Shown piece by piece: positions 1 through 64,000 of a stretch of 64,000 nucleotides of DNA. The notes beneath the pieces were generated by a model that made no database searches, was not told where the DNA came from, and was given only the letters and a program-made list of their open reading frames with translations. The position numbers were made by a program, and so were the translations under genes. The first letter of the stretch is position 1. The number at the start of each line of letters is the position of its first letter. Origin of the DNA: Lineus longissimus. Lineage: Eukaryota; Nemertea; Pilidiophora; Heteronemertea; Lineidae. The stretch lies in assembly GCF_910592395.1 (NCBI RefSeq), contig NC_088321.1, positions 15,936,001 through 16,000,000 of the forward strand, written 5' to 3'.

Positions 1-736
1 CCAAATATTTCAGTGAAAATAAAGGTGTACAAGTTTACATTTTAGCCAATTATCTTCGCCTGGCTACGTTAAGTGGTTTTATTCAGTCTTTCAATGATTA
101 CGAGATTTTGCTTGAAAAAACTTTGTGGTATCATTTGGTCAGTTTATAATTACTTTAAAATAGTTACCTATGCACTAACGACTCTGCTCGAGTTGGTAAT
201 CTTATGTCTTGGTTAGAAGATGATGTCTGTTGCTGCTGCGCGTATCTTCAGAAGCTTGATCGATTTCGTGTGATGTCTGTCATTCTGTCTCAAAGTCAAT
301 CGGAGACAGAGTTGGAAATTTGTCTTAAAGGGGTATGATGTTCGTAATTACTGGTGGTCCAGGAAATACGGTTAGGTTATTATGAATACGAATTTGATGA
401 AACTTGAGTTAAAGTATTTGTTTATCTGTCCGCACAACGGCAGTGTTTAAACTTATATCAAGTCCGTACTCGTTTGAAATTTCAAATTCAATTACAAATC
501 TAGAATTTTCAAGGAACGGCGGGCGAAGGCCTTTGCCCTCTCTGTAATCAAGTTTCACTATTTTGCATGTCATAACATCTTTTTTTAAGCTGCTCCTTGT
601 TTGTGGAAAACAGCAAATAGTGGTAAAATAATTTCCTATGTTCCTTTATTGGTAACATCTTGTTGGCTTCGGTTTTGATACTTAAAGCTTGAAGCTTTGT
701 TCAGCTTGTGTCTTCATCATTTAAAGCGGTACCATG
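1..736. other. No recognisable feature
   Basis: AT-rich noncoding sequence, probably intron of the FAS1 gene. No FAS1-like exon could be read here, although the first domain in the window must have earlier exons. Confidence 0.5.
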
Positions 737-826
737 TTCCCGATCGGTCAGGAAAATAGAATGCAGTTCCCGATCGGTCAGGAAAATAGAATGCAGTTCC
801 CGATCGGTCAGGAAAATAGAATGCAG
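737..826. repeat. 30-bp tandem repeat, 3 copies
   Basis: Three identical 30-bp units start at 737, 767 and 797 with TTCCCGATCGGTCAGG. Thirty is a multiple of three, so an open frame runs through it, but nothing around it looks coding. It lies upstream of the first visible FAS1 exon. Confidence 0.9.
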
Positions 827-1309
827 TTAAGATCTACACAATGCCATAGGGCAGTTATCGTGCATGCAAATTTTCTGAAACTTGGTATGTATTGTCGTTG
901 TGTATCTGTCTTCCTAACGGCTGTATTGAAATTGATATTCAGTACGGTCCGTTTTTACCCAATTGGAAATTTTCAAATTCAACCCATTTTTCATATTTTT
1001 GATGAACAGTGCAGGCCTTTAAGGTCTCGTTGAATTTTAGTGTTTCCATGTATGTCCCAGTGTATATCATTGTGTACGAATAAAATGTTGGTATCTTTCC
1101 CCTGCAAGCCTAAGAATTCCTTTTTTATTAATAGGAAATGTTTGAGCTTGTATTCAGATTATTTACAGTGGCATGTGCCCCTCCCTCGAAGGCATCATTG
1201 AAAACTCCCGTTTCAAAGCTGATTTTTGTCCCATACTGGCTGGCGGAAGAGCCATGTCGCGAAAGAATCTGTTGATGTCTCCAGTAATTGTTTCACATTG
1301 ACTTTTCAG

Positions 1310-4300
1310 TTCTGGGAAATGCATTTACTGATGCTGTCTTGACGCAGGATTTGGCTTTGACACCTCCTATGCTTGTGATGGCTGAGCCGAGACGTGGCGG
1401 AAAAGTCTACTTCCATCAACACAATGGCGTATGTTGAAAATTGCTGCTCATGCTACCTCTCAGCCAAGGGAACATCTCCTAATATGGCCGCCTGAACTGT
1501 TTTGCGGCCATTTTTGAATTGCTAAGAAGTACTCCCCGAACATCTCCTAATATGGCCGCCTGAACTGTTTTGCGGCCATTTTTGAATTGCTAAGAAGTAC
1601 TCCCCGAATGAAGAGGTTGCTTGTCATGAATTTTTGTTTCCATTTTTGAAAGATAATACAGGGTGTTGTAACAGGATTACTGTAGAGCAGAAAAAATTCA
1701 CCTGTAGGATATTTCGCGAGTTTGTATCAGCCGAGGTTTCGGTCGACATTTTAGCTCCATCTCCGCGGTTTTAACCGGTGAGACAACCAATACCTCACGG
1801 AAGGTATCAATTCCTTAAACATAACTTGAAAAACTTTTCTTCAGAGTTTCTACGTTGAAAATGTGAAATTGGTCGGACCCGAACATCCAATCGACGGGAG
1901 GACCATAGTTCGAAGAATCGACAAAATGTTGTGCCCGTACACCACGGTTAACTTGTTCCGATTAAACTCAGCTGATCAATCTTATCTCAAGTCTAAAGGA
2001 GCGTATGTATATTTTCAAATAAGATGAAGACGTTATTTTCTCAGCATTTAACAAGTTTGCTTATTGGTATCAGATAGAGAGAATATATCCCACGCATACA
2101 GTTTAGTGCTTAGTTCATTAAATTTGATTAGGTCTTAAACGAGGCACTATGGATTTTGTCAAGCAAAGTCGAGGTTCTAAATTTAATGGGAGATTTATTG
2201 GGAATAAGGCAGAGATGTCTAACAATCTGGTATCTTCTGTATACAAGAGATCTATTTGACAAGACTTCTTTGGACAACTTGTGGACACCTGATGTGTATC
2301 AGACACTAACAGTGAATACATTTACAAGTGTTTGTTCGTATGATCAAAACAACATTACATTGTAATTTGTAACGTTGCGTGATATTGCATCGCCATGTCT
2401 AGAAGAGACTGCGTTTATGGCGAGCCGTGTGTCCAATAATTAAGAAAACCTAGTTTTATTGAAGAAAACCTGGTTTTCTTCTTTCAAAACTTAGTTTCAT
2501 GGAAGAAAACCACTTTTTTAATTGGAATTCACGTCATGACGTAAATGGCGATACAACGCTGAGGTGACGATACAATATTGCGCAACGTTAGTGAGTTTCT
2601 GACATCACCCATTGAAATTATTTAGATTTATTAACAATTTATGTTTTGCTGTTTTTAGGACATATTTCAACAAGCTGTTCCGAGCATTTGCCACAAACAA
2701 ACCTAATTCTAAAATGCTCTCCTTGGTGACCTCAACTCAAGGAGGAACCTTTTTTGTACCTCTTGATAAGAATATAGTGGAAAATGATCAAAATGTGATT
2801 GAATCCCTGGATGCGATCATTGTGGAAATGGGGAAGCCAGAAAACGTGGATAAATTGGAAAAGGTACGTAGGGAGTGTTTATTTTGTTGATTCATTTTTA
2901 GCGAGCTCGATGGACCATTGGTAATTTCTCACATTCGCCCTTTTTTATCCTTCACCTTAATTTACATTCATCGTATTTTTTTTCAATTGAAACGAAATGA
3001 TTTTCTTCTTTTTCCAGATACTTGAGTCCCACATTATAATGAACAAATTCTTAACAGCTGGATTTTTGGAAAATGGCAGGGAATACCCGACCTACCATGT
3101 CGGGAAACCCATCACGGTCAACATAACGCCAGCCGATGACTCTCATGCAGAAATTAGTACGTTTACCGATTTTTAATTGTTCCATTTCCATACTACTGGG
3201 TGAAACCAAAAAAAATTAAGTAGAACCACTCTATTGAGGACACCCTCGGGCCTGACAACTGCTGTCCTAAATAGGGAGGTGTCCTGATTAGATACGTTAA
3301 ATTGAATGGAAACGACCAACATGGGACCAAGACCACTATTTGAACAGCCCATCTGAGTTCTACTAAAAGGCTTTAGCTTAGATTGTGGAATAAATGTAAA
3401 GCGCTTTTGGAATGTTATACATTATAAACCGCTAATAATAAGAACTTGCACTTATTTCATTTCTTATCTTTATATTTCATGTTTTGATCAGACAAAGAGG
3501 AGGCACTGGCTTCCGTGTCTGACCACTCTCCGAATATCAAAACAATCATTGGCACAATAAAATAGTCTTTCTTCCCACGGGAAGCATCTTACTAATCTTT
3601 GATCGATATCAATGTGACTTTTACAGTGACAGTGACGTCAGGTGCTAGCTCCGCTGAAATCTTACTGCCCGACCAGCTGATTGGTAATGGTCTTGTCCAC
3701 GGTATCTCAGACTTCCTCAATCTGTTGTACAAGAACAACTTCGCAGAGATAATGACAAACCCTCATACTCAGTAAGTATCACCAAGACCATCAATAAAGA
3801 CTGATATTCCGGCACCTCATCTAGTTCTTAGTATCTTATCCTGACAATAGGGAGCTCTTACAAGATAAATGGGCTTCCATTCAATGATTATTGCTCTTAT
3901 TGGCTGATTATTTACCTATACTTATCATTACATTTGCCATATCTTTGCCATTACTTCTGCCATTATCACTACATTTACCATTACTTCTCCCATTACTGTT
4001 ACAAATATCATAACCGTTACCGTTACCGTTACCATTGACGTTACCGTTACCATTACCGTTACCGTTGACGTTGACGTTACCATTACTGTTGACGTTGACG
4101 TTACCATTACCATTACCGTTACCATTACCTTTACCTTTCTCATTCTCAGGACATTCCATTACTTATCCCTTTACTGTTACAAATATCATTACCGTTACCA
4201 TTACCGTTACCATTACCATTACCATTACCATTACCATTACCATTACCATTACCATTACCATTACCATTACCATTACCATTACCATTACCATTACCATTAC

Positions 4301-7300
4301 CATTACCATTACCATTACCATTACCTTTCTCTTTCTCAGGACATTCAAGACACTCATCCCATATGCTGAAGATAGCATCAAGACCACACTTAAAAACGCA
4401 AACCAGAACTACACCATTTTTGCAGTTGACAACCTCGGATTAGATAACAACGACAGAGTCATTGCTCTGCAGTCTAATAAACCAAAAATGACCAAGGTAA
4501 TGTAAGGCACTAGATTTTCACGCCGTTGCATTTTGGTAATTTATGAAATTTTCAGAAAAAAAAGGAATTTTCGCTGAGGAAAAGATATTTTGTGCTTTTC
4601 ATTTTGGCGGATTTCTAATTTCTTTCTGAATTTCACTCAAAAAAGATTTCCCTTTTCTAATATTTTTGTGAATTTAGTTTGTTCACAAAATCTTGCAAAA
4701 TCTGCAAAAAATAAAACACCTGTTTTCGAAACTGGATTACCATAATGAAGATTTCAATGGACTTTCGGCATCATCTGTTTCATACAAACTTTACTTTAGG
4801 ACATATTTTCAAACATTCCTCGAAATATCTACTTCACAGGCTCTTACAATGGCCGCTGTTCCCAGTCATGCTGGGGCAATTAAACGCTATTAGAAAACAT
4901 TAAATTCTGTCACTCTCAGTAACTTAGGATATAATAATATTAGAAATCAAACTGTCAAACTTTTCTACAAACACCAATTAGCTCTGATTGAACACATTGC
5001 AGGCTTTGCAAATGGCGATCGTGCCCGGGAAGGTTTTGACCTTTGAAACACTTAAGACAATGAACGGAAAGAATATTACCACGGAGAATGGGGATGTTCA
5101 GGTCAAAGTTGAAAATGGCGGTAAGTACGATTAAGTTAGGAAAACACTGTCCGTAGTTTTTCTTCTTTTTATATTTATATGATATGTTTACTTTGAAAGA
5201 ATTTTAGAGGATTAGATTATTCTAGAAATAGACCTTTAGCATCCGCTTACCATTCAGAATGGAGTCGGTCAGTTGAAATGAATATACGATGGCTCACGCC
5301 TTGCTTAAACAGCCATTTTGGTGACTTCACTCATCACGTGACCACATTACTGTGTATGCCTTTATCCCACTATCAAGGATGGGATTCTGATAGTTTAGGA
5401 TGGATTCCCTTCCACAAAGTATTAACAGTTTTGGATGGTTTTCCATACAAACAGCAGGAATTCCAACCGGAAGAAAGTTATCGTAGAACCTGGCTAAATC
5501 TACCCCATGTTATCTCCCTTTCAGAAGTCATGATCATTGGTGGAGGGGTGAAAGCGCGTATCATCCAGAGTGACGTCATGACAACTAACGGAGCTCTCCA
5601 GATTCTTGATATGATGTTGAATGTTGGAAGTACAACCGTCTATGACATCATCAGCCAGGATAACAAGCTCAGGTATATCAATCAATCAATCAACAATGTC
5701 TTATAGAGCGCCAAACTCCGGGTAAACCTGCTCAAGGCGCTACCTCCCCACCAAGAAATGCTTCCTCGAACAGCCAGGATTTTAGGAGTCGTTTAAAAGC
5801 AAGCAGCGCGTCCGCCCCCCTGATGTGCTCCGGTAGGGCATTCCACAACCGGGGACCACATGATGAGAAGCAGCGGTCACCGAATCTTGTCTTTATCCGC
5901 ATACACGCCAATGACGTATATCATTAAAGGGACAACTTGGGCATATGTTGGTTTTTCATATAACAAAAATGACTTCCAGCAGGGCCGTGACTTCTCCAAA
6001 CAGGATAACTGAAAAATCCTTGAACTGCAATAAACTATGCACTAGAACTGGGTGTAACCTTAGGTCTGCCTGAAATTGACAAGCCATTTTCAAAGCTGAC
6101 CCACATATACTACAATTTATCCTCCTGACCAGGGAAATCCCACGCCCAAGGTGCCCCTTTAAGTTAATATATTTTACTGTGTCCCTGAACGAATTCTCAG
6201 ACTGCTGTCGCCAGCCCTCTATCTCATTCTATCATCGACTACGTTCTGTCCTAAACTGTCATTTCCAGTAGTCGGGTGGTGCGCAGAATATACCACTCTA
6301 CAGCCTCGCTCTGTTGCCATGGGCTTGCCCTTATTTACCTGTCATATCACCCGTATCACTATCACTATTATTATCCTTAGAGTAACTCTAAGTGCAATCT
6401 CTGGCTCCAAATCCTATCTACATCCGTCCCAGTCGATCACCTGCATTTTGGGAAATTCCCTCCCAGCGATGTACACTATCAAATGTTTCATCATTTCCTC
6501 TTCTGTTCTAAACATGCTGATTCATGTCCTACATAATGGATCATTATGTTCATGCCGCTGGCCCTGAATCGGTATCATCAAAAAATGGTTTAAAAAACAT
6601 GTATATAGTTTGCCGCCGGTGTAGAAGTTTAAAATGTCCTAGCATAGAACGTCCGGGAACAATAATTTTTTTAGATTCTATGCGCTTTCAATCTCTGAGG
6701 TATTGACCTTCATGGTCTCTTGTAAACCATATACCACAATCCGTCAGAATGAGATAGAGGCCGGACGATTTCTCCAGGAGACATTATCTTCTTCTACACT
6801 GGCGCAGCTGTGGATATATTCTGAAGGAGAAATGTCAATAACCGGGTTAAAAAGGTCACATACTACTCCACATACTACTCATGCTTCTATGTGTTTCTGG
6901 TCGTGGATTAGCTTACTTGTTTTATTCACTGCTTCATTCCTCTCCTTTCGGCTTAGAATCCCTCCGCATGTTTTGGCGGGAAAGTGACCACCCTTCCTTT
7001 CATAGCTTTGGCGGTGTTTTTTTTGTTTTGGACGGATGTTCTCAGATGTCGTAATCACATATTTCGTTTTATTTTGTTTGTTTTCTGGTTGTCTCAAGTA
7101 GTCAAATGACAGACAAGTTTAACTCATGTCACAGAACAGTTTATTCTCCAAACAGCTCTGCTGACTTCCACTCACAATTGAGACAATCAAAAAACAGTCT
7201 TTCTGTCGTTTATAATAAATTGGCGCTAAAAATGAACTTTTTCATTCGCAGTGGCGGGAAATTGACATATCACAATCCAGGATTTCTTATAGGGCTTTAT

Positions 7301-8908
7301 TTTGGGACCACATTTTTCATATCGAATTAAGTTAACGGAAGGCGGTAATGCAATTTGTGCTTCTTTTTCTCTTTTTTGAAAAACATTTCCATGCAGATAT
7401 TTGCGCAGTTCGACTGCTGTTACCTTTTTATCACCATTTCCAAATGGTTGATCACTTTTTCTGAACGTGGTTCAGGTCTTGATGTCCATGAACAAATCTC
7501 ACAAGGTACCACTTAAAAGTCCGATAAAACCAGTCATTTTCCCGCCAAAACGAGTGAGAACGCGCCATTTTTCGCTCCGTGGACACGCCCCCTATTTTCC
7601 TTCAAGCACACTGAAGAAGTACTTCGACGACTTTGGCTTCACTGACGTACTGAAAGGAACGGCTGAGAATATAACTGTGATTGGTGCTGAAAATCTCGCC
7701 TTCGTCGATGCCAGGAAAAAGGAGCCAAAACTCGATGCTTTGTTGAAAGATACGACGAACAAGGACCCGAAATATATCAAGGATATGAAACAGGTGAGTT
7801 TAAGTGCTGCTCTTCATTTCGTCACTAACCTTTTTTGCGAAATGGCAGTGAATTGTCAAGTCGCTCCATTAATTTATTTGGCTTGTTGTTAAAGTAGGAG
7901 TTGAATAATTGTATTGGGTTACTATAGTTCGATATCAATGATACCCACAAACTGCAAATCATGCATTATCAGATCCGCAACGCAGCGTTCTTTGACATAG
8001 AGGTCCTGTTACGCCCAAACCGTACCATCGTCATATCCGGGACCGAAGTTCCGAGGTGTCGTAAGATAGGCCAATGCCTTTAGAGCAACTTTAGGTCAAC
8101 CCTTGAATCGTTTTTCTCTCAACCCTCTCCTTCCAATGCTTTTTTGTTCAAGTTTGACACTTTTTTCATTTTTAGTTCCTTTCTCTGTTCATCCTGACGG
8201 GGGCGCCCGAAATCAAGCTCGGAATGACTACGGCGGACTTGAAAGCTAACAAGGTCAATCCTAAAGATAAAGAAAGAACCGTTGGAATCAAAGGAGATAT
8301 TGCTGGTACGTAAAAGTGTCTGTGATTGGTCGAAATCTTGTCAGTTGTGTTGGATTGCCCAATCAGGGGTCCTGTTACAAAATTGATTCAATTCAATGTC
8401 TGGTGAGTTAATTAATGATTGGTTAGATGCTTGGCTGAGCGAACATCTACCTTGTCGTTAGATTCCTTGAAGCAGAAAATAAATATAAAAAGGTCCATGA
8501 TTCGTTGATTTTTGCCCTGTTATTTTACAGTTTATTAATCATGCATGTATTGTGGGTATGAGCCTTGGTGTCAATCTACGGCAGTGATTGGCTGAGGAGT
8601 TACCAGTCCCAGTTACATCAACCAATCAAATTTCCTGTACCATACATCCACCAATCAAATCTCATGTACCATAATGAAAAGATTTTTGTCTTTCTTCAGC
8701 TGTGACAGTTAGCTACAAGGCCCAGACCCTGGACTTGAAGATGCCACTCAGCAGAAAAGCTATCAACGGGCAGCTCGTCGTAGCCAAGGATGTCTTGGTT
8801 GATGTGAATGACATAAGGACGGGCCAGGTTCTTGGCGCCGCAACAACCAAGTTACACACAGGATTGGCTCTGATTGTTATGGTGTTTGTGATGAGGTTTT
8901 GGTGGTGA
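1310..8908 (+). CDS. Fasciclin (FAS1) multi-domain, GPI-anchored-type adhesion protein, 5'-truncated by window
   Basis: Secreted or cell-surface adhesion protein of the fasciclin-1/TGFBI/periostin superfamily. Exons read by splice signals and frame: 1310-1428, 1845-2002, 2659-2863, 3018-3156, 3627-3771, 4340-4496, 5003-5120, 5525-5672, 7607-7793, then 7928-8060 or 8176-8305, then 8700-8908 with stop. All junction phases agree. About 570 residues are in the window: the end of one FAS1 domain and three whole ones. FAS1 landmarks include YTIFAVDN (H1-like, exon 4340), NGLVHGISDFL (exon 3627) and TTNGALQILDMMLNV (exon 5525). Each domain is built from exons entered in phase 2, then 0, then 1; the first domain has one extra intron at 1428/1845. 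The last exon ends in a hydrophobic tail (GLALIVMVFVMRFWW) after a small-residue stretch, as in GPI-anchor signals. The N terminus and signal peptide lie upstream of the window. Family call is secure; exact orthology is not. Confidence 0.82.
1471..1606. repeat. 68-bp tandem duplication in FAS1 intron
   Basis: Two essentially identical 68-bp units, 1471-1538 and 1539-1606, each beginning AACATCTCCTAATATGGCCG. They lie in the intron between exons 1310-1428 and 1845-2002. Near-identity implies a recent duplication. Confidence 0.9.
4015..4327. repeat. Hexanucleotide ATTACC/GTTACC satellite next to a splice acceptor
   Basis: Degenerate GTTACC/ATTACC repeats from about 4015 become almost pure (ATTACC)n at about 4190-4327. 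The tract ends only 12 nt before the acceptor of exon 4340-4496. Because the period is six, open frames of alternating Ile-Thr or Val-Met run through it on both strands; these are not genes. Confidence 0.92.
4129..4161 (+). other. Duplicate 3' splice site copy upstream of exon 4340
   Basis: The segment TTACCTTTCTCATTCTCAG followed by GACATTC repeats, with one substitution, the real acceptor at 4321-4346. The hexanucleotide tract lies between the two. Use of this acceptor would pull the repeat into the transcript. Confidence 0.6.
5673..7606. other. FAS1 intron, mostly unassigned
   Basis: Apart from MITE copy A, the intron has a GC-richer stretch (about 5705-5890) that looks like a fragment of an old dispersed repeat, and otherwise AT-rich sequence. 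No exon was supported. Confidence 0.4.
5924..6162. mobile_element. MITE-like element with TTAA ends (copy A)
   Basis: A 239-bp segment is bounded by TTAA on both sides, with inverted ends: TTAAAGGGACAACTTGGGC on the left and, as reverse complement, TTAAAGGGGCACCTTGGGC on the right. It has no coding capacity. A related element of 282 bp at 11096-11377 shares both ends and interior. TTAA target sites are typical of piggyBac-type transposons; the family assignment is inference. Confidence 0.65.
7928..8060 (+). CDS. Alternative FAS1 exon A (mutually exclusive with 8176-8305)
   Basis: Acceptor ACTATAG before 7928 and strong donor GTAAGA after 8060. It is 133 nt, enters in phase 0 and leaves in phase 1. 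It encodes a FAS1 middle segment containing LQIMHYQIRNAAFF and RPNRTIVISGTEV; HYQI resembles the conserved YH region of FAS1. It follows exon 7607-7793, which ends in phase 0, and joins 8700-8908, which enters in phase 1. It occupies the same domain position as exon 5003-5120. The pyrimidine tract of its acceptor is weak. Including both A and B gives a stop at the end of B's shifted frame; skipping both gives a stop at the second codon of exon 8700. Confidence 0.6.
8176..8305 (+). CDS. Alternative FAS1 exon B (mutually exclusive with 7928-8060)
   Basis: Acceptor TTTTTAG before 8176 and donor GTACGT after 8305. It is 130 nt, phase 0 in and phase 1 out, exactly matching exon A. It encodes a FAS1 middle segment that includes TGAPEIKLGMTTADL, similar in shape to the same segment of the previous domain (exon 5003-5120, VPGKVLTFETLKTM). 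It has the better pyrimidine tract of the two, so it may be the default exon. Confidence 0.68.
8700..8908 (+). CDS. Terminal exon of the proximal FAS1 cassette, GPI-type tail and stop
   Basis: Acceptor TTTCTTCAG before 8700. It encodes the end of the last FAS1 domain (AINGQLVVAKDVLVD, matching the NG..H.ID.VL block) followed by LGAATTKLHTG and a hydrophobic tail, then TGA at 8906-8908. The small residues GAATT could serve as the omega-site region. Candidate poly(A) signals AATAAA follow at 9526-9531 and 9897-9902. Confidence 0.7.
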
Positions 8909-9877
8909 TCAGTTCTGGGTTGAGATATTGGGGTGATTTTTAGAAAATGTGTAGTTTTACCGAGTAATGATTTTGATATAGATGGTACCATCAGAAAGTG
9001 GTGATTAAGAGCTTTCCAACTTACGGTCATTTCAATAGGTTTTCTGATGGTGCCATCTAAAATTGCTGATCGAGTAGGCCTACTTTCCAACGAATGGTAC
9101 AGGTTTTCTAATGGTTCCATCAGATAATGCTCGCTTTATGTATTTTTGGTAGTGATTCAGATGCATTGTGGCAGGGATAGGTATGTGGTGTGTGATTTGG
9201 GGGGGGGGGTCTCGGATACAGAAAGCCAGCTATGATTTTATCATTTTTAACTGGCAGTGCAATATTCAAAACACCCAGTGTTTGTATTGATAGTAACTCA
9301 GTAGGACCATACAAGACTATTTCATAATTGAGCAAAGTTATGACCGCAAACCGATATTAGAAGACTACTTACGTAAACATTTCTCAAAACATCTTCCTGG
9401 AAAATCATGCCATTCATAAAAGCTCCGTCCACTATTTCAACAACATATCAATTAGGTCTTCATCGCCAACAAGCCCCTTTTTTCATTGCTCTTTGTAAAA
9501 CAATTGATAAAATTTTACACGGATAAATAAATTGTAATTTAAAACCTTTTCACAGAATTTGAAAAGGATACCCAAACAGTTGGTAGATTGTAGCTGATAC
9601 TTCAAGTCTTGATTTTCAACTTCATACATGTAGGATTATATTCTGTTTAGAGCCTTTCTCACAAAAACGGAATATTCAAAATAAAACTAACCTCATTCCC
9701 TATCGTCTTTATCACCAAACTACGTCAGAATGTCTGTACATCACTGTACATAAGGCACAGTAAGAGACGGGTGAGGGCGAGATTGACAGTGCATATAATT
9801 TGCATATTTTGTATATTACAAACTGTATATAATAGTAATTAAGATTAGTACATTTAATTGTTATGAAGATCAAGTTC

Positions 9878-10166
9878 GACAGCTGTCAATTATAAAAATA
9901 AAGGGTTTTGATTTAGAGCTATTGTTTTTCATCAAATGTGTAAATTAGTGTTATTGTTGACTGACAGCTGTCAGTAACTAGCAACTGATTCCGTCAACTT
10001 AGAGTATTGATCAGATATAATGTCCCTCGCCACCACATCAACCTTTGACTAGTGCCCAACTTGACATTACACAGTAAGAGATGTTACTTCTGATTGATAC
10101 TGTAAGTAGTTTTGATCTTGATTATTGATTGAATAGTATTGGTCCTTTCTTTAATTGACAGCTGTC
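9878..10166. promoter_or_regulatory. Three GACAGCTGTC palindromes (CAGCTG E-box cores)
   Basis: The same 10-bp palindrome occurs at 9878-9887, 9963-9972 and 10157-10166. The second is extended to CTGACAGCTGTCAG. CAGCTG is an E-box core used by many bHLH factors. Function is inference. Confidence 0.4.
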
Positions 10167-10779
10167 AGTCAACTTTAATTGCAACTCAATTTTGATCTTT
10201 ATATTTGGTCTAATTGAGTATAAATGTATGATTGCATGTGATTGATATGTAGATGTAGCTTTTTGTTTTTGTTTATCGCGCTTATACGTATCATGACTTT
10301 ATAGAAGTATATGCAAATTGTTTTAGTGGTTAGCAATGTAGTAATGCAAGGAGGAATGTTGAACTGCGTCGCGCTGAATGTACATTACGCATGCACTGTA
10401 TAACAGTCCCGGTAAAAGTCGAGTCGGACTCAAGTGTGACCTAGTTCTGCATCCCTCGGTAGTCAGGTAGTGAGAGCAGACATGCGCTAGTGTATACGAT
10501 ATTTATCACAACTGCACAGCATGAAATCTTTTGAAAGAAATCAATTTCTATTTGTTGCACCATTAAGGATTGCTGGGGTGTTTGATCATTCGAAAGATAG
10601 CACCGTTGACCTTGAAATGTGTTTATAGATTGAAGAGGTTTGATTCCAAGGTTTAAACTACATGTATTCAGCACAAGTCCAGATGCCAATACTATCCGTG
10701 GTGTACACTCATTGTTAATAATGATCTCGACAGGAAAACCACATCCATCCAAACATAAATAGACAAAATTCCATCCAGA

Positions 10780-10985
10780 ATTAAGCATTGTTGGTTCACG
10801 TTCCATTCAACGAAGATGTGTTTTGTTGGAGATTTCATCAAATAAAGATTAGATATTCTGGATAAGATTCCATCCAATAAAAGTACATGTTTTGAATGAG
10901 ATTCCATCCAAATTACATGTTTTTGGACGAGATATCATCAGGTAGATATAACGCATTGGCTAACATTCCATCCGAAGAAAATAAA
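10780..10985. repeat. Degenerate short tandem repeat with GATTCCATCCAA core
   Basis: Variants of ATTCCATCCAA recur about every 35-45 bp, interleaved with ACATGTTTT-like blocks. Copies are diverged and of unequal length, so the repeat is old. Confidence 0.5.
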
Positions 10986-11095
10986 ATGTTGTTGGATGTA
11001 AAACGATCTTTTGAAGTTGGTGGCGGCGTTTTCATACAATCTGCTGATTAGATGTTGAAATTGTTGTGTCCTCGTCAAGTATTGTAAATATGAAC

Positions 11096-11377
11096 TTAAA
11101 GGGTCAACTTGAGCGTGTTGGGTTTTCATAAAAAATGCTTCCAGCAGGACCGTGATCTCTCCAAACAGGATAACTGAAAAGTCCTTTAACTGCATTAAGC
11201 AATCCACTATAATTGGATATACTCCTCGGCCTGCCTGACATTCATAAGTCGTATCCAAAACTACCTCGCGACACTGCCGAAAATCATTATAGAGATCAGC
11301 GCAAGTGGCGGCTCGTGGTGGCAAGCAGGGGTACCATCTTTTGGCCAGGTAAATTCCACACCAAGTTGTCCCTTTAA
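11096..11377. mobile_element. MITE-like element with TTAA ends (copy B)
   Basis: 282 bp bounded by TTAA at 11096-11099 and 11374-11377. Ends TTAAAGGGTCAACTTGAGC and, reversed, TTTAAAGGGACAACTTGGTG. The interior aligns by eye with copy A (CTCCAAACAGGATAACTGAA is shared). No open frame of note. Confidence 0.65.
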
Positions 11378-11749
11378 AGGGAAACGTCCTCCCAGCAGGT
11401 GCAGCTATGATTAGTTAAGTCTAGATAATGCTTACCCTCGTAAATAAAAGAGGGCGTGTATACTTTTAGAGAACCCTAAATATCGGACTCTTTAACCCTC
11501 GATCCCAGTTCACCTAAAAAGGCCCACTTGGTTGCGAGATTGGTGATAATTTTTTGTCAAGTCTGATTTTTAAATTCATAATTTTCCACCCGAGATTTGG
11601 TTTGTAAGTTTTGAAATATCTTTAACTCCAGCACCGGAAATGACATCACAATTCTATTTCCTTTGTACACACCTTACTACTTACTTACTAGAGATTTCGA
11701 CTTATCAAACATTCCAAATTTAACTGCGTTTGTATTTTATAACGTGTGT

Positions 11750-11856
11750 GTGTCCAAATTAGAGCTAGTGTGGCTCTACATGTGATGGCACATGGTGGCA
11801 AACAGGGGTATTACTATCCTGCCAACCTAAATATCATCCACATGTTGTCCCTTTAA
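11750..11856. mobile_element. Partial TTAA-ended element (right end only, copy C)
   Basis: The segment ending ATGTTGTCCCTTTAA at 11856 matches the right end of copy B, including the GGTGGCAAACAGGGGTA block. The left end was not found. Confidence 0.45.
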
Positions 11857-11917
11857 AACAAAACGAGCCAAACCAGTTGAAATGACAAATTTAATCATAC
11901 TTGTATATACATGTATC

Positions 11918-12150
11918 TTAAAGGGACTTCATAGGCAGGAGCTAGATATGCATGATACAGTTTCACAAAGTCGCCAATAGGGGGCTCCCAATTGTTGTTT
12001 GGACAACACAATTTGATTCTTTTGTCAGAATAACATAGAAAATCCCTCGGCGAATCTTTTAAGATATTAGCAAGAACATATGACACTAAGAATTTGTAAA
12101 GCCAGCGCTTGATCTCACCACCTAGCACGAAGTACCATGTTCTCAATCAA
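11918..12150. mobile_element. Second family of TTAA-ended element (partial, copy D)
   Basis: It starts TTAAAGGGACTTCATAGGCAG and contains AAAGTCGCCAATAGGGG, both shared with the fuller copy at 47856-48077. The right limit is uncertain. Confidence 0.4.
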
Positions 12151-12679
12151 GGTGGCGCTGCAACGTTGCGTAACGTTTCACTTGTGGGTTCACTTGTCGA
12201 TTTGTTCTCGATTTTTATCAGTTTCTAAAAGTTTGTCCATAAGGTGATTATATCTCATTGAGCAATAAAACATACATCATGATATAAAAGAAAACATAAA
12301 ACACATTATTTTGTGCAGACAATTTTCGCGATTATGTTTTACTCGCGAAAATATAATGCCTTGAAAATGTCGGGTTTCGTCTTATTTTTATACACTTCCT
12401 GTCGAATTAGATGATTTTCAAATTAGAACGTATCATGATCTTAACTAAGATTGCTTTGTTGTTGTTTTTTATGGTGAGCGTCATCAGAACATGTGGATTA
12501 TGTCATCAGAATCGTGACGTACGTCACCACATTCGAATTCGATCATCACCCTGAATATTTGACTGAAGCAAAATTAATGATTATGCAAAAGGGAAAGAAA
12601 TAACCCGTTGTCGTTCTCCTGTGAAACGGCGTTGATATGCTTATTCCTCGAGAAATGTGCTCACATCCTCCCACAGCCA

Positions 12680-12870
12680 GTTGTTGGATGTTCCTAAAAC
12701 ACACTCGATTGTGTATTTAATTCATGCCAAACACGGCCAAACTTTGCCAAACTTGTTTGGCAATGTTTGCCTGTCTTTGATAGTGTGGACGGGTCCCCAA
12801 ACCTTCGCCAACATGATGTTGGCTCATGTTGGCCAACAATTGTTCGCGAATGTTTGCTAGTGTAGACCAG
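12680..12870. mobile_element. Palindrome-rich element with GTTTGGCAA/TTGGCCAACA motifs
   Basis: Nested inverted motifs such as GCCAAACTTGTTTGGC and CCAACATGATGTTGG lie within 190 bp, ending AGTGTAGACCAGGC. Such sequence is usual in nonautonomous DNA elements. No terminal repeats were defined. Confidence 0.35.
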
Positions 12871-13236
12871 GCTTTAGAAACGATCACGGCAGAAAGGAGC
12901 CGCGAACGACGAAGTACGAAGTACACAAATGCGTTTTATCGAACACTTTTTTCAATAATTCGCCGATTCCTTATGAAAACTCTGTATGTATATGGTTACA
13001 AGTGATGCGAAAATAAATTCACACAGGATCTGATGACGTTACAGCCGATTGCACTTCGTACGGTTTGCAAAACCTGTCTATTATTGCTGAACTGGATTTT
13101 AGCTTCGTTTTGATCGCTTGCAAGGCTGATGTTTTTGTGGACGCTTGAATTTGGAGGAGGTTTGCTTTTCATTCAGTTTATGTGCTATCATCCTGTTCAG
13201 TTGCAGACGTCCGCGAAAAATATATATTACTAGTGG

Positions 13237-13385
13237 CGGAATGAGGCACTTCGTCCAATCAGAATTGCTAGATTCTCAATCACCGGTGCTGACATTAGAA
13301 AAGCGCCAATGACAAAACGAGACAATCTTTCTTGGTAAATGCTTTGTCCAATCAGAAGCGCTAAATTCTGTATCATCGGCGCAGT
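13237..13385. repeat. Diverged duplication with CCAATCAGA boxes before exon 13418
   Basis: Two diverged copies of GTCCAATCAGAA followed by GCTAGATTCT / GCTAAATTCT lie about 90 bp apart just upstream of the second FAS1 cassette. CCAAT boxes suit NF-Y, but no start or TATA box was seen, so promoter function is unproven. Confidence 0.35.
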
Positions 13386-13417
13386 TCTATAGTATTGACG
13401 CTTGCACGTTTTTTCAG

Positions 13418-14756
13418 GACTTTTGCTGGTCTCGTCCGTCAGTTCGGCTATGAGAGTGACTTGAAAAGCCTCATCATGGAGTTCACAGTCTTTGCTCCAA
13501 CAGACGATGCATTTTTAGCTCTGAAGGCCGTACCGGAAGGGGCGGCGCTATTCTTGAAAGAGAACGAGCATCACTTAAAACAGGTGAGTACACTGTAAAC
13601 TCGGCTCCGATTCGTCCTCATCGCGGAGCTTATCTGTGCCATCATCCCTAATCTACAACTACAGGCTGTAAGTTATTCAGGTTGTGAAAAGAGCCCAAAG
13701 ATTCGCCTCCGATGGGTCCGTGTTCAGTAAACTCGGCTGTAAGTAAAAATCAGTTCGGTGTATTTGCCTGGAGGGATCATTCGTTGTGCATGCAGCTACG
13801 GTTGCAGATGAATTGGGTGTAACTGGCCCAGTTACTCTGTCAGGGGAAGGGGAAATCTCCAGCCTCGGTTTCAACGTCTCATAAGAAGGACGAAGTGTTG
13901 TAATGTAGGGAGGGTGTCTTGCCCAAGGACTCGGTAAAGACACGGAGGAGTTCCTTCCAGTGCGTCGAACCCACGTCTTTCTGCCCGGCGCTCTACCATT
14001 GAGACTCCCATATTTTTTCGTCTAGGTGGTCGGACGTCACATCGCAAAAGGAAAGGTCAATATCACGGATAGACTCCCAGACTACAAGCCACTGAGTTCG
14101 ATGTTTGATGAGGTTTATCTGCAAAGGTTTGGGAAAGGTGAGTTTAGGAAGTTTTAGTTCTTCTAATCAGAAGTCAGGCCCTTAGTGATCAGATAACATA
14201 ACACGCGTCGTAAGAGCATCCGTTTGCTTCCGCATCAACGCGTGGAATATGACGGAATCGGGATGTCATGAACTTGGGGAACAGGGGCGTCGGGTCATAG
14301 TGTTCTTTTCACTGTGATAATCACATATCCTTCATATACACTCCGAAGCAGCACCCCCCCCCCCCCCTCCACTCACACACTTTGAGCCTCCCATGATACG
14401 ACAGCTACGTTTTCAAGTTTAGTCAAAAAAATGTCAACGCTTACTTATGGTTGCATAACCTCTCTATTCTCTTTTTCAGAGACGTTTTCTCTCACGAAAT
14501 GTTGCGTAACCTCTCTATTCTCTTTACAGCTATGTACGTCAGGACCCGGCTCTTCAGTGCCAGACTTGAAAAAGAAAACCGCGCCGCCGGCAATGGCTAC
14601 GTCAACGACATCGTCGATGTTCTTTTCCAGCCCGATACCGATTTGACGGATGCGACCAGGACCGCCGCCGTTTACAGCGGTGCGCCTTCTGTTGGATATT
14701 CTGCTGTGATGATTTTGGGGAGTCTGTATATTTGGCTGAAGATTCTTCGGTTATGA
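13418..14756 (+). CDS. Second FAS1 terminal cassette (alternative last domain, or 5'-less FAS1 paralogue)
   Basis: Three exons, 13418-13583, 14026-14137 and 14530-14756, encode one FAS1 domain: FTVFAPTDDAFLAL, then VVGRHIAKGKVNITDRL, then NGYVNDIVDVL. A hydrophobic tail (GYSAVMILGSLYIW) and TGA at 14754-14756 follow. Phases are 2-0-1, the same as every domain of the upstream gene. No exon that could precede 13418 was found between 8908 and 13418. The donor at 5672 (phase 2) can join 13418 in frame just as it joins 7607, so this is best read as an alternative 3' cassette giving a different last domain and GPI tail. A separate gene with unrecognised 5' exons, or a truncated duplicate, is the alternative. 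A poly(A) signal candidate lies at 15839-15844. Confidence 0.72.
14450..14529 (+). repeat. Duplicated 3' splice site before the last exon of the distal FAS1 cassette
   Basis: AACCTCTCTATTCTCTTTTTCAG (ending at 14480) and AACCTCTCTATTCTCTTTACAG (ending at 14529) are near copies about 50 bp apart, each ending in a usable AG. The downstream one keeps the FAS1/GPI frame. The upstream one shifts the frame, which then stops at 14646 without the hydrophobic tail. Confidence 0.7.
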
Positions 14757-17700
14757 GACTGGACAGTAGGCCTTGTTGTAGTGACATCATTGTGTCAGAT
14801 TGATTGAAATGCAGGAACTAAAGTCAAAGCAGCCATTTGGCAGATCCCACCATTTGGGTTGGTTGTGGTATCTTTGAGCTACATAATGTATCTTGATGGG
14901 GATGAAGGGATACATGGTTCCTGGCTCTTTTTTGTAATAAGAAAATAAGCTTTTAACTATTATAATATATTGGTTTTATAAAAGAACACTTAGATGGCTT
15001 TTTGGTCAGGGGATATTGGCGCTTATAATAATAGACATGCTGTGTCTTACCGTTGGAAAGTCGCACCATGGATTGCAACGTATTTTCAACTGTATCTTAA
15101 AGTCTTCCAAAATTGTAAATAATAGGATAAAATTTATAAATATTATCAAGAGGAAATATATCCTTCTGATAGCATTAAAATGTGGTTGTATATACTGTCA
15201 CATCGGCTGCGTCCCGTCCATGCAAAATATCATGTTGTCATCAATCGCAACGATGAACGGCGCAGAGCCGAGTTTACAGCACCCTTTACGTCCATAAGAA
15301 TTCATCATTACTTTATTTAGAATTGATGGTAAAGGGTTCTTTAGTAATTTCTTCCATGTATTAGCATTGTCTGCTTTTTTATAACCATAGTTAGCATTGT
15401 CTATTACCCTTGATGTTTCTCCAAAATTAGTAGTGCTCAACCAGGAATTAATTAATTTGTTAAAGATTCGCTGAGATATGGTCATAAAAGTCGCTGACTC
15501 TGGATCACTCCTGGGGTGGTCCATTCGTCATCTTATGCATACTTACGGCCAGTCCACTGCGTCCGGAGTGTAGCTTGATGCGGATGTATGGCCGTCCAGA
15601 CAGCGTCTGTGATTACATTGCTTTTTAGTTAGTCAATGACTTTAGCTTATTGGGAGGGGAAGTACCATGGGGTTGAAGGAGATACTCGTAGCTAGTCAGT
15701 GACAAGTGTCGAACAAATTTTTGCTCCCTTTATTTGTCAGCTGCTCCCTAGATGTGTTAGTATGTAAATTATGACATTATTTTTCGTTGCAAATTATAAA
15801 AAAATGTCAAAATATATTTCAACTGCCATTTATTATTGAATAAAGTTCATCATGTTTTGTATACGAGTCTTGTTTTCTTGGTCGTCACTGTTCCTTGATG
15901 CATGTGTCCACATTCAGATGTGTAGAGTGTTTATCAAAGGCTTGCTGGTCGAACTTAGCTGCTTCAACAAGGTGCTCATTCGTAACTGCAGTGGATAAGT
16001 TCACGTGCCCGATGAACATTTGTTGCAGGTGCAGCACAAAGAAACCTTTACATGAGAAAGATATATCTAGTTCAATGGGTACGAAGCAGTTATGATTACC
16101 AGGCTACCCCCCCCCCCCCGCCCCTCGTATCGTAAGCTTACTTTGTCACCATGGAAACACGGTTCCACCCAGGATGTCAGTTCCTAAAGTTTAGTACAGA
16201 TGGCGCAGCAGTAGAAAACATTGCCTCAACGGTTTGTTTACCTCCCGAGCACATGGTAATGTTTACGGAAATCCACGATGTGTTTGACGTCATCAAATGG
16301 GCGGTCCCTGAGTGGTCACGTGATTTAAAGGCTGGATGCAAACACTCCGAGGAAATTAGACCACGTCGATTTGTTCTCGATTTTCACAGATTTGTCGTCG
16401 TTTGTAGCCGCTAAGATTATCATGTCGCGTTATAAAGATGTCGTACTACACGTAGAAATGGTCGATTTGTCAGGAGACACAACGACAGGCTAAAATTCAG
16501 GGCGAAATCGAGCCAAAATGAAGCCTGAACTTGGTGAGTGAAAATTCGCCATTCCGATTTTTCGTCAGCATATGGCAACGCCAAAATAAGAGTGTAAAAC
16601 CTCATTTTATCACTTAGTAACGCCGAAGTGAAGATGTTTATGTCTGAATGAAGATCTCAACAATCATTTGGTATCATATGATGCAAATATTTTGAGGTTT
16701 TCTGGAAAAATCTGCCTTCGTGATTCTTCGTGGAAACAACAGAAATGGCTCGCTTCCGTCAGGTCGACGTCAATCGACCCAAATTTTTCGAGCGACGCCC
16801 GAATTTTGTCGAAAAATAAACCTCTTGGAACCCGATGTGTTTAAAATAGGGTGCTCCTTTTGTTGTTTGGTATCTTAGCTTTCAGATAAACGTCTTATTT
16901 CTGAATATGATGGCCAAATAAGGTAGAGCACAGGTGTGTTGTTGTCTATTTTGAAAATGAGTTTCTGACCTTGTCTCTGATTACACTCGTTCTGGGCCAA
17001 GCACGTAGGGATCGGCGCAATGCGCATGTCTTTTGAGGGGACTGGAACATGTACAACGAGAGATCATTAACAGCTGATGACTTCTTTCAACTGGGTGAGG
17101 TCAGGTTTTTCAATAGCAACAAATGAATAGAGAATTCTCTGCTTTTTCTCAACTCAAGAGCTCCATATACCTTGGACAAGCCTCGCAGTTTGATGATCTT
17201 CCCCGGTTTATGAAGTGAGTCAGGTTATGAGTTGTTTTTATTTGGCTGTGTCCTGGTGACGATTTCGCAGACTGAGTCATGAACTTGGATGACTCCCAGA
17301 ATTTGTCTCCTTTGTCAGTCAAGTTTCAAAGGACGTCTTCTCAACCAAAAATAGACATTTTTTCACAGAATAAGCACCAGGGTTTTGTCGATCGTTTCCG
17401 TGCCTGGGGTATTTTTCTCCGGTTGCTGATAGCCATCCCTAATCTTGGGCAAGGCACTTATCTTATTCTCTGTGAGATGATCACATAAATTCTCGCAAGA
17501 CAATTTCGAAATAGTTTGACTTCTTCAACAAGACGGTGTCTTTTTACAAAAAAACAAGAATTCAGACAAGCTGACGGGTATTGTTTTCCATCCAACAGCC
17601 TGTGCTATGATCCCCGATCAATTCCAACATATGGTCATTTGTTTTCATTCACAAAAATGAAATTGATTTGGTTGTTAGATCATGTAGATTCATTGATCAC
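14757..17700. other. 3' flank of FAS1 and intergenic sequence; no gene seen
   Basis: Contains an AATAAA at 15839-15844 that may end the distal FAS1 transcript, and a poly-C tract near 16107. Short open frames here lack splice or family support. Confidence 0.45.
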
Positions 17701-17732
17701 CCTCATGGGTGCTGACCAACCAATTTCAAGAT

Positions 17733-18601
17733 AACCTTGACCTAAATGACTTTGACCTAGTGACCTTGAACTTAGTACCAGTAACCCAACTGCAGGAGTC
17801 TGTGTTATTTGTCAAACACACAGAGTTATCGACACCAGTCCAAGTGTATGACGCCGGGTGTATCACAACTGGCGTGCTCCAATTCCATTAAAAAATCTGA
17901 ATAATTTATCTCCTGTGAGATCAGCCTCAATCATGCCTAACCAAACCATTTCTAAATGACCTTGGCCTATGAGTTTAGTACCTGTGACCCATGTTATAAG
18001 AGTGTCATGCTTGTTGAATGCTATGCTAGCACTAGCTCTGTGCCATTGAAATTGAATGTTAAAAAGGCCTGTTGGTGTCGTGTAGATTTTATGTGCCGAG
18101 TGTATAACATAATGGCATGAATGGCCAATAGATTTTTAACCCGCCGTGCTCATGGCTGAATTGAATCAATACTCCATTCAAAGTCAATGTTTATATGGCA
18201 CTTGCGGAGTATGTTGCCAGTCCCTTATAATCAGATCTCGTGATATTTCATTATTTATCTCAGACAACTTGGACATTGAGTTAATTGGCATAGATATTGG
18301 CATTATTGCCCATGATCTACTTTTCAAGGTCAAACATTTGCACTCGGACATAATGGAGAACCCGTCTAAGTTCCAGGTATGATTTTGGTTACAACAAATC
18401 TTACAAATACATTTGGCTGGCGACATCACTTTGACCTTGACCTTTTTCTCAGGGTCACTTACTGCAGACTGACAAAATTTCAAATCAGGTCAACTGGCAT
18501 TTAATAAAAAAGTGTTGAAATGTCACCTACATTTTCAATAGCCATCATTTTTTGCTTCAGACGTCAGTCTTGACCTTGGCCATTGTCACGACTCAAGGTC
18601 A
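17733..18601. promoter_or_regulatory. Cluster of TGACCTTGA / TCAAGGTCA nuclear-receptor-type half sites
   Basis: Full or near-full half sites occur at about 17733, 17751, 17761-17769, 17957, 18324-18332 (reverse), 18432-18446 (double), 18571 and 18593-18601 (reverse). TCAAGGTCA is the extended half site bound by ERR, FTZ-F1 and NR4A-type receptors. The cluster may instead be a dispersed-repeat relic. Confidence 0.35.
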
Positions 18602-19258
18602 CAAATTACAAAATTTACTTTAGCATCCTTGCCTGACTGCCTTCAGCATGTTTTACTAGCACAGCTCTGCATGTTGATCGAATGATCAGGTCGTTTCTAA
18701 TGTAGCGCCGGATGGTAACATGCCATTGCCGATCACATGTTTGTTATTAGTTTGTGCTCTGTTATGACGGTACTATAATGACAGTTGTGACCTTTTTGGC
18801 AATGACCCAAATTGCCACAGTAATTTAAAAATGCCTGTTTACAAGTGGTTTCCCAATTTAATAGAGCACATTGTGCAATTATAGTCCCATATTATCAGAA
18901 TATTATGAGATAAAATGAAGGCATAGTTAATATTAATGTTTGCGTAACTTGATTTGAAAACTTGCCTAAGTTTCAATCTGCCAAGTTACTTGCATACATA
19001 ACTGCACATTGAGCATGTGAACATCCACAACATGAAAATGAATGGGTCATTAACCCAGATATACCTTCCAACATTGTTTGTCTGGGGCATCGGCAGGAAT
19101 CAAGTCCAAAGCGGGTTAAACAAACAGTGAATATGAAAATGTAACGGATTAAACTGGATTAAGAAATAATCCTAGCATATCAAATTGTGTCGGGATTGAT
19201 TTATGCATTGGGTAAAGTCCGCCTATACAGTCTGGTGAGTGACCTGACTTACCATGCT

Positions 19259-19286
19259 AGGTCAGGTCCAGGTCAAGTCCAGGTCA
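19259..19286 (+). promoter_or_regulatory. Triple AGGTCA direct repeat with 5-bp spacing (double DR5)
   Basis: AGGTCA at 19259-19264, 19270-19275 and 19281-19286, spacers GGTCC and AGTCC. DR5 spacing is the classic RAR/RXR response element. It lies about 3.7 kb upstream of the atossa-family start codon. Binding is inference. Confidence 0.45.
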
Positions 19287-19666
19287 TGCTTTTAGTTTTA
19301 CAATAACACGAATGTCTGGGTCTTATGACAAAAACAATAGCCATGTGTACCCACTTTGTTACATGTGCAGTACATGTAGTTCAAATGGGGCTTGCTTGAT
19401 CTTGTACATTCCTCCAGCAGTGTTTTACATGTCATGCTAAGACGTGCATTCTACCAAACAAAATATCCATGGGTCTTGTGACGAGAAAGTGTCTTGAGCT
19501 CTCACAAGTCATGCCCAAATAGTTATGATATCACTTGACATAACTTGTGGGTCAATTGTCTAAAACAACAGCTTTGTTCACCATCATTATTATTCTAAAC
19601 CTGCATGGTGTGACTATGATGGGTCCAGTCTGTGTTTGATGTGACTTTAAATGTTGATTCACCAAT

Positions 19667-19750
19667 GATGACAGTTCAGCTTTAAAGATGACAGTTCAGC
19701 TTTAAAGATGACAGTTTAGCTTTAAAGATGACAGTTCAGCTTTAATGATC
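19667..19750. repeat. 20-bp tandem repeat, 4 copies
   Basis: Units of GATGACAGTTCAGCTTTAAA repeated four times with single-base changes. Confidence 0.9.
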
Positions 19751-20431
19751 TCAGCTGGGATCCAGTTGTTCTAAGCCTGCATTCTTATAAAACTATTAGA
19801 GGATTTTGATGCATGTGTTATGTCAAGTTTTGCATGCATCGCAATATGATTTGATAATCAAGTCATGTAATTCATTAGTATGGTAATGATTTCCACCATT
19901 CGATTGCTTGTGGGTGATTAATCATTCATCAGGCAAGAACAGAAGACACAATTGTGTTGAGGAGGCCTGAGGAAATGGTAATCACATAATCTTTTGATCA
20001 GAACTTCCAGTTCCTTGTAGTAACAGTAAAGTGTTCTGTGAGTGGTGTATAATTGGCTTTCCTATTATAATAGCATCTCCATACTCTATGAGAGTGAGAG
20101 GATTCCTTTAAGAAGGATGCTTTTACTGATGAGAGGGCCACTCATCCAATGTTGTCAGTGGTTTTCTTAAAGAGGACATTCTTTTACCATTATTGCTGAC
20201 ACTGAGATGGCCCCTCAATATCATGAGACGTTCCCTTTAAGAGAATAGAGCATGGACATTACTGATTGAATCCCAAGGCGTTCGTGAATCTTTTTTTAGA
20301 ATCCCCATCCATAAATAGGAAGGATTCCTTCCTGCTTCTGCATTCCAACCAAAGGGCAAATGGAAATCGTTTTCATGGGCCAACTAATGGAATTAGTGCC
20401 AATCCATGACTGAATATTGATAAGGAGATGT

Positions 20432-20567
20432 GAAGAACCAGTGAATCAGGAGTGTAGCAGGAAGTGAAGAACCAGTGTAGCAGGAGTGTAGCAGGAAGTG
20501 AAGAACCAGTGTAGCAGGAGTGTAGCAGGAAGTGAAGAACCAGTGTAGCAGGAGTGTAGCAGGAAGT
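20432..20567. repeat. 34-bp tandem repeat, 4 copies
   Basis: GAAGAACCAGTG begins units at 20432, 20466, 20500 and 20534. Each unit also contains an internal repeat, GTAGCAGGAGTGTAGCAGGA. Confidence 0.9.
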
Positions 20568-21569
20568 GGCAATAGTTATGATATTCAGAAAACAGTTATT
20601 TCGACTGTTAGATTCCTGCAAGGTGTTGTGGCTCTGGTAAGCTGTTACAGGTGTGATATCATTTCTAGCCACTTACTTGGCGATCGTTTACCGCAGACTA
20701 TAAATAGGTTACCAGGTTATCATTTAAAGGGTGTTCCGCAAAATGTTCTTTTATATTGGTAATTCTCCATCTTTTGACCTACAGCATTTTCTGCCTGATT
20801 ATTCACTGGCAGAATCGTAAAGAATACCCTTCATACAAAGCTTTATTAACCTGTGTCAAAAGTGATGCTGGATTCCAACCACTAAATTACTCTAACTGTC
20901 TGTCAATCAACTCTAATGTGAATACCAGTAATTTTGTTTTGATACCAAAAATAACTCTGTTGGCCTGGGATGACCTATATTTGGCATGTCTGGTCGACAT
21001 TCCCGGTGTGCCCAGGTTAGTTACCCAGATACATAAATTTCAAACTATAACCTGATGATTACAATATCAATGAAAAATAACAAAAGTGTGAACAAGGTAC
21101 CTGCCCAACTCAAGTAGCAGGACCGCTGATACTGATGTGAACAAATGTCTCATGGTCGATACTCAGGTTCTGCACTTCATTCTTATAAAGGTCAACACTG
21201 TGCGTTAAAATTAAACTATTCAAAATTCAATTGATTTAATTGAATTCAGTGTTCTCAATAAGGCCATTAGTCAGGGCGTCACACCCTACCTTGCTCTATT
21301 GGGGCAACCTACCCTAAACAGCTGGTCACCCTACCTTGTGTTACACACTATCAGGTCCTCTTGAATATCAGGGGTACCACCCTTCTTTGAGAAAACCCTG
21401 TGGAGAACTCTGGGATTGGAGTAACAACATTTCCTGATTTCTGAAGACCTTAAAGAAGGACTACAGATTAGAATCGCCGAAAGCAGATGAGAAAAAGACT
21501 TCTTTCCTTATGAATTTGTCGTTGAAGTGGTGAATCGTTAAGATGATGGTCTAATGTCAGATGCGCTAT

Positions 21570-21632
21570 TCACTATTCTCACGATTCACTATTCACGATT
21601 CACGATTCACTATTCACGATTCACTATTCACA
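21570..21632. repeat. Short CACGATT/CACTATT tandem repeat
   Basis: Irregular copies of ATTCACGATTCACTATTCAC. Confidence 0.85.
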
Positions 21633-22347
21633 TAAAGGCATGACGACCAAATGTTCAAACTGGAATCCCAGCTAGCAAAACCATGAAAAGCCATCAACAT
21701 GCACTCTGAAACAACCCAGTAACCCACTCAATGTATGAGTAAGCATGTTTACAAAGTAACTTAGTCCAGATACATGAATCATGAAACACAATGAACATGA
21801 TATGAATGTTGGAGATGTTTTCTGGAGCTGTTTAAGATGTGTTGGTCTGACCCATCAGGAAAGACACCGATATTGTCAGTTTGACACGGAAAATTGTATA
21901 GTGCAAAATGCCAGACCTTGAAATTGTGATTATACTAATGTAAAAGAAATCTATTATATAAATTAGTGCTTGGCTCAGTGCCAACTTGTGTTAGAGAAGG
22001 GAGACCCCACCCGTAGCCTTGAACTTATGATTTAGCTTTATACAGCAGCTGAACATTACATCCCATAGTCTGTTCTAGTCATTTGGGATACGAGTTTTAA
22101 AATAAGAGGAAATTTCAAGAAGGTGTTTTCAGAAGCCAAGGAAAACACTGACAATCCTATAAATACCCAGCGATTGAGATGCATAGCGTTAGCTCAATGG
22201 CAATGCAGAAGACACATTGCACAGATAAAAATCCATATTCTCATCACGACCATGACTGTTCTTACAGGCTGTTTGCTGCGGCTGTGACCCCAAGAGGTGA
22301 ACATGTTACCAGCTGAAATAGGTCAAGAACTCACCATGAACTCAGCA

Positions 22348-22363
22348 AGGTCAAACAAGGTCA
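22348..22363 (+). promoter_or_regulatory. Perfect DR4 (AGGTCA-AACA-AGGTCA)
   Basis: Two perfect half sites, 22348-22353 and 22358-22363, spaced by four bases, about 660 bp before the start codon of the atossa-family gene. DR4 is the spacing favoured by TR/LXR-type RXR heterodimers; function is inferred. Confidence 0.4.
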
Positions 22364-23018
22364 CGCTGGTATCTTACCAGCCTGTTGGCATGGTTGGCTC
22401 AGTGGGTCAGCATGAGTTCAGATCTTGCGGTTAGGGATGCCTAAGTGATGAGGTTGCAATGGCGTCTGTAATTATTGGAAGCGGCAGTTTCAAAAGTCAT
22501 ACTGCTGACTTTAATTTGACAGTGGACGCGAAGTGTCTTCTGTTAATGTTGAATTGAGGCAGGAAAAACGTCTCCTTGGAAATGTCGGTGATCTGCTCTC
22601 GGCCTTGGCATCTGAAGTCATCATCACGATGAAATAAGATCACTTAATTAGGGAGATTGCATCTATTCTCATGTTATCATGAGCGATAATCCAGTTGCCA
22701 TGGCAGCTACATTTTGTGTGCTATATATTCTCTTGGTTTCTTTTTATGGGGGGGATTGAAGATATTGTAATGCTATTTTAACCCACAATCAAATTTCATC
22801 TTGATGTGATACTGGTAGATGAAGGTTAAGCCAGGTTAACCCTTGTTGACTTGTTAGAAAGCTCTCGCTGATCCCTTTCAGATGGAACATTTGTAAACCT
22901 ATTGACATGACCATTCATTGGAAAGCTCTCAGTGAGCACTTTCTGGAGGTCTTATCCAAAATTTTATAAATATTGGCCCAAAAAAATTATTTTCCGGAAA
23001 TCTTTTCTATTTTTAGGA

Positions 23019-26000
23019 ATGGCTGGAAGCATGGAAGAGGAGCCTGAAGTGGACGCGAGTCGTCTATTTCGTGATGTTGGAATGTTGATTTTGGAGGCGC
23101 GGATCCCGGATGAGTCGCCGAAAGGACGTCACGAGGGTCCACACTGTCCGCTGCTGAAACAAGAGGGCAAACATGTCTGTAAGGAGGAGGAGACCTTGGT
23201 AAGATGTGTTCTCCCCTCTCACTCTCTGTGATTTAATCCCATTGAGTGGATGTGAGTTGTCTATTATGAAAAGAATACAGAAAGCAGTCAGTTTCATTCA
23301 GTCAGAAGGTGATGACGACCGTGGTTTTGATTTTGAGTGTTTTCGTTGTTTCAACTTTCAAAATTTCTCTCCTCCCAGTGCAAAAGAGCCAATGGCCTGA
23401 ACGAGGAGATGCTGTTCCTCTGGAGGAACGAAATACCGCTTTGTATCGAGGTGGTGGCCTACCCAGACTGCAGCCACGGTAGGATGGCTACCGAGAGAGA
23501 CACGGCCCCTGGTGGGGCGGAGGAGAACTATTCACTGCTTGAGAGGTGGATGATTCAGACCATACCAAGAAAGTAAGGATATGTCTTTCTTCAGGAAATT
23601 GACAAATCCAAATCGAGATAAGATTTAAAGCATACTTTCACAAGATCATAAGTACCGATACCTATTGGATGGCATATTTGTGACCCATCTCAGCAAAACA
23701 AATCACATGTGTTGTCATACAGAAGAAGCTTAATGTCAATTCCGTCTTCTGTTACAAAAGTGGTATCATGGTTTTGGTCGTCGGATGCTGGAGGGATTAT
23801 TATGATTATCTTTCCTCTTGCAGGCCGTGCGTTCCCCACGTGACCAACTGGAGTTTGTTCCAGGCGTTGAGGTCCTATCTCTACTTCTCACAGCTGAGTT
23901 CGTGGCTGACCGCATCGAAAGGAACCAAACCAAAATACTGGGACGTCGGGTAGGTACTCAAAGTATTCACTGACCAGTCGATTCTTGCCAATAAAAAAGA
24001 GATAGATGAGCAATTCTAAGTGGCAGTTTCATTTTTGACCGAAGAAGATTCATGATGAGTTGTTTTTTCCACACCCTGTGTAGTTTCTCATTCTCCTTTC
24101 CAGCATAGTGCCCCCTGGTGAGCTAGACGTGAACCGATTCTCACAGAAACCCGACTGTCATAACTTTCCCATTATGCACATCTCCCGGACGAGCAGTATT
24201 AAGATATCTGTATTGACCCGGCCGCGGTCACAAGAATTACCCAGAATTCCATGCCCATTATCACATCAGGACGAATTATGCAAATCAGACGCTGGAAAGA
24301 GTCGCGATAATGAAAAGAAGGAACGTGATTGGTCACCTTGTCGCTATGACGACTGGGGCATTGCATCAAACATATCAGCTGATAGGATGAGGACTAAACA
24401 GGCTGGTAACCATGGTTACCATGATGTTGCCACGGCAACGCCTTCTACCTCACGACAACTCTCAGTGACATCTAGTGACTGTAGTCAGAATCAACAATAT
24501 CCACCCAAAAATCGACAAGCTATGCAACAACGACAGCAACAGGAATATGATCCGACATCGTGGTCGAAAAAATTATCAAATCATCCCGAAAATACGATCA
24601 GGAATATGCCACAGCCGGTCAGAAATACTGGCGCGATTCCAAAACAACCGAAAATGACTGATTATAAACAGGACATGTTCCTGCCGTTAAACTCAGCAGG
24701 TGCCGCCATCCCGCAACAAAAACCCGCTTACAAGACGCTGAAGTCGCCAATGGTTTTGATGACCGAGCAAATCGGCATGCAGTTATATTTCGGGCGGGAA
24801 AGTTATGGTGGGCCTGCGTTGCCACAGAGGAATAAGGTCCCCTACGTGGAGCTCTCGCCGTCTGAAATTGAACGATATTTGACGTCGTTGTGTCAACACC
24901 GAAACAAATCCGACTCGCCAGACTCTTTATCACCTTCAAGTTTAGAGAGCAGATCACCATTGGTTTTGTCGCCGAAGTTTGAGAAGTTTCCCACTGCGAG
25001 TCAGGACTTTAATACTCATAGTCTTTCATATGATGCCCCAGCGCAACCTGTTAGAAATGATAGGAATGACGTTTCGGACTCTCAGCGCACAACTATGACG
25101 ACGCCATCTGGTGTCAAAATGTCACCCTCATACGAACGTACATGCCTTATTGGAAAAATGGACTCAAATCGGCGATATGATTTAAACAATGCCAAAATCG
25201 CAAAGGTTTTGGATTATGATGAACCTGAAGTGGACGTTCAAAATCAGAGTCAAAGTGACATACTCTCCTGCCAAGGGAGGTTAGAATCTCGATGTTTAAG
25301 TCCACGGATTACGTCCCATTCGTCAAGTTCGAGTGCGGAGTCGGTCCAAACGATAGTCAGCGCCACCTGTGGGTCCGTGTCGAACTCTCCGAAAACTTCT
25401 GGCTTATTTGTGGAATTAAAAGCCGAGGAACTGAGTCAGAAGCTACAAAAGGCTAAACTAACCGATTCGAGTAATGGAAATTTGGGTTCCCAGGCCGAAC
25501 TAAGTGATAAAAATTCTTGTTCGGACCGAGCGAAATTTTACATCGGGGAAAATAGTGACAATGAGGAGGACGATGGGTTGGTTGAAAAGGGGGATTTTGT
25601 TGAAAATGGCGCCGGGAAGGAGTTGTCTCATAACGGAGCTGAAATATCCCAAAATGGAGACATTGTGAAACAATGTGAGGTAAAAACTGAAAATGGAGTT
25701 TTCAATCATGCAAATGTCGCGTCATTGGAAAAGCCCGAATTGGCAGAGAACGGTGTGTATAAAATTCGGAATCGTGTCGTGGAGAATCGCGTTGCGGATT
25801 CGATGAGGGATGCGAGGAATGTGTCGTCGGCAGATGGCGTCACGAAGGGTTTCAAGAAAAGTACGTCTCTGCTTCAGAGTCTGATGAAAGAGAAGGCAAG
25901 CAACCAGGTGAGTAGAGTTTGTTGTTATCGGTGAAGTCGGCCTTAAATTTCACAACAGGTGTTGTCAACATGATCAGGGCCTATCGATCTTTGATAGAAC

Positions 26001-29000
26001 AGGTGATATGTCATGATGAAGTTGTTCTCCAAACTGAGTGTTTGAGACTGGCCCCTCGCGTCGCCCGATAGTTATTTTGGGGCAGATTTAGAAGTGGCTA
26101 CTGCATGCTGACGGTGTTGAAACTAAAGCAGATGTCTTAACCTGACTAGTCCAATATCTGCTGTCGGGGGCGGATACAACTGCCATGACTGCACTGCAAC
26201 TTTCATGTGCTGTGGAGAACTAAAGCCCACCACCTGTCGACACTGAACAATACTTATGCAGCCTGGGTTTCAAAAATGTTATGAGGACCTCGACCAATGG
26301 AATATGTACCAGTCTTATAGTTATACCAAACTAAAAGTGATATCATTTGATGTCAAACTTTCTATCAAATACAAATAGAATTAAAACTTTATAATGATTT
26401 CAGAAGAATGTTCCACCAAAATGATATGAGGACCTCGACCAGTGGAATATGTACCAGTCTTATACCAAACTAAAAGCGATATCAAATACAAATAGAATTA
26501 AAACTTTATAATGATTTCAGGAGAATGTTCCACCGACGAAATCCATGCCAATTCCTACAGAGAAGGACAAGACAAATTTCCATCGCAACTACACAGCGAG
26601 TGCATCCATGCTGTTCAACTATGCCACCGGGTTACCCATGCAGTCAAGTCCTGTAAGTCAGCCATTCGTTTCTGTGTCGGTGCCTTTTTTACCGTGATTT
26701 CACTGCGCTTAAGTCCACCAAACCTTTAGCGTTTCACACCAAATATTCGTCGTCTGGGTCCGGTTGTTCAAAAGCACAAAAGTCAGAGTCCTTCATGAGT
26801 TTTTCAGGTATTTTAGAAAGAAGACCCTGTCATTCTGGATAACCAGCTAGCAGAGGGTAAATTTCAAAATGATTGGTTCTCAACAAAATTTTGATTACAA
26901 CTTCCTGACAGTAACACGAATATATCCTGCAAATTTCAGCTCAGAATTTCAAGTAGTTCATAATATTTTGAAGTATTTAAAATAAAAAGGCCCAGAAGCC
27001 ACTATGGATATTCCAGCTGGCAGAGGGAAAATTACCACTAATTTCAAATTGATTGAATCTCAACAAAATTTTGTATACAACTTCCTGATAGTAATACGAA
27101 TATATCCTGCAAATTTCAGCTCAGAATTTCAAGTAGTTCATAATATTTTGAAGTATTTAAAAGAAAAAGGCCCAGAAGCCACTATGGATATTCCAGCTGG
27201 CAGAGGGAAAATTACAAAAAAATTCAAAATGATTGAATCTCAACAAAATTTTGTGTACAGCTTCCTGACAGTAACACGAATATATCTTGCAAATTTTAGC
27301 TCAGAATTTCAAGTTGTTCCTAATAATTTTGAAGTATTTAAAAAAATGACCCTGGAGCCACTATGGATATTCCAGCTGGCAGAGGGAAAATTACAAGTAC
27401 TACACCATCGCCATCTTCAGGGTAAGAGAGGAACTGAAAATATCGTTTGGTCTTTTCAGTTCCTATCTTGCCCTGAAGATGGCGATGGCGTAGTTCAGAA
27501 CTTTAAATGACGTCATGAAAGAACTACGCCATCGCCATCTTCAGGGCAAGGTAGGAACTGAAAAGACAAGACGAGGTCTTTCCAGTTCCAACCTTGCCCT
27601 GAAGATGGCGATGGCGTAGTTCTTTCATGAAGTCCACGAGACTCCGATTGTAATTTTCCCTCTGCCAGCTGGAATATCCATAGCGGCTTCTGGGCCTTTT
27701 TCTTTTAACACCTTCAGCGAACCTCCGTGGCCCAAATCCCCCTCCCCGTAAATTTCAAAATGATTGAATCTCAACAAAATTTTGTATACAACTTCCTGAC
27801 AGTAACATGAATATATCCTGCAAATTTCAGCTCAGAATTTCAAATCATGTTTCATAATATTTTGAAGTATTTCCAAAAAAGACCCAGAAGCCACTATGGT
27901 TATTCCAGCTGGCAGAGGGAAAATAACAAGTAAACTTTTGAGATGCCATAAATCCAAAAGTTGTGTTTCAATTTGGCTGAAACTCTAGCACTTTCTTGGA
28001 ATGGCCTCAAATTTGGTTTGTGAATGCATGTAAGTGTACTGTATGATAATATCGTTGCATTATTTATCGTTTTTACCTCCCTTCCTGCAGGCACCGATCA
28101 AGAAGAATCAAACCCATGCCTTTGGCTTCGATACCACCCTAACACATCCTAGAGCCATCAAAAAGTAAGACTTATTTTGTCACTGCAGGCCTCAGTAATC
28201 AATTACTTCTGAAATAAGTCACTTTCGCGTCTGTGACAAATTAACTAGATTCGACGCGGTGGACACCATACTGTATCCATTCGTGATTGAGGTCCATAAT
28301 CAGGCCCAAATACTGCAGAATTTACACCCAGCAGACATGGCCAGAATGAACCAGACCTAAAATCGCTGTATGTACTTATCCGTCCACTAATTTGAGCGTT
28401 TCATGAAGAAAAACCAGGGTTGAACCCCTCAGATCCCGTGGTTCCGGTATGAGTCATTTTGGACAGCGCCGCTGGTCAGTCCAGAGGCTTGATATCAAGC
28501 ATAGATCGCTGTCAATGCGATGTTTGCAACAGACGATGTCAGGTTTCTGTTCAATCTTTCGCAGCTTTGAGGGACAAAATGCCAAATAAGATATTCAAGT
28601 CTCTCGTTTTATCTTTCAAAAACATCGCTACATTTTCAAAATCGTCTTTCCAGTGCCATTTCATGTTATGCACTCGATTCCAACGAGAAGAGCAACAACC
28701 AAGATGACGTCCCAATCAACAACAAACTCAGTCGTAGCGCCCCCGCATCCACAAACTCACTGCTTGGAAATTTCGAGGTAAGATTCTTCTTCTGCGTTCG
28801 GAAGTTTTGAGATGCAGGAGTCGGTACATTTTCTGTTATAAAGTTGGCTGTCCTGGAGAATTACAACACAGATCCCCAAAGCTTTGTGCAAGATAAGGTT
28901 GTCTGTGACCTACTGGATCCTTCCTACTCTGCAGAGATGACCAGGAGGCAAGACAAAGGACTGATCAATGATAAATTCCGACACACAGTCCTTCATCATC

Positions 29001-30447
29001 AGCCAATAGGTGATATCCTCTGTAAAAGTGCTGCACTTGACAGATCATCAATGGTCCAAATATCTCTTCTACGTTTTTCAGGAAAGTTTGTTGAATGGCC
29101 GTATAGATCCTGTCGGCATTGTGGACGGATTCAACGCAGAGATTGGCGCTAGTGGTTCGTTCTGCCCGAAACATGTCCACATCCCAGTCACTGCATACTT
29201 CTTCAAACTCTCTGATGACAATGCTCCGTCACCTTACTTGGTAAGCCATGTTTGCGATAGGGAATTTTAACACTTTCTTGGCCAACTGACACTTCTTGGA
29301 CTCTCCAATGTTCCTCTGGGTTATCTTCTGACCTTGAAGGTGGTAGTTGAATCGGCCGGTGGGAAGGCCAAGATAGCATATTTTGGTCACAGTTTCCTGT
29401 TAGGGGATCCTTGCTTGACTGATCACTGGAATGGTCTGTGTGACTTCTACTCTATACTGTTCCTTTGTCTTGTAGGGTCACATCAACCTTGAGAGCGTTG
29501 GAAAGAAGGGATATCATGTCCCAAAGAAAGGCACAGTACAAGTGGTGAGTATTCCTAACAGAAATCTGCATGTCAACCTAGTTGTTTTACCTGTCATTGT
29601 TGGGTCGTTTTATCCCCTTGCCTCGCTCCACACAAAGTTCATATACTTAGAAAACGGAATATTGAATGACCTTTATCTTTCTGGGTGATACTTTGTCAGG
29701 CCTCCATCCTCCCCCTTGCACACGTGCGTACGTCAGACTCCATACCCCCTCTTGTGTATGTAGACAGTGCCACAGGTGATGTCGTCATGCTGTATAATAT
29801 AACACAACTCGATTATTTTTCAGACATTATTCAACCCGAGCAAAAACGTCGTCAAGATGTTCGTGGTGATGTACGACCTATCCGACATGCCGTCGAATTG
29901 TCAAACGTTTCTGAGGCAGCGAACGTTATACATGCCGGTGGCGGACTGCCGACAAGACCAAGAGATGGAAGAACTGCCAGCATATCTGCGATACCTCATA
30001 CATTTAAGGTAGGGTACCCCCCTGCCCTTTTCGGTGAAATATCCTGAGGTAGTTGTTCTTGTTTGATGTTAGAAGAGTAATGGCTCCAGAAAATACCCAG
30101 GCCCTCTTCCTCTAGCATTTGTGGCCATGTCTGTCATCACAGGCCCTCTTCCTCTAGCATTTGAGGCCATGTCTGTCATCACAGGCCCTCTTCATCTAGC
30201 CTTTGAGGCTATGTCTGTCATCACAGTCTTGACAAGGTGGTGTTCAGTAACCGTTCAGTGAAATCAACAACAAAAACATATCTTTTTCAGATTCAAAAGT
30301 TCTAAGACTGGACGCATATACCTCCATACTGATATCAGAGTGATCTTTGCCAGGGACAAGTTTGAATTCGATCCACGAGTGGCCACATACGAACTCCGAT
30401 CATTCACCGAAGGACCAAGCAATCCAAAGTTTTCGCCCATAAAATAA
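23019..30447 (+). CDS. ATOSA: Atossa-family (FAM214) protein, complete, 11 coding exons
   Basis: Nuclear atossa/FAM214 homologue; in Drosophila atossa is reported as a transcriptional regulator needed for macrophage tissue invasion. Exons: 23019-23198, 23379-23572, 23824-23949, 24104-25907, 26521-26652, 28091-28164, 28654-28777, 29082-29240, 29476-29544, 29824-30008, 30291-30447. All junctions are GT-AG and phase-consistent. The product is about 1,067 residues, close to the vertebrate A paralogue as I recall it. The start ATG lies two bases after an acceptor, so a 5' noncoding exon exists. N-terminal block: LLERWMIQTIPRK and SYLYFSQLSSWL. Middle: one long, low-complexity exon. C-terminal block: LSRSAPASTNSLLGNFEESL, then GRIDPVGIVDGFNAEIGASG, LFNPSKNVVKMFVVMYDLSD, GRIYLHTDIRVIFARDKFEF. 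These correspond to the DUF4210 and 'chromosome segregation during meiosis' domains named for the family. Whether it matches paralogue A, B or the pre-duplication gene is undecided; symbol is by family. Confidence 0.9.
24104..25907 (+). CDS. ATOSA: Large central exon of the atossa-family gene
   Basis: 1,804 nt, phase 2 in, phase 0 out, about 601 residues. It begins in the conserved block (IVPPGELDVNRFSQKPDCHN) and continues into a disordered, Ser/Asn/Gln-rich region with an acidic patch (GENSDNEEDDGLVEKGDF). The donor GTGAGT follows AACCAG at 25907. A single very long central exon is usual for this family. Confidence 0.88.
24405..24439. promoter_or_regulatory. Two adjacent RFX X-box-like palindromes inside coding exon
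   Basis: GGTAACCATGGTTACC (24405-24420) is a perfect 16-bp palindrome, and GTTGCCACGGCAAC (24426-24439) is an X-box with 2-nt spacer. Both fit the RFX consensus GTNRCC-N0-3-RGYAAC. They encode part of GNHGYHDVATATP, so they may be coincidental. Confidence 0.4.
26280..26540. repeat. Tandem duplication spanning the 3' splice site of atossa exon 5
   Basis: Copy 1 (26280-26424) and copy 2 (26425-about 26540) share ATGAGGACCTCGACCA, TTTATAATGATTTCAG and the first codons of the exon. Copy 1 offers an acceptor at 26402-26403. Read from there the frame is KNVPPK then TGA. The real exon starts at 26521 with ENVPPTKS. Confidence 0.8.
27400..27493 (+). repeat. Hairpin 1 (41-nt arms, 12-nt loop) in atossa intron
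   Basis: Left arm 27400-27440 and right arm 27453-27493 pair with three mismatches in 41. The core CCATCGCCATCTTCAGGG also forms the arms of hairpin 2. No host-gene exon matches the arm sequence by eye. Confidence 0.85.
27514..27629 (+). repeat. Hairpin 2 (54-nt arms, 8-nt loop) in atossa intron
   Basis: Left arm 27514-27567 and right arm 27576-27629 pair with only two mismatches in 54. If transcribed as part of the intron it would form long near-perfect dsRNA, longer than an ordinary miRNA precursor. A MITE remnant is the alternative reading. Confidence 0.88.
30099..30224. repeat. 42-bp tandem repeat, 3 copies, atossa intron 10
   Basis: AGGCCCTCTTCCTCTAGC begins units at 30099, 30141 and 30183 with few differences. 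Confidence 0.9.
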
Positions 30448-30672
30448 AGGATGGCGATTTGGGCGTGAAGACAGTGAAGCATCTATTGATTAGAAGGGCC
30501 GATGGAGGATATAAGTTTACACCAAGTTCTTGATTTCGATCGTCTGTGCTATCCCCCAACCTTGTGATGTAACTGTTGCCAACATTCAGGGGAACTTAAA
30601 ATCATCATAATATTTATTGTCCATAGAGCTAGTTCCTAGAAATTCCATGGATAGACTAGTCATTGGATTCTA

Positions 30673-31405
30673 GTTGCTTAGCAACGGTTTAGGTTGCTAA
30701 GTAACTGAGGGTTGCTTAGCCACTGTTTTGTTGCTACGCATTTTACTTTTAGTAGTATGGTTATTTTACTACTAAATATAAAGGTGTTGTTGTGATTGGG
30801 GTGAGGATTGAATAATCTAAGTCTAAAGACTGAACTGTATCGAATAAGACTGTAAGGCGGTTGCAAGGTGATGGTTCAGTTGCTAAGAGATGGTTGTGTT
30901 GCCAGGCAACTGGTAGGGTTGCTAGGAAACTGGACTGTGATGAAAACAGGTTGCTTATAACCAGTGTGATAAACGATTTCAAGTGTTTTGAAATGTGTTA
31001 TGTGCCAATTCGTTTGAGAATTATAAAAAAGATGAGATATTGAAAGAATTTGGAATCTTGCAAGAGAGGAAGGAGTCTAATTGATGTTGATTGGCAGCTG
31101 AAGACTTCAATCAGATCAGTGTGTGATTCCTTATGGTTGCTATGGTTTCGAAAGGATTAGGACAGTTGATGTCATGGCTGGTGTGGTGGGAAGTGGTTTT
31201 GAACTGGTTGCAACAAAGCATCAATGAATATTCATATGCAGTACTAAGTTCAGAATATAGAATTGTTATTTATTGCTTGGTTGCTAAGAAACCAGTTGTA
31301 AATAAAGCAGGTGTTATGTAACACTATGTGTTATCATGGTGATGTTCAGGTAACTATGGCAACACCTTGTGTTACCATGGTTACACTTGCTGCTGCCATG
31401 GTTAC
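30673..31405. promoter_or_regulatory. Cluster of RFX X-box-like motifs downstream of the atossa-family stop
   Basis: GTTGCTTAGCAAC (30673-30685), GTTGCTAAGTAAC (30693-30705), GTTGCTTAGCCAC (30711-30723), GTTGCCAGGCAAC (30898-30910), GTTGCTAGGAAAC (30918-30930), GTTGCTAAGAAAC (31280-31292), GTAACTATGGCAAC (31350-31363), GTTACCATGGTTAC (31371-31384) and GCTGCCATGGTTAC (31392-31405). All approximate the palindromic X-box. A degenerating short repeat could produce the same pattern. Confidence 0.45.
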
Positions 31406-32312
31406 ACTCGGAGGAGGTAGGTGTTGATTGTTAAATATTGCAGCGTTGAGATTTTTAATTTTGATAATTCTGAAAATTGAAATTGTTAACCAATGTTTTA
31501 GCGAGTAGGAGTGTGAAAAAACTTGTTGTATTTTATTGATGGAAATATTTAAAATTACATAATCGAATCTGTGTTGGAGGTTTAAGTGACTTTTCCCTCA
31601 TCATACCATAGTGAGTATCAGTATATACAATAGTGTAAAAACGATTTTGAAATTCAATTGTATGATTTTTTCTGAAATCTAAAACTGTAGTAGCGTGAGC
31701 AGATTGATATACATTTCATTGTGGTTTGAAGGATGACAGCCAGTTGGCCAGATAAACAGATATCGACTGCTGTTCTCTATTCATGTGGTCAGAAGGATAT
31801 CGAGGTGTAGTTTAAATGGGTGCAAGATCGTCTGCCTAACACCCTGTTTTATTGTATAGACAGCATGGCGAGATCTCTCCAGTGATCACATATTTCGATC
31901 GAGATAACAGAATAAGGTCAATCTGTAAGTGCGTTCATCATCTTAGTCTCAACTTAAACTTGTAGGACGTTCAGAATTCTTAATTTGTGTATTTTGTGTT
32001 TAGTCGTATGGCACTTTTAGGAATCACAGAGTTCAACTCTTGGAATAATTAGACTTTTTCGTAATTCCACCGTGCAATTTTTACTTTGGTTTATTTATCT
32101 ATTTTCTTCTCAAAATTGAGTTTGAGTGGTATTTATTTTTAAATAAATTCCCTGTGGTTCATTTTAGGAAGGCATCACTTTTATTTATCGTATACATCGA
32201 TCCAGATTCAATGTCGATTTCATCAACGTCATTGCAAAATTTCAAAAGGTCATGAAAAACTTCAAAAATCTCTGAATTTTTTCTCATCATCTCTATCATT
32301 CTGAGGAAATCA

Positions 32313-32414
32313 AGGGTTAATATTCATGTCTCCAGCCCTGCACACAACCCTCTGAGACATTCACCTTCATAAGCTGAAACAACAGAGCTGGAGAAGTCAA
32401 CATTAACCCCTGAT
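32313..32414. repeat. Imperfect inverted repeat, about 100 bp
   Basis: GGGTTAATATTCATGTCTCC on the left pairs with GGAGAAGTCAACATTAACCC on the right, with CCAGCCCTG / CAGAGCTGG next inside. Either a small MITE or a UTR hairpin. Confidence 0.6.
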
Positions 32415-33750
32415 TCTTAGAATACGTCTCCATATAAAATTACTTTTCATGCAAAAGCTTTGACGAGAACTTTCTGGTAATAAGATTTATGTCTGAATTT
32501 TCTCTTGTTTCCGATACGTTAAAATGTGATACAAATTTGAGTTGAGACAAGCTTTGATTCGAATTCTAAATAAAGAACGCGTTAGACTAATTGTTATGAG
32601 TATTGTACATGAATGCAAGCTATTTATTATATAATGTTATTTATTACTGTCTTAAATAAAAGGGGGCGCTCTATCACTTTCACCCGTTTTAGATCATTTT
32701 CAATTGGTTAGGCATCCTAGCATTAACGGGTTATACACATGCTCCTCTCATCGCATTCAGTTGTTATGAAATAACACAGCAAAATAACAAATGATGTTGT
32801 TATACCTCCCCCCCCCATGCGAGTGGAATTCGCATGCACCGGACACTTGGAATAGGATGCTCGTGTATAAATATAGCAACAGTATTGGAATTTGAGAACA
32901 AAGAATGAAGTTATGTGCAAGATGGGTTTCACAGGGAGAAGATTTCATTCTTTGAAAGGACTCCATATTCTCCTAAGCTTCAGTGCCTTTCACTCTGCAC
33001 TTACCAAACTTGTGCGTAATATGTGCAATGGGAGGAGCATACAAATGACCCTGGTATCGAGGGTGCCTTGTCCTGGACCTGTCCTTGTCTATCTAGGTAC
33101 CAATGTCTTGATCTGGATAGCTCCTTGTGGACAGCTGTCCTAGGTAAAAAGTTAAATTGGCCATTGAAAATTCTCGGTTTCATGATAAATTTAGTCTTAT
33201 GTCTTCATCACCCTGAGCTAGCTTGTTGGTCTGGGGACACCTCTTATGTCCTCTGTTAGTCGGAAAATCTGCAAGAAAAACATAATTTTTGGTGTCCCTT
33301 GAGAGGGCATTTCCGCCCGCCCCCCTTCCTTCCCCAAGCTATGTCCCTGATTACTCCATCGACTTTAAATTGAATTGAAATAAAGGTGTTAGTGATTGAA
33401 ATACAATCTTGTGTTGTTAATTCAACTCGTTGAAGAAGTCCCTGGACTTGTATTCAGTCAAAGGGTACAGGGAAGGCCTCCTAGATTGAGGAATAAGGAG
33501 TGGTACCCCAAGCTAATACTGGTGGTAGGCCAAACAAGCCTGGAGGCCAGCCGCTGATGAAAATTGACAGCCCATTTCCTCACAGAATTCCTTCCTTATT
33601 TAGGTGATCTCTGATATTATGTGCTAGGGATAGTCCATATGATGTGCTGGAGCTATTTTCGACCACTCAAACGAGGCACAGTTTCTATTAAAGCCCCTTT
33701 AACAGGAAACATCTCCCCAAATCCATTCACAATGAGTCAAATTGACTTTA

Positions 33751-33846
33751 GCGACAGTGGCGCTGTCTCCCGGCAAATATTGGAACTGAAATCTTCGCCC
33801 AAAACGTTCAGTTCTACTTTCTACCGCGAGACAGCACCACTGTCGC
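33751..33846. repeat. Hairpin of about 96 nt
   Basis: GCGACAGTGGCGCTGTCTC (from 33751) and, reversed, GCGACAGTGGTGCTGTCTCG (ending at 33846) form the outer stem; an inner stem pairs GGAACTGAA with TTCAGTTCT. Arms about 40 nt with mismatches. Confidence 0.65.
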
Positions 33847-35740
33847 CTCGGCGACTTCAGGTTTGAGGCATGTTCATAGGCCTGTGCATAGGCCTTCTGT
33901 GATGTAGGCTTATTGTGAATGTAATACGTTGGGGATTTAAAAAGCCCTTTAGCTATTCTTGGATGTACGAGGCTTGCACAGTACGCTGGTCTACCATTTC
34001 TATTTAATTTCCACTTGTCTTGGGACAAAGAATTGCTTTTGGACATCTTCTCAAGGAGACAGTTGAGGACGGACTGGAAGCTTGGCCTACCTCTCAGACA
34101 AGACTACCAAGCCATACGGTAAGACCTCTTACAGTATCATCTGGTGTTGGATCAGGGTTGGTGTCCCGTATTAGCTGCAGTCTTCCCTCAAAGTAATGTA
34201 GAAAAGAAGGGAGACAGAGGACTGTCACTAGTGTTTCGGATAACAGTGTTCTCTTCACTGTTTTGAAGCACCTGGTCCATCAATCAATTCCGTCAAAATG
34301 CCCATGTCAGTCAGTCTTCTAATCTGGTGCGAAATGGACCACTTTTGGGGTTGTAACAGCTTCTGCCGTGGTTACAACATGTCATCTTGTATGCTGTAAA
34401 ATGATCAGGAGCCGGTGCTGGCTGGTAATGACACATTAGGCCCGTCAGGCCCATCGGTCAATCATGTAAAAATATCCCCTTTTCTTCTCATCGTTTGCAC
34501 CTAACTGCTTCTGCCTTGAGCAAGTCACTTTATTTCGCCTCCCTAGTCCGCTGAATAAGAATAAAGAGTGTCAATATCGGGGCACCAAGTAACAGCATTT
34601 CCCAGTCAGAGGGTGGTGTAAAGCATGGGGGGGGGGCGGCTTTGGGCTCGACAAGACTGTAAACATCATAAAGGTATATCAACTCTTCTAGCTGGTTATC
34701 AATCATAATCGTTATCTGTCGGCTATTATCCACAAAACACAGGGTTAAATTCGCCCTCCCCAGCTTAAAATAATGATAGACTTACTCATCATTTCCATTA
34801 CTGTTAAATGGTCAGGAGCCGTTTGCTCCTTGCAATGAGGGTGATATTCACTGCCTGCAACTCCTGCTTTTGGAGCTGTGACGGCTCCTGTTCGAGTTAC
34901 AGCATGTCATCTTGTGAGCTATAGAATGGAGAGCATCCGCTTCCCGGCAATAATTAGTAACAATATTTTGCACTTCGGCTGTTACTGTCCTGAGGGTTCG
35001 GACAGCTCCTGGTTGACTTATCCGCAGTATTTTCCTTGCAGTTGCAGTCTAGTTATTTGTAAATTGGTAGCGCAATAAATAAATAAATAAATAGGGCATC
35101 TTTGAAAATAGTTTCAATTTTATTCACATCAAGTTAGCAAGAAGTACCTCGTTAAATTCACATTGTCAAGTCGGTATGAATGACAAAATAATTATCACAC
35201 CATTAGCATATTCTGCCACCTGTCACTGTTAATTAGTGTTTAATAGGTCTACCAAAATGGTAGTAATCCTCATGTGAGAGGCTTCCACATGCGCTAGACA
35301 TGAATGATCAACCTCAGCAGGAGAGGAGGGGCCTGGGGGCTTCAGTTTCTCCAAGGACAATGTCACAACCTGCTCAGCACAGCTTGGACATGGGCGAGCC
35401 AGAGGTTGTGCCTTTGCCTCATCAATCTCGCCCTGCAGTATGGTAAATGAAATAGTTTCAAGATCACATGCAATTTTAAGATTGGGACCAGTGTCTTTCA
35501 TGACAAAGATGGGACAGTTTTTTATATGGCTAGGAGTTTGTGTGATCAAGGGACCAACCAGAGGAAGGGAGTTCGAAATCTTTGGTGTCAATGCCAATTC
35601 CCCCTCCTCAACACTGCAAATCTAATGCATCATAGGTTGTGACACTGTCTCGGGGAAAATAGGCACATGACCCAGCTTGGTCTCATGGCACAGACCGGAC
35701 ACATACACTCAGAGAGCTGGGACAACATCAGTATCATCAC
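33847..35740. other. Intergenic; no feature supported
   Basis: Only a short poly-G tract near 34627 and an (AATA)n run near 35079 stand out. Short open frames here have no support. Confidence 0.4.
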
Positions 35741-35741
35741 T

Positions 35742-36290
35742 GGTTGTGACATTGTCACAGGCACTAGGGACTTACTGGTATAATCACTGGTTGTGACATT
35801 GTCCCAGGCAATAGGGACTTATAATTGGGATCATCACTGGTTGTGACATTGTCCCAGGCAATGGGGACTTTAATTAGGATCATCACTGGTTGTGACATTG
35901 TCCCAGGAAATAGGGACTTATTACTGGTATCATCACTGGTTGTGACATTGTCCCAGGCAATAGGGACTTACAATTGGTATCATCACTGGTTGTGATATTG
36001 TCCCAGGCAATAGGGACTTTAATTAGGATCATCACTGGTTGTGACATTGTCCCAGGCAATAGGGACTTTAATTAGGATCATCACTGGTTGTGACATTGTC
36101 CCAGGCAATAGGGACTTATAATTGGTATCATCACTGGTTGTGACATTGTCCCAGGCAATAGGGACTTATTACTGGTATCATCACTGGTTGTGACATTGTC
36201 CCAGGCAATGGGGACTTATTACTGGTGTCATCACTGGTTGTGACATTGTCCCAGGCAATGGGGACTTATGGCATAGATTACTAGAATGGT
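35742..36290. repeat. 50-bp minisatellite, 11 copies
   Basis: GGTTGTGACATTGTCCCAGG starts units at 35742, 35789, 35839, 35888, 35938, 35988, 36037, 36086, 36136, 36186 and 36236 (47-50 bp apart); a degenerate copy follows near 36327. Units differ in the ATAATTGGTATC segment. Confidence 0.93.
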
Positions 36291-37050
36291 TGGTGTACAC
36301 ACCCAGGACTTAGACGTCACTCCAGGTTGTGACATTGTCCCAGGCAATATAGACTTTTGGCATTAGTTACTAAATAGGTCAAACATCTTGGTGAGGACAT
36401 CCACGGTTGGGACGTCACAATCAGCAAGGCCATTCTTACATACATATACAATGCACTCAGCTAGAGCCTTCCAGTAACAGGCTGTGACTTTGTTCCATCA
36501 TGGTCAATTTTTGGCAGAGTACAGACCACTGAAATTACTGTAAAGTATACTGTAACAACACCTGTTCATAACCAATTCAGGAGTGGAGCAATCATTTTTT
36601 TGGGCATTCTGCAACAAAATTGCAAGGCAAAGCTCACAGGCATTCTTTAAGTAATTTCTCTGGAGCACCAGCCAAAGAAATTATTTCTTCGATTGTTTAC
36701 TCCAACAGGGACGCAGAGACAATGCTGTCCTTGCAAAACTTTTGGCTTGAAATGAGCCTTATAATTTCTATTTTTGTTTTACAGCTCCAATCCTGCAATG
36801 TTATGTCATACAGCAAACCAATGACAATCAATTGTACAATTTCTATTCTAATAATTACAAATGAATAAAAGGTGCTTATTTTTAAATCACATCCAGAACT
36901 GAAACTGGGATGATACTCAATTGATACAATCTCAAGTTAGGGCAAATTAACAAAAAATTTCACATTATACATGTATAATAAGTGATCAGTGCACTCTCTC
37001 AAATGTTACAATCTCAAGTTAGGGCGAATTTCTGAGAACTTCTCGCCTTT

Positions 37051-40000
37051 CCGACCAATCAGAGTGTCACCAGTTCAGAGCGCAACCACCTGACAGTTAT
37101 ATGGAGTTACACCAAAATGCTAACGATTCATTACAATGGTAAAAAAGTGTTGATTATTTCATCACATTCAGTGGACCTAGTCCAACCATCTCAGGAGGTC
37201 TAATGAACAAATTGCAGGCCACAAATTGCATGGCTTTTAAAACTTAAAACAAACAGTCACTTATACATGATGTGTACCTAAAGCTACACCAGAGCTATCA
37301 GTAAACTAGAATGGAACACTCAGAAAGACCACGTTGATTCACATCAGTATCTGTGTCCTTGCACAAGAAAACTTAGCTCCAGAACCAACTATTACAAGAA
37401 ATCTAGCTACACTCTTTCCCTGCATCCAGAAGGATGAACATGTCACCAGGCTTACTGAGAAGTTAGCCTCTCATCCAGATGGCACATATTTCAGCTCTGA
37501 TTATGGGACCAAGTCTTTCATCATGTGTGCTCACAATGTCTTGCACAATTGCCTACCAGGACTGAGACTGATTTCTGAGAACATCTCGCCTACATTTGCC
37601 AAGGACAAAAGAGGCAACACAGATTTACACAAAATTTCACAATCTATAACAAGTAATCAGTACTTTTTCCCACAGCTTCAAATCTTGCAAAGGACAAAAG
37701 GCCCAATGATTGTGATGTGAAACAAGCAACGCTAATTTACAAATGGAATGAAAGATTTAACACATTGGGGGAACTCCACATAACTGTCAGGTAATCACTC
37801 TCTCAACTGGTGACAATCAAACTGACCTGAAATTCTCATTATTGACCAGCCCTCAGGAATCCAACTAAACATGGGGTCATTGTATACAGTGGTACTGTAT
37901 TACCCCGATGAGAAGCAACACGTCCATCACTAGCAGCTAATATATTTGTGCGTACCAGTTTGACTACAGGCTGAAGTTGACGATGTACTCCTGACGGAGC
38001 CATTGGGTGCTTCGCCTGCTCATTGACCGAGGCATGGTGACCTGGAGACAGTGACCGGATGAGCACTAGCTGGTCGAAGGACATATTCACAGGGCGGCAA
38101 TTCGCATCTTCTCATCTTTTCTCGGTACCACCTATCAACGTGGAACAAGTTTTACCAGGAAACCGTCTCCCTACATAGCGTGGGGTACCAACCCACCGCA
38201 GATTCAGGATAGTGCAATGGTTTCCCAATAGCCTCCACCCGTCTCGCCCGATTGTGGTATCCATTCGCAATAGGCTTAACCACCGTCCTGCCCCTCTGAC
38301 ATCCCCATCTCTCAGGTTGGTAACAAAGGGGCAATCAGGTCTCAAATTTGGGGGAAAGGGCTGAACGATAATGACACTTTCCGACCAATCAGAGTGTCAC
38401 CAGTTCAGAGCGCAACCACCTGACAGTTATATGGAGTTACACCAAAATGCTAATGATTCATTACAATGGTAAAAAGGTGTTGATTATTTCATCACATTCA
38501 GTGGACCCAGTCCAACCATCTCAGGAGGTCTAATGAACAAATTGCAGGCCACAAATTGCATGGCTTTTAAAACTTAAAACAAACAGTCACTTATACATGA
38601 TGTGTACCTAAAGCTACACCAGAGCTATCAGTAAACTAGAATGGAACACTCAGAAAGACCACGTTGATTCACATCAGTATCTGTGTCCTTGCACAAGAAA
38701 ACTTAGCTCCAGAACCAACTATTACAAGAAATCTAGCTACAATCTTTCCCTGCATCCACAAGGATGAACATGTCACCAGGCTTACTGAGAAGTTAACCTC
38801 TCATCCAGATGGCACATATTTCAGCTCTGATTATGGGACCAAGTCCTTCATCATGTGTGCTCACAATGTCTTGCACAATTGCCTACCAAGACTGAGACTG
38901 ATTTCTGAGAATATCTCGCCTACATTTGCCAAGGACAAAAGAGGCAACACAGATTTACACAAAATTTCACAATCTATAACAAGTCATCAGTACTTTTTCC
39001 CACAGCTTCAAATCTTGCAAAGGACAAAAGGCCCAATGATTGTGATGTGAAACAAGCAACGCTAATTTACAAATGGAATGAAAGATTTAACACATTGGGG
39101 GAACTCCACATAACTGTCAGGTAATCACTCTCTCAACTGGTGACAATCAAACTGACCTGAAATTCTCATTATTGACCAGCCCTCAGGAATCCAACTAAAC
39201 ACGGGGTCATTGTATACAGTGGTACTGTATTACCCCGATGAGAAGCAACACGTCCATCACTAGCAGCTAATATATTTGTGCGTACCAGTTTGACTACAGG
39301 CTGAAGTTGACGATGTACTCCTGACGGAGCCATTGGGTGCTTCGCCTGCTCATTGACCGAGGCATGGTGACCTGGAGACAGTGACCGGATGAGCACTAGC
39401 TGGTCGAAGGACATATTCACAGGGCGGCAATTCGCATCTTCTCATCTTTTCTCGGTACCACCTATCAACGTGGAACAAGTTTTACCAGGAAACCGTCTCC
39501 CTACATAGCGTGGGGTACCAACCCACCGCAGATTCAGGATAGTGCAATGGTTTCCCAATAGCCTCCACCCGTCTCGCCCGATTGTGGTATCCATTCGCAA
39601 TAGGCTTAACCACCGTCCTGCCCCTCTGACATCCCCATCTCTCAGGTTGGTAACAAAGGGGCAATCAGGTCTCAAATTTGGGGGAAAGGGCTGAACGATA
39701 ATGACACTTTCCGACCAATCAGAGTGTCACCAGTTCAGAGCGCAACCACCTGACAGTTATATGGAGTTACACCAAAATGCTAATGATTCATTACAATGGT
39801 AAAAAGGTGTTGATTATTTCATCACATTCAGTGGACCCAGTCCAACCATCTCAGGAAGGTCTAATGAACAAATTGCAGGCCACAAATTGCATGGCTTTTA
39901 AAACTTAAAACAAACAGTCACTTATACATGATGTGTACCTAAAGCTACACCAGAGCTATCAGTAAACTAGAATGGAATACTCAGAAAAACCACTGTTGAT

Positions 40001-41270
40001 TAACATCAGTATCTGTGTCCTTGCACAAGAAAACTTAGCTCCAGAACCAACTATTACAAGAAATCTAGCTACAATCTTTCCCTGCATCCAGAAGGATGAA
40101 CATGTCACCAGGCTTACTGAGAAGTTAACCTCTCATCCAGATGGCACATATTTCAGCTCTGATTATGGGACCAAGTCTTTCATCATGTGTGCTCACAATG
40201 TCTTGCACAATTGCCTACCAGGACTGAGACTGATTTCTGAGAACATCTCGCCTACATTTGCCAAGGACAAAAGAGGCAACACAGATTTACATAAAATTTC
40301 ACAGTCTATAACAAGTAATCAGTACTTTTTCCCACAGCTTCAAATCTTGCAAAGGACAAAAGGCCCAATGATTGTGATGTGAAACAAGCAACGCTAATTT
40401 ACAAATGGAATGAAAGATTTAACACATTGGGGGAACTCCACATAACTGTCAGGTAATCACTCTCTCAACTGGTGACAATCAAACTGACCTGAAATTCTCA
40501 TTATTGACCAGCCCTCAGGAATCCAACTAAACATGGGGTCATTGTATACAGTGGTACTGTATTACCCCGATGAGAAGCAACACGTCCATCACTAGCAGCT
40601 AATATATTTGTGCGTACCAGTTTGACTACAGGCTGAAGTTGACGATGTACTCCTGACGGAGCCATTGGGTGCTTCGCCTGCTCATTGACCGAGGCATGGT
40701 GACCTGGAGACAGTGACCGGATGAGCACTAGCTGGTCGAAGGACATATTCACAGGGCGGCAATTCGCATCTTCTCATCTTTTCTCGGTACCACCTATCAA
40801 CGTGGAACAAGTTTTACCAGGAAACCGTCTCCCTACATAGCGTGGGGTACCAACCCACCGCAGATTCAGGATAGTGCAATGGTTTCCCAATAGCCTCCAC
40901 CCGTCTCGCCCGATTGTGGTATCCATTCGCAATAGGCTTAACCACCGTCCTGCCCCTCTGACATCCCCATCTCTCAGGTTGGTAACAAAGGGGCAATCAG
41001 GTCTCAAATTTGGGGGAAAGGGCTGAACGATAATGACACTTTCCGACCAATCAGAGTGTCACCAGTTCAGAGCGCAACCACCCGACAGTTATATGGAGTT
41101 ACACCAAAATGCTAATGATTCATTACAATTGTAAAAAGGTGTTGATTATTTTTATCACATTCAGTGGACCTAGTCCAACCATCTCAGAAGGTCTAATGAA
41201 CAAATTGCAGGCCACAAATTGCGTGGCTTTTGAAACTTAAAACCAAAGTACATGTAGTCACTTCACTACC
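37051..41270. repeat. 1,330-bp tandem triplication plus partial fourth copy
   Basis: Units begin with CCGACCAATCAGAGTGTCAC at 37051, 38381, 39711 and 41043. The first two intervals are 1,330 bp and the third 1,332. Copies differ by few bases. The fourth fades after about 230 bp. Each unit holds the same open frames: 128 codons on + (for example 37334-37720) and 83 and 77 codons on -. None resembles a protein family I know. A further diverged piece of the unit (about 43452-43680) is embedded in the next duplication. A CCAAT motif lies at each unit start. Confidence 0.9.
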
Positions 41271-42404
41271 TAAGCTTCTCCAAAGTTATAACTTAACTAC
41301 TGTACAGTGGCTGGAATACCAGAAGGATGTTCATTTGCCTCTCAGAAAGATCACTGTTGATTAACGTTAGTGCCTGCATCCTTGAACTAGAAAACATACT
41401 CTATGACTAACAAGAAATCTAGCTACATTCTTTCCCTCCGTCCCGGAGGATGAATAGTTTTAAAGGCACGCTGAGAGTAAACCTCTTATCCAGGAGGCGG
41501 ACAATCAATTCAGTTCTAATTGAAGTACAGCAGAATTCAACGTATACATTTAGGGCAACACTGAAAACAAGCAATTCACAGCTGAGCAATTAAATGTACA
41601 GGTAGTTTTGGTGCCATCGAAGTCCTTCATCATCTCCATCCTGCTCACAATGTATTGCACGTGCTGTTCCATCCAAGGACATCCCGTGTGAACCAATGCT
41701 GAAATAATGAGAACAACTGACTCAGATTAAGGTTTAAACAAAACATAACTTTAGCTTAATCTTCTTTCTAAAGTGCAATCATCTCTTCTTGCACAAGTTT
41801 TGGGTCATCTTGCTCACTGCCTGGATATCCCTGACAAAATATAAGCCTTGTACAATGGACCCATCTTTTCCATCAAATCTTGGGTCCACACCCGAGAGCT
41901 TCGTCCAAAGTTCACCACAGCACCATGAACCGATGTGTATCCTTCATTTATGATGTTCACAAGATTTTGCTGTCATATCAAATGCTAGACTCACCCTATT
42001 GACTCGGTGCAGGTAGGCAATTTTCAAATGAACCTGTCCTGGCATTCTGGATGTGACTTTGTCCTCAAAAGAACCATTTCAGTTGAAAGGACTGAATCAT
42101 TTCAAAACAACACAGAATCTGTTTCTGTGTAACGATGCCATTTTAAAGATGACCTGTTCAGAGTTTCAGTCACATGAAGTAGGTAAATCCTGATCTTGCC
42201 TGCAAAGACAGATCGGCTGGACAAGACCTAGGGATCACTTGCGTGGAGTTGCTTCCCAATACAAGTATGCTATAGCATAGTGACATATTGTACACAAGTT
42301 CAACCTCTTCACCAACCTTGCACTAAAAAGGTCGCTTCCATTGTTGCTGTCCTCTTCAGTCCGAATGGTATTGGGGTCAGCAAGGAATACCTCGATAAGG
42401 TCAG

Positions 42405-44745
42405 CCAATCTTGGTGAGAAGTTGGCAGTAGTGTGGGACCAGCAACCCTCAAAACGTAGACTGGTCAAGGCTTGTTTACCATTGGGACAAGGATGCTACA
42501 CCATCTTGGATCAGCTGCACTCCTTCCCGTCTCGATGATCATCATCACGTCGAGGTACTGGAAAGGATCACAATTTTCATTAGATTTTTTTTGTTCTGAA
42601 TGATAAATCTATATTGACACAAAAGGTCAGCGTAAACTTAAATTTTCCACATCTAGATATTCATCTGTTGAAGATGACGACACCTGACCAATACAAAGCC
42701 TTTGTAGGAACAGCTGCCATCAAATCACAAGAGCACCATAAAATAACTGTCATGTCGGCTGAAATTGTGCTCGGCCATCTGCAGTTAATGGTGTTTACAG
42801 ACTTTCTGCAGGTTTTAAATGCTTCCAGGCCTTCTATTTCTCAAGATATTAAATCAGTAACTGTAAGTTAATGGCACAACTTCAAATTCTGTTCACTGCG
42901 GGGACGTCCTCAGCCTTCCCGCGACCAAATTTCTCTTATACTTACGGTGGTGAATCTTCTTACTGACCAGCTGTCACTTTCTCACCAAGTCCTAGAATCT
43001 AAATTGCTCTCTCTGACTGGCTCAGATCACAGCCAAATGGAATCATCCCAACAGCAGAGCATATTTGTTACTAAACAAACTAACATGCTACTTCTTAATT
43101 GCCAAGGCAGGAAGAGAATGAGGACCCTCCTAGGCATCAATCTCAATGTCTCTGATGGCAGCCATGCAATAGCACATCTCCAGGTCAAACCAAGCTGCTT
43201 TGCCCCTTTCTTTTCATGTGAGTCTCTCTCAGAAAGCCTCTGTGACAATATATTCAAGTTGAACTTTAGCCAAACTCAAAGTAAATTTGAAAACTTACAC
43301 AAAATGCTATGTGTTTCTCCAGTTCTGCTCTTCATGCCGCAGGCAACATGGCGGGAATTACAAATCATTAGCTTGGTCCGGCCCTCCCTCAGCTACTGTT
43401 CACAGCAGGCGTTCGTGATCTACGGTTAAAAGCATCCTAGCATCCCTGTCGAGCTACACCAGAGTTATCAGTAAACTAGAGTGGAATACTCAGAAAGACC
43501 ACGTTGATTAACATCAGTATCTGTGTCCTTGCACAAGAAAACTTAGCTCCAGAACCAACTATTACAAGAAATCTAGCTACATTCTTTCCCTGCATCCAGA
43601 AGGATGAACATGTCACCAGGGTTACTGAGAAGTAATCACCTCTCATCCAGATGGCACATATTTCAGCTCTGATTGTAGTACCATGTCCTTCATCATGTGT
43701 GCGTCAATCCGTCAATCTTGGTGAGAAGTTGGCAGTAGTACGGGACCTGCAACCCTCAGAATGTAGACTGGTCAAGGCTTGTTTACCATTGGGACCACGA
43801 TGCTATACCATCTTGGATCAGCTGCACTCCTTTCCAATCTCGATCATCATCACGTCGAGGTACTGGAAAGGATCACAATTTTCATTAGATTTTTCGGTTC
43901 TAAATGATTAATCTATATTGACATGAAAGGGTCAGCGTAAACTTAAATTTTCCACATCTAGATATTCATCTGTTGAAGATGACGACACCTGGCCAACACA
44001 AATCCTTTGTAGAAACAGCTGCCATCAAATCACAAGAGCACCATAAAATAACTGTCATGTCGGCTGAAATTGTGCTCGGCCATCTGCAGTTAATGGTGTT
44101 TACAGACTTTCTGCAGGTTTTAAATGCTTCCTGGCCTTCTATTTCTCAAGATATTTAATCAGTAACTGTAAGTTAATGGCACAACTTCAAATTCTGTTCA
44201 CTGCGGGGACGTCCTCAGCCTGCCCACAACCAAATTTCTCTTATACTTACGGTGGTGAGTCTCCTTCCTGACCAGCTGTCACTTTCTCACCAAGTCCTAG
44301 AATCTAAATTGCTTTCTCTGACTGGCTCGGATTACAGCCAAATGGGATCATCCCAACAGCAGAGCATATTTGTTGCTAAACAAACTAACATGCTACTTCT
44401 TAATTGCCAAGGCAGGAAGAGAATGAGGACCCTCCTTGGCATCAATCTCAATGTCTCTGATGGCAGCCATGCAATGGCACATCTCCAGGTCAAACCAAGC
44501 TGCTTTGCCACTTTCTTTTCATGTGAGTCTCTCTCAGAAAGCCTCTGTGACAATATATTCAAGTTGAACTTTAGCCAAACTCAAAGTAAATTTGAAAACT
44601 TACACAAAATGCTATATGTTTCTCCAGTTCTGCTCTTCATGCCGCAGGCAGCATGGCGGGAATTACAAATCATTAGCTTGGTCTGGCCCCCCTCCGCTAC
44701 TGTTCACAGCAGGCGTTCGTGACGTACGGTTAGAAGCATCCTAGC
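42405..44745. repeat. 1,305-bp tandem duplication
   Basis: 42405-43440 and 43712-44745 are near-identical, offset by about 1,305-1,307 bp. Open frames of 160 codons (42947-43429) and 156 codons (44252-44722) lie in the copies on +, and 76 codons on - (43027-43257, 44332-44562). No family was recognised. A perfect minus-strand donor (GTAAGTAT) marks both copies at 42946 and 44251. Confidence 0.85.
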
Positions 44746-46040
44746 ATCCCCGTCGCGTGATGGTTTCCCTGGGGCTACCTGACATCATGCAGCGCCAATC
44801 TTGGACCTCAGCTAAAAAGAAACCAAACTTTTATAACTAGCATAAAATTTTGTGCCATTACACACGAAATCCTCCGACACTTGACATCCTGAAGCTTCCA
44901 TCCTTTCATTCACTGGCTGTTGATATTCATCGTAGCAAAGTGGCCTAGTTGAGGCAGCTATTTGGTACATATATGGCAAGGCATCCTGTTTTAGGACTCC
45001 CCCTCCTCATCGTCCGCTAATTGTATTCAGCTAACATTGACGACCCTAACGCAATGTCGTACGGGATTCATTTCATTTCATTGCCCACTATCAGGAGTAC
45101 AATGACTGGCATCACTATATTCGCACCTCAACTCCATCGGATCAGAGGCAAGGACTTTTCAAACTGCATTATTACAGCAGAATGAACTCTGTCACAAAAA
45201 AAACTGACAAGAAACTTCATGCCTCGGAGGCACGCAGGTCTCCACCCCTTTTGTTGACAGTTTATCTATGAATACTTAGCCACGCTATATCGAACTGTTC
45301 CGTCATCTTCTGCTGACTTCCAAACCCAAAGTAAATCTGAAAACTTACACAAAATGCTATATGTTTCTCCAGTTCTGCTCTTCATGCCGCAGGCAACATG
45401 GCGGGAATTACAAATCATTAGCTTGGTCCGGCCCCCCTCCGCTACTGTTCACAGCAGGCGTTCGTGACATACGGTTAGAAGCATCCTAGCATCCCCGTCG
45501 CGTGATGGTTTCCCTGGGGCTACCTGACATCATGCAGCGCCAATCTTGGACCTCAGCTAAAAAGAAACCAAACTTTTATAACTAGCATAAAATTGTGTGC
45601 CATTACACACAAAATCCTCTGACACTTGACATCCTGACGCTTCCATCTTTTCATTCACTGGCTGTTGATATTTCATCGTAGCAAAGTGGCCTAGCTGAGG
45701 CATCTATTTGGTACATATAAGGCAAGGCATCCTGTTTTAGGACCCTCCTCCTCATCTTCCACTATAAATTGTAGTCAGCTTACATTGATGACCCTAAACG
45801 CAATGTCGTACGGGTCCAGTCAACTATTCATTGCCCACTATCAGGAGTGCAATGACTGGCATCACTATATTCGCACCTCAACTCCATCGGATCAGAGGCA
45901 AGGACTTTTCAAACTGCTTTATTACAGCAGAATGAACTCTTGTCACAAAAAAAGCTGACAAGAAACTTCATGCCTCGAAGGCACGCAGGTCTCCACCCCT
46001 TTTGTTGACAGTATACTATGAATACTTAGCCACGCTATAT
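44590..46040. repeat. 744-bp tandem duplication
   Basis: The stretch beginning AAAACTTACACAAAATGCTA near 44597 recurs near 45340, and GCATCCTAGCATCCCCGTCG recurs 744 bp apart (about 44735 and 45480). Copies diverge slightly more than those of the 1,330-bp array. Confidence 0.8.
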
Positions 46041-47265
46041 CGAACTGTTCCATCATCTGCTGCTGTACGAGTCTCCCTTGGACAGCCTTGGTGACATCCA
46101 CGCCTTCTGAGCTAACCCAGGCTTTCTACTGTAGTAGGACTGGTTCTCTCGGAGACAGCCTAGGTGACAGGTTTTCTGCAGTCGTGGTGAAGCTGGTTCT
46201 CTTATAGACAGACTCGGTGGCATCCATGCCCAATGATCTTGAAACCAGGCTGAAAAAGAATTCAAACAATTAGATTTTTGTAGGCTTAAACAAACACAAA
46301 GAGATTCTTGATTTCTTCAATATTCTGAAATGTTCATCCTATTTTGACTGGTCCCAATTTCTCACGGTATGGTAGTCTAGCTGAGATGGTCACCTCATAG
46401 TAATGTGGTAGGGGAAGTTGCCATCATCCCTGTTCATAGATCATCCTCTTCTGTCGTTGTCATCATTCACTATTTGCCTCTCAATAGTGTGGTCGATCAA
46501 GTTTAATGTGGTGTGGGACTGTTGTTATCTTTAGGTTGTGGGTGCAACCTCAAACTATGTCTCCCTCTGTCACTAAGATTTCAGTATCTCAAGTCATAGG
46601 ATTGGCATAGCTGTAGGCCCCTATTTGACTGAAGCTTTCTAAGCGCTGCAGACATACAGCAGACCACAAGTTCATCACTAATAAGCTAACTTTTACTGCA
46701 TATACTACCTCAACCATGTCCTGACAAAGTCCCTCAGATGCGGTGGCCGGGATGGATTATGACAGACGATGGATTCTTCACTAGAACAGGACCGTCCATC
46801 TAAGACTGAGAATGAAGATGATGGGTTTCCAAACTACCTCATGAAACCAGGCTGAAAAAGAAGGCAAACAGTTAAAAATAATATATCAATTTATAATGAT
46901 AACAATTCTGGGGGAATTCTCTCCATAATCCTCAAGTACCATAACCAGCCCAACCTTGTAACAATGTGGCAGGTACTGTCATACTTCCTGTGACAATTCT
47001 CCACAACTCTCCTCATTGCATGCAGCCTGTAGTAGCACTAGCAGGCCACCAAACTTATTCAAGTTCATACTAACAAATTTATATTCAATGTTTGACTGGT
47101 GCCGGTGCCAATGTGACTGTACCCCACCTGAGAATCCTGGCTCCAGTCTCCACTCTGCTAAAAGTTCTCCATGTTGAAGACCGATCAGCACAACCATCAT
47201 AGCCAGAGCCTCTGTATAAGCCAGGCAGACTCTCCTGTGTTTGGAAGCCATTTCCAATCCCAATC

Positions 47266-47855
47266 CTGCAAAAAAGCAGACCTTGCTAATTACATTTTGA
47301 ACCACAGGGTTGGCGCCGACCGAGTTTAGCGCCGCAATGTTAGGGCGGTGCCTGTAAACAAATGGTCTCCAAATACATCGCGTATCAGTCGGACCATCAA
47401 CGTGTGTCCAAAGAGCTTGTCTTCTCCTGGTTTGTATGGTGATGCAGCTCCTTGTTTGCTAAGGTTTCATCAAGTCCTTTGACAATCAGACATTTGAAAT
47501 CTGGAGCAGGAGACATAACAGATCTCATGTCCTTGTCAAGCACAACATTGGAGCTGTCCCAAGGATCTCCACCGTGTCTCCGTTCGTCTCGGACTGCACA
47601 AGGATGGTCCATAAAACACCTTAAAGTTGTATAGAAAATTTGTCCCATAACAGCATCATGGTTGTGACTTTGTCTTCGAAACACCATTTCTGGACACAAC
47701 ATGAATCTCATGGCACAACCACAGGGAATTTCATACTGACTATGTACCACAAGCACTGTCACAATTTCAGTGCATGAGTAGGTCAAGTCTTCGATCTTGG
47801 AAGCCAGACAGGGTTGGGCTCCAACGCCTAAACCTGTTCGAAATTGCTTTACCTC
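47266..47855. other. No supported gene
   Basis: A 129-codon open frame on the minus strand (47397-47786) resembles no family I recognise and may be part of the putative minus-strand transcript. It contains the recurring GGTTGTGACTTTGTCTT phrase on + at 47660. Confidence 0.3.
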
Positions 47856-48077
47856 TCATAAAGGGGGACTATAGGCAGGAGCAGAGGGGCTAATTTGGCC
47901 ATCTTCAAGTGACTAATATACACAGTAAGGACACTGGGTCATGTCAGATTCAGCACTAAATATATTCCTCGCGCAAGCGTGAATCATTTTGACCTATTAT
48001 GAGATGAGAGAGACCCCTATTGGCGACTTTGTGTAACTTTATCTTGCCTGCCAAATTCTGCCTATATTGTCCCTTTA
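47856..48077. mobile_element. MITE-like element with AAAGGG(A/G)ACTATAGGCAG ends
   Basis: About 220 bp: the left end AAAGGGGGACTATAGGCAGG pairs with the reverse complement of the right end, TTAAAGGGACAATATAGGCA. It contains CCCTATTGGCGACTTTG, also found reversed near 11970 and alone near 52145, showing a dispersed family. The right side is TTAA; the left TTAA is degraded. Confidence 0.6.
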
Positions 48078-49340
48078 AATCTCAGTAACCCCTTTTAAAT
48101 TCACACTAATTTTTTTAAATAACACCTTTGGACATCCGATGCTGAGTACATTGCACGCACAATGCACAGGGCAATGCACATGGACCACAGACACTGAGTC
48201 TGAGACAATGTATTCCGCTATCACGCCAATGATTTTTTTTGTCCGCTTTTCAATCAAAAAACGCCCAAACTATTCATAAAAATCTAGTTCACCAGACGTA
48301 GAAATACGCATAAAACACAAATATCTGAGCCAGGCATCTTGACCGAGATGCTGGACCTTCCAATCGGCATTTTTTGGAGGAGATGATTCTGATGAACGCA
48401 CATTTCAACAAATTTTTCCATTTTTTGCACACCTGCACAAAAATCATGAAATACTGCATCAAAAGTGAAGGAAACGGATCAAAATCTATGTATGTTTGAG
48501 CTATGATATCTTATCTATCAACTTACCGCCCAAAAAAGTCTTTTCTTGCGGAAAGAAACGTAAAATAAAGTTTTTTGTCGAGAAATTTTGAAACACCCGC
48601 CGAATGAATTGACCGCGTGGCAGACGATTGTTAGATTACGTCATCGTCAATCGTCCTCTGCACGCACAAACCTGATCACACAGATATTTTCTACACGCTA
48701 CCAAAATAGTGCGCATAAAACCGCTCAAAATCACTTTGTTTTAGGAGGAATTTTTCAAACAAAGACTTGAAATGCAATACAACAATCTTTTTTGGACCCT
48801 ACAATAAGTCTCGTAGTTTGGTGGATGAGGGAATTCACCACTCAGATTGCAATGGCGGCAAATTGAAGCAGGCGCGGAATGACGTAGTCCAGGTAACCTC
48901 ATCCCTATCTGCCGCGCAGCGGAGGGTCGAGCAGGCCTCGTTGATTTATCCCAGGCGAGCCATACATTTTCAGTGCATAGAGTGGATGCACTGTCAATAC
49001 CGAGAGCTCCGGTATTCCTGGTTCACTCGGTTCGAGGTTACCCATCTTTGACGGGACACCGGAATGGCGCCACAAAATGTAGTTCCGGTATGGAGGTTGC
49101 GTTGGGTTGAGCTAAAATGTGGATTCAGAAAACTAATTGTGCTTTTGTCCTTAAACAAGCCGCTCTCCTGCAATCGAAATGATATAAGTGAGATCAGGCG
49201 GAGATATGAAAAAATTGGGGTACCTACAGCGGTCATAAAAAATCCGTGCAAGTTAGAATCCCGGTCATGGAATGAACTCGGTGCCGTTTTCAGTGGGGGA
49301 CAGTCGGTTTGGTTGTGACATCCCCGGCACTGTCCTTTCT
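48078..49340. other. Intergenic; nothing supported
   Basis: No splice-supported coding sequence and no clear repeat. Open frames on both strands overlap one another and lack family signal. Confidence 0.4.
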
Positions 49341-49361
49341 TCGAGGTTTAACTGCAGCGAC

Positions 49362-49500
49362 TCCCCCCCCCCCCCGTAAAATCCTCGACCATTTAACGGC
49401 ATGCATTGATTTGGGGCATGAGAATGATCTTTAGCCCAAACCGCATGCCCGCCCCCCCCCCCCCCCCCAACTACCACCACCACCACCACCATCACCATTG
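49362..49500. repeat. Poly-C tracts and (ACC)n microsatellite
   Basis: Two C homopolymers, near 49364-49376 and 49451-49468, are followed by an ACC/ATC triplet run. Confidence 0.9.
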
Positions 49501-50189
49501 GGCACCGATGAGCGTCTAGGACAATCAGACTTCGTACTTTGTCGTCCGTAGCTCTCTGCGTAAGGATTGCGCCGGCGAAACCTGCCTATTTTCTAGAATG
49601 AGCTGAGAAACCGAAAGGACTGTTGTTTTGATTCTGACCAAAGGACAACAACAGCAGTTCCATAGGTGGTAATTTAAAGGGTTAACCGTTTATTTACCGT
49701 ACAATAGGATGGGCTAATTGCCACTTGATGTAGAGATCAGGATTGTAACGATGCTGACACGGCATTGTATTATTTATAATTATGTTACCAACTACCATAC
49801 ACAGCGTAGCTCTAGTTTCATTGGTATCAGACCGTTTATAAACATTCAGAAAGAATCACTTGGTCGTTTCCGGATGCCTTTTAATGATTGATATGGAAAG
49901 ATAGGCGACATCATGTTGTCCGATGGTAATGACTTCGTGTTCCGCTCGCTCGTGTCAATGTCATAGTAATTTATTAAGCGGTCTTACATTGGTGAAGCTG
50001 GAGTAACATCATTCAACATCGGCTACATTTTATTATCGTGGCTCAGTTGTGGATCTCAGAGCAACAGGATTCTTTGCGGTCACTGACAAGTTGTTCCACT
50101 TGTGGACAATAACGCAACTACGCGCATTCGTCTACAAGGTAGGTTGTGACTTTGTCTTGCGTTTCGTTGTGAGATGTGGAATCCTCTTT

Positions 50190-50790
50190 GTCTGTATCGT
50201 ACGCACTCAAACTTAAATCCCACACCAGGTTGTCCATTTTATAAATCACAGTTGGCTGTATAGACAGGATAAACCAGAGTCTTTTATACAAAAACTTTGG
50301 ATAAACTAAAGTCCGCATACTCGATTCAAAAAGAATCGACTCGAACTTTAGTGCAAATCCACCATTGCAACATTACATCATTGGCGCTAAAAACTATTTC
50401 CTATGACCTTGGTGACCTTGATTCAAATAACATTTTCAAGAAGGCAATTCAAATATTAAAATCAGCTACAAACATTATCTATAATATCACTGAGCTATAT
50501 AAATAAGGTGAATTGTGAAAAATCGGTGCAACTTTCGAAATATACGATTACTTGGAACTATTTCAGCCAATCACTCTGCCACCTGCGCGACCTAGTCACA
50601 ATTTTTGCGCGTTTTCAATATGGCGTCGACCGATATGGTACCAGAGGGATATCGCCTAGCAGAATGAGAAGTGAAGAAAACTTATTCTCCTTCGTGGAAG
50701 CTTGGTGGCTCAGTGGTTTAGAGTGCTAGACTTTCAGCATGATTGTCACTGGTTCGACTCCCTGTGAGTGCGCTATTATCCTTCTCTTTT
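50190..50790. repeat. Diverged single relative of the 932-bp array unit
   Basis: Aligns by eye with the array unit over the block AATCCCACACC to GAGCTATATAAATA and on through YY1-like ATGGCG to a tRNA-like segment. The tRNA-like part (about 50695-50765) has a textbook A box, TGGCTCAGTGG, and B box GGTTCGACTCC. It is about 80-85% identical in the best block (20 differences over about 131 nt, no indel). Confidence 0.65.
50703..50762 (+). repeat. tRNA-derived (SINE-head-like) segment with strong A and B boxes
   Basis: A box TGGCTCAGTGG and B box GGTTCGACTCC are correctly ordered and about 45 bp apart; the D stem GCTC/GAGT and anticodon stem TGCT/AGCA can form. The acceptor stem does not pair and the T stem is poor, so it is not a working tRNA gene. 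Confidence 0.5.
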
Positions 50791-51368
50791 TTTTCTTCAT
50801 ATCCTCTTATTTATTCATGTATATTTGCCTTTGCACATATTATCATCACCATCATTATCATTATCATCATGTTTGGGAAGCCTTCAAGTTCCTTTTATCC
50901 ATTATCAGCAGGACTCATTCACCAAAAACTTAATCAAGTCACTATGACATGGCCCCGTTGATTTAGTCATTGTTTGCGTTGTGATATCCTGCGCGTGTTG
51001 GACTACATTCTTTCTTTAAATATTGAACCGCCTACACCAGAGTCCTTACCGGTATTTCGATAAGGCCTAGCAGGCAATCATCATGATAAAATCAATTAAA
51101 TTATCAATTAAATCAATCACCGGCTGCACACCTGTCAGTTTCCCGTGGTTATCGGCACTAAAAGGCCTGGTTGCCATGGAAACGTTTGTGGTCACAGCAA
51201 TTAGATGGTTAAGTTCAAATATGCACTTGATCTCGACAAAAGGCTGCATTTGTTTGAGAAATCGTTCTTAATCTATTTTACAAAGCCGCCGGATATGGCT
51301 CCAATGCCATTGTAGTTGCACCGTCGTAACGTTCCACAAACTACAGTGCAACCTCTCTATTGGGGACA

Positions 51369-51545
51369 CCAATGGGACTCGGCGGACACCAATGGGACTG
51401 GGCGGACACCAATGGGACAGGGTGGACGCCAATGGGACTGGGCGGACACCAATGGGACTGGGCGGAACCAATGGGACAGGGTGGACGCCAATGGGACTGG
51501 GCGGACACCAATGGGACTGGGCGGACACCAATGGGACTGGGCGTT
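51369..51545. repeat. 20-bp minisatellite, 9 copies
   Basis: Units of GGACACCAATGGGACTGGGC at 19-20 bp spacing (AATGGG at 51371, 51391, 51411, 51431, 51451, 51470, 51490, 51510, 51530). Twenty is not a multiple of three, so all frames read the same repeating peptides on both strands; none is a gene. Confidence 0.93.
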
Positions 51546-51644
51546 GGTGTCCGTGTATATTGTATCATAATATTTCCGCTTGACATCGAGGTGAGGACAT
51601 TCTCGTCTTGTCTCTCCCAGTCATTAAAGGACTGGTAACACAAA

Positions 51645-51700
51645 GCTAAAGGAAGTCAACAATGCGCCCATGCGGCAACGGGCAGCCAATTCAACATCTA
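51645..51700 (+). pseudogene. Decayed copy of the 51740-51862 exon
   Basis: GCTAAAGGAAGTCAACAATG followed by CGGCAACGGGCAGCCA resembles the real exon (GTTGAAGGAGGACTTCAATG, then GGCAACGGGCCGCCAG), with small indels that break the frame. Confidence 0.45.
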
Positions 51701-51739
51701 TCTCTCCCTTTAATGAGCTGCATTGTTTATATTTTACAG

Positions 51740-51862
51740 AGACTCAGACTTAGACTAGCGCCGCGATGAGCAGGCTTAACGGACGGACTGAGAAGACGAA
51801 GTTGAAGGAGGACTTCAATGCCCCAATGGGTGGCAACGGGCCGCCAGAACAGTTCGAGGAAG
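51740..51862 (+). CDS. Possible first coding exon of an unrecognised gene
   Basis: Acceptor TATTTTACAG before 51740, ATG at 51766 and strong donor GTAAGG after 51862. It encodes MSRLNGRTEKTKLKEDFNAP followed by a Gly/Pro-rich end, 32 codons plus one base (phase 1). The short leader before the ATG implies a 5' noncoding exon upstream. I do not recognise the protein. No further exon is visible: the 932-bp array fills the rest of the window, so it would lie in the first intron if the gene is real. Confidence 0.42.
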
Positions 51863-51887
51863 GTAAGGGTCACTAGGCAGAGACATT

Positions 51888-52016
51888 AGGGAGTTTTCGC
51901 AATGCCCCCGAAACGTCAACACAAACGCCTATCCAAGTTTTCAACTTCCTAATCACGATCCCGAACAATCTGATAGGCGTTCGCAATGGCGTTTCGGGGG
52001 TTTGCGAAAACTCCCT
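51888..52016. mobile_element. 129-bp MITE with 3-bp target duplication
   Basis: Inverted ends AGGGAGTTTTCGCAA (left, and right as reverse complement), continuing to CCCCGAAACG on both sides. Flanks are ATT at 51885-51887 and 52017-52019. A 3-bp duplication and GGG-rich ends fit PIF/Harbinger-type MITEs; the assignment is inference. It sits just after the putative exon's donor. Confidence 0.75.
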
Positions 52017-52760
52017 ATTAAAGCGTTCGCGTGTACGTGTCTGTCGGTAGTTCGGTTACCGAGTTGTTTTTGTACCGACCAATGAGTAATACAATGTATG
52101 ATTCAACGGTGAATAACCGTAAAAACAACTGAGAAATAGGAGAAACCCCTATTGGCGACTTTGAGTAACTCTTGGCCGCTGCCAATGGCTCCCATTTGAT
52201 ATGTTTAGCTGTGAGAGATTCGATTATACCTTTTTTCTGAATCACAGAATTGATGAGCCAACAACGAGTTATAACAGATGGAGTTAGGTATCGGACAGTG
52301 GCCATAGGTGAGGCATCTTCTAATATCAGAGTCAGTCGCATGCTCCTCTCCTCGCACGCGTCTGTCATTAGTACCGAGTGCGGCATTGAAGTTCAGGATA
52401 TAGGCGAGGGGATGATTCGGTTTTTATCGATCAAAGCCCACGAAACACTAACGCGATGGTCTGTCCCTTTGTTTGACGTCCTGATCACTATTTCAGACAA
52501 TAGAATATGTCATCACAAAATTAGCACCAGAGGTAACACTGAGGCAAGATTAGCTTATATTATCGATGATGCAGTGTTAACCAGAAAAAAGATTAAATCG
52601 AACGAGTGATGTAAGACTAATGACACGATTTTCTTCGATCAACTTTGCCTTAAATCAGTCACGCTGGCGACTCTATCGCGCATCAGCTGCCTTGGTGGCT
52701 GCACAGAGTGTGAAGTGTAGTCCGTAGTTGGTTCTGCTACATACTGTTGCATCCATCAAT
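52017..52760. other. Between MITE and array; no feature supported
   Basis: Contains a fragment of the CTATTGGCGACTTTG element near 52145. A 119-codon open frame at 52250-52609 has no family signal. Confidence 0.35.
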
Positions 52761-53207
52761 ATCACCCTCTTGGTTACATAGATCCCAAACCAAATTTATC
52801 CCTTTCAATCACAGTGAGCTCTTTGAATAAGATAAACTAAAGATGCAGACTCGATTCCAAGAGAATAAACCTGTGAATCAACTCGAACTTTGAAACGAAT
52901 CCGCCATATTGCTGACATCATTGGCGCCAAAGACTATTTCTTTTGACCCTGATGACCTCGCTTCTAAAAACATTTTTGAGAAAGCCATTCAAACATTAAA
53001 AACAACTACGAACATTATCTATTATATCACCGAGCTATATAAATACGACATATCAAGAAAAATCGGTCGCAATATCGAGTTTTACGGTTAGCTTGGAACT
53101 CTTTGTACCCAATTACCCTTCCGCCAGCGTGACCTCGTCACAATCATGGCGCTTCTTCAATTTGGCGACGACTTGACCAACGAAAATCCCAGACTACCGT
53201 TAAAGCC

Positions 53208-53284
53208 TTGATGGCTTCGGCGGTTAGACGGTTGCACTGTGGATTGGATGGTCACGAGTTCGAACCCAGGCGAATCTATTTTTT
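53208..53284 (+). repeat. tRNA-like Pol III module in each 932-bp unit (first copy)
   Basis: A-box-like TGGCTTCGGCGG (53212-53223) and B-box GAGTTCGAACC (53256-53266) are 44 bp apart; T6 (53279-53284), a Pol III terminator, follows 12 bp after the B box. Repeats at +932 to 63464; the fifth copy has A for G in the A box. GCCT/AGGC could pair as a partial acceptor stem, but the T stem is poor, so a degenerate tRNA-derived module is more likely than a tRNA gene. Confidence 0.5.
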
Positions 53285-53666
53285 CGAGATTTTTTTAAAA
53301 ATGTTCTGGTTATTATTCATTCATGTACGTTTATCAGGCACGGATCCAAGCGGTTGCACCAGATGCACGGCTCCTAATTGATGTAAACGTTTTAATTTAC
53401 CACTCATGAAATTTTGGAACACACCTATCCAGGAATTTTGATGAGAAATTCAGAGCACGCTCCCTCCAGTTCCAGTTCCTAGATTCGCCGGCCCTCTTAA
53501 AGCATCATCTTATACCTTTATGAATATTATCACGAAGAAAACCCCTTCACCCGAACTTTTCAAGCTGAAGTACACACTGATTTAGGTGTTCGAGCACTCC
53601 AGAGAATGGTTTGACAAGTCGGCGCTAAATTCATCATCAGTGATGAGCATTTAGTTTGTAACTACA

Positions 53667-54143
53667 GTGATGAGCAGGCGGATAGATTCAAATTACATAT
53701 CATCGTTCTGGTCACCTAAATCCCACACCCAAAACTGTCCCTTCAAATCACGTGCACTTAGCTATATGAATACGACTGCCGTGTGCTTGCGCACTTCCGA
53801 CTCCAAAAGAATCGACTCGAATCTTAATTCAAATTCGCCATTGCTGACAACATTGGCGCCAAAGACTATTTCTTTTGACCCTGATGACCTCGCTTCTAAA
53901 AACATTTTTGAGAAAGCCATTCAAACATTAAAAACAACTACGAACATTATCTATTATATCACCGAGCTATATAAATACGACATATCAAGAAAAATCGGTC
54001 GCAATATCGAGTTATACGGTAAGCTTGGAACTCTTTGTACCCAATTACCCTTCCGCCAGCGTGACCTCGTCACAATCATGGCGCTTCTTCAATTTGGCGA
54101 CGACTTGACCAACGAAAATCCCAGACTACCGTTAAAGCCTTGA
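53667..54143 (+). other. Open frame in 932-bp unit (first of 10; 118 codons in most copies)
   Basis: From the GTGATGAGCAGGCGG landmark, a frame of 118 codons is open in every full unit (54599, 55531, 56463, 57395, 58327, 59259, 60191, within 61042, 62055, 62987). In the first, a one-base difference in the stop (AAG for TAG) extends it to 158 codons. It contains SFDPDDLASKNIFEKAIQTL and ends in KIGRNIELYG. No known family. It starts only with GTG, so translation is doubtful. A related frame exists in the diverged relative near 50390. Confidence 0.3.
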
Positions 54144-57100
54144 TGGCTTCGGCGGTTAGACGGTTGCACTGTGGATTGGATGGTCACGAGTTCGAACCCA
54201 GGCGAATCTATTTTTTCGAGATTTTTTTAAAAATGTTCTGCATATTATTCATTCATGTACGTTTATCAGGCACGGATTCAAGCGGGTGCACCAGATGCAC
54301 GGCTCCTAATTGATGTAAACGTTTTAATTTACCACTCATGAAATTTTGGAACACACCTATCCAGGAATTTTGATGAGAAGTTCAGAGCACGCTCCCTCCA
54401 GTTCCAGTTCCTAGATTCGCCGGCCCTCTTATAGCATCATCTTATACCTTTATGAATATTATCACGAAGAAAACCCCTTCACCCGAACTTTTCAAGCTGA
54501 AGTACACACTGATTTAGGTGTTCGAGCACTCCAGAGAATGGTTTGACAAGTCGGCGCTAAATTCATCATCAGTGATGAGCATTTAGTTTTTAACTACAGT
54601 GATGAGCAGGCGGATAGATTCAAATTACATATCATCTTTCTGGTCACCTAAATCCCACACCCAAAACTGTCCCTTCAAATCACGTGCACTTAGCTATATG
54701 AATACGACTGCCGTGTGCTTGCGCACTTCCGACTCCAAAAGAATCGACTCGAATCTTAATTCAAATTCGCCATTGCTGACAACATTGGCGCCAAAGACTA
54801 TTTCTTTTGACCCTGATGACCTCGCTTCTAAAAACATTTTTGAGAAAGCCATTCAAACATTAAAAACAACTACGAACATTATCTATTATATCACCGAGCT
54901 ATATAAATACGACATATCAAGAAAAATCGGTCGCAATATCGAGTTATACGGTTAGCTTGGAACTCTTTGTACCCAATTACCCTTCCGCCAGCGTGACCTC
55001 GTCACAATCATGGCGCTTCTTCAATTTGGCGACGACTTGACCAACGAAAATCCCAGACTACCGTTAAAGCCTTGATGGCTTCGGCGGTTAGACGGTTGCA
55101 CTGTGGATTGGATGGTCACGAGTTCGAACCCAGGCGAATCTATTTTTTCGAGATTTTTTAAAAAATGTTCTGGTTATTATTCATTCATGTACGTTTATCA
55201 GGCACGGATCCAAGCGGGTGCACCAGATGCACGGCTCCTAATTGATGTAAACGTTTTAATTTACCACTCATGAAATTTTGGAACACACCTATCCAGGAAT
55301 TTTGATGAGAAGTTCAGAGCACGCTCCCTCCAGTTCCAGTTCCTAGATTCGCCGGCCCTCTTATAGCATCATCTTATACCTTTATGAATATTATCACGAA
55401 GAAAACCCCTTCACCCGAACTTTTCAAGCTGAAGTACACACTGATTTAGGTGTTCGAGCACTCCAGAGAATGGTTTGACAAGTCGGCGCTAAATTCATCA
55501 TCAGTGATGAGCATTTAGTTTGTAACTACAGTGATGAGCAGGCGGATAGATTCAAATTACATATCATCTTTCTGGTCACCTAAATCCCACACCCAAAACT
55601 GTCCCTTCAAATCACGTGCACTTAGCTATATGAATACGACTGCCGTGTGCTTGCGCACTTCCGACTCCAAAAGAATCGACTCGAATCTTAATTCAAATTC
55701 GCCATTGCTGACAACATTGGCGCCAAAGACTATTTCTTTTGACCCTGATGACCTCGCTTCTAAAAACATTTTTGAGAAAGCCACTCAAACATTAAAAACA
55801 ACTACGAACATTATCTATTATATCACCGAGCTATATAAATACGACATATCAAGAAAAATCGGTCGCAATATCGAGTTATACGGTTAGCTTGGAACTCTTT
55901 GCACCCAATTACCCTTCCGCCAGCGTGACCTCGTCACAATCATGGCGCTTCTTCAATTTGGCGACGACTTGACCAACGAAAATCCCAGACTACCGTTAAA
56001 GCCTTGATGGCTTCGGCGGTTAGACGGTTGCACTGTGGATTGGATGGTCACGAGTTCGAACCCAGGCGAATCTATTTTTTCGAGATTTTTTAAAAAATGT
56101 TCTGGTTATTATTCATTCATGTACGTTTATCAGGCGCGGATCCAAGCGGGTGCACCAGATGCACGGCTCCTAATTGATGTAAACGTTTTAATTTACCACT
56201 CATGAAATTTTGGAACACACCTATCCAGGAATTTTGATGAGAAGTTCAGAGCACGCTCCCTCCAGTTCCAGTTCCTAGATTCGCCGGCCCTCTTATAGCA
56301 TCATCTTATACCTTTATGAATATTATCACGAAGAAAACCCCTTCACCCGAACTTTTCAAGCTGAAGTACACACTGCTTTAGGTGTTCGAGCACTCCAGAG
56401 AATGGTTTGACAAGTCAGCGCTAAATTCATCATCAGTGATGAGCATTTAGTTTGTAACTACAGTGATGAGCAGGCGGATAGATTCAAATTACATATCATC
56501 TTTCTGGTCACCTAAATCCCACACCCAAAACTGTCCCTTCAAATCACGTGCACTTAGCTATATGAATACGACTGCCGTGTGCTTGCGCACGTCCGACTCC
56601 AAAAGAATCGACTCGAATCTTAATTCAAATTCGCCATTGCTGACAACATTGGCGCCAAAGACTATTTCTTTTGACCCTGATGACCTCGCTTCTAAAAACA
56701 TTTTTGAGAAAGCCATTCAAACATTAAAAACAACTACGAACATTATCTATTATATCACCGAGCTATATAAATACGACTTATCAGGAAAAATCGGTCGCAA
56801 TATCGAGTTATACGGTTAGCTTGGAACTCTTTGTACCCAATTACCCTTCCGCCAGCGTGACCTCGTCACAATCATGGCGCATCTTCAATTTGGCGACGAC
56901 TTGACCAACGAAAATCCCAGACTACCGTTAAAGCCTTGATAGCTTCGGCGGTTAGACGGTTGCACTGTGGATTGGATGGTCACGAGTTCGAACCCAGGCG
57001 AATCTATTTTTTCGAGATTTTTTAAAAAATGTTCTGGATATTATTCATTCATGTACGTTTATCAGGCACGGATCCAAGCGGGTGCACCAGATGCACGGCT

Positions 57101-60100
57101 CCTAATTGATGTAAACGTTTTAATTTACCACTCATGAAATTTTGGAACACACCTATCCAGGAATTTTGATGAGAAGTTCAGAGCACGCTCCCTCCAGTTC
57201 CAGTTCCTAGATTCGCCGGCCCTCTTATAGCATCATCTTATACCTTTATGAATATTATCACGAAGAAAACCCCTTCACCCGAACTTTTCAAGCTGAAGTA
57301 CACACTGATTTAGGTGTTCGAGCACTCCAGAGAATGGTTTGACAAGTCGGCGCTAAATTCATCATCAGTGATGAGCATTTAGTTTGTAACTACAGTGATG
57401 GGCAGGCGGATAGATTCAAATTACATATCATCTTTCTGGTCACCTAAATCCCACACCCAAAACCGTCCCTTCAAATCACGTGCACTTAGCTATATGAATA
57501 CGACTGCCGTGTGCTTGCGCACTTCCGACTCCAAAAGAATCGACTCGAATCTTAATTCAAATTCGCCATTGCTGACAACATTGGCGCCAAAGACTATTTC
57601 TTTTGACCCTGATGACCTCGCTTCTAAAAACATTTTTGAGAAAGCCATTCAAACATTAAAAACAACTACGAACATTATCTATTATATCACCGAGCTATAT
57701 AAATACGACATATCAAGAAAAATCGGTCGCAATATCGAGTTATACGGTTAGCTTGGAACTCTTTGCACCCAATTACCCTTCCGCCAGCGTGACCTCGTCA
57801 CAATCATGGCGCTTCTTCAATTTGGCGACGACTTGACCAACGAAAATCCCAGACTACCGTTAAAGCCTTGATGGCTTCGGCGGTTAGACGGTTGCACTGT
57901 GGATTGGATGGTCACGAGTTCGAACCCAGGCGAATCTATTTTTTCGAGATTTTTTAAAAAATGTTCTGGATATTATTCATTCATGTACGTTTATCAGGCA
58001 CGGATCCAAGCGGGTGCACCAGATGCACGGCTCCTAATTGATGTAAACGCTTTAATTTACCACTCATGAAATTTTGGAACACACCTATCCAGGAATTTTG
58101 ATGAGAAGTTCAGAGCACGCTCCCTCCAGTTCCAGTTCCTAGATTCGCCGGCCCTCTTATAGCATCATCTTATACCTTTATGAATATTATCACGAAGAAA
58201 ACCCCTTCACCCGAACTTTTCAAGCTAAAGTACACACTGATTTAGGTGTTCGAGCACTCCAGAGAATGGTTTGACAAGTCGGCGCTAAATTCATCATCAG
58301 TGATGAGCATTTAGTTTGTAACTACAGTGATGAGCAGGCGGATAGATTCAAATTACATATCATCTTTCTGGTCACCTAAATCCCACACCCAAAACTGTCC
58401 CTTCAAATCACGTGCACTTAGCTATATGAATACGACTGCCGTGTGCTTGCGCACTTCCGACTCCAAAAGAATCGACTCGAATCTTAATTCAAATTCGCCA
58501 TTGCTGACAACATTGGCGCCAAAGACTATTTCTTTTGACCCTGATGACCTCGCTTCTAAAAACATTTTTGAGAAAGCCATTCAAACATTAAAAACAACTA
58601 CGAACATTATCTATTATATCACCGAGCTATATAAATACGACATATCAAGAAAAATCGGTCGCAATATCGAGTTATACGGTTAGCTTGGAACTCTTTGCAC
58701 CCAATTACCCTTCCGCCAGCGTGACCTCGTCACAATCATGGCGCTTCTTCAATTTGGCGACGACTTGACCAACGAAAATCCCAGACTACCGTTAAAGCCT
58801 TGATGGCTTCGGCGGTTAGACGGTTGCACTGTGGATTGGATGGTCACGAGTTCGAACCCAGGCGAATCTATTTTTTCGAGATTTTTTAAAAAATGTTCTG
58901 GTTATTATTCATTCATGTACGTTTATCAGGCGCGGATCCAAGCGGGTGCACCAGATGCACGGCTCCTAATTGATGTAAACGTTTTAATTTACCACTCATG
59001 AAATTTTGGAACACACCTATCCAGGAATTTTGATGAGAAGTTCAGAGCACGCTCCCTCCAGTTCCAGTTCCTAGATTCGCCGGCCCTCTTATAGCATCAT
59101 CTTATACCTTTATGAATATTATCACGAAGAAAACCCCTTCACCCGAACTTTTCAAGCTGAAGTACACACTGATTTAGGTGTTCGAGCACTCCAGAGAATG
59201 GTTTGACAAGTCGGCGCTAAATTCATCATCAGTGATGAGCATTTAGTTTGTAACTACAGTGATGAGCAGGCGGATAGATTCAAATTACATATCATCTTTC
59301 TGGTCACCTAAATCCCACACCCAAAACTGTCCCTTCAAATCACGTGCACTTAGCTATATGAATACGACTGCCGTGTGCTTGCGCACTTCCGACTCCAAAA
59401 GAATCGACTCGAATCTTAATTCAAATTCGCCATTGCTGACAACATTGGCGCCAAAGACTATTTCTTTTGACCCTGATGACCTCGCTTCTAAAAACATTTT
59501 TGAGAAAGCCATTCAAACATTAAAAACAACTACGAACATTATCTATTATATCACCGAGCTATATAAATACGACATATCAAGAAAAATCGGTCGCAATATC
59601 GAGTTATACGGTTAGCTTGGAACTCTTTGCACCCAATTACCCTTCCGCCAGCGTGACCTCGTCACAATCATGGCGCTTCTTCAATTTGGCGACGACTTGA
59701 CCAACGAAAATCCCAGACTACCGTTAAAGCCTTGATGGCTTCGGCGGTTAGACGGTTGCACTGTGGATTGGATGGTCACGAGTTCGAACCCAGGCGAATC
59801 TATTTTTTCGAGATTTTTTAAAAAATGTTCTGGTTATTATTCATTCATGTACGTTTATCAGGCGCGGATCCAAGCGGGTGCACCAGATGCACGGCTCCTA
59901 ATTGATGTAAACGTTTTAATTTACCACTCATGAAATTTTGGAACACACCTATCCAGGAATTTTGATGAGAAGTTCAGAGCACGCTCCCTCCAGTTCCAGT
60001 TCCTAGATTCGCCGGCCCTCTTATAGCATCATCTTATACCTTTATGAATATTATCACGAAGAAAACCCCTTCACCCGAACTTTTCAAGCTGAAGTACACA

Positions 60101-63100
60101 CTGATTTAGGTGTTCGAGCACTCCAGAGAATGGTTTGACAAGTCGGCGCTAAATTCATCATCAGTGATGAGCATTTAGTTTGTAACTACAGTGATGGGCA
60201 GGCGGATAGATTCAAATTACATATCATCTTTCTGGTCACCTAAATCCCACACCCAAAACCGTCCCTTCAAATCACGTGCACTTAGCTATATGAATACGAC
60301 TGCCGTGTGCTTGCGCACTTCCGACTCCAAAAGAATCGACTCGAATCTTAATTCAAATTCGCCATTGCTGACAACATTGGCGCCAAAGACTATTTCTTTT
60401 GACCCTGATGACCTCGCTTCTAAAAACATTTTTGAGAAAGCCATTCAAACATTAAAAACAACTACGAACATTATCTATTATATCACCGAGCTATATAAAT
60501 ACGACATATCAAGAAAAATCGGTCGCAATATCGAGTTATACGGTTAGCTTGGAACTCTTTGTACCCAATTACCCTTCCGCCAGCGTGACCTCGTCACAAT
60601 CATGGCGCTTCTTCAATTTGGCGACGACTTGACCAACGAAAATCCCAGACTACCGTTAAAGCCTTGATGGCTTCGGCGGTTAGACGGTTGCACTGTGGAT
60701 TGGATGGTCACGAGTTCGAACCCAGGCGAATCAATTTTTTCGAGATTTTTAAAAAAATGTTCTGGATATTATTCATTCATGTACGTTTATCAGGCACGGA
60801 TCCAAGCGGGTGCACCAGATGCACGGCTCCTAATTGATGTAAACGCTTTAATTTACCACTCATGAAATTTTGGAACACACCTATCCAGGAATTTTGATGA
60901 GAAGTTCAGAGCACGCTCCCTCCAGTTCCAGTTCCTAGATTCGCCGGCCCTCTTATAGCATCATCTTATACCTTTATGAATATTATCACGAAGAAAACCC
61001 CTTCACCCGAACTTTTCAAGCTAAAGTACACACTGATTTAGGTGTTCGAGCACTCCAGAGAATGGTTTGACAAGTCGGCGCTAAATTCATCATCAGTGAT
61101 GAGCATTAAGTTGGTAACTACAGTGATGAGCAGGCGGATAGATTCAAATTACATATCATCTTTCTGGTCACCTAAATCCCACACCCAAAACTGTCCCTTC
61201 AAATCACGTGCACTTAGCTATATGAATACGACTGCCGTGTGCTTGCGCACTTCCGACTCCAAAAGAATCGACTCGAATCTTAATTCAAATTCGCCATTGC
61301 TGACAACATTGGCGCCAAAGACTATTTCTTTTGACCCTGATGACCTCGCTTCTAAAAACATTTTTGAGAAAGCCATTCAAACATTAAAAACAACTACGAA
61401 CATTATCTATTATATCACCGAGCTATATAAATACGACATATCAAGAAAAATCGGTCGCAATATCGAGTTATACGGTTAGCTTGGAACTCTTTGCACCCAA
61501 TTACCCTTCCGCCAGCGTGACCTCGTCACAATCATGGCGCTTCTTCAATTTGGCGACGACTTGACCAACGAAAATCCCAGACTACCGTTAAAGCCTTGAT
61601 GGCTTCGGCGGTTAGACGGTTGCACTGTGGATTGGATGGTCACGAGTTCGAACCCAGGCGAATCTATTTTTTCGAGATTTTTTAAAAAATGTTCTGGTTA
61701 TTATTCATTCATGTACGTTTATCAGGCGCGGATCCAAGCGGGTGCACCAGATGCACGGCTCCTAATTGATGTAAACGTTTTAATTTACCACTCATGAAAT
61801 TTTGGAACACACCTATCCAGGAATTTTGATGAGAAGTTCAGAGCACGCTCCCTCCAGTTCCAGTTCCTAGATTCGCCGGCCCTCTTATAGCATCATCTTA
61901 TACCTTTATGAATATTATCACGAAGAAAACCCCTTCACCCGAACTTTTCAAGCTAAAGTACACACTGATTTAGGTGTTCGAGCACTCCAGAGAATGGTTT
62001 GACAAGTCGGCGCTAAATTCATCATCAGTGATGAGCATTTAGTTTGTAACTACAGTGATGAGCAGGCGGATAGATTCAAATTACATATCATCTTTCTGGT
62101 CACCTAAATCCCACACCCAAAACTGTCCCTTCAAATCACGTGCACTTAGCTATATGAATACGACTGCCGTGTGCTTGCGCACTTCCGACTCCAAAAGAAT
62201 CGACTCGAATCTTAATTCAAATTCGCCATTGCTGACAACATTGGCGCCAAAGACTATTTCTTTTGACCCTGATGACCTCGCTTCTAAAAACATTTTTGAG
62301 AAAGCCATTCAAACATTAAAAACAACTACGAACATTATCTATTATATCACCGAGCTATATAAATACGACATATCAAGAAAAATCGGTCGCAATATCGAGT
62401 TATACGGTTAGCTTGGAACTCTTTGCACCCAATTACCCTTCCGCCAGCGTGACCTCGTCACAATCATGGCGCTTCTTCAATTTGGCGACGACTTGACCAA
62501 CGAAAATCCCAGACTACCGTTAAAGCCTTGATGGCTTCGGCGGTTAGACGGTTGCACTGTGGATTGGATGGTCACGAGTTCGAACCCAGGCGAATCTATT
62601 TTTTCGAGATTTTTTAAAAAATGTTCTGTTTATTATTCATTCATGTACGTTTATCAGGCGCGGATCCAAGCGGGTGCACCAGATGCACGGCTCCTAATTG
62701 ATGTAAACGTTTTAATTTACCACTCATGAAATTTTGGAACACACCTATCCAGGAATTTTGATGAGAAGTTCAGAGCACGCTCCCTCCAGTTCCAGTTCCT
62801 AGATTCGCCGGCCCTCTTATAGCATCATCTTATACCTTTATGAATATTATCACGAAGAAAACCCCTTCACCCGAACTTTTCAAGCTGAAGTACACACTGA
62901 TTTAGGTGTTCGAGCACTCCAGAGAATGGTTTGACAAGTCGGCGCTAAATTCATCATCAGTGATGAGCATTTAGTTTGTAACTACAGTGATGAGCAGGCG
63001 GATAGATTCAAATTACATATCATCTTTCTGGTCACCTAAATCCCACACCCAAAACTGTCCCTTCAAATCACGTGCACTTAGCTATATGAATACGACTGCC

Positions 63101-64000
63101 GTGTGCTTGCGCACTTCCGACTCCAAAAGAATCGACTCGAATCTTAATTCAAATTCGCCATTGCTGACAACATTGGCGCCAAAGACTATTTCTTTTGACC
63201 CTGATGACCTCGCTTCTAAAAACATTTTTGAGAAAGCCATTCAAACATTAAAAACAACTACGAACATTATCTATTATATCACCGAGCTATATAAATACGA
63301 CATATCAAGAAAAATCGGTCGCAATATCGAGTTATACGGTTAGCTTGGAACTCTTTGCACCCAATTACCCTTCCGCCAGCGTTACCTCGTCACAATCATG
63401 GCGCTTCTTCAATTTGGCGACGACTTGACCAACGAAAATCCCAGACTACCGTTAAAGCCTTGATGGCTTCGGCGGTTAGACGGTTGCACTGTGGATTGGA
63501 TGGTCACGAGTTCGAACCCAGGCGAATCTATTTTTTCGAGATTTTTTTTTAAATGTTCTGGATATTATTCATTCATGTACGTTTATCAGGCACGGATCCA
63601 AGCGGGTGCACCAGATGCACGGCTCCTAATTGATGTAAACGTTTTAATTTACCACTCATGAAATTTTGGAACACACCTATTCAGGAATTTTGATGAGAAG
63701 TTCAGAGCACGCTCCCTCCAGTTCCAGTTCCTAGATTCGCCGGCCCTCTTACAGCATCATCTTATACCTTTATGAATATTATCACGAAGAAAACCCCTTC
63801 ACCCGAACTTTTCAAGCTGAAGTACACACTGATTTAGGTGTTCGAGCACTCCAGAGAATGGTTTGACAAGTCGGCGCTAAATTCATCATCAGTGATGAGC
63901 ATTTAGTTTGTAACTATACAGTGATGAGCAGGCGGATAGATTCAAATTACATATCATCTTTCTGGTCACCTAAATCCCACACCCAAAACTGTCTCTTCAA

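Follow-up and report, generated by a model that had tools for sequence, protein, structure and literature searches.

The 932-bp tandem array at the end of the DNA analysed here is best explained, with a rough probability of 0.68, as a local expansion of a repeat superfamily dispersed through the genome of Lineus longissimus, the unit being a small element without a conserved gene. The array is not a lone RNA-gene array, as its unit belongs to a genome-wide superfamily: many arrays are present on several contigs, they have different unit lengths but share a core and a tRNA-like module, and the units within an array are homogeneous. No tRNA fold was found, and no protein frame is kept between unit types. 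The array, with its broken-down tRNA-like promoter, looks like selfish repetitive DNA and not like a set of functioning RNA genes. The superfamily is best read as a small mobile element with a tRNA promoter, or as a satellite derived from one, which was seeded at scattered sites and multiplied locally.

The window is the whole stretch of 64,000 nucleotides that was analysed (contig C14:15936001-16000000), and the genome searched comprised 391 Mb in 30 contigs. The features discussed are collected in Table 1. The first-pass annotation, made from the letters of the window, had described twelve landmarks exactly 932 bp apart in nearly identical copies, and both statements were borne out. Three landmark strings were each found in 12 copies at an exact spacing of 932 bp, with the copies of the first landmark lying from 53224 to 63476, and 932 was by far the best self-match offset of positions 52001-64000. 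The units are about 99% identical; counted against the majority sequence, units 1 to 11 carry 11, 7, 1, 5, 8, 3, 1, 3, 8, 2 and 2 differences, respectively, and three of the eleven in unit 1 represent the array edge. The claim of zero length drift held for units 1 to 11, each of which is 932 bp long. The drift is small rather than zero, because unit 12 has gained 2 bp and unit 13 (locus L009, outside the window) is 877 bp long and 90% identical. The array does leave the window, as had been noted, but its size, which had been given as unknown, could be determined: it ends near 64967, 967 bp past the window, so the whole array (52908-64967) has 13 units. Elsewhere in the window, a long open frame (24084-25934) matches an atos homolog A-like protein of Lineus longissimus, the bootlace worm, with 100% identity across 98% of the frame.

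Table 1. Positions, within the window, of the array, its representative unit and the related copies beside it.
Feature	Position	Strand	Remark
Old single diverged relative	50317..50887	+	core 79% identical to unit
Box A of the relative	50706-50716	+	
Box B of the relative	50751-50761	+	
T-run of the relative	50787-50794	+	
Diverged fragment of the array's repeat	52764..52907	+	adjoins the array on its left, in register
932-bp tandem array, units 1-12	52908..64000	+	unit 12 cut by window end
Representative unit (unit 3)	54769..55700	+	one difference from majority sequence
Conserved core, unit positions 1-265	54769..55033	+	best conserved between unit types
TATA-like box, TATATAAATA	54900..54909	+	176 bp upstream of box A
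Box-A-like, TGGCTTCGGCGG	55076..55087	+	
Box-B-like, AGTTCGAACCC	55121..55131	+	
First T-run after box B, six T	55143..55148	+	
2-bp insertion, unit 12	63917..63918 (approximate)	+	sole length change within window

Units 1 to 11 contain 30 variable positions in total, several of which are common to units three apart. For example, units 6 and 9 share variants at unit positions 486 and 663 (the latter also present in unit 10), and units 5 and 8 share variants at positions 769 and 832. This pattern suggests that a block of three units may have been duplicated within the array; an equally low distance at a lag of three, a lag chosen after seeing the data, was obtained in 84 of 5000 shuffles of the unit order. 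These variants also bear on an assembly artefact, a concern raised in the first-pass annotation, for which no supporting point was found and to which we give almost no credence. The unit-specific variants, their sharing between units three apart, the block duplication and the diverged last unit all argue against it, as does the presence of the 932-bp unit on other contigs. In addition, the L. longissimus assembly is described as built with Hifiasm from Pacific Biosciences long reads at 79-fold coverage (PMC8593623).

The 932-bp unit was found as short arrays on five further contigs (C6, C13, C11, C20 and C2). The array on C6 is partly inverted, and on C20 the unit occurs five times inside shared flanks, about 98% identical. 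Among the matches listed, the flanks on different contigs have just short common pieces outside the arrays, one of these being a 125-bp piece, 95% identical, between a C20 and a C2 flank. The diverged relative at 50200-50800, used as a query, gave at least 41 matches in the genome, a lower bound in that 40 of 1968 first-look candidates were scored. Most of these matches are confined to the core and belong to additional arrays, with other unit lengths, on C4, C1, C3 and C8. A family pattern of box A and box B gave 515 + 505 = 1020 exact matches, as opposed to 0 + 0 in the reversed control; the first half of the pattern is family-specific, and thus it counts members of the family and not Pol III promoters at large. 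Among the first 100 places listed, the matches included arrays spaced near 814, 888, 1170, 1222 and 1268 bp. The core and module are common to arrays spaced near 804, 814, 888, 932, 1054, 1172, 1222, 1268 and 1277 bp. Across the genome, the superfamily takes the form of short tandem arrays whose units measure about 800 to 1280 bp, and scattered single diverged copies keep the core and the module together.

Identity within 932-type arrays was 0.982-0.991, compared to 0.918-0.959 between arrays (33 copies, with partial copies omitted and unit 13 of C14 set apart), so that the units are more alike within arrays than between them, in the manner of a satellite. Three explanations of the perfect spacing were offered in the first-pass annotation: that the array was amplified very recently, that it is strongly homogenised, or that it consists of functional RNA genes. 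Evidence for the first two comes from the identity of 98-99% within arrays as opposed to 92-96% between them, together with the traces of a three-unit block duplication. The proposal of an RNA-gene array is considered below with the module.

In an alignment of nine unit types, the core is followed by the tRNA-like module, and the module by a fast-changing spacer, which differs between types by large insertions and holds shorter conserved pieces. The core, which had not been singled out in the first-pass annotation, contains motifs that we take to be TATA-like (TATATAAATA) and CCAAT-like. Between the 932-type and 1172-type units, identity was about 79% in the core, about 67% in the module and 63-70% in the other aligned pieces. 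In five divergent loci chosen from 15 aligned (C14, the copy at 50 kb, L024, L038 and L026), divergence was 0.186 in the core versus 0.389 downstream; the core is about twice as well conserved as the downstream sequence in these loci, though no protein frame is kept. The box-B window had a divergence of 0.269 in the same five loci, and 17 of 87 downstream windows were as low or lower. For the nine unit types, three clade comparisons gave 0.201, 0.157 and 0.081 for box B and 0.210, 0.248 and 0.136 for the core, but four of the nine types had been found by a pattern containing box B, and without those four the values were 0.279 for box B, 0.216 for the core and 0.492 for the linker before the module. 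Among the 932-type arrays, diversity was 0.075 in the module, 0.059 in the core and 0.053 at positions 379-893. On these divergence figures across loci and unit types, the core and not the module is the well-conserved part. A protein-coding reading of the unit was rejected: its 122-amino-acid frame had no homologue at an E value of 0.001 or better, and one-base indels and stops break the frame between unit types.

Each unit had been described in the first-pass annotation as combining a TATA-like box, an A box, a B box and a T-run terminator. All four are present, with the boxes and the T-run on one strand, but two of them are not in their expected form or place. Box B of the window array (AGTTCGAACCC) is off at two positions from GGTTCGANTCC, which we take to be the consensus. 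The TATA-like box, intact in 9 of 15 aligned loci, lies 176 bp upstream of box A and does not qualify as the TATA-like element of type 2 genes, for which the active region is described as -31 to -24 (PMC7279448). Box A and box B at a suitable spacing, followed by a T-run, constitute the arrangement of a type 2 Pol III promoter, and a motif for this arrangement, defined after seeing the sequence, matched eight of the nine unit types, only ever on the same strand, with 0 of 200 shuffles per type matching. The ninth type has no run of five T. Units that were properly trimmed hold a single box B.

A working RNA product was not indicated by the searches. No tRNA was identified by ARAGORN in the window, a comparison of positions 50000-64000 with the Rfam families gave no match up to an E value of 1, and a functional tRNA cloverleaf was recognised in the module by neither ARAGORN nor the Rfam tRNA model. 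When eight relatives were searched with Rfam, one true tRNA-Asp was found, in the flank of L038. In three of the eight, the module scored weakly against the tmRNA model (best 18.9 bits, cut-off 47), and these matches to a T-arm-like piece were taken as chance. A tRNA run at half threshold gave 1204 overlapping calls for three sequences, a result that was judged meaningless and set aside. A conserved fold was also absent from 15 module types: the consensus energy was -4.5 versus a column-shuffled mean of -5.5 (s.d. 2.1), and 66 of 100 column shuffles were at least as low.

Because box A, box B and the T-run are kept across divergent unit types, the module may be a weak or past Pol III promoter. 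This retention on one strand, seen in none of the shuffles, is also what favours an array of functional Pol III RNA genes, but such an array is very improbable given the lack of a tRNA or Rfam match and of a conserved fold, the wrong distance of the TATA-like box, the altered box B in the window array, and a module whose conservation among 932-type arrays does not exceed that of the remaining parts of the unit.

The modules resemble Lineus tRNA-Tyr. In 17 of 20 modules none of 300 shuffles was as similar, and the numbers of shuffles as good in the remaining three were 24 (m2, which was wrongly cut), 6 (m11) and 1 (C1_815). Compared with four other Lineus tRNA or tRNA-like strings, tRNA-Tyr was the best for 14 of the 20 modules, tied for 3 and lost for 3. 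The resemblance would be a lead to a possible parent of the module and not proof. Each of the 17 tRNA-Tyr genes located by pattern carries an intron, but descent of the module from a spliced tRNA is a weak proposal: the spliced form scored higher in 12 of the 20 modules, tied in 2 and lower in 6 (with the mis-cut m2 included).

The edges of the arrays bear on the mode of spread. The C11 locus consists of one full unit between two partial units and can be read as two terminal copies, identical at 595 of 616 positions, around a 322-bp middle. Its flanks carry a direct repeat of up to 9 bp, a length matched by 0 of 300 random edge pairs; since some letters of the repeat also occur in the unit, the duplication may have any length from 4 to 9 bp. 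Six edge pairs were compared (C11, C14, C13, C2 and two C20 sites, with C6 outside the comparison), and the repeats at the five other than C11 measured 0-5 bp and did not surpass those of 45 of 300 random pairs. Four single copies had edge repeats of 0-8 bp, the best of which, at L023, was reached by 5 of 60 random pairs. Left array edges fall near unit positions 4, 663-669 and 794-813 and right array edges near 50-85, 454-481 and 921, and no fixed element ends were found among the arrays and copies examined. These phases suit dispersal of the satellite type as well as, or better than, clean insertion.

Two other origins for the superfamily were weighed on this evidence. It could be an ordinary satellite without a mobile origin, in which the likeness to a tRNA is an old accident of the ancestor. 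The several array phases, the inverted arrangement on C6 and the failure to find fixed element ends are in keeping with this, but scattered single diverged copies that retain core and module together, the edge duplication at C11 and the 17 modules above all of their shuffles for similarity to tRNA-Tyr make it unlikely. A possible, though doubtful, origin is a TRIM of the Helenus kind, that is, an LTR of about 620 bp with a tRNA-like promoter and a short internal part, forming LTR-internal-LTR-internal arrays as in Cassandra. Helenus families have been described in both L. longissimus and Notospermus geniculatus, tandem arrays are noted for one family, LTR-11_DR of zebrafish (PMC10886601), and Cassandra arrays are described as reaching at least 12 repeated units (PMC7215508). 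C11 can be read as a copy-spacer-copy arrangement, and its flanking direct repeat could hold the 4-bp target-site duplication described for animal Helenus (PMC10886601). Against this reading, the primer-binding site was not above the shuffled level in any of nine unit types: the best matches to the primer list were 11-13 of 18, within the range of 15 shuffles each. Ends of the form TG...CA that match the target duplication are absent at C11. In addition, the longest LTR and the longest element given in the account of Helenus are 323 bp and 1263 bp (PMC10886601), compared to the roughly 620 and 1556 bp that they would measure here.

Compared by description only, the superfamily resembles Helenus in its gene-less unit, the retention of boxes A and B, the mostly absent functional tRNA and the host species (PMC10886601), but differs in the primer-binding site, termini and sizes, and in that an edge duplication was seen at one of the six edge pairs compared. 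Few LTR-type features were found in its units. Since Helenus is known here by description alone, the 932-bp repeat may already be in print under that name. Published Lineus Helenus consensus sequences aside, no title or abstract describing the repeat was found in the literature. Cassandra likewise repeats a Pol III promoter element in a unit-plus-spacer array, but it has a 5S promoter and defined LTRs and belongs to plants (PMC7215508). The amphibian tRNA-like tandem repeats (newt PolIII/TAN, Xenopus OAX or satellite I, and Rana/polIII) also hold a tRNA-like stretch in tandem units unmatched to a known SINE, but the stated unit lengths are about 360 nt for the newt and about 250 nt for the frog (PMC10702118), whereas the nemertean units are about 800-1280 bp and have a conserved non-tRNA core. 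The same account describes the OAX unit as too long for a proper satellite and the newt repeat as capable of in vitro transcription (PMC10702118). The SINE-derived satellites of squamates likewise form arrays at many loci from tRNA-headed elements; there the tRNA-like head is described as the first region of the SINE (PMC10702118), whereas in the L. longissimus units the tRNA-like stretch is preceded by the conserved core, and no parent SINE was identified. On the best reading, the nearest kinds are these tRNA- and SINE-derived satellites together with TRIMs that have tRNA-like LTRs (Helenus), and the array is ordinary in kind.

Returning to local expansion of a dispersed superfamily, we infer that the tRNA-like stretch would be a captured Pol III promoter of the SINE or TRIM type. 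Units may have been seeded by transposition, as the two-copy C11 locus and its target-site-like duplication suggest. Local multiplication by unequal exchange and gene conversion would have followed, holding the units at one length. On this view, recent homogenisation, and not selection for an array of RNA genes, would account for the exact 932-bp spacing. The repeat at C11, the unconvincing repeats at the other edges and the several edge phases lead us to propose that transposition-like seeding was occasional and that the seeded units were then amplified and homogenised locally.

The superfamily would be of greater importance if the conserved core were functional. The 265-bp core would then be a working control element and the superfamily hundreds of scattered promoter or TFIIIC platforms, with the arrays serving as nemertean-specific regulatory or chromosome-organising sites or as a lineage-specific source of small RNAs, a proposal that we hold to be improbable. 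The results also serve as a warning that tRNA-like box pairs in the L. longissimus genome may be repeat copies. One chromosome-scale invertebrate genome displays stages from scattered tRNA-promoter repeats to young homogenised arrays, which allows the transition from a mobile element to a satellite to be traced.

Short arrays of the 932-bp unit, the repeat that makes up the main array of the window, also lie on other contigs of the genome, among them C20, C2 and C6. On C20, five arrays of about two units each (loci L017-L021) are found between 3.27 and 3.39 Mb inside a larger repeated segment, which is partly inverted and whose long flanks are approximately 98% identical. A 125-bp piece occurs, at 95% identity, next to arrays on both C20 and C2, in their flanking sequence (L020 6006-6130 and L022 6802-6926, locus-internal coordinates), and the C2 copy of this piece directly abuts the edge of its array. 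The C6 array (L013 4335-10000) changes orientation near 5805-5822. In addition, one tRNA-like module of the superfamily locus L040 (C8:9606525-9609863) carries a partial repeat of the stretch GGTCACGGGTTCG ahead of box B.

The window contains several other tandem repeats and an exon-like open frame, which are summarized in the table. The two arrays with the longest periods share a piece of about 250 bp, and the identity between the main copy pairs is 94-96%. A search of the window with the 932-bp unit gave no match at either of these two arrays.

Other features of the window, with window coordinates
Feature	Position	Period or unit	Copies
CCATTA run, long and imperfect	3990-4325		
atos homolog A-like gene, exon-like open frame	24084-25934		
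Tandem repeat	26859-27396	180 bp	3
Tandem repeat	35731-36269	50 bp	~11
Tandem array	37047-41493	near 1330 bp	
Tandem array	42406-46065	near 1305 bp	

The divergent relative L038 holds a near-perfect long hairpin (991-1091), which was matched by several microRNA models with scores under their cut-offs and which lies close to a real tRNA-Asp (441-512). Among the tRNA-Tyr genes, an intron after the anticodon was present at all of the genome places found by pattern search (17 of 17).
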